Positions 1 through 64,000 of a stretch of 64,000 bases of DNA are shown here, piece after piece. This DNA comes from Meghimatium bilineatum (lineage: Eukaryota; Mollusca; Gastropoda; Stylommatophora; Philomycidae), in contig CM067306.1 in NCBI GenBank assembly GCA_034231615.1, positions 40,463,101 through 40,527,100 of the forward strand. The letters run 5' to 3'. The translations under genes and the position numbers were made by a program. Each line of letters begins with the position of its first letter. The first letter of the stretch is position 1. The notes beneath the pieces were generated by a model. It ran no database searches. It was not told the DNA's origin and saw only the letters and a program-made list of their open reading frames with translations.

Positions 1-242
1 GACTACATCTGACTAATAGAAGTACAAGATAAGCAAATAAGAGGATGTGGATTTGAGCTTCCGCAAGGTCTCTCTTTCTGAAGAGAGAAAGATGCTTAAC
101 CTTCATAATATATTGTTACAAGCTGTCTGTATTTTTCAACAAAGTAAATTTTATAATGACCAGATAACAAGTAAAATGCTTTAACTACATTTATTTGAGC
201 AATTTACCAATGATAAAAGTGTTATATTTTGAATTTTCAAAG

Positions 243-469
243 GTTTATAGCATGCCATCAAATCGATCAGGGTCTCCAAACAAACTTTCAATCCAAGGCC
301 TAGCAGTTCCAGTTGATATTGCATTTGACTGGCTCGCAAAGAGTATTTATGTGGTTGATCGGGACACAGCTCGTATTGAATTGTTTAACATTCCATCTGG
401 TTTACAACAGAATGTTTTATCAGACAATCTTCAAACACCAGTTGCTGTTGCTTTAGATCCAAACATGGG
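243..469 (+). CDS. LRP2: LRP2 exon 1 in window: beta-propeller 1
   Basis: 75 codons plus 2 nt (donor phase 2, GG|GTAAGT). It encodes LDLR class B strands: VPVDIAFDW, then IYVVD in the YWTD position, then [13 protein letters not shown] variant at this place is also what I recall from vertebrate megalin. The acceptor (AG at 241-242) has a poor pyrimidine tract, so this left edge is the least certain of the exon boundaries. The first propeller strands must lie upstream of the window. Confidence 0.85.
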
Positions 470-3400
470 GTAAGTTGAAATAGAGATTATAAAATAATTT
501 AAATGTATGATCAAAATGTCCCCTTGTGCCACCAGTGGGCTTAAGGACCAGCTGTTTACTTGTGTAGGCATATTACCTTGTGCCACCAGTTGACTTTAAG
601 ATCAACTGTTTACTTGTGTAGGCATGTACCCTCATGTGCCATCAGTTGACTTGAAGACAAGCTGCTTACCTGTGTAGGCATATCAGGTTTGAACTTATTA
701 TTATTTTATATCTGATCCAGGTACCTGTTTTTTGCTGATCAAGGTCAGAAAGGACCAACCACAAAGCCACGAATCGAGAGGATTTTCATGGATGGCAGCC
801 ACAGATGGAATCTTGGCTTGAACAAAATTTTGTATCCTCGAGCACTGACTGTAGATATGATCAGCAAGCGCTTGTTTTGGGTAGATTCTCATCTGGATCA
901 CTTGGATATGGTGGATTACAATGGACAAAACAGGTAAAAGATTTATCCAGAATGTTCTATAAAATATGAATTTCTACTTCTCCTGTGATCAGATCTTTGC
1001 TATATGTGTAACTGTTGATAGGTGGTCAATCATCTCCAGGTCATTGTGGCAGCCCTATAGCTATATTTCCCCTCTGACCTTTGTGTCACACCTGACAGCA
1101 TAGTTCTATATAGACTGAACATACCTGAAGGATGTGTTTAGGGTTCTACATTTGGGATTAACATATACATTTATCTGACTGGGAGACTGGTTTGTATGCC
1201 AGTCAATTAGTTATTAGAACATCATTATTATTAGTTAGTTTGTTCCTTTCGTGCCGCAGGTGGCACATAGGGCAGAGGTTTTGATTCTTCTTGTGTTGCG
1301 GTCTGCTGCCTGTAATTTTTAGTTCTTGTATGTTTTTGCAGCTTATTATTTCCCCTTGTTTAAGAATGGTGTTTTTTAGGGTTGCTTTAGGCCTTCCTCA
1401 TTTTCTTTTACCCTCAGGGCTTGTTTTACATAAGGGCTTGTTGGTTCACTCTATTCTCATTGAGTCTTAAAACATGTCCCAGTTATTTCCATGTGTTTTC
1501 TTTTGACATTTGAAACACACTCTTGGTGTGTGTTCTGTTTCTTAAATCACTATTTGTGATAAAATCGCTCCATTTTACGTTCATCAGTTTTCTGAGACAT
1601 TTGTTTTTGAACTGTTATTATACCCTATATTTTCTATCAGTTCCTACTCCTACATTTCTACTTCCTCTTCTTATTCTATGGTTTTCCTCATTATCTAAAT
1701 TATGCCTGACCAAACTTTCTTCTAAAATCTTCATGTGGTTCTTCTCTATCTCTCTCTCCTCATTAAGTTGTATACCTGCCTCCTTGCATTCATGTTTTCT
1801 ACTAAGATGATCTCTGGTCATGTCTTGATAAAATTCTCTTCTAATATCTCGGTTGCCCTCAACACATTCATCCGAGTGGGTGCAGGGATGTCACATTTCT
1901 CTCTCTGATCCTCATTTCTCTCTCTGATCCTCATTTCTCTCTCTGATCCTCATTTCTCTCTCTGATCATCATTTCTCTCTCTGATCCTCTCTGATCCTCA
2001 TTTCTCTCTCTGATCCTCATTCTCTCTCTGATCCTCATTTCTCTCTCTGATCCTCATTCTCTCTCTGAACTCTCTGATCCTCATTTCTATGTCTCTTATC
2101 TTACGCATGTGGTTGCATCTGTGGGTCTCACCAATGGCCCACCCATGCAACAGAAAACCTTAGTGGATGACATGCCGTTATATTGAGGTTATCTTCTTAT
2201 AGAAGCTTCATGGCATGTTATCTATACAATTATGCTTTTATTTTGTTGTTGAAATGTGTTTCATGTTTACCTGAATATATATGTATATATATCAGGGTCT
2301 CTGTGGTTGGGAGGGAGCCAGAGATGTAATGTGCAGCACTGGGGAGGAGGAAACTGACATCACTTTTTTTCCTTTGGCTGAGGCCCATCATAGAGGCACA
2401 GTAACTCAGGACGTGACAATCCTTTTGACTTGAACATTTGTTTGTATGCCTGGAACAATAGAGAAGTTCAGTACAAGCAGTAGTCAATTGGTGGCAGGTA
2501 ATAAGCACAGTGAACCCTATCTTGGCTATAGTGGTTAAGAGCAGTGCATAGGTTGAAACCTACCTTCCTGGAGGTGTGATAGTTATTCTCTGGCTCTGTC
2601 CCGGGGTGGGCCGAAAATCCACAGACTTCCCAGCAATATAATGCCATTTAATGGATCAGCAACCAACCAACCATGTCTATTATCTCTGCCATAAGGTTCT
2701 TCGTTTCTATAGTGTCTGTCAACTTTATTCCTACCTTTACGTAACGCATTGTAAATTCTGACTTGCTCCAACTGGAATATGCGATTGCCCATCTCAAACA
2801 GTTTCTTTTATTTAATTCAACAAATGCAAAGGACTTCTGCCTCCTTCTAATCTTATTCCATGGAATAACAACTTTTTGAACCCTTCCGATTGCATAAACA
2901 TTTTTTTGTAACCCTCCTCTGTGACCTTCCAACCTAATCCAGCTACAAAAATTTTCTTGGGTTTGTACACGTCATGTCCCCAGTTAGTCTCTATCCTTTT
3001 AATACAATTACATGCAATATGCCCCTGACATGTGTAACATCGCCTTACAGCTTCTCTATTTGCTGAATATCTTTGGCCTCTATCAAGTCTGTAATTTCTT
3101 GTGACATTGTAACTCATCCCTGCTGGTGACTCTCTATGTATAACTACCTCTTTTGATTCTGGCTCATCACAAGTTCTTACTCCGCTCCTATGGACTATCT
3201 CCATCCCTGCAGACAATTGTACTATACTAGTACAATTCATATACTGGTGAAGTCTTCAACTGTGCACCAGTCTAATATTCTGGAATATACTGTAGTGTTA
3301 AACATGCTAACTATCACTGCTAAGTCCTCAATATACACACTTTGTATTCAACCTACACTAATATATTTACATGGAGGATCAGTCCCCATCTTTCATTCAG

Positions 3401-6400
3401 GAAATATATAAAACTCTATGAATTTTGACTAAGAGAGCTAGAAAGTCAATTTGGCCACTGATCACAGTTCTCCAATACTTTATTTTATATAGTCTGCTTT
3501 TACTATCCCTCAATTTTAGTTCATCCCCTAATCACTATTTCAGGTGTCCTCTCCTGCTTTTCCACTTTGAGTTCACCCATTTACTCACGCACCTTCGAAA
3601 TATCTGTTTTGAAATCTATTACAACTATTCTTCACAGCAATCTGAACTTGACGAGTTCAGGGATTCTAAAACTAAATTAAGGGCAGCCTGGGCTCCCCAT
3701 TCCCTGGACATCAAACCCCAGCATTCCGTACTGTTACAATTAGAATTACACTGTTACAATTAGACATGTTGACAGTTGCTTGTTTGCTGGTGAACATATG
3801 AATCCATGCTTTAAATATTCAGTACTGTATTGTCTGCATTTCTTTTTTGATTTTGCAGAGTCTGCCATTTTGTAATCAAGGCTTTTAGATTTTGCCACTG
3901 AACATCCATCTGTCTATAATATAGTTTAATGCGGGCATATGAGAAACAAAACATGACACTGCATGCATACTTTCTGTTGGACATGGACTTTCTGTTTGAT
4001 TGGCTTATATAAACACATTGTGCTATTTTGTGAACTATATGTGGATTTCTTCCTTAAATAAACTGTGTCATGACTTGTAGAATATTGTAGATGAGTTCTC
4101 AGTATTTTTCTAACCCAATACATATCCCCATTTCGTCTTAACACCCCCCCCCCCATTATGCCCAATTTTCTCCTTCCGCCCCCTAGATATATAAAAGCAT
4201 GAAATTATAATTGATCAAGTAATAGCATGCTTCATGAAATTATTATTTTATGCCACCTAGACATAGCCATCCCCTGGCGGTATGGCTCACGTTGAGAATG
4301 ACTGAGTTAGAAAATTGGTCTCACATCTGTGAGGTTCAGAGTTCAATCCCCGGTAAGGACTAGGTTTTTTTTGTGTCGGAGGGTAAGTTAAAAAATTCAC
4401 CCTGTACATAACGTGACACCAACAAGAGCACGTGGCCTTTATTACACAGCTAGAAAATCTCTCCCTGTAACTCCCAAATGGGAAACATGCAGTATTTGAC
4501 AGTTTTTTTTAAGTTAAGACTTTTCCTAAAGTTAAAAAAAGTATCTATATTTGCTTTATAGACCACAGCAAGGTCTTTAATAGTGTCCAATATGAAAAAT
4601 TAATAGAATGTCTTCAAGAAATAGGCATAGTTGGAAAAGACATCAGACTGATTCGAAATATATATTGGGAACAGACTGCATCAATAAGATGTGAAAACAG
4701 CTGCTCACCATACATAGAAATAAGAAGAGGGATAAAACAAGGATGTATTTTATCACACAGTCTATTTAATATCTACACAGAGAAAATCTTTAAACATATA
4801 GAAGAAACTTAGGAATGCCAAGACTCAAGATCAGTGAGAAAGTAATAAACAACCTGAGATATGCAGATGACACTAATTCTTTTAGCAGAAAGTGAACATG
4901 AACTATAAAGACTAATAGATACAGTCGATAAATCAAGTACTTTCAATCACTTGAGGAAAATATTAACATGTAATCAAATTACAAACATGCTAATAATGAG
5001 AATTATAAAATGCTACATCTCTTCTATCTTAATGTATGGCTAAGAAACATGGACAATAAACAGAAAAATAGAAGACAGAATCAATGCCTTTGAGATGTGA
5101 ATATATAGAAGAATATGGAGAACATCAAGGAAAGAGAAGAAAACAAACAAAGAGGTTCTAACAACACTTAATATGAAGGAAGAATTATTAAAGGAAATAT
5201 AGATGAAGCAAATAAAATATTTTCAACACATTAAAAGACATAGCACCAAATGGTTCACGTCATCTTGTTTATAAAGTGAATTATTCTCAGAGATCCCTGG
5301 GAATTATGACTTGAAGCTATGGAGTACATGTAATGAGTGGTACTCTCGGCAAGCAGTGTGTAGCTTCGTTGAGGATAGAGTAGATATAGGATAATCCAAA
5401 TACAATTAATTCAATCCTCCACGTCCACTTGCTTTTATATTCCTGCCAGACGTACTATCATCTCAGGGGGACTCAACATCCCAGCTGCAGTCTCTTTAAC
5501 TACATTTGAGAATCAGCTGTTCTTTGTTGACATCACCAAACTGGGTGTGATCCGCGTAAACAAGACTGCAGATCTTCAAAGCTTGAAACAGATCTACAAG
5601 ATGGATGTGGGTGTTCCTACCTCAGTGGTGACTTCACACCACTCCCTACAGACACTCGTCTCTAGAGGTTTGTTATACATTTAGACAAATAATCTACTTT
5701 AAACTTTATGTTTATAGATTATCATCACTTTATCACTGCACCCCGGACAAATCCATATGTGCTCAGGTCTCCACCTCTGCATATAAATACTAATTAGTGT
5801 AGCACAGTGGTTCTCAATATGGACCATATCCCCCCTTGAAAGTTTGGAACCTCTTTTCCCAGTATTTTACTTGGCAATTTAAGATGCCAACTCTTACTGT
5901 AGTGATATTCTAGGCAATTTTTACATTCAGTAGGTTGTCATTGCCTTCTGAATGATCTGGTTCCAAACTACTTACATCTAATTTCAGACCTAGAATATTG
6001 GTATACGAGATATGCTCATTACAGTTTAGCTGCAGTGCAATACTTTTAACTATTTTGTACAGTTTGTATGATTTTTCTCTACAGGACATGAGTTCATAGG
6101 AGTTACTTGGTATGAGAATTATGAGGAATTATACGACTTCTATTCTTGTCTATGTATAATAATGGAATGTCTCCATAACTTTAGTACTCAGAAGACAAGT
6201 TGTCAGTGGTTTATAATGAGAAGAAGCCTTCTACTCGGAGGGTTGTATGTGGAAGGCATGTTCCACCATTCTGTAGGCAGATATACTTTCTCTAGTACTT
6301 TTAAATATTTATTTGGAACACATAATGCAGACACTACAAGATCACCAAACATCAGTAATGAATGGTGGTAAACCATTTATAACTTGCATTTGAACTTCAG

Positions 6401-9400
6401 AAACTCACCTCAAAATTGTAAAACATTAGTAGAAAATATGATATAGAAATTGGCATATCACTAATTGTGCATTGATGCTGAAGTCTACAACAAAATCTCT
6501 AAGGTGACTGTTCGATTTGGCAGACTAAGTGACAATGTGTCAGAACGGAAGGGCATTAGCCTAACCAAAAAATTAAAAGTCTACAGCTCTATTGTTTTCA
6601 CTACCTTACTATACACTTGTGAGACCTGGACAGTGTTCAATCAGACAAACTAGAGTGAGAGTGTTAAATCAATTTCACATGTTCTGTATTCATAAACTTC
6701 TCAGGAAAAAGTGACAAGATGAAGTATCTGATACTGAAGTCCTCACTAGAACAAACGTCCCAAGCATTCATAAGAAGACCCAACTAAGATGGACTGAACA
6801 TGTTGAGCACATGCCTAACAAACAGATTCCAAAACAACTGATGTAGACCTGTGGTGAGCTCCTCAAGGGAAAATAACTTACCAGTGGGCAGGAGAAACAC
6901 TTCTCAAGGACTATCTCAAAGTGTTTCTAAGGAGCTTTAACACCACATCCTGGAAGTCTGTTGCTCAGAATCACCCAGTGTGCCGCAGCACCACCAACAA
7001 AGGTTCTTGCTGTGCCGAGAAGCATAAAATCTCATGGAGAAAACATGCTGGCCAAAAACACAGAACAACAGACACCCAATTCTGATCATACGTGTCCCAT
7101 ATGTGGCTGGGGATTCTAGAATTGAACTTTTTAGTTTATCTCCGCACGCACTAGAGAGATGCAACAAAGCAAGTCTGAAACTGTTTGTGGCTATTATTGT
7201 AGAAATTGGTATAGATAAAAGCCAGATATTTTTGTCTAGTAATATCAAACAAAATTCCATGAATATCCTGCTGAACAATCACATAATGGAAGAAGTTGCC
7301 ACTTTTAAATATCTCTTTTTCCCAAATATATGATGATGACAATTTGAGAAAATATATCAAAATATGTTATATTTATAACAAATATTATAAATTATTATAA
7401 ATAGCCTAGAAATTCAGAATGGATACAGTGAACAGAGGTGTAAATAATAATAACAGTGAAAGCTGTGTAGTTAAAGAGATAGAAGAGGTTTCAGTGGCAG
7501 CAGTACATGTATTAAAAGTAAACATCAATCCGATGAATTTGTGTGCAGAGAATCAAGAACAGATTAGGCAGAATTATAAGATCATGTGTTTTCCCAGTGG
7601 CAACATATGGATGAGAGACTTGGATTTTAAACAAAACATTATCTAAAAGAATAAATTCATTTGAAATGAAGTGCTACAGAAAGATCCTACGAATATCATG
7701 GACAGAGAAAAAGAAGAACATTGAAGTTTTGAACTCTTCTCATCCGCCTGAGATGACCTTTCAATCCATCGTCAGGCGCTGTCTGTGTATTTTGACTCTA
7801 CTCTTCGCCATTGCATATATTACCCAAAGAGGCAGGTAAAATACGAATCTCAGACAAGGAGCCTTGCAGTAGGCCCTTGGGTACTGAACTCAATTCTATC
7901 TGTATGATTCGTGTTGGACAATGATTGACATTTGAGTTGGGCTAGGTTTGCAGTGTCGTTAGAGACTTGGGTACCCCCTCTATGCTGTCCCCCAGTGTCC
8001 AGATTTTGAGTCTCAACACTGCTTCGGTCAGACATTTGAACAATGCGCTCCCCGACATTTGTTCAATGCTTATCCTGTGTGAAATGGGGAGCTATATTCA
8101 AAGCTTTTTTCCATACCCAGAAGTGCATGTTCACATTGGCGTATCCAATACTTGAGTTATGACTCCTACTTTGAATGTGGTCAATTGTGATGGGATGTGG
8201 GCTTCTGTGACTTTTTCCTGTGTTCTGTGGGCTACGCCAGTCGGTCTCGTGCTGAACCATTGTAGCCCCGTTGCCACAGAATTGATTCACATACACTACG
8301 CTGCCCTCTAGTGTGTGTTACATTTTCTAGATTTAGTGTATCTTCATAATGTTAGGGACATTGATATTGGTTGCCCCTCCAATGTTTCTGCTTTTTGAGT
8401 TTGTGAAGTCTAAATGCACAGATGTCGTGCATATGTTGAATGTAATGACGTAGAGATTCCTGAAATATTTCCCATCATTCTGCAAGAAATTCTCATTCCA
8501 TCTATGACATCCACGGACACGATCCCCAAAAGGTTTAGCCAGAATCAACACAAGCAGCTGTATTTCTGTTTGCAGGTGCACCACGAGGAGGTACTTTTGG
8601 GATCTTGGTTATCTGCTAACCCTGGATCCGCTGAGAGTAGTGCGGTACCCTTTACACCCTTGTTTCTATATAAAATCATTCACTTGTACTCTCATTTGTA
8701 CACAAACAATTTGTACACAGCATCTTAAGTTTAATATTAATATTAATTATGGTAATAGTTTTATGATTAGTTTGGATTTGAATGAGAATAAGTATATGGT
8801 CACTTGTCATTACTTGATTATGAAATGCACATTTTGTTTTATGGGATATATGTTATTGTTATTATTTTTAAATGTGTATGTACATAGATATTGTTGAAAT
8901 ATTTGTCCAGACACCAACCCTTGCTTAAACAATCCATGCCAAGACATTTGTGCCATATCCCACAGTTCTGATAACAGTAGACTGGGGTATAGATGCCTGT
9001 GTCGAATGGGTTACAAGTTGGAAAGTGATCAGGTCAACTGCACCAGTAAGTCCGCCTTGTATGGTTAATTTCATTTTCTCAAAATTATAGTCATAAATAG
9101 TAGGTTTTGGTAGGAGTGAATGACATACAAATATCAATCAAGTGCCATGCCGACTGGCGTAGGCGATCATGTTTCTCCACGACTCTCTGTCTCTTGTCTT
9201 GTCAATAAGCTCGGTTGGTGAGCTTCTACCGTGCCACTATACAAGCCCATCTAGTAACTTTTCTCTTTGTCGACCTCTATCTCTTCTCCCTTTGATCTTT
9301 CCAGTAGTTATTAAGTGTTCAAGCTGTGTTCTTCTCAGCACATGCCCTAGGAACCTTGACTGTCTGCCTCTAATGTTTGATATGATTGATCTTTTTACGC

Positions 9401-12400
9401 CAGCATCAATGAGAATCTCTGCATTAGTTTTCTTGGCTGTCCATGCTATTTTCATCATTCTTTTCAGAAACCACATTTCTGTAGCCTCCAATTCACTTTG
9501 AAATTTCTTGTTTACAGTCCATGCTTCACATCCATAAAAAAGAATCTGTTCGATATAACATCTCAGCACCCGAATTTGGGTCTGCATTGATAGACTTCCA
9601 TTGCAAAAAATGGTTCTCATTTTTTGGAATGCTGATTTGGCTTGTGCTGCTCGGCTCTTTATCTCACTTGAGCATCTACCTTCTGATGTTAACAGGGTGC
9701 CAAGATATTTCACTTTTTCAACTTGTGCCAATTTTGTGTTATTAATTATTATGTTGCATCTTGGTGGTGTATGTCTCTTTGATACAACCATTATTTTTGT
9801 TTTCTTCTTGTTTAAACTGAGGCCTTTGTTTTCACTTTCCTTCACTACTTTATCTAATAGGGCTTGCAGTTCTTGTTCGCTTCCTGCGATCAGTACTGTG
9901 TCATCAGCATATCTCAAGTTATTTATATTTCGCATAATGTATTCTGTATACAGGGAGAAAAGGTCAGGTGAGATTACACAACCTTGCCTGACACCCATTT
10001 CTATCTTTTGAAGTCTACCTATAGTGTTGTTAACTCTCATCGCAGCTGTTTGTTTCCAATACATATTTTTTACTATTCTTAGATCTTTCCCATCAACGTT
10101 ACCATACAAATATATGTATTGCTAAATCAGTAGTGCCTAAGCTTATTGTTGAAAGATATGAACCATTGGAGAGACTTGTTGCCTAAGCTTATTGTTGAAA
10201 GATATGAACCATTGGAGAGACTTGTCTTTTAGGAACAAGACACATCAGCAGTAGCATAGACCCAAAACATTCTGACTTAACTTAAACTGTCTTTCAAGGA
10301 AACATGGAAGTGAAAATATGAGAAGCAGTCGGGTTAAAAAAAGTTAATGGATAGGGGGGGGGGGGGCTAGAAAAAATGGGAAAAGTGATCAGGACCCTGC
10401 ATAAATATTTGGAAGTTTACAACAAAGACAGTTAATATAAGTTGATGCTGAACTTCGTATTGTTTACATGTCAATAGTTTATCTAGAGCCTCTGTGGTGG
10501 TAGCATTGTTTTTACTGTTTTCATTGTTTTTCAGTGTGTTTTATATATTCCTGAGAAAGACCAAATAGTTCGAAACGTTGAAAATGTCGTGTGTATTGTC
10601 ACTTGTCTGTTTTCGTGTTTAAACCTCATAACACCTTAGTGATAGTCCGTCTTGTTCAAGTGAAACATTCAAAAACCTGTGTTTTACGTAAGTACTATTG
10701 TTGTTATGTTTCATGCAGTTACCTTATATTGATTGTCGTATTATAATATCAATGGAAGCAACAGGAGGATTATGAAATCTAACAGACTGCAGGGATGAGG
10801 AAATCACAATAATGGCAGAAAAATGTATGCACCTTACTCAATACTGTATTTGCAGATATGTCAGTTGTGTTAGATCACAGGTTTTCACCCATATTTGAAT
10901 TATGACCTCATTTTATAGAGGTAAAATGACCCATAACCCTGATACATGCAAAGAAGGATTTAAATAGGTTACAGAAAATAGATTAAAAGTTTACAATTTC
11001 CGCTGGGAACCCACAGAAAACCTTTTGTGACCCAATTTGAGTTTGGGAACATGTGTGTTAGAACAGTAACCAGCTGTAATATGATTCCATTATAAACCAA
11101 TATTTTTTGCTTCTCATAATTTCAGAGATTGAGAAGTTTATTATATTTGCTTCCCCTCGGTGTATTCGTGGAGTGTCCTTGGAGGAACCAGGCCAATATG
11201 TTACTGATGCTATCCCACCAATCATAGGGCATCGGGTGGGTCGTCTTGGGGTTAATTATGTGGCACTGGATTATGATGCAGAGAATGAGACAGTTTTCTT
11301 CTCTGATGTCAGAAGTCGGGTGATCTATAGAGCTAAAATTGGAAGCTCAGGTCTGTATTTAAGTTGTTAAAAATAAGAAAGTTTTGGTACTCAGCGAAAT
11401 TTTAGGTGCGGATATCAAATAGTTTTTATATTTAATTTTAGATGTTATTGTTTTGAAACATCTGGTAAACTGGTTACCCAGCCATTGAGTCCATATTGTT
11501 GAGATAGCTATAAAGCCTACTATTTATTGTTGTTTCTGCTATTTATTATTTATTGTTGCTATCTATTATTTATTATTAATCTCTGCTATTTATGCCCCAT
11601 TATTTGTCAGTTAATTAAAATAATCTTTTGTTGATTTGTTATTTATTTTTTGTTGATTTCTTTAAAATGTGTTTTTTTATTGATTTATGTTATTTATGAC
11701 TTTCTTCTTGGGAGAATAATGTGGTAATTTCTCCGTTGCTTTCCACAAACAAACTGGAAAGTTGAAAATTAGAAGCTTTAGAGATGTGGTTCTACAGAAG
11801 AATGCTCATGGACTGCCAGGAGAACTAATGTGGAGGTGTTGAGAGTTGAATGTGAAATGGAGCTTGATCAATAATATAACAAAAAGACAATATTTTTTTT
11901 GGATGACTTTAGGAGACAAGGAGACTTAGAGAACATAGTCACAACAGGCAAGATTGACGGCAACAGAAACAGAGTGACAAGTGAGAAAATATTAGACAGT
12001 TTAAAAACCTGGCATGGCAGGGAAACAACAACAATCTTGATACAAATTACTGGAGAAAGAGAGAACTGTGGAGAGCCATGATCGCCTATGCCAGCCAGCA
12101 TGGCACCTGATGATGATGTTATTTATTGTTCATTAGTGTTATTTACTCATGATTTGTATTATTGATTTCTGCTATTTAGTTATTTATTATTAACTTTTGT
12201 TATTTATTATTGATTTGTATTCTTTATTGTTAATTTGTTGTGATATTTATTATTGATTTGTGTTATTGTAAATTAGTTACTTATTGATTTACATCACTGA
12301 TTATTGATTTATTATTTATTGTTGATTCAGATTATTTATTATTGAGGTGTATTTTTTGTTATTGATTTCTGTAATTTATTGTTAATTCAGATTGTTTATT

Positions 12401-15400
12401 ATTGATGTGTGTTATTTTTTTGTTATTGATTTATTGTTGATTCAGATTATTCATTATTGATATGTTATTTTTTGTTATTGATTTCTAATATTTATTAGGC
12501 CTATTGATGTCTATTAATTATTGGTAGTTTCTTATATTTCTATTATGTATTGGTAATTTCGTATATTTACTTTTTATTTGTGATTTCCACTATTTACAGT
12601 TTATTATTTATTTCCTCTATGTTCTTTTTATTATTTTTCAGATATGACACCTCAGCTGGTGACAAACATTGGGTCTGTTGAAGGAATCACGTTTGATTGG
12701 ATATCCAAAAATTTGTTTTTCACTGACTTCCGACGTAGCACTGTATCTGTTATTCGTGTCAATCACCAAAGTGACAGACGAGACCTCATCAAAAATCTTG
12801 GCAATGCAAGGTCCATAGTAGTGCACCCACTCAGAGGGTGAGTTTATCTTTGATTTTGTGTGATGATTTCTTTTATTTTTTTCAAGATGATCAATGATAA
12901 TCAGAGAGTATCAAAACAACATTTTTGAGTGGGCCACCTAGTAATGACATGAGTGGAATTAAGTGTCTTATAGCCTTGGATCATGTTGCGTAGGAATGAA
13001 TATTGTCATTGCCATATTGTCTCTAAATAGACTGACCATTCAGAAAATCCAAGAATATGCTATTCTAATATCTTGATGCATGCCTTTATCAATACCTATG
13101 ATAGATCCAAATATGAATGTTCATTCTGAGCCAAAACATTGAATTTGAGCATATATTTTGCATTACATTTTGTCAAACAAGTGGTACGAATTAAGCAGCA
13201 TACCTGTCATTTTCCAAAAAAAAGATCATCCTTTAGTTCAGCTCAAAATACCACAAAATTTCTGTATTTTTACCAAAACATTTCTATTTATATTCTTGAT
13301 TCTTGAATAGAAGCTAGCTTCACAGCACTTGGGGCATTCCCATAAGTGCTCCGCTCTCTGTTCCAACAGCCATCTCAGTGTTTATAGACTCAGAGTCCTA
13401 GTCAGGTGTTGACTGCATGATCTTCAGGGCCTTTCAAAATATTTACTTTTCCTACCCTCCCCTCTAGATACTCCCATTTCTAACATTCTCTGTATGTGTA
13501 CATTCTCAGCATTAATTTTGATCTGTAATATAGATCTATATTACACATGCCACTGTGACTGTACATATCCTTACTATCTGTTTTCTGTTGTACATTTTAA
13601 TTTTGTTTCAATTTTTGTCTTGATAAAGGCCTTTTGGTCAAAATGTTGATTTGTGTGTGTTATGTTTGTCTTTGTTATTAGCAAAACTTCTTTACCCTAT
13701 TCCTGGATTTACCTGTTGGATTTCAGTTTTCCGTAGTAAGTACATATTATAAATATTCATATTCTGCAATGGTAAATGCTAAATGTCAATATGGACATGT
13801 TCAATTAAACCTGAGTAATTTCTGTACTTTGTCTCCATACTTGTTCAACATTTATGCGGAAAATATAATGAGAAACGTGAGACAAGAATCAATGAAGCCT
13901 GATTTCAGACCCATAAATATAGGAGGGCTACAGATACCAGAAATTAGATATGCAGACGACACAGTGCTATTAACAACAAACGAACACGACCTACTGAACA
14001 TAATTAAGTCAACCCAAAAGTTTAGCGAACAGCAAAACTTGTTATTAAATATGAAAAAGACAAAAATAATGACAACTGACAAAACTAAATCAAGACCCAA
14101 AATTAATATTGAGAACTGCAGTTTGGAAGAAGTGACACATTTTGATTATATAAGAACTAATATAAACAATGCGGGGGACTGCGCAGTTGAGATCAGGAGA
14201 AGAACGGCAATGGCGCTGGCAAAATTAAAACAGATAAAGAAACTATGGCAAGGTACTAACATAAGAAACAAATTGTTTTTACTACGAACATGTGTATTTC
14301 CTTTTGCGACATATGGATGTGAAGCATGGACACTAAATAAAACAGTGGCCAAGAGAATAACATCAGTTGAATTAAAGTGTTATAGAAGAGTTTTGAGAAT
14401 ACCATGGACAGCGAAGAAAACAAACCAGGAGGTGTTACGAACAATTAACGTCCAGGAATGCTGGCTTCTGAACACTATATTAAAGAAAAAGCTATCTTTT
14501 TTCGGTCATATTAAGAGACACGACGGCATGGAGAGAATGTTAATGGAGGGGATGATAGAAGGCAACAGGGGCAAAGGCCGACCAAGACGCCGTTGGACAA
14601 AAGACATTCAAGAATGCCTGCACATGTCACTGGAAGAAGCAGGGCAACTTGCTCAAGACCACGGAAAATTCAAGAAATCCATAGGAAAGACTACGTTCTG
14701 GATAGAATATGTCACTTGATGATGATGAATTTCTGTACAAAATATAGCAAATCTATACTAGTTGTCAGGTATGAAGCATAGCTTATTGAAAGTATAAATA
14801 TAATTTTTGGTCATGAAGCTATGAGTGATATGCAGATTAAAGATTTCTATTGTCATTTTAACAGTGGCTGTAACACTAAAGTTGAATGTGTTGCAAATTG
14901 TTCATTGCTCCTAATTAAACAGCCAAAAAAATGCATCTCAGTTCTTTGGACTACATCCTGCTGGAAATGTAGTTGAACCATTGTCCTGCTACAAGAATAA
15001 TCAATATGGGAGTTTAGGAATAAACTCTTAAAACAAAAGAGAAAAAAGACTTAGTTAAGCAAAAACAAAATTTAATATGTGAAAAAAAATTTTTTAACAT
15101 TAATTTTGTGTCTATGTTCAACATAAAATTGCAATTTTACTTTTATATATATTTTAAAATGTTTATTTACTGTATGGTAAACAGTTTTCCTGCAGTTTCC
15201 ATTACATCAAACAAGTTTTGAGGAAGACTCCTAGCATTTCTTTTTCTTTCGTTCAGTTGGAACATGCTCATATCTGAAGTACTATTTTTTAATATAAATT
15301 TGACTGCATTCTGTAATTCATACAAAGTTCTTAGAATGTCAAATATGAACTCAAATGTGAAGATTATACCATTTGATAGTTTTCATGGAGTTCATCATGA

Positions 15401-18400
15401 ATACTCTCCTCAGAGAAAAAAGTCTATAATTATTTATGAATTACTGTTTTCCATCAACTAACTGCCAGATATAATTAGATGAAATAGACTATAACCCTGG
15501 AATGATGTCTGCTGACAGATAAATCCAATTTTCTGGATAAAATTCTGGCTCATAAATTGAAAATTCATAAAATGTATGCACATTAAGAAATATTGAGCAT
15601 GTAGAAGAGTTGGATAGTAATCCTATCAATTTTACAACTTCCATTCAAGTGATCATCATACTCACCAGAAAAAGTGACAATGATATCCTTGATTTTAAAT
15701 TGATATTAAATCCCCCACCCCCCCAAAAAAAAATCAAATTGTCCCCCTGTCCTGTGGGACGTGGGCTCCCTTTGGGAAACACTGCTCTGATCAGTGAGAA
15801 TTCATCAGGTGAAGATATTATTGTTTACACTGGGTCAGTGATTCGGCATGTGGGCAGTACATGAGAATTCATATTTCAATGCATAGGGAAGTGTATTAAA
15901 GAAGAAAATGATGCCTTCAGTACAATCACTAGTTAGTTTGGCAGTGACTAGGACAATGACTTAGACAAGGAATATAGACCCAGGGTGTTACAAGTTTGTT
16001 TTCTGACTGATTCTGTGAGTGTGCTTCAAAAATATTCAGTATGGCTATCTATACCATTGTGGCTGAAGTCAATGATGCGGTCGGTGCCTTGTTTTAGTGC
16101 CTGGACACATGAGTGTTAGGGGAAATGAAAGAGCAGTCACAATTGCCAATATGGCCACAGTAACATGGGATAATTTGATGAACCATGCTGATATTTTGAA
16201 TACAATTCAGAAGCTAGACCAGGAGTTTTGTTTCTTCTATGTTTATTGCTCAGAAAGCAATGACAAACTACTCAAATGTATACAATGCCAAGAAACTCAT
16301 GATAAGCAGGATATTGCTCTGCAGAGATCAGAAAGACATTAACAATGGCGCTACAAAAAATATAAGATAAAAAATCAATGTCAATGGCAAGCAGAAGAAT
16401 GAAGTTACATCCATTAAGAAGCTATATGTTTCTAGTGACAACATATCGTTGTGAGATGTGGACAATGACATCTGCAATTGAAAAGATATTATCGTTGTTC
16501 AAAATTAAATGTTATAGAATGGTCCTAAGAATATCATGGACAGAAGATGATCCAACGCAGATGTCTGCAAAGATCTGAACATAGAAGAAGAATGGCGCTT
16601 CAAAACTATAAAAAAATGCAAACTAACATATTTCGGACATATAAAGAAACACAATGGTTTAGAAAGATTAATCATGCAGTGATTAATTGTTCCAGGAAAG
16701 AGAACAGGAGGCAGACCATGTCTATTATGGACGAATGACATCGAAGACCTTCTAAACATGACACTGAAAGAAGCTGGGTAGCTTGTAGAGAACTGAGAGG
16801 CTTACAGAGTGGCAGTGAGAACAATGTTCTGTAAAGGACATGTCACATAGAATGTCCATGGCCAGAATGCAGAATGTCAGAGTGATGCATGAAGTTGTAA
16901 GAAACAAGCATTGTTTAGAAATCAAAGAGGGTTTATTAACCAGCAAGAAACAGTCAGTTACTTCATGCTGAAGAGCATATTGAATATGAGATTGGAATAC
17001 ATATGAATGTGATCAGAGTTCCACAACAATCACCTGATGACTAATTAACTAACAAACTACGTAACATTGAAATTTCTCCAGAACTGTTTCTTGAGAAATG
17101 ACATTGCTAAGATTTGCTACACTTTTTACTTCGAAGACATGTCCTTCTGATTTTTTACTCTTTCCAATGTTAAATGTTCCCTTCAACAGGAGGAGAGTGG
17201 CTGAAATATGTTTTAATTATCTCCAACATTTCTTCTATTCCCAAACAGGTACTTGTTCTACTCAGACTGGCTGAGAGACTCTAGACAAAGTGCATACATA
17301 GCTCGCAGCTTTACGGATGGTACCAACATCACACAGATCAAGAATAAGCAGCTTGGCTGGCCAAATGGGTTGAGCATTGACTTCTCTAATGACCGACTAT
17401 ACTGGGCTGACGCTTACTTTGATAGGTAGGCCTTGATAGGACAGATTACACAATATGTTCTTTCTAAAACGATGTACATTTTCCCACGAAATATGAGCAA
17501 AGTAAGATAGTTGTTATATAAGATGCATTTTAATCTCTATCTTCTTCTTCTTCTTCAGCGTTCATTCTCAAAATCCTGCTGCATCTCTCTTGTAGCAGGA
17601 CCATGATCCTACTAGGTTTCCAGCAGGATGTAGTCCAGAGAATAGAAATGTGTTGTGTTTCTGTTTTATTTGCACCAATGGCCCAACACATCCATCTTCT
17701 GCAGAAATATCTATCTGATCTATAAGATATCATCTGACGGTGATGGATTAATCGATGGATCAGATGGGCTTGATGAAATCTAGTCATCTATTTTGTTTTT
17801 TTATTGTGTTGTTTTTTGTTGTTTGTCTCTTGAAAAAGGTTCAATTTGAGCCGATACAGGGAGAATTGTCCTGTTTAGTTTTATTGTATGTTTTTTTATG
17901 TATACTTTTTTATATATTTTTATTAATAGGCAAGGTAAGTGTTTTAGTAACCTGTTTAATTCATTTTGCTTGACTATCATGGCAGTAACCAGGGTGATAG
18001 CTTGGTTTGAATTTCAGATCTATCCTCATATATGATGATGTTCCTCCTTTGCAAGCAAAGATGAGCATGGCATGAAAAACAATAAATGCGATGGAAAACA
18101 AACAAATTGTCTAATTTGGTTTGTGAGTTCATAGGTATCCAATGAGCCCGTTTTGTGCATGGAAAGTTCTATTGCAATGCATGCAGGAGCACTGAAGGTT
18201 CGGAGTAGGAAAATTTACAGATTTGTCCTTCCGCTTCTTGCGCTTGTGGATTGCCCGCAGTGTTCTTTCTTTTTCAAATTTTGTGATGCCAGCAGTGATC
18301 TGGGTGTGCCATGCTGAGGGATCAAGTGCTGTAGGATTTATATTTACTCGTATATACTTGATCTGTGACACACTTCAAGTGGCCAACCGAGGAGCAAATA

Positions 18401-21400
18401 ACACAGTACCACTGCGGAATTTGCAGCACAACGTACTTCATGCTCCCCGGCGGAAATCACACAATATATTCGTTGTGGTTATATGAGAGCGAACGCTGAA
18501 GAAGAAGAAGTGACTTAGAATTCTAAGAAAGATTAAGAGTGGCTGTGCAGCACTGGTTGGAGTCAGTGAAGCAGTTCAAGTTTTTGAGAATCTGTTTCAT
18601 ATTTGTTCCAGAACCTTCTGGTGTACAAAGAAATGAATAAGCGGATGGCTTTGTTTGTGCAGCGACCATGGGTATAGAGTTTGATGTTCTGAATGGCCTG
18701 AGGGAGATAAAATGAGTGACTGATGTAACTAGTGCTTGTGAATCTATTGTGGTTAGCTTTGAGCTGAACACAAGAACATATGCCAATAGGGGTGTGGCTG
18801 AACAAGAATGTTTTGCAGGTAATCAGAGGAGACATAGAATTGGGGGGGGGGGTGTGTGTGTGTGCGCGCGCGGGGGTGGGTGCGTGCGTGTGTGGTCAGC
18901 TGCTACATGCAGAGGCACAGAAAAATTTATAAATGTGCCTCTTAAGGTATGGAAAACAAGCATACACATACCTGTATTTTGTATTAGTTTGATTATTGTT
19001 TTAGAACTTTACAATATCAAGGTTTGCTTTCCCAGAATTCAACATTCATATTTTGATGGTGATGACCTGCAGACATTGTTAGGACATACCGTAGTCCATC
19101 CATTTGGGATAGCCATTTATGAAGGTCAGTGATGCAATATTAATAAATGCTTCCATTTTTAATCTTAAACCTGATGATTTGCTTTCATACATAGGCATAA
19201 TCTTTAAAACTATTTCCCTCCTGTCATCTATATAAAATATATATATATATATGGCATGCCCTCTAGTTGGTAGTCATCATACCACCACCATGGCACTCCA
19301 TGCAAGTTCATAGATGGTCTGATATATTCAGTATGTCCATCAGCATGTGGTAACTGACTGTTCCAGTTCTATGTTGGTTGATAAATTTAAAAAAAATTCT
19401 TATAAGCTGCTTGTTTCTTGCAGCACCAGACTTCACTTCCAGGTTCTGTATTTCTAGCTATAGACAAGGAAAAATAAATACCTTCAAACTGGTCCAACTC
19501 CATTATTATAATTAAAATATCGGCATGGTCCATTGACTGCCACTAGTCACTGTGGCCGTGCTGGCAAGTCTGTCTGCTCTTCTTTTACCTCGACGCCCAT
19601 GTATCCAGGTACAAAAATGAACGTAACTCTTCAGCACAGATCTTGTCATTGTCTCAAACTACTAATAGTGTAGATACCCTGCCTGAAACTTTCAGAGCAT
19701 ACTCATAGAATCAGTAAGAAACCAGATACTTGAAGCACTCTTGGACCCAGCCATAACATTGCCTTCGTCAGTGACATTACTTCCATTTGCGCAGTGTTTG
19801 GACATTCACAGCTCAATGCAGAGGAAAATGTATTATGCACTGTGTTCTCTGGAGATGGCCTTTTGTGTGTTGTTTGTAAGCTTGTTCCTGTGGCTTCTAT
19901 GATTTCTGTGGTCCATCTTTTACATGATCTGCCTATGACTTTATAGCCGTGATGTCTATTTGTCATGGCCATCTGTGGCGTGCTGTCTGTTGGTAGTCTG
20001 GAAGTGTGTTAAAACCACTTGATCTGTTATCTTTTGATGTGTTCCAATACTAGTATTGTTTTGGTTATCTGTCTGATGTTATTGTTTCTAATTCTATCTC
20101 TTAATGAAATTCCAAGTATTCTTCGTAGACATGTCATTTCTGCTGTCACTATTTTTCTTTTGTCTTGTGCTGTCATTGTCCAGGTTTGGCACTGGTGGCA
20201 TAGTGATAGGATAATAATAGTCTTGTATAATGCAACTTTAGTGTTTTTGTTTACATTTTTGTTCTTAAAAATACATGTCATCTGTCCTAGGATCTGGTAT
20301 GTTTTGTTGCATTTATTTTGTATCTTTTTATTGTTTTTCCCTTCACTCGATATAATGCTTCCTAAGTAAGTAAACTCCTTTACCTGTTTAAGGTGTTTAT
20401 TATTGATGGAGATAGTGATATTTCTTTCCTTCTTAAATGAACTTAATTGTTGTACAAACATGTTGTATGAATGCTTAATAGGTAGTTTAAATATTTCAGA
20501 TTACATCTACTATACTGACTGGCGCTTGCAGGCTATTGTCCGCATCAATAAGAGGGGTGGCCAAGAGTTGAGGATGAGATCAGGAATAGGCAGAGTCATG
20601 GGAATTCGAGTTTATGACACAGCACTACAACCTGTGTCTGGTAAGATTTGGATTGTAAGATCTGGCATTTCGTTTCTTAGTCAATTCTCTGTTTGCTTTA
20701 TGGTGAATTGTATTTGTTTGTTAGTTCTCAAAAATGAAAAAATAAAGGAGATTTTTATGCAGGTTGCATCCAAGTTGTGCAACTGGGATAGCATAAGCCT
20801 ATAACAGACAACCATAGTATCATATCTCCAGTCTTATTAATGTTTTTATTTTTAACATATCTATCCATTTTATAAGATTAATATTAACAATAAAAAATAT
20901 TATGTACAGTCAGGAGAGATTTGATCTTATAGAAGAATGTCGAGAACAACAGGGACAGATGATGATGATGGTGAAGTAATCCCTGTAGTTGTGAGCAGGC
21001 ATCTCTTGACAACCTATATTCTTTCTGACAAAAGCACAGGTTCTTAGTTGAGTAAGAGAGTTAACAACCAAACTTGTATAAGATTTGTTGCTGTAGAGAC
21101 ATAATTGTGTTGAGGGGGGGGGGCTGTGTGTGTTATGTATGTATGTTTAGTCCCCAAAAGAAGGGAATCCAGTGTGGCAGCATCCTAAGATTATCATGTC
21201 CTACCAGGGGTGTAGCATATACTTCTGGGCCAACTAGTTTCTTATTCCTATATCAGGTCTGTTGATCCATATGCAGTGATGGCACAACTAGCATTCCCCA
21301 CCACCTAGGAATCTGCCACAAAAGGACAAAGTGCAATGTCCTCTGGCCTGCATCTCTTTGTTATCCATGGAAACCATTTGATAGAAGACCACACAAAAAA

Positions 21401-24400
21401 AAAAGTATTCAGCTTATTCCCTAACTTTCCTTAGGTACCGTCTGTGATATGCTTGGAAAGAAGATAGTGGCCCTATTCTTTGCATTCTGAACTAGAAGTC
21501 CAGGCTCTATTACTTAATGTATTTATATTGCTTAGAAAATCACTACAGCTAACAAAATATGCTCAGTTGATGAATCCTGAATAGGATATGCTACCAATTA
21601 TTTCCAATCAATTTTATGTATGTTTCATTGTTCAGAAAAAAACCCATGCCATCTTAGAAATGGTGAGTGCTCCAACTTCTGCTTTGTGGTACCCATTGTG
21701 AGTGGATTGAATCAGATAGGTAGACATTGTGGATGTCCTTATGGCATGAAGTTGGGTAGAGATCAACGCACATGCGAATCAAATCCTGATGAGATCCATG
21801 TGACAACTTGCCAGTCTGGGTTCTTTCAATGCAAAAATGGCAGATGCATACCAAGTTCGTATCGATGTGACAGAGACAATGACTGCCTTGATCAATCAGA
21901 TGAGATGGATTGTCCAACAGGTTCGTATATTGAAATTTAAACTGTTATTTTAACATTACACAATAAATATTTGTGTAATTCTATTCTAGTCCACAAATTG
22001 AAGATTTTTCAGCAAAGAAAAGGTAATCAGGTTGACTTCTGCTCAAAAGGCCTAGAGGATTGACTTCATTGCATTCGAATTACCTAATATGTACTCTTCC
22101 ATCTCAACAAAGTGGCATGCCACCTGAAAGTACCACAGGGATCTGTGAAAAAAAATCTGCTTCATAAACAGGATGTTGTTACATATGAACTCTAGAGCAC
22201 ATATCACACATCAATATATGCAGAATTCAATTCTTTATTTATATGTGCAAAAATTATTTAAATATCTTTAACAGCAAAAATGTTATCATGATTTCAAAAC
22301 AGTCACCAACTATTATGTAACATTTCCAAAAATAATTCAGGGGCAGGACAGAAATTACATAAATATAAACATAGCGTTCTACAGGTTAAGTGCTCCCAAA
22401 ACTGACATAGAGTCTGTAAAAATGACTATGTCTAATGGTTTTTGTTCCATTAGATCAAACTGTTGGTGTATTGCCGTAAATTACAGTGTCTAAGTCGAGA
22501 AGTTTTGGACATTTATCCAAAATTGATTTAAGGGTCACAGCCTATAAATGAGTACAAAACAATTTTTTTAAAATATTACATCAAACCGAGTAACAGAGGA
22601 AAAAATGTACCTGGAGCAGTAGGCCTACAAACAGTCAACTCCTTCCACGTTGGAATTCTACTGCAAAATGACCATTTGTTAGACGAAATCCGTGATGTCA
22701 CGATTAGTAGGCCTACCACCAATTTCCTCCTCGTCCGAAACAAGGGGTAAAGTCGAGCAAGATATAGCCAGAGAAACAAGTGGGAGAGTAACATCACGAG
22801 ATGGACATGTTATAGTCTAGCATAGTGTACCACCATGACAAGAGACAGGGGATGTTGGATGTCTGTTGCACTCAACCTTTGTTGCAGAGACGGTACTTGA
22901 TGATGGTGTCCGAAAAACTACCTAGGCTAAATAAAGAAACTTCTATGCCACATACTTTCCACGTCACAATGTTTCAACGGTTTACCGGTACTGGTAAACA
23001 CAAATAGGAAGCATGATGTTTTATAAATGTTACAGTATGCACAAACTGTGACTATCTACTATGCTATAAGATCTGTGTGTAGAATATGTAAATATGATCT
23101 CAAAGGCTGATTTTGATTATTTCTGTGCATGTCGCCGATCAGCCTTATCTAATTTTGATATACGACTCCAAGAATGTAAATGGTCTCGCACAAAAACACC
23201 ATTTCTTAAAGTCTTTCGTGTTTTGTGTTTACAAAAAAATCTGTGTTTGAGGGAAGGGGGAGCAACCGAAATCAATAGTGAAAGACATCTTCTTTGTCCC
23301 TCTCGCTTTTGAAAAGTGGTTCCAAACATGTCATTCTGCCATAATTGATACCCATAGGTTAATTTCACAATCCTCTCTCATGTTTATTACTGTATATTTC
23401 CTGAAAGGTGAACATACGGTAACAAAGCTCAAAGTCTTGGTATCTCATAAAAACAAATGGTGTCCGTTTCGCATCATTTTTTTCATCATATTGTTTCCTG
23501 CTTAGACTTTATTGTCTGCTGTAATGTCATCTGAACCCTACTGCACATTAATTAGTAATTACTATTCACTACCCAGTAGGACACCAAACATAAACAATGC
23601 GTCCAGGAAAGTACAGTCTATTGTTCCACAGTGGTGCTACAGTCTATAGACGTTGTTCATGAGTGCAGGTTATTTAAAAAAACAAGGAAGTTTATGCATT
23701 TGAGTTAACACTGTTGTGGCCAGCATTTCTGATTGAATAGAATAGCTAGGAACAATATCTGATTGTTAAGGAAGGCAACGCTGTATTATCTCTGATGTAT
23801 TATTCCCAGAATACAATGGCCCTATTCATTCCTTCATTCATTCAGGTGAGTGGGGCAAATGAAAGGAATGCCCTTGCATCTTACAGTTGCTAAAGTTTGT
23901 GTTAATTTCCATTTAGCATGTTCATTCATTACAGGATAATAACATGATTACACAGTATTATTACTAGCATTGTTACATTATTTCTATGTATATCTATAGA
24001 CGGATTTTAGACTTTCGACACTTTTGGGATGTCAAAATCACCTCCTCGACTTATTATCGGATGGACTAATACACAGTAATTTACAGTAACTCAATGGTTG
24101 TCTTGATGGCCTCAGCCTCTGCTTCATATTTTGAGCAATTTCCACGACAAAATTATCAGAACTTGTAGGCAAATCCAGCTGATGACAACTGCCCTCCTTC
24201 CATATTCTATTAGGAAATGAGAGAAGAATATGCAGTAAGGATGAGCTGTTAACTAATTTAATCTTCTCCAGATTATAAGAACTGCTAAATGTGTCAGTAA
24301 ATATATTTATATTATAAATGCAACCGTTATACAAGATTACCATTTCACAGTATTTGCTAATCTTCTTCACTATAGATACAACCTGCCAATCTAGCAAGTT

Positions 24401-27400
24401 CAAGTGTGGTAATGGCAAGTGTGTCAGCCAGACCTGGGTGTGTGATGGAGACAATGATTGTGGAGACATGACTGATGAAAATAACTGTTGTAAGTTTTTA
24501 GCTGAAACACTTTCTAAGAACATAGTAGTTATATAAAAAATATATATATCTGGCTGTATTTTGCTTCTTTCATCATTTGCATAGCACGCAAACAAATTCC
24601 AGATCTTGTCACAATGTAACCACTTTGATGACATTTGATGACCCAATCTTTAAGATCTCTTTCCAATTCGGGAAATAGCGCACACCTTGTTGAACATTTA
24701 AAAAATCTTTTTCATTTCTTCAAGTGACATTTTATTTTTCCTCCACTCCCATATTTGTTTCTCATCAACACAAAAATGACGAGCTGCTGCACAATTATTG
24801 CTTCCTTCAACATAACTGACTACTTTCAGTTTAAATGATGAATCATAAGCAGATCTCTTCCTTTTACTTTAAACTATTTCACGATTCATTTTCAAGATTA
24901 TGGTATAATGTTATTTCTTACGTTGGTTATTTATAAACATTTAACGGATGAGTGTGCATTGTATCTGCACAGAAGCATACAGGTAAGTTAGCGCTCCCTA
25001 TGTTATGTCAGAATAAGACAGTTACCTGTTGTGCGCGGTCAAAATTAGCAGCATACACATTGTCGTGTATGCGATTATCATTGAATAATAAGCTTACCCG
25101 TTCATAAACTGACCCCCCTCCCCCGCTTTTTCCATTAAAATGTTTCCCCCAAAAAGTTGGCTTTAGGTCAAGTGTATATGGTGTTGTTTTTTTCGTGCAT
25201 TGATTTCATCCTATTCTTGTTATTCACCTGCTAAATCAATGATAATTGACACAGAAGAGATATTACTAGTTTAAATGTTTAAGAAATGAAGCAGTCACAT
25301 ATTTCTGCTCACCAATTAAACCTGTATTTTCTTATAATATTCTTATTAGCACAGTCACACAAAAAACAAATGTCTCAACAGCATTAAGAAGAAAATGATG
25401 GACTTAATTGGACATGTACTAAGAATGGATTAAAACACACTGCCAACTACAAGCAGTAAAATGGGTACCAGATGGCAAAAGAAAAAGAGGAAGATCAAGA
25501 GATACTCTTCACAGAATAAGCATGAAAGATGGCATGACTTTGGGTCTCAACATCATGCAAGAATTACACTCAGTAGCATCATATCACTCAAACTGGAGAG
25601 CTCTGGTTTCTTCCCTATTCGGCACTGAAGGAGCAAAATATTCTTATAATTCTTTCACTTTGAATGACACATTTTATTGCTTATGAGATGGGATTCAAGA
25701 TGTATAACCAAAGATTTAATGTCTCTCTCCAGCGGCTAAAACCTGCAATTCTAGAGAATTCCACTGTAATAACAGTTTATGTATAAGTCTGTCCCTCAAA
25801 TGTGACACAGACAATGACTGCAACGATGGCTCAGATGAAGGCGAATTTTGTGGTAGGTGATGTTGTTGTTGTCAATATCCAACTGCTGCTGAGTTGATCT
25901 ACTTTTGGTAGCTCAATGTTATTCTTAAAAAAGTTCTTGATCTTAAAAAGTGTGGTAGGAAATACATTCTAAATTCTTCTTATTAGAGCAGTTAGAGAAA
26001 TTGGTGAAATTTGAGTTTGTATTGATCTTGCAAGGATTTGCATTATTTAGCATTCAAGACCAATTTCAAGATTGAGTCCTGGTTGCGCCCAAGTCATCAT
26101 CATAGAAAAGAAACAATCTCAGCAACAGAAGATATTTTTACTTAGATAGCAATACATTTTATTTTGTGTTGTGCTGTATTTTTATGGTTATTTGCTGACA
26201 TTTTTCTACAAGATAGGTTAGCCAGCTGCAGACTAACCCACACTTAGTCATGTCTGTGGACATTCATGATAGGTTACAGTGATAGTATTCTTTGTTTTTG
26301 CTTGCCTTTCTTGCCCTGTAACAGTGGGAGATTTTGATACATGGTCATATTTTAAAATCTGGACAATGGATAAACTATAAAATTTAGAAATTGTAAAACA
26401 CAACGATTCACTGAAGGAAAAAGCAAATCAAGAATTTGTTCCAGTTTTAATAAAAAAGAGTATGTTAAAATTAGACCAGCCATGTACTGGATGAAAACAG
26501 ACTTCCTAAACAAACCTATATGTGAAAAACATAGGGAAAAAGAAAAGTAGGCCACCCAAAATAAACTCTATGCAGAATAATCAACAGATACAAAAAAATA
26601 TTGGGTATAAGAAATAAACAAGAACTACAGCTACTTACAACAAGGTGCTCAACATGGAAAGAAATGACTACTGTCTTATGTGTCATAATAAAATTGAAGA
26701 TTTACAACCTGTTTTTTAAATCATTAACTGTTGCAGCTCAGTGGATAGTGCATCGCCTTCCTAGTTTGGTAGTCCAGGATAGATTTTTCAGTTGAACTTG
26801 AACATTATTAGATCAGAAACAGATGGAATATGTTGACAGCCTAAGATAATGGGTATCATATCTTCTAGAAAAGTAGAGGCAATGGATATAATTCTGACTA
26901 CATGATCTCTAAGTATACTCTTGGTCAAACTGGCAGATACTGCACATTTCCCATTAATTAGTTGCAGGGAGGGATGTTGTAGTTGTGTGATAAAAGCAGT
27001 ATGCTCTTGATGTCGCCATGTCTCTTGCACAGGGTTAGTTTTTCAATTTGCTTTCTGACAGAAAAACCCAGATCTCACTGGGAGTTGAACCCTGAACGTC
27101 ACAGATGTGAGAACAATGCTCTAACATCTCAGCCATGCATAACACACCATTGTTAAATTAAAGCATTAGGCTAAACACTATATTCCCCTATACATCTTGA
27201 TGCTGTTACTGTTACTACTATTACTACTACCAACTTCTACTTCCAAACATTCAATTTCCAGGTGAACACACATGCCAAAGACATTACTTCCAGTGTGATG
27301 ATCGCAGATGTATCCCAGAAACAAGAGTATGTGATGGCGGTAATGACTGCTATGATGGCACAGATGAAAGAGATTGCCCTCCTCTAAACTGCACAGGATC

Positions 27401-30400
27401 AATGTGGACATGCAAAAATGTTCGACAGTGCATTTTATCAAAATATTACTGTGATGGTGTACCAGACTGTGACGATACCTCTGATGAGAAAGACTGTCGT
27501 AAGTTATCAAAACTTAATTGATAATTTATGTTAATGCATTTATTATTCATTATACTTTGAGACACTTGACTTTCCAAGTTTCATCACTCTTAGTACATGT
27601 TGGTAGCATTCAGAATGTAACAATCAATCCAGAATTTGTTGTTTGGTGATTTTTCATGGCAATATTTGTACATTTAGAAGAATATCATTGCTTTCTCAAC
27701 AGTCAGGATGTCTAAGTGTCAATAACTGTTTTCAAATTAGTTCTGGGATTTTGTTCCATTATTGTCACTACCTCCTTGTCAGTGCACTGGACAGCACATG
27801 TTATCATCATCACGTCCCATGTTGATTGTCATAGACGATCATGGATCTCCATGACTCTATTTCCAATATCTTTTATCAGGATCGTTGTTGACTCTTTGAC
27901 ATGCCACAATCTCAGACTATCCAATATTTTCTCACACTGTCATCCTCGATTTCTCTTCCCCTCAACCTTGACCATTGTAACTATGTTCTCTAGACATATG
28001 AACTTACATCAGTTTTGAAAAACAAATCTATCCCAATATAAGGTAAATCTTTGTAATAAAAGGCAAATCATAAATTCAATTTTCATACCAACATTGTGTT
28101 ATCAATATCAAACATGGACACTAACGAAAGAACAATAGATAAAGCATACTACATGTGAAATGAGATATCTAAGAAAAGCAGCCAACAGAACAAGAAGAGA
28201 TCATATGAGAACTGTTTGAACAACATCTGTGGTCAAATATATTGAAAAACAGAGACTGAAATGGTCTAGTGACTTAAATAGAATGAACCATTATATGCCA
28301 GCGGCTGACTCCAAAAAGTAATGCATCCAAAAAATAAATATCTCTTTCTGATTTTTTTAACATATTAAAATTACGCATTTCTCCCCTGCCATAGAATTCT
28401 TTTTTCAAAATCTTTTTAATTTTTGGTGGGTATTTTGAAAATGCAATAAGCTGTTTGATTTTAGAGATTTCTTGATAATTTTTGGACATGTAAATAAAGA
28501 ATTGAATGCATACTATATTGTGTTAGTTTTGTCTGTATATATCTGATATAAAAGGTGTGTGAAAATTGTAACGGCAGAAATAAAAATTAAAAAATTTGAA
28601 AAATAAACGCTTGACTCACCTTTTTGTGACAACTCTGATACAGTCCTAACATATCTATGCTTTTGTATTTATGTGGTTACATAACCAAACTGCCCAAACT
28701 AAACATAATATCACCTGTGAAAACACGTAGATGTCCCTTACAATGTCTTGTCATTGTACATTAGGTCTAGGTCTAATGTTTCTGTAAACAATATGTTTGC
28801 AGAAATGTCGTTAAATGAAAATGCCTATTTCTGATGTCATTTCATTACATGTCTAACTTGTTCACAAATATTGTTTGTGAAAACAAATGAAATGTGTCAA
28901 TCTCATGTACTTTATCCACAATGCTAGGCCTAATATTCGTACAACTTTCGAAAGTTGTGACATCAGAAATGACTGTAACCTGATTGGACGCTATTCAACT
29001 GTAATTCATACTTTTTTGTGTGCTTACACTGAACAGACAACTACTGCATCACATCGTCAGTTTTCTTGGCTGGGAAACAATGTTTGCATCCGCATAGTCA
29101 AGAAATTTAGCATCAATAATTCAATTCAATAATTCAACAATTCAGATTAATAATTTTAGTAATGCTGCTTTTGCCGGCCCTATTATGTTTCATCTCTCTG
29201 TTAACTTCTTCCATCTTATGCTATTGTTGTTCCTAAATACTTGAATTGGTGTACCTATTTGAGTACACCATTAACTAAATCATGCATGATGTGAGATTTT
29301 GTTTCTTACAAATAACCATCACTTCTGACTTCTTGTTCTGGCTGTTTTAATACTGAATATTCTTAGATTAAAAAATTAGACAATGTTTTTAAGCTCCTGT
29401 TTGTGTGACTGCTGTTTAAAGCCATGTCAGGTGACATTTAGTGAAATGAAGATTTTTGATTAGGAACAAGCGTCACAGCACTGGGGGCATTCCTATATAT
29501 GCTCTGCTTACCGTTGTGTCAGCCATCTAAAAAAAGGATTATACAAATCCATCTCACTTGGTGTGATATATTTATCAACTTTCACCATTACTTCTCCGCC
29601 AAAAGATTAAGAAAGAAATCAAAAGACAGATAATATCTACAGTTTTTATACCAACACTCCTACCAATGTCAAATATGGTTTTTGGCATTCTTATAGCAAA
29701 GAAAAATCATTACCTCTGACATGAAATGTCTGAGAAAAGCTGCAATGGTTACCAAACTAGATAAAATAATAAATGAAGGAATTAGGAAAAGAATTAGTAT
29801 AATATGTATTAAATATATCTAACGATAACATGTAAAATTGTTTGGTCACCTTATGAGAATGACCCAAACCAATTACCAATAAGAGCATATAACAAAAGAA
29901 TATCTGGATATAAAGCCAAAGGTAGATAAAGAAAAAGATGGATAGAAAACATCAAGATAATCTTTAACAAACATGGACTGAATGCAACCAAGACAATACA
30001 TCTGGCCTTGGAATGTCTACTGAGGCGCTTAATCCTACTCTTAACAGTATGTGTTAATACTATCAACTATCATTCACCTGGGGGAAAGACAAAAGACAAA
30101 CTTTGTCATCCAGAAATAACATAAAATAACTGAAGTGCAAGAGAATATTCAACAAAGAGGAGAATGTCACAGTAACAAAATAGGAAGTGATAGCAGTAAG
30201 GATAAGTTATACAACAAAGTGCACACAAAATTAACTTAATTGTACTTGGATTACCCCATATGTATTCTATCTATCTCAATGTAGCAACATGCAATTCGCT
30301 GAGAATACCACTCATAGCACACAACACTGTAGCTTTAAATGATAATCTCCAAGTATCTCAACAGAAAAAAACAGCCAGTAGGTCATTTGTAAAAAAAATA

Positions 30401-33400
30401 TTAAAACATACAAGGAATTTAAATAAAATGGATGTGTCTCACAAAAAAATAGTGTGGTGAAAGGTAGCTGAAGTGTGATATTATATAATAAGCCTGTAAT
30501 AAACAAAAATTGGAAACAATACAAAGCAGACGACATAATCTTAAAAGTAACATTGTATTACTTATTCTTATTGATCTGCTCATGGGCCTTCTAGTTCATG
30601 GTGCATAGAAGCCCGCTTTCTTTTTAGGCTTGTCATAGGAAAGCTAGGGAAACACTGACAACCTGTCACCTGTGAAAACATCATAGTTGCCATTACATTT
30701 CTTGTCTCTACTATTTATTTTTATCTTCTGTCAAATAAAAGATTATTAGCCTCAATCACACTGCATCAAAATTGCATAATTTTCCCCTGCCACTGAATTT
30801 TTATTGTGATTTTACATGATATTTATGGAGGGTATTAGGAAAAATCAATACATTTTTTGGGATCTTTTGTATTATTTTGTTCATAGAAATGAAGAAATGG
30901 TTGCTGAATATAATGATGTACGTTTTGCTGGTGTGTGATAAAAAGAAAAATGAAAAAAAAAATCTCACATAAGTGACTCAACTATTCTTGTTTGACATAT
31001 TCACTGCTGGTTATTATGAAATGTTACTAAATGTTTAGGCCTATTCTATTTCTGATGTTATTTCATAACTAAACTAACATGTTCAGATTATTGTTGTGAA
31101 AACAAATGAACCATGTCGATCTCATTAACTATATCAGCTAGGCCTAATGGTCCTATGACTTCAGAAAAGTTGTGAAGCCAGAAATAATTGTAACATGAAG
31201 AGGTATGGTGAACTACATCCATGATTCCTTTATTAGACACTACAAATAACTGCTGTCCCAACTCTCAGCTATCTGGGGCTGCGAAATGATGAGTGGAAAA
31301 AGTTGCATCCATAAAACCAAGAAACTCTTCATCATCAGAATATGAATCACAGAAATTCCCCAGAAATGGCTGCCGTTTATAGATTATATACAGCTGAAAA
31401 ATATTTAACTTAAATTCCAAGATAGGACCTAATGTTTTGAGAACTGACAGGTGATTAATATGTTTTATTTAGATTGCTGTATTACCCAAATGAATGACGT
31501 TTAATTACAATCGTGATTTCCATGTTGAACGATGAGCAGCGCTGATAGCAACTTAAAGTACTTTGAGTCTGGTGCAAATTTGAGCTGACAGCATGTTAAA
31601 GATTAATGACCTGAGCTTATTGTACAAAGTTTACTTTCATATTAATAGAAGTTCCAGGTAATTTTAATGACAGTTGAACATCCCTATTCATTCAGTATCT
31701 TAAAGTAGTCTCTTATCCTACCTTGATTTTATAGTTTTATGTACTATTGTGAGTGTCATAGACTAAGTGTCTTGTGTTCCTTATATTTAAGTTGTTATTT
31801 CATGTGTCTTTTGGTAGTTATTGTGTCAGACTTTCAGTCCATGCTTTGGAAGTAGCAGAGTAGATGGCTGCACCATGAATGGACAACATACGTAGATACC
31901 TCTGCCCTTCAGGAACTTTTAATTATTTACTGCCCAGATCATGCTGAAGTATGAGGAAATGAGCAAATTATATGCTTGGCTGCAAAGGCACTTGTGCTGG
32001 ACATTTTGATATGGAAAGAGATGAGATCTTGAAAGTGATATTGAATAGCTTAGTGGAGGATAATACTGCACCGGACAAATTAATAGGACAGAGATTTCAA
32101 GAATTTGGGATCAAGCATGGGACCATCAGGAATTTGGGATCAAGCATGGGACCAGCAGGAATTTGGAATAAAGCATGGGACCATCAGGAATTTGGGATCA
32201 AGCATGGGGTCAGCAGGAATTTAGGATCAAGCATGGGGCCAGCAGGAATTTGGGATCAAGCATGGGACCATCAGGAATTTGGGATCAGGCATGGGACCAG
32301 CAGGAATTTGGGATCAGGCATGGGACCAGCAGGAAATGGGGAAAGTTTGGCACATGAATACAATTTTGTAAATCCTATCTATCTATTCATTAAACCCTTG
32401 ATTGCCTTTCAGTGTCAGGGTTAGAAGAGTTATCTGGAGATGGCCCTCGTGTGTGCTGAGTATACTGTGAAATTTGTTGCCTCTTTTATTTCGATGGTCC
32501 ATCGTTTTCGTGGTCGGCCTCTAGGTCTGCTTTTACTGTATCTGTATAGCATAGCTTGCTGTGGTATGCTGTCTGGTGGTAGTTCGCTGATGTGTGCAAA
32601 CCATTTTATTTGTTGGCTCTTAAAGTATTCCAAGATTGTGGCAGTGTCGGTTATTTGTCTGTCATCATTTCTCATTCTGATAAAGCTAGAGTAAATCCAA
32701 CACATTAAAATCCAGCATGATTATACATAGGCATATTTATCCATGTAGCACCAAAGAGCACGCTTGACAGCTGTCACAAAGACCAGTCAAGATGCAATGA
32801 TGGAGGTTGTATCCCTAGAGCCTGGAAGTGTGATGGACAGATAGATTGTGATGATGGATCTGATGAGGGTGTATTATGCCGTAAGTCTTATTTACATAAT
32901 AATTTAAGTTTATTGCAGCTGGAATGTGCCTGTATCTGCACTTACCGGGTATGTTGCAAGGCATGTTATTTTGTCTGTACATTTTGGGCCACAGTGTTAA
33001 AACGGCCAGTGTACTAGTAACTATCATATAGTTTTTATTTCTCTGTATTCATTCTCAAAGTCTTACTGGTTAGCAGAATATACACCAGAGAACAGATGCA
33101 TTGTGTCATGGTTTACAGTTTCCTTGTGATATCTGTCCCTTTTGACATGAAACATCTAACTTTAGCTTCTTTGTGATCACTTTGACTTATCAGATGGAGC
33201 AGTCATTCACCCTAAAACCTCCTTAGTCACCTCTTGCAACATATATGGCAGGTCACAGTGTTGTTCTCCTTTCAGAGCAACACATGGATGGCTTGGATAG
33301 TTGGTGATTTTTTTTTATACCATGTTACCACAGACTCTCTCTATCTTACTGTTCCATTCCACAAGAGAAACTGATGCATACTGAGAAATGTAAAGCAGGT

Positions 33401-34055
33401 AAATGCAAATAAAGTAAATAGGTTACTATATCAATATAAAATATAGAAAATAACAATAAATAAAAGGAACAAACACAACAGTCAACGTGTCTGTCCAATT
33501 GGGGACCTTTAAAGACAACCATAACGAATATAAACAAAATGGATTTCTCCCACCAGGAAATCAACAAAAAGCTACACCAGATCCAGTGCAATACAATTCC
33601 AACAAGTGCATATCGATGCGTTCAATATGTCTAAATTATGAAATTCCCAAAGATGAAAGATGCAGAACTAAAGAAAAGGGGACACCAAATAGCACTGCCA
33701 AGAAGCCAAGAATGGGGGGGGGGTGGCAAGTGGGCAACGGGAGACAAAAGGGGACAGGACAGAGAAAGACAATGCACGTAGGAGCGGGAGGGGGGCACAA
33801 ATAGACACAGGGAACACAGAAATGTGCAAAGAAGAATAGCATTTGACAGCGCAGGATAGACAATAAAAATATACACACATCAAAACACAATCACGAACCA
33901 AACATGCACACATTCTACCGGACAAACACAGATAACTATAAATATAAGCACATATACATACAAACATCCAGACTTATACAAAAGTATATACTAATTTCAC
34001 AGTACACATTGAAACATAGACACATACATGTACATAGGTACCTGCACACACAACA

Positions 34056-34102
<47 letters not shown>

Positions 34103-37100
34103 CACACACACACACACAGATATATATACATACACACACATATATATATATACACACACATATACATATATATATATACATACACACACATATACATATA
34201 TATACATATATATATATACATATATATATACATATACACATATATATATATATATATACATACACACACACACACATATATATATATACACACACACAAA
34301 TGTGGATATATATACACACAAATGAGCATAACAATATATATATACAAACATACATACAAATACAAGTATACTAGGAACAAACATAAGTATATATCTAACA
34401 TGATAAATACATAGATATAAGAAAGATACCCACACAACATGCACAAGCATTTTTATACCCATTCGTTCACATGAAGATATTCACATGTATTACTCTAACA
34501 CAAGAATATGCACACATGCAGATGCGAGACCCAAAGTAACTGTTTGGATACACAAGACCATGTAAAATAATATGCATATACAAATTCATACATATGTGTG
34601 TATGGGTACCTTCTTCTTCTTCAGCGTTCATTCTCAAACTCCCACTGGATTTCTCTTGCAACAGGACAATGATCCTACAAGATTTCCAGTTGAATGTAGT
34701 CCAGAGAATGGAAATGCGTTGTGTTGCCGTTTTATTTGGACCAATGGTCCAACACATCCATCTTTGGCAGGTATGGGTACCAAACTAATTAAAAAAATTA
34801 AAATTTGATTACACAAAAATAAGGTACATTAATAAAATTGACAGAATGGAATACGATATAAACAATAAACAACAGAAATAACAAAGACAAATTACAAATA
34901 CACGGAAATATAACAAAAACAAAGCTGATGAGCGTGCACATAAAGAAACAATTTCAAAGTACAGAGGGATATGGCTACCAAATAATTAGGAGTAGGCCCC
35001 TACAATATAATAAGAATAGGGGGCAGAGGCCCCTTGTCCGGTAGAATGTGTGCATGTTTGGTTCGTGATTGTGTTTTGATGTATGTATATTTTTGTTGTC
35101 TATCCTGCGCTGTCAAATGCTATTCTTCTTTGCACATTTCTGTGTTCCCTGTGTCTATTTGTGCTCCCCCCCCCCCCCTCGCTCCTACGTGCATTGTCTT
35201 TCTCTGTCCTGTCCCCTTTTGTCTCCCGTTGCCCACTTGCAACCCCCCTCCCCGTTCTTGACAGTGCTATTTGGTGTCCCCTTTTCTTTAGTTCTGCATC
35301 TTTCATCTTTGGGAATTTCATAATTTAGACATATTGAACGCATCGATATGCACTTGTTGGAATTGTATTGCACTGGATCTGGTGTAGCTTTTTGTTGATT
35401 TCCTGGTGGGAGAAATCCATTTTGTTTATATTCGTTATGGTTTTTTGTTCTTAACTGTTTTTGTTGTCTTTAAAGGTCCCCAATTGGACAGACACATTAA
35501 CTGTTGTGTTTGTTCCTTTTATTTATTGTTATTTTCTATATTTTATTATTTTATATTGATATAGTAACCTATTTACTTTATTTGCATTTACCTCTATTTG
35601 TATGGTTACTGCTGCACTTCCTTTTTGTCGGTCATCCTCCGATATTTGGGTTATTTATATTAGAAATGTAAAGCATGAAATTCATATACAAATTATTGAA
35701 GAATAATAGTTTCTGCTGTTTCAAAGGATAATGAGGTACAAGAAACAAATCAAATAATGTTGCAAATTCATTGATGAGATTAAAATATCTTTATGAGGCA
35801 CACTACCTTTAACAGTAAATACTCATCCACCTTTTTTATATCAAACTATATAAACATTACAAATGAGTAGATGTAAAAGTTCAAGTAATCCTGTTGCTGT
35901 CACCTCTGATGTGTGTTTATGATGTATATCATGATTGGTTATTCTTAACCTCCACCTTCACAGCTCCAGTGACCTGCAATGCCAACCGGTTCCGTTGTAC
36001 CAATGGACATTGTATCTTCCGTGGATGGGTCTGTGATGGAGATGATGACTGTGGTGATAACTCTGATGAAGATTCCGCTCTGACTTGTGGTAATATTTGT
36101 TGACATCTCTGTGATATTAGTGAGATTTTATTCATATTAAGGATATAGTTTTCTATTTAGTTTATAATATGTGCCAGATCATAGATGTGGAAAAGTTAAA
36201 ACTCTGAAGAGTACAACACATTCCTACCTTTTAAAACTATATTTCCAGATATTATTGATCATATATCAGAATTTATGGCAAAGAGTAGTCAAAGTGATCC
36301 AATTTATGGCAAAAAGTAGGCAAAGTGATCCAATTTATGGCAAAGAGTAGACAAAGTGATCCAATTTATGGCAAAGAGTAGAGAAAATGATTCAGAAAAG
36401 TGTTACTAACTGCATTTAACTTTTTTGTGACTTGATTTTTCTTAGGTTTTGGACCAAATTTTCAGTAGTGAAAAAAGTGCATGTCTTTCCCATTTAATCA
36501 ATTCATAACCTAATACAGTGGAACTCTATAGTGCATCCTTTTATAAGAAATTTCCCTTTGTAACAACACTTTTAAAAATCCCCAATTATATTTATTCTAT
36601 ATTGTACATACTGTATATAGCAAATTTCTGCTATTACATACACATTTTGTTGGTCTGGATAAAGTTTTTATAACTGGATTGGACTGTATTACTAACTGGG
36701 ATACATATTGTATATGATTGTAGAGAGAAATAGTTACAGAAAGTGAACATATGAGTAAATTGTTGAAATTTTTAATGAGGTGGATAACTATAAAACAATA
36801 ATGATATAGGTTAAATAGGTTTTACAAAGAGCCTACAGCAGAACAAATTAATGTTTCGACCAGTAGGTCTTTATCAAATTAGGGAAAAGAAAAAAAAGAG
36901 AACACCAATATAGAAGGACAGTACATGAAATTAAGTTGTCTTCTATAATCAAACACATTTTTTTTTTGGGGGGGAGGGGGAAAGTAATTGTAGTAATTAT
37001 TACTAAGTGCAGAATTTTATGTAACAATACAGATATTTGTGGGTCTAATAGAAAGTGACCCTATAATAAGTTGGCATGTAGACCCTATGAGTGTTACTAT

Positions 37101-40100
37101 TGCATGTTTCACTAGGTTTGCCCAGCTTCAAAATGATGTATCTCAGCAACTACATATTACTTAGACCTATAATTGAAATATTTTTGAATGTGAATTTGAA
37201 ATGGTATAGATCCTATGAATTAAAGTTTTCATTAAATTGCAGTCATTGGTTTAAATTTTCATTTATTTTTGATATAAATCACAAGTCTACTTGTCAACAA
37301 ACATCTCACACACATTTTTGTAAAATGTTTACAGTCAATTCTAAGACCTCACTCACACATAATTGCTTTATCATAGAATTGACATGATTTAAGCATGAAA
37401 TGGCTCTGTTTTGTACTCTTGTACACAAGACAGATAGTGATTAAGGTATATTCTGTGTAATGTCTGAAGTGATAAAATTTCTGTTCTCGATACACAATAA
37501 TTAGTATGCTGATAAACATAAATGATTTCATTCATTTATAAAAACTGAAAATTATGCAGAAATATAAAGTAGGCCTACAAATTTATTGGGTAAAACCAAA
37601 TATAACAACATATGCAGAAAATGGCATTAATACATTAGATGGTTAATCAGATGATTACATTTGTTTGAGAGCAAAACTAGTGAAATATGATATAGTTGTG
37701 TTTGAAAGTGATCTAACAAAGACTCCTTATAAAAATCACATTTACTTTGCTTTTATTACATTATATAAATCACATTTACTTTGCTTTTATCATATTCCAA
37801 AGCTCCACCACCTTTCTATTGCCCTAGAGGCAAGTGGGAGTGTCCAGATAGAAGTCAGGTGTGTATTGATGAGCATCTGGTATGCAATGGGAACCCAGAC
37901 TGCCCTGGAGGACATGATGAGAGTCCAGTGTGCAGTAAGTAGGAACATTTTTGTCACCAATTTTTAGTACACACACTGCCAGTGTGATGCCTGGGCATGA
38001 AAGATGAACAATGAATAACAACATTGTGTCCTGGCCTGCATGTCATAGGAGATGACTAAAGAAGTTTTGGTGTCTGGAGTTGACTGTTACATCATATAGG
38101 TCAAACTGACCCAAAAGTCATGTTGAAGTTGTCAGGCAGAAAAGTGCAGATATCACCTCAAAGCTGTAACAGAACACCTTCAATTCTCCTCTGCCACAGG
38201 AGTTGAGAAGACGCAATCATTGCATCTCGGTGGTAGTATGTGAGGTATTTGTGTACTTAATTATAACATCGTTAACTAGGATTTTTCTGTTGTCTGTAGT
38301 CTTTATGATTTTACTGTTATATGTATATTTATCAAGTGTTCTCTGTCTGTCTGTATTAATCTTGAGGAAGACTGTATGGTTGAAACATTGATTTAGTCTG
38401 TTTTGTGTACTGTCATAGACCTACATATTTCTTGTACCCGTAAGTCTGATAGTCAGTCTGTGAACAGCAAAACTAACTTGTGATCTGTGTAAGCACCTTA
38501 TTGGTTATCTCTGGGCACACAATCACAAATGATGGCAGATGTAAAACAGAGGTTAATGAAGAGTAGGAATGACCAAAAGTACTTTTCAATTGCATGAGGA
38601 AATCACAAATGTCCAAACAAATCACAAACTAAAAATGAGAATTATAAAGTGCTTCATCTACTCTACAATAAAGTATTGTTCAGAAACATGGATAAGGAAC
38701 AAGCAGCTAGAAGACAGATTTTATGCCTTTGAGATGTGGATATGTAGAATAATAGGGAGAACATCATGAAAAAAGATGAAAATGAACAAAGACGTTCTAG
38801 CAACACTGCATATGAAAGAAAGAACTATTAAAGAAACTAAAACACAATATTTTGGACATATTAAAAAACATAGCACCTTGTTGAAGACCTCACTTCAAGG
38901 TAGATTTGATGGCAGGCAAGCTAGAGGTAGGCAGAGATACAATTGGGATGGAAACATCATGAGATGACCATGATTCACTCTGTCAAGGTGCATCACAGAG
39001 GATGTTGGAGGTCTGTCAACCTTCAATGCGGAGAAACCAGATGATGAATATGTTAGTAAATTACAGATGTGCTAAGTAGTGTTTTTCTGTGTGGTATTTC
39101 ACAGATGTTTTAATATTTAACATCTTGTTTTCAATTATAGTAAATATTTGATGTCATCCAATATTTGTCAGACACTGACAGTTGCCAACTGGAAAATGGT
39201 GGTTGCAGTCATGTTTGTATCCAAACTCCAAGGGGTGCTGAATGCAAGTGTCCTAAGGGTCAAGTATTGAATGGAACAAAGACATGCTATGGTTAGTATT
39301 GTTAGCTGACCATATCTCTGCTCACATTGTGAAATACCGGGTGAGTGGGGGGGGGGGGGGGTTAAAATTATCATATTTTAAAAATTATTGTATTTTTAGA
39401 AAAATTTAGAGGCTGTAATCCCTAAATTCATTATTGTGATCACAAATTCTGTATAGGCCTAGAGTTCACTTTACTATAGGTAAGTGGTTCTTAACCTTTT
39501 CAGGCGGTGAGCACGGTCGCATGTAATGCTGAGTGTGTGAGCACTATAACATATGTAATAGGATGAAAAGGAAAGTGAAAGTAAGTGAATGTGAAAAATA
39601 GTCAAATAACCATCATCTTCATTGCACTATACACACCCCCTCCCACATTCATTTCCCCCATTATTGTGGATAGTAACACTATTTATTTTAGTTTGTACAA
39701 TAAAGTGAATTTTAATTGGTACTCGTGGTTATTAGTGCTCATGAGCACTTTTTAGCTCACATTAACCAAGAACCATATGTTATTACGAGAGCACACATTG
39801 TGCTAGCGAGCACAGGTTTTAGTATGCCTGCTATAAGACAAACTAGGCATAGTCAATGAAACGTGAGTATATTCTGTTCAAAATTCAGAAAATCTGTACA
39901 TGTTGACAGGTTTCCTATGTGCTAGTCTTGCAGTCCAGTGGTGTAGATTTCCTTGAGTCTATACTTCACTTGGTATAGTCTATCTGTTGAGATTACAATT
40001 TATACCAAAAAATCTTACAGAGAAGGAAAAAACTTATACTTAAGCTACAACAGATATATTTATTTATAAATTGATTTAAGATGATAAATTTTTATGATGG

Positions 40101-43100
40101 ATTTCTGACTTGATATGTTTGTTTGAAGATCATATAGATATGAATTCACAGCTTTATTGTGCTGCAAACTGTGCTTCTTCTTATTCAGAGTTCATTCTCA
40201 AACTCCCACTGGTTCTGTCCCTTAATTGGACAATGGTCCTTTTAGATTTCCAGCAGAATGTTGTCCAGAGAATAGAAATGCGCTGTGTTGCCGTTTTATG
40301 TGTGCCAATGGCCTGACACCTCCGTCTTTGGTTGGCAAACTGTAAAACATAAAGTTTTATTTTAGATCCTGCCCTCAAAGAAAAATAAACAAATTATCTT
40401 CAGAAGCTGTCACAGTGAGCATAATCCATGAAGAATTTCCAGAACAATCGTGGATACATGCATTTACTTATGGATTAGCTACAAATGCAATCAGAAATTG
40501 AGGAGCTGATATTTTTATAACATATCCTGACCATTGACCTGAAATAAAGTCCATCCCCACAGGAAATTTCTGCTCTAACAACAATGTTGAGGATCAAGCA
40601 ATATAACATGATACTTGACACTGTCACTGAATGTCAACACGTGTTAACCTTCACAGATTTACTATCAGTTTTTCAGGCTCTCATGGGTAGTAAACTACAA
40701 TACTTAAGAGATAAACTAAACAACAAAGAAAGTAAAAAAAACTAAAACTGTGCTATAGTGGGTACCATCACACTGTGGTGTCCCAGGAAATGATAGGGCA
40801 GATGAGTTGGCCAAAGAGGGAGGAGAGTGTATGCAGAAAGACAATGAAGTCACATATCAAGAAAAGAAGAGGGCAATACAAACCATCAGAAGTGAACATA
40901 GCATGATAAAAGATGTCAACCTCTATCTAAATTGACAGGAACATGTCACCATACTTCGCCTGAGGACAGAACACAACAGGCTGAATGAACATATACTGTC
41001 AAAGACGGATGTGTCGGGCCATTGGCGACAACACATTTCCATTTTCTGAACTACATCCTGCTGGAAATCTGGTTGGGACCATTGTACTGTTACAAGAGAG
41101 ATCCAGTGGGAGTTTGAGAATGAACGCTGAAGAAGAAGAAGAAACACATGCACAGGATGCGACTGTGTAGCACACACTTATGGAACAGATGAACAGACCT
41201 CTGAGCACATTCTGCAGAACTGTCCCCAGTATGAACGATTGAGAGTGATGTACTGGCTCAAAGGTGCAGCCCTGCAAACAAAGATATATGGAACCAAAGA
41301 AGAGCTTCAGACAATGGTGGAGCATGAGTCTTGTCTAACGGTGTAGACATCAAGTAGTAAACTTAATACAGAAAAAAAGAAAAATCCAGCCTTAGACTTA
41401 CTGACTACATCTTCAATGATAGGAAAGCATAGACTAATAAATAGTGTGACCAGATTTTGGAAATGAAAACCAGAACACCCACTAATAATACAAAATTGAC
41501 TAAAACATAAACCAGAATAGCCAATGTATTTAGGTTAAAGTACAGTAGTTTTTGATGCAAACATTATAAAATGTTAACTCAACTTTGTTCTTAACAATCA
41601 AGAATTTGTTGACTTTTCAGATAAAGTTTGTTTAAATGTTAACATGTATATACTTTCAGTACAAATACAACCAATTAACTGCTCATATGAGAAATATATT
41701 GATTTTAAAAAAATTGAACATTATTGCATCAGAGTAAGATTTCTTGGGATACTGGACAAATATTTTCACACCGGTTCTGTCCCAGTAAAACTAGGATGTC
41801 TGGTCACCCTTTTGATAAGCCATCATTAGTGTCATTCATCATCAGAATAATAAATTATTCTCGATTTTATTATAGAAAGAATTGATTAGTATAGACATCT
41901 TGTTTCTTCCAGATGCAAACGAGTGTGATCCTCCAGGCTTATGCAGCCAATTATGTACCAACATCAAAGGTTCCTACAAATGTTCATGTGTGGATGGCTA
42001 CATCCTTCTCTCTGACAAGAAGACATGCAAGGTGGTCAGAAGTATGTTGTTTTATTTGCCCAGTCAGTGTGTTCTGTTCTGTTGTTCTGTACATATTGAA
42101 GTCTCTCGTGTACAGTGAATAAGTAAACTGTTGTCATCTCAATGTTGTTGTAATTAGTGATCTCAATGAAACATTCTAGAGCCTTTATTGCCAAAGAAGC
42201 ACATCAATCATGAACTGATGAAGGGGTCATATGATTATGACCCTTGGACAAGACACAGTCATCTCCATAAAAAATGCCAGTCTCTATGGCAAAAGAAAAT
42301 ATATCAATCATGAACCAATGAGAAGGTCATGTTTAGTTTTAGGTTTGACCTGCAGGTCATAGTTCATCATCCAAATCAAAGCCAGATCCTTGTTGTGGAG
42401 ATGGGACATATATCAACCAAAAGAGGCTGAAAACTAAGACTAGCCAGCCCTGATATAATCAAGCAAGACAACAGTCTGCCCTTGCAAAATACAGATACTG
42501 AAGATAAAGGCAACCAGCCACGAGCATAGATATCAACTTATATTTCCATAAATCCGTATTTTTAACAATTTACCGTTAAATTCCATGTATAACCCGAGAA
42601 TTTTTGGACAAAAAACAGAGATGACTTCATACTCCTCGACTTATATTCGAGAGTAAGATCAAATTTTTTTAAAATTATGTCCAAATCACAGTAAAAAAGG
42701 AGAAAAACACTTTAAAAAAAATTCCAGTCACATGTCCCGATATATTAAGCCAGGATAAAATGACTAGGGCTCACCAGCAATCTAGAGCGTACTTACCATA
42801 ATGCTAGGCCTCTAATTACTTTAATTTCTATATATCATACAATATTTCCTTCGAAATCTCCGATATTTCTTGATAAAAACTCACTTACTAGGTCTATATA
42901 CGTTATTTCAGAAACGCCACCATTTTTTTAGCATAATTTCCCGGAAACGCTATTTTTAGCAAAGGGTATTACCGGTTTTTTTTAACCGTTTATAGTACAT
43001 ATATTTCTATCATAAAGGTTTCAATTGATCATCGAAATTGGTCAGAAAAGTATACCAGTATCTGATGTTATTTATTGACCAAAATACGGTAATGGTCTGT

Positions 43101-46100
43101 GGAAAAAACAAATGAAATACCATAGCCTAAGCTGATTGGTAGCTTAGGCCTAGTCTTGTTTGTGTAGGGAAACACTAACTACCAGTAATCTAAACACTGT
43201 CACACACTTTCTTGTTGCAGTAAAGCAAATGTTACAACAGTTACTGACCGTCTACTAGGCTATAATACCTGTGTACAGAAAATTTAAAACAACACCTCAA
43301 AGGCAGATTTTGAGTATTTCCGTGAATGTCGCTGGTCGGTCTTGCCAATTTTTAACATGGGACTCCAAGTATATAAATATTGACCAAGACAATAATCAGA
43401 AACATATAGAATGAAGTCCTAATTAATTCTGTACAGAGGTCTTACTCTACATAATACGGTCTTGCACAAACACTCACATTTTTGACATCCAAAACTTTAC
43501 CGCTTAGGCAGTGTTGGAGGGAGGGGAATGGGGGAGAGAAATCAATAGTGAAACTGAGCTGTGCCTCAGTTTATATTACGTATAAGGTAAACATACAGGT
43601 CACACAAAGTTCAAACTCTTCTGTTTCCCGCTTACACTTACAGGAATAAAATCACAATGACAATAAAAATGTATGAACTGGAAGCTAAACTACTTGTGCA
43701 GTATTCTTGGCTAGCTAAGTCAGCCTTATATTCTGTTAATTAGTCCAGCCCACTGAGGCCGCAGATGGACTACTGGCCCTACCCATTTCAATCGGCTCAA
43801 CCAGTCCAAGTTTCCCTCACATTATGTGATGCCATTCAGATAAGTGACTAAATGCAATCTTTCTTTATAGAAGATTTGAAACGAGGTTCCAAATCACAAC
43901 ACATCATATGCATTTTGTAGTAAAATTGCACCGTAATTGATTCCCTCCCCCAACCACTGTACATTTAGTGGAAGACGAGATCAATTTCACAATCCTCTGT
44001 TATGTTTATTTTATTACCGTATTCTCCCCACACGGTAAACATAACCAGGAACAAAGTTCAAACTCTTCTGTATCTTATAAAAACAAACGTGTGATCTCGC
44101 TGTCTTGCCTTTCATCGTTTCCCACTTAAACGTCACTGTCAGAAGCCGGTGACATAATAGTTACATAGTAATTACTATTCACTAGCGCTGTTCCGCGTCA
44201 TAACGCCCAGACACCCAACACAGACAATTCATTCAGGAAAAACTTTGTTCCCCAAAGTCTCGCCACCTCATAAACCGTCTATAGTCATGGATAGGGAAGT
44301 CAGCCTACCGGGTATTCATTATTTTCGGATATATTGATCCAGAATACAGTAGCCACCGGGGTTTCATTCCTTGATTCATTCAAGTTACGTGAGTGAAGCA
44401 AATGAAAGGAATGCCATTTTCTTAGAGTTGCAAAAGTTTGTGTTAATTTCCATTTAGCATGTGGGTTCTTTCTTATGATGATGAAGTTCATTATTGCCGG
44501 CTTTGTTAAGTTGGGGATGTCGGTCTATAGTCGGACCTTCGACTTTCTCCACTTTTGGGAAGGGATAATTAGGTTCTCGGCCTACAATCGGATGGATTTA
44601 TATTCAGAACTTAACGGTATTTCTGTATTTCAATAAAAACGTCCATATTTAGCACCAACCCTGCCCCAACCCCAATCAAATTAAAATCCCCCCCCCCTTC
44701 AATATGAGCATGTGAAATAAAAGATATTTTGGGTTTTTTGTATGTGCCCAAAATCCGTATTAGTACGAAAAATCTGTACTAGTTGACACCCATGCAAGAG
44801 TGGCACTCCAGCAATTGGGATGCCACTCACAAATGCAATGAAAATATGTCTACGTGTCAACTGATTACAGATGTAGACATATTTTCTGCAAATGAAAGAA
44901 ATAGGAATATTAGATCATCATGATTACATTCCTTGTGACCAAACTGTCAATGTGACATATTATCTGACTGTTTTTTTGCTGCATTTGAGATATATACATT
45001 TCATGATAGCTTTGGGAGAATGGCAACTTGCAGATCCATCACAATAAGAATCAAGCCTGTGCATCAAAAGTGTATCCAAGCTTACAGTAATTTAAACACA
45101 ACTGACATTTTCAACACTTATCCTGCACTCCAGGCATATTCTTCTGTGACATTTAGTAAGTTTCAAAGAAAGTGATAATATTTCAGAACTCAAAACATAA
45201 ATACCAGTGCAAAAAAATTCTTCATGGTGTTCCTGAAAAATGATTTTGAGAAACTACTACCAACTTTAGAAGAACCACTGTGAGAATTATTTTAATTTAG
45301 AATAAACTTTTTTTTAAATTTGGTTAGATTTTGTAACTTCATGTTATTTTGTAAGTTCATGCCCAAAGATTGAATACTTTTTTGACCATGCCTCATGGGT
45401 TGAATCATACATTTTGTCTTGTTTTTTCTTGGAAAACTCTATTAGTTTGTTTTTTCTAAACTTTTACTATTTGAGATTGAAAATGAATTTATGATTTCTA
45501 CTTCCAGATGACACAGATCTACATCTATTCATTGCCAGCAGAACCTCTGTTGTCAAATCTAATCTTGAAGTCTGGATATACAGCCCCCTACCACTGCCCC
45601 CATTTCGTTCACTAACTGCTATAGACATTGATGTCAACAAATCTCATATCTACTTTTCGGATACTGTTCTGAAGAAAATATTTCGCACTGATGTCAATGG
45701 AACCAATCTGACAGAGGTATTGGCTAGCATTGTTTTTACTTATGGTGTGTGATAAGTATTGTAAATAATAATTGTGGCCGTCCATGGCAAGCTAAGATTA
45801 CTGTCGTAGACTTGTGTTGAATCATTTCTAATGTGTGCGCAGATAACTGATAGTCCATTTCTGGTATAGAATTTCCTGCTACAGTTGGGACACATAGAAA
45901 TTTGAAAGTTTACTGGTTTTTTTTTTCACACAGCATGTTTTTTGTGTCTCTGTAACATGATGCTTCTCAGTGATTCAAGCACCTTTGCACCAAATTGGAC
46001 AGTTATGTGTAAGGAATTCCCAAGAGTTGACATCACTTTTGAAATTATTTTTTTAGACACTTTTAGATAGTCACTGAAGTGCTGCTTCTGTACACCAGCT

Positions 46101-49100
46101 GTTTTGAAATGCATGTCAGGCATGAGCACTATATGTTTGACCCTTGATGCTTGTCTGACTCACTCATAGCATGTAATCTCTAATCTCTAGGAATCTCTGA
46201 AATAATACATTTATAAACAAGATGTTACAATGTGGGGTTGAACCCGTCAAGGCATATGGCTTGTTGGATTTTGAACATTACTAAATTATAGTGTGATTCT
46301 GTCCTTGTAACTGTTTTGCATTATATATTAATATTTCTTGAAAACATTAAAAAAAACTATTTGCAAATCTTTTTTATTTTTGGTGTCACAATGATAGGTT
46401 GAATCATTTTCTATTCCTACAAAAAGAAGAAAGCTTCAACAGTACTCACTTTCTATTGACACCAGAAAATATATACAGTATGGATGATAACTGTATCAGG
46501 AAGCTGTAAGATGATAACTGTATCAGATACAAATAACTTGATATGGATATATACAGTTTGACATGCTGATGCTCTGCAATTTCAGAGTGAAATCATCTTT
46601 GACAATGAGGGGATAAAAAACAAAGAAATCAGTCAACTGATCAATAATAGTCAGATAGAAAAATAAGTAAAAAAAAACTCATTGCCCAACTCGGACATAC
46701 AGAGAGGATTAGATTCAGTACCCTAAGGCACAGTGGGTATGATATTGTCTTTCTTACATGAGATTTTTTCACAGGCAGCAAAACCATCCAAGAAAGCATA
46801 ATTGACCCAAGTCTACACTATGGAGAGTGCCAATCAGAGACATGCTTTGGTTTTTTAAAGTCCAAGAGTACAGTGGATGATAAACTGCAATGGCTGAGAG
46901 TGGAAACACAGATCAATCTTGTTGATGGATTGAAAGGCAACTACAAGCAGATGAAATGAATGCCTGGGAAATACTTATGTTAATACTCAGACTGGATATG
47001 TTTGGCTGCACTATAGGCAAATAGGACCTCGTTTATAAAGGCAATAAAATCCAAGTCAAATTACTGTCACCATTGTCCAACATAGCCATATATAGAAAAT
47101 TGGGTTCAGTATCCCAGGGTACAGTGGGTAATGAAGTTGTCTTTGTGCATGGGGAACGGTTTGCCAGCAGTGAAGCGCTATTCCAAAGATAGATGCACAA
47201 TGGGTGACCCAACAAAAATACCTGCTCATCTCGTGACATAAACCCCTTCTCAGTAGGAGGCTTCTTCAATATTCATTGCATAACATTGAAAACTGAAGTC
47301 TCCTGGCTGTGAATGAAAGCTCTAGGGGAACCCACCCTACTGCAAATAGAAAGCAATAGATAATCACTTGTATTTTCTGTGGATCTACCTAAGTAAGTAA
47401 AGTTAACCCATAACATTTAACTGCCATAGGAGTGTGAAATGTTAGCGCTCTCACATTTCAGTTGCTCTGCTATGTGAGGGTGGTAGCCATCTCCTCTCCT
47501 TTGCAGTTTTTACTTCCTGGAATGATCTGGTACGCAATTAAGGCTGGGTCGACTCGGGGTCGTTACAGTCTTGTAAAACATTTTCAACTCAACTGGGGAA
47601 TGAGCCCAAGTCCATTCATATACGAAGCCGGTGCACTAACTACTGCATTATATGGCTCCCTTTTTTATCTAAAGAAACAAATAAATCAGAATCAGAATAA
47701 AATGTTGGTGATACTTATAATCTTAAGAATGTTGAAAACTTCTGATCTAGCTTGCTGAAACCTATGGCATGAGTATGGTATGTCTATTGTCTATCCCCAG
47801 GAGGATGATGGTCAGGATATCCACACTTAGAGTTAAGTGTAGATGTGGTGACTGGGATCTTTAGTTATCTATCCAAGGCCAGATGTGTCACCTTGGCTGT
47901 GTTGAATCCATATTTGTTCAGTGTTGTCTTGATGTTATCTATCCATCTTGTTTGTTCTAGGTCTTCCTCTAGCCCTGTCCAGATCTTCTTATGTTGTATG
48001 TTCATGTTGGTAGTTGGTTATGGTTCATTCTCATAAGGTGTCCAAACCATTTAATTTGTTGTTTCTCGATGTATTCTGTGCAAGGTCTTATATCAATTCT
48101 TCTCCTGATTTCATCATTTCTCATTTTGTCTAGTTTGGTCATTCTTGCGGCTTTTCTCAGGAATTTCATCTCACGTCCTAAGTTTTCTCTGCTGGCCTGC
48201 TGTCAGCACCCATGTCTGGCATTGATAGCAGAGTGTTGGCATAAAAATACTGTTTATCATCTATCTCTTGATCATGTATGATTTAATTAATGACTCAATA
48301 CTCAAATAGGTCCACCGATTCAAGTATTTTGAGCAGTAATGGTGATAGCTAATATATCACTAAGTTTGTTTTCTGGCATCTTGTCTCAATCACTCTGTCT
48401 ATTTTCCATTGTCTATAAATATACTTCCCAGATATTTAAATTCAGAAGTTTTTCACTTTAGTTTTGTTTATTGTTAAGTTCACTGGATTAGGTGACTTGC
48501 TGATTTTCATTTGTCCTGGTATGTATTGTACTAAAATATGTACATCTTTTATCAAATGTAAGAAATAGTTACAGATTAAAATAAAATAAATACATTTGTG
48601 ATCTCAGATTGTGGCTACCGGCATTGATGTGGTCGAAGATATTGCTGTGGACTGGATTGGTCAGAATCTCTACTGGACTGACTATGGCATGGAGACCATT
48701 GAAGTTGTCAGTTTGTCTGGGGAAAATAGGATGGTCTTATTCAGTGAGAATATTACAAACCCTAGAGCCATTGAAGTTGACCCACGAGATGGGTAAGTAG
48801 TCTATACCACTGGGACTATTGCAAGAGCAAAAGAGACTGGAATGTTTCTGTAAAATACAACTCATCTTATAGATTCATATTTAAGTAAGGTATTTGTGAT
48901 TCTACTGTACATATTTGTTGACATGTTTTATAACAATACTTTAGATAATTTTTCATTGTTAATAATATATTCTGTAGGAATAGGAAGTTGTATGTTTTTA
49001 TCATACTCCATCCATCTATCTTAAGCTAATCTAATATAATATAATTTAATGCAAACCCTAATCTAAATCAATCTATCTACCTCTCTATAATTCTATCTAC

Positions 49101-52100
49101 CTAACTATCCATCTATCTATTTACATAATCATATTAAATCCCTATCTATCCATCTCTCCTTTCACTCCCTGTGGAGCATATATCATCTACACAATAATTG
49201 AAGCATATCCTGTAATATCACATGATTTTTCTGTTATTGTTGAATTTCTAAAACAAAAACATATGCCTGACATTGGTTTTAGCTTTTTGTTAATTTTATA
49301 AATCGATGTTGATCCACTCTGGGCAAATCCATAGGTGCTCAGTCTCTCCCAGCACATGATGAAGGCTGGGCATGCTGATGGTATCCCATAGCATGCTGGG
49401 TTACATACACATCTCAGATACGCCCTCAATGGCCCTTTTCTGCTCACCCTAGGGGTTATTCCAAATTGTTTAAGTCACAATATCATATGTGTGACGCATG
49501 ACAGAGAGGTTACAACATTGGTCTCAAACCCGTGAGGTCCAGAGTTTGATCCCCGGTAAAGACTGGTTTTTTTTTCTGTCTGAGTAAATGAAAAAACTCA
49601 CCATGAACATGATGTGGTGACATCAAGAGCATACAGCCTTTATCAAACAAGTCACTCAAATACTCCCTGTAACAGTACTGGAAAAATACAGTATGACAGA
49701 TATTATATCCACTTCTACTGTCCTCATTTAGAAAGTGTTCATTTAGAGATCTTAATATGTGATCCTTGTCTATTATTAATTCCCCTACCATTGGTGCTTT
49801 CAAAGCCAATGTGTCAGCTCGTTCATTGCCATAGACTCTCACATGTTCAGGACAATCATCAGGTGCCATGTTGGCTGGTGTAGGCGGTCATGGCTCTCCA
49901 CAGCTCTCTGTCCACAGTATTATGTATCAAGGTCATTGTTGTTTCCTTGCCGTGCCAGACTTTCAAACTGTCTAATATTTTCTCACGTTGTCGCCCTCTG
50001 TCTCTGTTGTCTTCAATTTTGCCTGTTGTGACTATTTTCTCTAAACCTGTCTGTCTGATGAAGTGGCCAAAAAAAGAAGATTGCCTTTTTCTTATATTGT
50101 TGATTAAGGTCTGTTTCGCATCTGAATCTTTCAACACCTCTACATTAGTTTTTCTGGCAGTCCACGTTATTCTCAGCATTCTTCTGTAGAACCACATCTC
50201 TGTTGCCTTTAATTTCCCACTTTCAAGTGTGTTTACTGTTCAAGATTCGCATCCATATGTTAGTATAGGGGTTATATAGCACTGCAGAACTTACTCTCTT
50301 TCTCACCTCTAATGACAAGGTCATATTACACAGTATATTTTTCATTTTTCTGAATGTTCTTTTTGCCTGTCCTATTCTGCATCTTGTTTCTGTTGAACTT
50401 CTTCCATCTGCTGTAATCATTTCAGGACAACAAATCCATAAAATTATCTAAAGATCAAAATGTGCAATACACTCCATCCACTCATGCATGAGCAACTCAT
50501 TCTCAATCTTTCTAAGCATGGACTTAGGACTTAGTCCATGGTATTCTCAGCATTCTTCTGTAGAACCACATCTCTGCTGCCTCTAATTTCCCACTTTCCT
50601 GTTTGTTTATTGTCCAAGACTCACATCCATATGTTAGTATAGGAATTATTTATTATATTAATGCATGTAATTTTAAACTACAATGAACCCGCTGAATCCA
50701 CACATTTCGCTTCCAATATTCTATTCAACTAACACTGAGGAAAAAAAAGATTAATAAGCTGTACAATTATGTAGATTCTCCACATGCTGAAAATTTTTTT
50801 CTCCATGCTTGATTTTACAATCATCAAAATCATAACTATTAATGGTTGTAGGGATGCCACTTTGGAAGCAACATAACATTTCCCACTTGCCTCTCAGTTC
50901 TCATCTCTATGTATGAGTGTGAGATCCTATGAATCTTAATCCTGACCAACCCATAATATTATCAACTCATAATTTTCTTTGACCTCCTCTTATCTTGCAT
51001 CTTCCTCAACTCTTCCTTTGCAGGACAATTTTGGAAAGGGAATATCTCACTATATACCCAAATCACACAAATTCACAAAGTTTCGCAGCTGACAAGAAAT
51101 GTTCTTGTTGACGTGCAAGTGCATTATTTTGTTTATCAAGTGTATATTGGTTTATTGTATAATATAAAAGGAAAGTTTAGACCACGATTTGAGTAAATAC
51201 TCAGGCATTATGATATTTCTGAGATGAAAAATTCATGCCTAGTGTGAGATATTTTTGAGGATCTTTCTGAGATGAAAAATTCATGCAGATTGAGGTATTT
51301 TTGAGGGTGTTTCTGAGATGAAAAATTCATGCAAAGTGTGAGGTGAGGTAGATTTGAGGATGTTTCTGAGATGAAAAATTCATGCAAAGTGTGAGGTAGA
51401 TTTGAGGATGTTTCTGAGATGAAAAATTCATGCAGATTGAGGTATTTTTGAGGGTGTTTCTGAGATGAAAAATTCATGCAAAGTGTGAGGTAGATTTGAG
51501 GATGTTTCTAAGATGAACAAATATAAGCTAGATTTATATTTGCTATGACAAACTAAAACATTGTGTCCTCTTTCTGTTTAAGCTCTCTGATCTTAACTCT
51601 TGTTATAATCTTTCACCTGTTGTATATAGTGTTAAATAGATGGCCAAACAATCAATATTTTGCCATTTTTATCTTAGGGTTCGTTACCTTTTCTGGTCAG
51701 ATTGGGGACAGAATCCACGGATTGAACGGTCAGGCCTAGATGGTACTGGTCGTACTCTTCTTGTTTCTGAAAAACTGTTTTGGCCTAATGCACTAACCAT
51801 TGACTACCCCAACCAGAGGCTATACTTTGCTGATGCACGTATGGATTTCATTGAATTCTGTAACTATGATGGTTCTGGAAGACACCAAGTGTTTGCTAAT
51901 GACCATGTAAGTAGCTAGTTACAAGTAGAAATAAGTGCATCAAAGACCTATGTTTGAAGTTCTTCAAAGACAAAGTAGCAAGTAAAAATAAATGCTGCAT
52001 AGACTGCCCGAAAATCTCTCTCAAGCAGTGCAGAATTGATCCAACTTACCAAAAATCTTTCGCTGCTGCATGTTTTCCTGTGAAGGAGTGCGGGGAGGCT

Positions 52101-55100
52101 TTCTATGGGCTGTGGAAATAAAGGCTACTTTGCCATAGCAGACACCGTGACATGCACAGAAAGGATTTTGATTCTATCTCCGAAAGAAAAAATCCTGTCT
52201 CACATGTGAATTGAACCTGGGACCGTAAGGATCTGAGAACAGCATTCTAACCACATGGCCATGCTCCACACCATTGATCCAAGTTTTAGGAAATTCTGTC
52301 TTTTGATTGGCATATTGATGTAGTATATAATACTGGTATGTAGTAATATAATATATACTTGCATTGATGCAAGTGTAAGCAATTTTGAAAAGCCTAGAAC
52401 CAGACATGCAATTTGAAATAAACAAAAATGAAAGAAGAAAATAGCCTCCTCTAAAAAGAAACATTTTTTTAATTCCTGTTTCCATTATAACAAACTTTTA
52501 CAATCCCAGATTTGACATCTCATTGATATATGTACTTGCAGTCCCCAAATCTAATAGAGTTGAAGCTCAGCTCATCTTTGCTTCTCTAAGTGGGTATATC
52601 ATAAATTAGTCTGAAGAAATGAAAAAATGGTCTCTTCACATTAAGGAGAAGGAGAGAGTCCATAAGAGTAGATAAACTCATAGGATGATCTCTACAGACA
52701 ACAGAAATGGTGTTGCTTTACAAAAAGAACGTTGATTGTCATGTATCCTCTCCAGAATGTTGTCTTCCCAATGAACTCCCTGAACCCTTCTCTGTCTTGT
52801 GCGATATGGCTTGCATTTATCAAACAACGTATTCATGTTATCTTTAATATTGTCAGTCCATCGTCTTCTTGGTCTGCCTTTCCTCCTCCTACCAGGTGCT
52901 CTGCCCTTCATTATTTGTCTTTGTAAACAGTTGTGTCTCTTTATATGACCAAACATATGTAGTTTTCCCTTTTTGCTATTGTTTATATACATTGATTATA
53001 TAACCTAATAGAATGCTAAAAAATAACTATGTCAATCAAGTGAATAAATGTAGTTGAGTTATAAATCAATGTCATGGCATCATGTTTTTCTCACAAATTT
53101 CTTTACCACCTCTGAGTAGGATGCTATTTCTCAAAGTGTGGCACACTGCTGAGACTTGGGGGTCTTCAGATTATGAAATAAAGCTCTGGATAAACCACAC
53201 CATTGCACAAAAGCATAGAAAATCATTGCAGCCAAAAAATACTGTGTTGATTACTAACTAGACCTATGTCCTGAATAGGATTACCACATGCTACCAACAA
53301 CATTATTGAATACACTTGTATCCATCTATAGTATCTTGTAGTGCTAGTAGATATAGTGTTTATTATGTGTGTCGACTCACTCTGATTTGTTGAAACCATT
53401 GTGCTTGTTCACATGTACTATGGCAATTTGTTTACTGGATATCATTTTTTTCATATTTTACCATGATCTCATATTTCAGTTCCTGCGCCATCCACACTCC
53501 CTCACCATCTATGAAGATTGGTTATACTGGACAGATAGAACAGCTAGCAGAGTGTCCATGTGTAACAAGTTCAATTGCTCAGAGAGGTCAGTTCTAGCAT
53601 CCAGTATAGCTAGACCCCTGGGCATTGTTGTCTACAACAGCATTAAACAGCCATCAGGTAAAATTTGTTTTCACATTAGTTATGTCAAACACAAGACAAA
53701 AAATATTGGTTTGACAGCAAATAAACAATTTTGAAGGTTATCATGAGCCACGAATGGTGGTAGTAAAACAACATAAACTTGCTTAATTTGGACATGCAAT
53801 TAGCCATAGCTCACTTTCTAAAGCTATTTTGCAAGGAATGTTGAAGAAGAAGATGGCAAAAAATTGATGATTGACAATATCATGGAGAAGTCTGGACATC
53901 ATTTCTCTACACTCACCTGAATAGTTATGGACAGAGTTGTTTGGGGGGATTTGGTGATGTCTCCAATGTGGCTCTCCTACAGATCTTATCGGTTATGGGT
54001 ATTTTTTATATTTTCAACTATTGCTTTCAGCTCTTTTCATATCCTACGGTTGTCATATGTTCAACTGTATTTAATTCTTTCCTCCAGATATTTCTTACTC
54101 TTCTTCTTTTCCAGAACAATGCCTGTCTTACACAACTTTCCATTGGTCTTCTTAATTTCACCATCATCATCAAGTGCTGTCTCCACAACAAAGGTTGGCT
54201 GCAACGGATCTTCAACATCCCCTGTTTCTTGTCTTGGTGGTGCACTCTACTAGACTAACATGTCCATCTTGTGATATTACTCTTCCACTTGTATCTCTGC
54301 CTACCTCTTGCTTGCTTCCCTATGACTTTACCTTTAAGTTTGGTCTTCAATAAGGTGTCATGTCTTTTAATGTGTCAAAATATTTTATTTGCCTGATCTT
54401 TATTTCTCTTAGTAGTTCTTTCTTCCTTTTAAGTGTCTTTAGCATTTCTTTATTTGTTTTCTTCTCTTTCCATGATGTTCTCCCTATTCTTCTATATACC
54501 CACACCTCAAAAGCACCAATTCTGTCTTCTAATTGTTTATTTAGTGTCCATATTTCTGAGTGAATGTAGATGGCCTGGGTCAGGCAAAGTATTCTTACAA
54601 GAGGAAGATAAACACATAATTTATTCAGGCCGCACAGATGATCACCATTCAGAAGGCGTCACAATTATGATGTCTAGAAACTCAGAAAGATCACACATTA
54701 ACTGAGAACCTATCAGTGAACGCATTATAACGGCCAGATATCAAACTCGCTTCTTTAAAATGTCAATTATCCAGTGTTATGCACCTACAAACGACAGCGA
54801 CGACAACATCAAAGACACTTTCTATAATTCCCTCCTCAATACAATAAATAAAATGCCAAAACACAACATCCTAATTGTGATGGGGGATTTGAATGCAAAA
54901 GTTGGCGATAACAATGAAGGAGTAAAGGAACACATGGATTAGGAAATATAAATCAAAATGGAGAGAGGCTTATAGAAACCTGTGTAATGACCAACCTTGT
55001 TTTAGCAAGTACACTATTCAAACATAAAGATATACACAAAACCACTTGGAATTCTCCAGACAAAGTAACAAAAAATCAGATAGACCATATATGCATCAAT

Positions 55101-57778: not shown

Positions 57779-58277
57779 GTATGTATGGCACACTTAGCAA
57801 GAGTACAATTTACAGTGAATGTTTTTATTTATTTAGTATATCATTACACTCAGGGCAGTCTTCTTCTGCAAGTCGTGAAGGGAAAGTATGCTAATGGCTC
57901 CATAACTAGTTAGTCCACTCAATTTCAGAGCAAAACTGCATGAGATATTTAAATGACGATTATGATCATGTGTTTTTTTTTCTTAAATCACAAGTTAGCT
58001 TCTCTCAGTATCTAACTTGAAGATTATACATGACAGCATCATTTTTTTTATAAAATTTATTTGTATGGCTCAGTGAAATTAAATAGCAATTACAAGGTTT
58101 TAGCATCAATCTTTTTAAAGCCACATATATTTGTAGATTTTTTATAAATTACTTCTTTAGTGCAGAACAATTTCCAGGCCTGTCAGAGCTATACCAAAAA
58201 TGGGATTCTGATAATGTGTCTCTTCTGATTATCTAAATAAGATACATACAGATGTCTGGACTGGTGGCAAATCCATT
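57779..58277. other. Intronic sequence without recognisable feature
   Basis: AT-rich start of the last intron; no element recognised. Confidence 0.5.
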
Positions 58278-58599
58278 TTCAGATTAGGAGATATAGTAAT
58301 GCAAAATGATGTAAAAAGGTTACTAAAACACTTACCTAGCCTATTAATAAAAATATATTTTTAAGAAAAAAAACAAAAAACATACAATAAAACTAAACAG
58401 GACAATTCTCAACGTATCGGCTCAAATTGAACCTTTTTCAAGAGACAAACAACAGAAAACGACAAAATAAAAAAATAAATAGATGTCTATATTTCATCAA
58501 GCCCTCGTCTCCATAATAGCGCAGGGATGGCAACGCATCTAGTCAAGGTGAAAATGCGTGCATTCATTATAAACAAACCGAAAGTGGGAAATTAGAGAC

Positions 58600-58860
58600 A
58601 CTATAGATGAGTGCAAGAATAATAAAAGAAAAAGATAAGAAAAATACCCCTTTTGTCACTCTATCAGACAGGCAGGTTTTAAGAACATAGTCACAACAGG
58701 CACGACTGAAGGGAACAGAGACAGATGGGGACGTGAGAAAATATTCATGTGACAACCTAGCAAGGCTTGGAAACAACGATCCTGATAACAATACTGTGAA
58801 CAGAGAACCATGGTCACCTACGCCAACAAGAATGGCATATGACAATGATAGATGAGTAAT
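58600..58860 (+). mobile_element. Family A LINE fragment inside the left PLE arm
   Basis: GTGGGAAATTAGAGACACTA, TTTGTCACTCTATCAGACAG, AGGCACGACTGAAGGGAACA and GAACCATGGTCACCTACGCC spell the worn family A 3' end (GNLETL, TLSDRQVLRT, ARLKGTETD, REPWSPTPT). The mirror copy lies at 60305-60565 in the right arm, so the capture preceded arm duplication. Confidence 0.75.
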
Positions 58861-59185
58861 GATGAGGTTGTGTGGTGGTGGGGTGAGTGGGTTTGGGGAA
58901 GGAAGGATAGAAGAAGAATCAACATTTGAAAACGCATGGAATGAATGTGAAACCAAATATAGACATAAACATATATATAAAACCAAACCTAAACATACAT
59001 AGAAATGTAAACACACACCAAGAGTCAAGAAATAAACACATAACAAGATGGACACAGATGTGTGAAGGATACCCACACAAAATGCACAGGCATGTAAATG
59101 TATCCACACACAGGAAAGGGCTCACACCAGAATAGGTATACACATTGACACAGAATGGAGATACGTGAAATGATATACAGAATGG

Positions 59186-59300
59186 AAATGATTAGCCACT
59201 GGGGAGTCACGATGATTCGTGATATCTCTCAGATGTTCGGACATCTGAGAGATATCACGAATCATCGTGACTCGATGATCTCCCCAGTGGCTAATCATTT
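59186..59300. repeat. Palindrome at the centre of PLE composite 2
   Basis: Left arm AAATGATTAGCCACTGGGGA plus a 31-bp stem starting GTCACGATGATTCG; right arm is the reverse complement except for 9 extra bases next to the GGGGA block. The loop is TCGG at 59237-59240. The right half is coding (the SPVANHF start of the remnant), so the left half is an inverted copy of coding sequence. Confidence 0.95.
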
Positions 59301-59460
59301 TAACTGCCCGTCACATCATGGTAGCTCTGATGTCTCTGTAACCGGTTTGTTACGTTGTTATACCGGTGACCGGCAACGTCAGTCCTTGGAATATCGTCTC
59401 ATTTGTCATATGGGAGTCTTGCAACCAAACGGAATGAACATTAATCACCGTTTTGTTTGA
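59242..59460 (+). pseudogene. PLE C-terminal endonuclease-region coding remnant
   Basis: The frame ends with MISPVANHFNCPSHHGSSDV, SVTGLLRCYTGDRQRQSLEY and RLICHMGVLQPNGMNINHRF followed by TGA. The pattern HFN..GH...D..V.GL, RxxxE..LI, L.P.G.N matches the extreme C-terminus of Penelope-like ORFs after the GIY-YIG nuclease, as I remember that family. RT and the nuclease core are absent, so it is a 5'-truncated copy. Confidence 0.65.
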
Positions 59461-60304
59461 GTTACCCACCTTTTCTTTATACCCTCTACTCCCGTATTGC
59501 ACTGATTCTTGTAATTATTTGTCTTTGTACACTTTCGTGAATAATTATTATTTTTGTGTTTGCCGTTCTTCTATATAATTCCTTTATGTCTTCTTTCGTT
59601 TGTGTATGTCAATATGTGATTATTTTGTACTCTGCCATTTTGTTATTGTTAAATCATTTACATATTTAGATTTTGATTTCCTCGTTTTTATTGCAGTTGT
59701 CTCTTCGATGGGTGCCTACACATATATAGTTATTTGTATATGCATTTCGTTTTACATGGTTCTATGTATCCACACAATTACTTTGGGCCACACATTTGTA
59801 TGTATACATATGCAGTTGTTATAGCATTATCTTTATGTGAACGAACGTTTATATTTACATTAATATATGTATATGTTTCTATGTGTATGAATGTTCATGT
59901 TATTATTTATACGAGAAAGTGTTTATGTGCATGAATGTTCATATTTGTGTATACATATATATATGTATATTTATGTGAGCGCTTTTTTATGTTAATGCAC
60001 GTATCTCCATTCTGTGTCAATGTGTATACCTATTCTGGTGTGAGCCCTTTCCTGTGTGTGGATACATTTACATGCCTGTGCATTTTGTGTGGGTATCCTT
60101 CACACATCTGTGTCCATCTTGTTATGTGTTTATTTCTTGACTCTTGGTGTGTGTTTACATTTCTATGTATGTTTAGGTTTGGTTTTATATATATGTTTAT
60201 GTCTATATTTGGTTTCACATTCATTCCATGCGTTTTCAAATGTTGATTCTTCTTCTATCCTTCCTTCCCCAAACCCACTCACCCCACCACCACACAACCT
60301 CATC

Positions 60305-60565
60305 ATTACTCATCTATCATTGTCATATGCCATTCTTGTTGGCGTAGGTGACCATGGTTCTCTGTTCACAGTATTGTTATCAGGATCGTTGTTTCCAAGC
60401 CTTGCTAGGTTGTCACATGAATATTTTCTCACGTCCCCATCTGTCTCTGTTCCCTTCAGTCGTGCCTGTTGTGACTATGTTCTTAAAACCTGCCTGTCTG
60501 ATAGAGTGACAAAAGGGGTATTTTTCTTATCTTTTTCTTTTATTATTCTTGCACTCATCTATAGT
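60305..60565 (-). mobile_element. Family A LINE fragment inside the right PLE arm
   Basis: Exact inverted counterpart of 58600-58860. In the orientation of the PLE coding remnant the captured LINE is antisense and lies in the 3' untranslated region. Confidence 0.75.
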
Positions 60566-61009
60566 GTCTCTAATTTCCCACTTTCGGTTTGTTTATAATG
60601 AATGCACGCATTTTCACCTTGACTAGATGCGTTGCCATCCCTGCGCTATTATGGAGACGAGGGCTTGATGAAATATAGACATCTATTTATTTTTTTATTT
60701 TGTCGTTTTCTGTTGTTTGTCTCTTGAAAAAGGTTCAATTTGAGCCGATACGTTGAGAATTGTCCTGTTTAGTTTTATTGTATGTTTTTTGTTTTTTTTC
60801 TTAAAAATATATTTTTATTAATAGGCTAGGTAAGTGTTTTAGTAACCTTTTTACATCATTTTGCATTACTATTTGTTCATTAGGTTACTGCGGCACCATC
60901 CACTTTGTCGGACACCCTCTGGCCATTTGGTTATTCAGATTAGGAGATAGTCATCATGTGTTAAAAAAAGAATTTTTGAATTATGAAATGATATTAAGCT
61001 GTGAACGAA

Positions 61010-61062
61010 GTATCATCAGGTGCCATGCTGACTAGCGTAGATGATCATGGCTCTCCACAGCT
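61010..61062 (-). mobile_element. Family A LINE 3' stub, antisense
   Basis: CATCAGGTGCCATGCTGACT, GTAGATGATCATGGCTCTCC, ACAGCTC is the reverse complement of the family A 3' end. It is cut by the S3 repeat that starts at about 61063. Confidence 0.75.
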
Positions 61063-61235
61063 CTTCTTCTTCTTCAGCGTTCGCTCTCAAATAACCACAA
61101 CGAATATTTCGTGTGATTTTCGCCAGGAAGCGTGAAGTACGTTGTGCTGCAAGTTCCACAGTAAAACTGTGATTATTTGCACCCTGGTTGGCCACTTGTG
61201 GTCAGGACATCCGAGGTCCAGCACATCCATTTTCG
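61063..61235 (+). mobile_element. GAA/TTC-ended short repeat (S3 subtype)
   Basis: TTCTTCTTCTTCAGCGTTCG then CAAATAACCACAACGAATAT, GTACGTTGTGCTGCAAGTTC and TTGGCCACTTGTGGTCAGG. It is the inverse of the copy at 18375-18515. It is joined to the LINE stub, which it probably interrupted. Confidence 0.7.
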
Positions 61236-61410
61236 TCATTCCTTTATTTCGGGTTTGGTCCCTAGTCCCTGACAGCCTGTGTATCTGTCGCCAGGCACGC
61301 TTGTGTGAAGTGCCTCTTCGCCAAGACGCTTGTCGAGCGCGTCTATCTGGCACGATGTGCCCCTCCATCTATAAACCAATCTCGTGCAATTGGACGAACA
61401 CTGCCTGTGT

Positions 61411-62450
61411 CCATTGCGTACTGAACCTTTTCTCATCCGCGAGCCTGGTTCCGTATGAGGAAGAACTCGCCAGAAGAGTTGGACACTGGCTCGTTCGCCC
61501 TCCTACTTGTGGCGTCATTCACAGACTTCGTTAACCCCTCGTACAAGTTTGAGTCTCACACCACGCGTTTGAGAGCAAGGCGTTCTCGAGCTGAGCAGCC
61601 ATGTCCCAATAGCGCCTGAGCCCATTAGGTACTGAACCCTTTCTCTCTGCAAGTGTATTTCCTGTATAGGAAAGCTTTACAATAAAGTTGGGCCAGGGCT
61701 AAATCGTTTTCCCTTTTGTGCCTGAGCCCATCAGGTACTGAACCCTTTCTCTCTGCAAGTGTTTTTCCGGTATAGGAAATCTTGACATTAGAGTTGGGCC
61801 AGGACTGCTATCGTTGTCCCCTTCTTGCCTAAACCCATTGGGTTCGGAACCCTTTCTCTTCGCGAGCATATTTTCGGTATAGGAAGGCTCGACATTAGAG
61901 TTGGTTTAGGTCTTTTTGCTTTTCCGAGCGCCCACAATTGGGTCAGGATCTCTGCTTATAAGGATCACAGGTAACTAGAAGCTCGTCTCAAGCTAACAGA
62001 GCTTATAGTTCCCCTAAGAACTTTTCACTTTTAATTTGCATTTCGCGCTGCCCTCTGGCGCTGTTCTGCTCTTTCATTGTGTCATTGTACTCATTATGAC
62101 ATATATTTGTTTCTCTCCCTGCAACCCCCTTTACATGTCTTTTACTCTGGCCACCCCTCCAATGTTCTGACTGGACTAACAGGCGTCAATGTATGTCGAC
62201 AGTGTCGCTGTATGTGGTGATGCAAATGGTGGCGGAGATATTGTCTGTCTCTTTTGCAGTCAAATCTCTTTCCATCTGCTTCCTCCACATTCTCGGACAC
62301 GATCCCCAAATGATTTGGCCAGAATCAGCTCGAGCTGCTGTTTTCTGTTACCAGGGTGCACCACGAAGAGGTACATTTGGGATCTTGGTTATCTGCTAAC
62401 ACTGGGTCCGCCTAGGGCAATGCGTTCCCTTTGCACCCCTCCACATCTCT
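61411..62450 (+). repeat. Dispersed repeat, copy 2, with about 106-bp internal tandem units
   Basis: Units begin near 61621 (CCCATTAGGTACTGAACCCT), 61727 (CCCATCAGGTACTGAACC) and 61834 (CCCATTGGGTTCGGAACC), each with CTCTCTGCAAGTGT-like and GTATAGGAA blocks; a fourth, worn, begins near 61411, two periods earlier. 62285-62450 matches 8518-8670. The 61.2-62.1 kb stretch is GC-richer and has more CG than its surroundings. Confidence 0.72.
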
Positions 62451-63125
62451 TTATCTCCAGTATTATGTAGCAAGATCATTGTTGTTTCCCTGCTATACCA
62501 GGTTGTTAAACTGTCTAAAATTTTCGCCCATTGTAGCCCTCTGTCTCTGTTGCCTTCAATTTTACTTGTTGTGACTATGTTCTCCAAACTCCTTTGTCTC
62601 ATAAAGTGGCTAAAAGATGAATATTGTCTTTTTCTTGTATTATTGATTAAGGTCTGTTTCTCATTTGACTCTTTCAACACCTCCACATTAGTTTTCCTGG
62701 CAGTCCATTGTATTCTCAGCATTCTTCTGTAGAACCACATGCTTGTGGTTCTAATGACAAAGTCATATGACACAATTTTTTTTTACTTTTTCTGAATGTT
62801 GTTTTTGCCTGCCCTATTCTGCTTCTATTCTGCCCCTATACTGTTGAACTTCTTCCATCTGCTTTAATCGTTGTACTTAAATATTTGAATTGGTGGACAT
62901 GCATTAATACTATATCTTTCACTTTTATCTTGAAAGTTGTGGTATTTTGTTTATTTGAAATAACTATTACTTATGTTTTCTTGATATTTAGGAAGAGGCA
63001 TTTCTCTTTACTTTCTTTGACTACTACATTAATTAAATCTTGAAGGTCTTCCTCACTTTTGGCAATTACAACAGTGTCATCCACATATCTCAAATTATTT
63101 ATGTTATGTCCTCCCACTGATATTC
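62450..63125 (-). mobile_element. Family A LINE fragment, antisense
   Basis: The minus strand encodes NLRYVDDTVVIAKSEEDLQD (YADD box changed to YVDD), then [58 protein letters not shown] and RGLQWAKILDSLTTWYS. The 3' end is missing. Confidence 0.82.
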
Positions 63126-63227
63126 CTGAGATATCAACTTAACCAAGTTTAATAATTAGAAAAGCAAAAATTTAACAACACACTCCAGAGCATCAGATAT
63201 GTCAAAACTGTCAAATACTGCCATTAA

Positions 63228-63412
63228 GGAATTACAAGGAGGGATTGTGTAGCTGTGTGATAAAGTCCACATGCTCTTGCTGTCACCACATCATGTATAG
63301 GGTGAGTTATTTAATTTACCCTCAGACAGAAAAAACCCAGTCCTTACCGGGAGTTGAATCCTATACCTCATGAATGTGAGACCAATTCTCTAAACCTCTC
63401 GGCCATGTGCCA
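63228..63412 (-). mobile_element. tRNA-derived SINE (type T1), antisense
   Basis: GGAGGGATTGTGTAGCTGTG, CACATGCTCTTGCTGTCACC, CCTTACCGGGAGTTGAATCC, CTCTCGGCCATGTGCCA: the reverse complement of the T1 block order at 4262-4500, with B-box-like GGATTCAACTCCC. Confidence 0.78.
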
Positions 63413-63474
63413 CACATTAGATATTTAAGCACCTTAATTAAACTTTTTACGCCCATCTCATTCAGTGCCAATTG

Positions 63475-63960
63475 ACATCAATCAATCAATCAATAAACCC
63501 GTAGCCCTTCAGGGTCGTAGGGGTACCACATTGGATGCCTCAGCACACAGAGTCCTCCAACGAATTATATCCTCAGCGATGCGGATGAGCGTGGAAATGT
63601 CTTGCCCTGTCCATTCCTTGATGTTGTCTGTCCATGCCTTTATTTTCCCTCCTCTGCTTCTTCCACCCTCGACAGTTCCCTGTAGTATTGTTTTTTACAA
63701 GGAATCGTGCCTGCATACATGTCCGAACCATGCTAGTTTTTTATTATCCATTGTAGTATTTCAGTGGGCAAAAGGTGTAGCTAGTGGTGCCCATCTCCTC
63801 TCCAGCTGTCCTTATGATGTGGTTACATGGATGTGTTTTCTCTCTCCATCTCCATTGCACTTTGCTGATGTTGACACTACATCACGTTTGAACTGAGCGC
63901 TGAGCGTATCGCTACCGTTTCACTAGGTCACAACCTTACTTCGTACGCATCCACATAAAG
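63475..63960 (-). mobile_element. Family H LINE C-terminus, antisense, with TCAA tail
   Basis: Minus-strand frames encode LAWFGHVCRHDSL near 63740-63710, ILQGTVEGGRSRGG, AWTDNIKEWTGQDISTLIRI, AEDIIRWRTLCAEASNVVPL. The 3' end carries (TTGA)n, seen as ATCAATCAATCAATCAATAA at 63478-63497 on the plus strand. A frameshift lies near 63700. The 143-codon plus-strand frame here is antisense to it. Confidence 0.78.
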
Positions 63961-64000
63961 ACTTCTAAACTTGATAATACCTTCACTATATTGTTATCTT

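Follow-up and report, generated by a model that had tools for sequence, protein, structure and literature searches.

The insertion at positions 58278-60949 of the stretch of Meghimatium bilineatum DNA analysed here (64,000 nucleotides, C9:40463101-40527100, hereafter the window) is a typical copy of a young Penelope-like family, whose usual product is a head-to-head inverted dimer with a tail on one side. Inverted dimers are themselves of a known kind; what makes this one valuable is the record left by its family, from which a testable rule for Penelope integration can be drawn, namely that the two ends of a dimer are divided between an inner and an outer reverse-transcription start site. The rule seems new: such a division was not found in the literature searched, with subscription papers mostly outside its scope, nor in PMC11167929 or the accessible part of PMC3846280. 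An earlier sequence-only reading had rightly recognised the dimer and its one-sided tail; only the emphasis shifts, both being usual in the family and not peculiar to this copy.

The same reading had described a 16-bp direct repeat around the whole dimer, a tail on the right only, and a left part that is an inverted copy of the right with about 700 bp missing. All three points hold, with the values given below, where TSD denotes target-site duplication.

58278-58293, no strand: left TSD, 16 bp, TTCAGATTAGGAGATA, identical 16/16 to the right TSD
58293-59167, minus: 3' part of the inner-site, tail-less inverted arm, identical 875/875 to 59998-60872, ending at the inner start site
59168-59185, minus: 18-bp filler at the 697-bp internal deletion of the left arm
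59186-59240, minus: head of the left arm, a GIY-YIG remnant in the family state without the 9-bp insertion
59204-59273, no strand: fold-back centre, a perfect stem of 33 bp closed by a 4-nt loop (59237-59240)
59239-59460, plus: C-terminal end of the Penelope frame in the right arm, 73 aa and stop, matching the end of the 719-aa frame of the tandem array L019
59241-60933, plus: outer-site arm including the tail
59273-59282, plus: private 9-bp insertion of the right arm, with ambiguous exact edges; it pairs with the preceding ATCATCG in a local hairpin
60395-60547, minus: antisense C-terminus remnant of a non-LTR reverse-transcriptase frame in the 3' untranslated region (tblastn E=1e-8 to window 49862-50239)
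60863-60876, plus: inner reverse-transcription start site, GCATTAC/TATTTGT with the start between, placed by start offsets in 24 insertions and by 21 of 40 ends in a tail-free sample
60873-60933, plus: tail, 61 bp, between the inner and outer start sites, right side only
60925-60933, plus: outer start site, ending ...TTTGGTTA here, where the L019 template continues TTTATATTTGT
60934-60949, no strand: right TSD, 16 bp, TTCAGATTAGGAGATA, identical 16/16 to the left TSD

The outermost base of the left arm is the counterpart of 60872, and the roughly 697 bp that this arm lacks correspond to positions 2356-3052 in the L009 reference. With up to three mismatches allowed, TTCAGATTAGGAGATA has one further match in the window (53165, two mismatches), 1.36 being expected by chance. 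Since the TSD bounds the entire dimer, the earlier proposal that the whole palindromic unit was inserted in one event is supported. Apart from a 9-bp gap in their alignment, the head piece 59186-59236 repeats 59241-59300 in inverted orientation. These extra 9 bp sit in the right arm, not the left, and are private to the window copy, which spans 1693 bp where the 39 other listed places span 1683-1687 bp (query 2-1694); the L019 frame reads HRDSPVANHF in this region. The coding remnant noticed earlier is indeed present and can now be narrowed to the C-terminal end of the Penelope frame's GIY-YIG part; relative to the end of the L019 frame, it has G for E at its first residue, which lies at the fold-back centre, a 3-residue insertion, and C for S. 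Folded as RNA, the 3' end is unremarkable (z -1.6). The antisense non-LTR piece recurs in the other arm at 58618-58770, with related DNA at 49862-50239, 11870-12117 and 62458-62644, and has no match in a second dimer of the window (33384-35675).

The host genome (1.61 Gb, 32 contigs) was searched with 59240-60933, the query that the sequence-only reading had proposed for collecting copies and comparing their boundaries and TSDs. The best 40 of 2689 first-look candidates comprised the window copy and 39 others, at least 99% over query 2-1694. Twenty of these 39 were taken with their flanks (L009-L028, of which L019 runs past its stretch), and seven opposite-strand pairs (two among the remaining 19) and six inner-ended copies, found by a tail-free query, were added. 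The 34 insertions thus read, window included, come from one genome and are among its best-scoring copies, which is counted against the two-ended model set out below. They comprise 27 head-to-head inverted dimers, the tandem array L019 and six single-armed insertions (L015, L016, L027, L077, L080 and L081), the last likewise counted against that model. The sequence-only reading had looked to copies without the inverted dimer for its refutation, and the opposite was found. Seven of the 27 dimers were selected for being pairs; without them dimers make up 20/27, split into 17/21 for the window plus the tail-selected copies and 3/6 for the inner-ended ones.

An exact TSD of 12-16 bp bounds 26 of the 27 dimers. 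When the left flank of one copy was compared with the right flank of another, matches of at least 12 bp were found in 0/702 comparisons (longest 10), and the family TSDs are beyond chance. The remaining dimer, L076, has 7 exact bases, or 12/13 with one mismatch by eye; the 13-bp match of L069 sits in a tandemly repeated target. Among single-armed insertions the exact matches are 9 bp in L015, 12 in L027, 12 in L077, 10 in L080 and 9 in L081, the shorter ones being less secure, while L016 has no exact match and 13/14 by eye. An 875-bp pair of identical arms is what an assembly artefact, or gene conversion of a single-copy insertion that turned palindromic later in place, could yield. Such an origin is hardly credible, given that exact TSDs bound the whole dimer in nearly all cases, at different loci and with different arm lengths, and that flank, too, should have been duplicated by an artefact. 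The position of the TSDs around the entire dimer, and the 3' sequence common to its arms, led to the rejection of post-insertion inversion, twin priming and assembly artefact alike. A fold-back or TIR DNA transposon was also discarded; it requires the same terminal sequence at both ends, and in the 27 dimers the tail is at one end only.

The ends of the dimers follow a simple division. In 26/27 one end lies at the inner site, GCATTAC/TATTTGT, and the other at the outer site, GGTTATTTA/TATTTGT (slash marking the start), about 67 nt apart centre to centre; this was checked base by base in 24 dimers and via match coordinates in L069 and L076. Both sites carry the heptamer TATTTGT, as read from the L019 template. 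In the exception, L010, one end is outer and the other lies even further in, 87 nt inward of the inner site, still without tail. Dimers with both ends at the same site number 0/27. Because the query of the first set includes the tail and thereby selects for main arms with an outer end, the census was repeated with the tail-free query 60400-60860. The best 40 of 1287 candidates all end at one or the other site (inner in 21, outer in 19), and 8/8 opposite-strand pairs are mixed; the eight (window and L069-L075) overlap the 27 dimers, and several of the 40 ends belong to the first set. L048 was scored as outer, since its tail is present with a 1-nt deletion that stopped the script. Starts scatter from -4 to +5 nt round the inner centre and from -3 to +6 round the outer, and the tail measures 62-74 nt by these offsets (24 insertions). 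A suspected outer/outer pair on C5 is not a counter-example, because its left arm extends beyond the outer site in the manner of a tandem array.

The identity of the element was assessed mainly on L019, whose tandem units have a period of 4402 bp. Its 719-aa frame matches RVT_1 (E=0.0015, residues 206-374) and then GIY-YIG (E=0.0015, residues 623-660), both weak matches below the Pfam curated cut-off; YIDD and YIGET..R are presumably the motifs of the two domains. The 73-aa window remnant has no match in Pfam or solved structures, and no relative appeared in IMG/VR or bacterial and archaeal genome scans. When the 719-aa frame was compared with solved structures by phmmer, the two matches obtained (E 0.11 and 0.78) were meaningless. 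Hammerhead ribozymes in the pLTR occur in several Penelope-like elements (PLEs) and are not obligatory. Rfam, which divergent short forms may escape, gave no hammerhead in window 57800-61500 (E<=5) or L019 (E<=1); its seven matches in the former and six in the latter are weak, of miRNA type and far under gathering scores, being hairpins or chance. Judged by its sequence features, the element is classed as a canonical PLE: reverse transcriptase and GIY-YIG share one frame, units occur in tandem, an optional tail is carried at one 3' end (19/40 ends in the tail-free sample), and inverted terminal copies are present in 27/34 insertions, within an exact TSD in 26 of the 27, all features published for canonical PLEs (PMC11167929; accessible part of PMC3846280). 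The earlier assignment to this group is thereby upheld.

The window insertion is probably a 5'-truncated canonical PLE copy, integrated by two-ended target-primed reverse transcription with fold-back or end joining. As the observed TSDs suggest, the element enzyme would cut both target strands about 13 bp apart, and from the end positions it would appear that each target 3' end primes cDNA on sense element RNA, one starting at the inner site and the other at the outer site downstream. The tail would be confined to one arm because it is the stretch between the two starts, and the arms would be inverted, with their 3' ends outward, because the two cDNAs grow toward each other. In about half of the dimers the long cDNA would then fold back near its 3' end and be copied, giving near-equal heads and a hairpin centre; in the others, the junctions suggest that the two cDNA ends are simply joined. 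It may further be proposed that an asymmetric particle on one RNA assigns the inner or outer TATTTGT start obligatorily to each strand, so that the tail would be the footprint of the second start and palindromes the default product of sense RNA, without an antisense template; the chances of this extension seem to us evenly balanced.

Target priming at both ends agrees with the bases at the boundaries. In 24 insertions, the target matches the RNA beyond the start over a mean of 2.0 nt at the inner end (0.78 permuted) and 1.42 nt at the outer end (0.71 permuted), an excess reached in 0/5000 permutations at each end. Very short arms also occur (42 nt, tail only, in L079; 30 nt from the inner site in L014), as expected if each cut side would start its own cDNA and one stopped early. 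These observations bear on another proposal, made for Adineta vaga Penelope, by which the palindrome is formed before integration through self-priming on antisense RNA. Palindromic head junctions speak for it, and the accessible part of the 2013 paper favoured an antisense template for head-to-head palindromes, which it could not prove (PMC3846280). From one folded RNA, however, neither outermost ends that both lie at preferred start sites with excess target match nor unequal heads with arms as short as 30 and 42 nt would be expected, and the proposal appears improbable here. The 2013 argument, as far as that part of the paper gives it, falls away if fold-back occurs in the first cDNA and not in the RNA.

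Two further boundaries deserve record. At 7693-7706 of L027 (oriented), a 14-nt inner-start-like piece follows the outer end (by eye), as if copying had started at the inner site and then jumped to the tail. In L016 (oriented, about 5798-5819), the filler between left flank and head has an inverted flank copy by eye (CAGTGTATG / CATACACTG), as would result from fold-back of the target end.

Under two-ended priming the relation between the two arms has still to be explained. The arm heads lie at most 25 nt apart in element coordinates in 13/27 dimers, where permutation gives a mean of 1.5 and a maximum of 8 (20000 permutations), which means that the heads do not vary independently. Of the other 14 dimers, 10 have a shorter inner arm and 4 a shorter outer arm, the tail-selected set favouring the first kind. 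Loops copied from the inner-site cDNA were found in L021 (8 nt, perfect 1921-bp stem) and L072 (20 nt, perfect 349-bp stem), and in L072 the last 4 nt of the cDNA match the site where copying resumes. One-arm loop copying was thus shown by script in 2/13 symmetric dimers, a proportion counted against fold-back; in the other 11, window included, the string test failed for both arms, mostly through loop filler. By eye, the filler of L011, L074 and L078 is self-copied or repeated, and the 4-nt loop of the window points to the inner cDNA as the primary strand. The perfect 1921-bp inverted repeat of L021 (oriented) survives in the assembly, which is remarkable given its expected instability.

Sub-family variants could be compared between arms in 16 dimers. 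They agree at 93/97 comparable sites; the 4 disagreements contrast with 28 expected and were matched in 0/2000 permutations, and therefore a single template lineage underlies both arms. The arms share 28 variants (11 private to one insertion, 17 not) against 41 between-arm differences, counts that do not discriminate fold-back from two copies of one RNA. A variant of two-ended priming would place two reverse transcriptases in tandem on the same RNA, one from the inner and one from the outer start, running to the same block or 5' end, with short inverted matches joining the antisense ends and no long fold-back copying. It accounts jointly for mixed starts, shared sub-family variants and near-equal heads, and is possible, if rather doubtful, since the loops of L072 and L021 are wholly copies of the inner cDNA within perfect stems and the junctions of L011 and L074 look self-copied by eye. 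Fold-back copying of the first cDNA, as preferred here, needs a second step in the window, where the right arm (the presumed copy) has 697 bp that the left arm (the presumed template) lacks; this loss and the 9-bp gain on the right may be local errors of copying close to the palindrome, made at the same time or later.

An older, diverged dimer lies at 33384-35675 of the window, again with the tail on the right only.

33384-33397, no strand: left TSD, 14 bp, AGAAATGTAAAGCA, read in the sequence
33398-33925, minus: inner-site inverted arm, 90.1% over 567 nt to 35034-35593, seeming to continue to about 35033
35034-35661, plus: outer-site arm, with its tail at 35594-35661
35662-35675, no strand: right TSD, 14 bp, AGAAATGTAAAGCA, read in the sequence

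It shares about 62% identity with the first dimer across the last 250 bp. In its diverged sub-family, judged from match coordinates only and with a query that includes the tail, 7/8 listed partners stop at query 181-191, the position of the inner site (184 in the window copy). The remaining one, C11:40287656 (query 209-247), resembles an outer/outer dimer or a tail fragment and is counted against the two-ended model. A short repeat flanked on both sides by the 11-bp GTATGGGTACC is nested in this dimer at 34599-34781, with related copies near 17544, 40174 and 41000. Elsewhere in the window, a tail-less Penelope 3' fragment at 17755-17977 (87% identical) ends exactly at the left-arm end (60872), and non-LTR reverse-transcriptase remnants occur at 9240-10121 on the minus strand (RVT_1, E=1.7e-19) and 56371-57321 on the plus strand (E=9.5e-8). 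LDL-receptor class A, EGF and class B repeats appear in exon-like stretches (e.g., 24318-24533, 41876-42115 and 51640-51915), and the window seems to lie within a large animal gene of LDL-receptor type, the elements falling between exons.

PLEs are relatives of telomerase. Near-identical young insertions with exact boundaries constitute an in-vivo record of their starts, cuts and junctions, in which the tail marks the start site at which each target strand was primed. Such insertions also plant long near-perfect palindromes in the genome, in this case one between exons of an LDL-receptor-type gene, and these palindromic repeats could give double-stranded RNA.

Several known systems invite comparison. 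In L1 twin priming, the inversion also arises during target-primed reverse transcription and inverts a 5' segment without duplicating it; unlike this, 875 bp are present here in both arms, so that the same 3' sequence is duplicated. Penelope of Drosophila virilis likewise has direct or inverted terminal repeats. An optional tail, 30-40 bp long, is also a feature of that element, as cited in PMC11167929. For Penelope of Adineta vaga (Pen2a_Av and others), the accessible part of PMC3846280 already reports inverted arms, an optional tail, TSDs and palindromic junctions, and the suggestion of the sequence-only reading that the dimer is consistent with known PLE terminal-repeat behaviour is in line with that account. 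Compared with the A. vaga elements as described there, the present family has a tail of 62-74 nt and TSDs of 12-16 bp, its inverted arm is often almost as long as the main arm, and it is numerous enough to reveal different start sites at the two ends.

A further parallel is Poseidon of Anolis carolinensis (PAc), whose enzyme cleaves and extends both target strands in vitro from two reverse-transcription start sites that bound the tail, the later integration steps being left unvalidated in that study (PMC11167929). Tandem units, two starts bounding the tail, and the cutting and extension of both strands are common to Poseidon and, on the reading preferred here, to the present family, in which no hammerhead was found by Rfam. 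The in vitro work saw no strand difference in start and no homology between start and target, which is counted against the two-ended model (PMC11167929). In contrast, each dimer here generally carries one of each start, and the mean target match of 1-2 nt is slightly greater than the Anolis enzyme showed in vitro.
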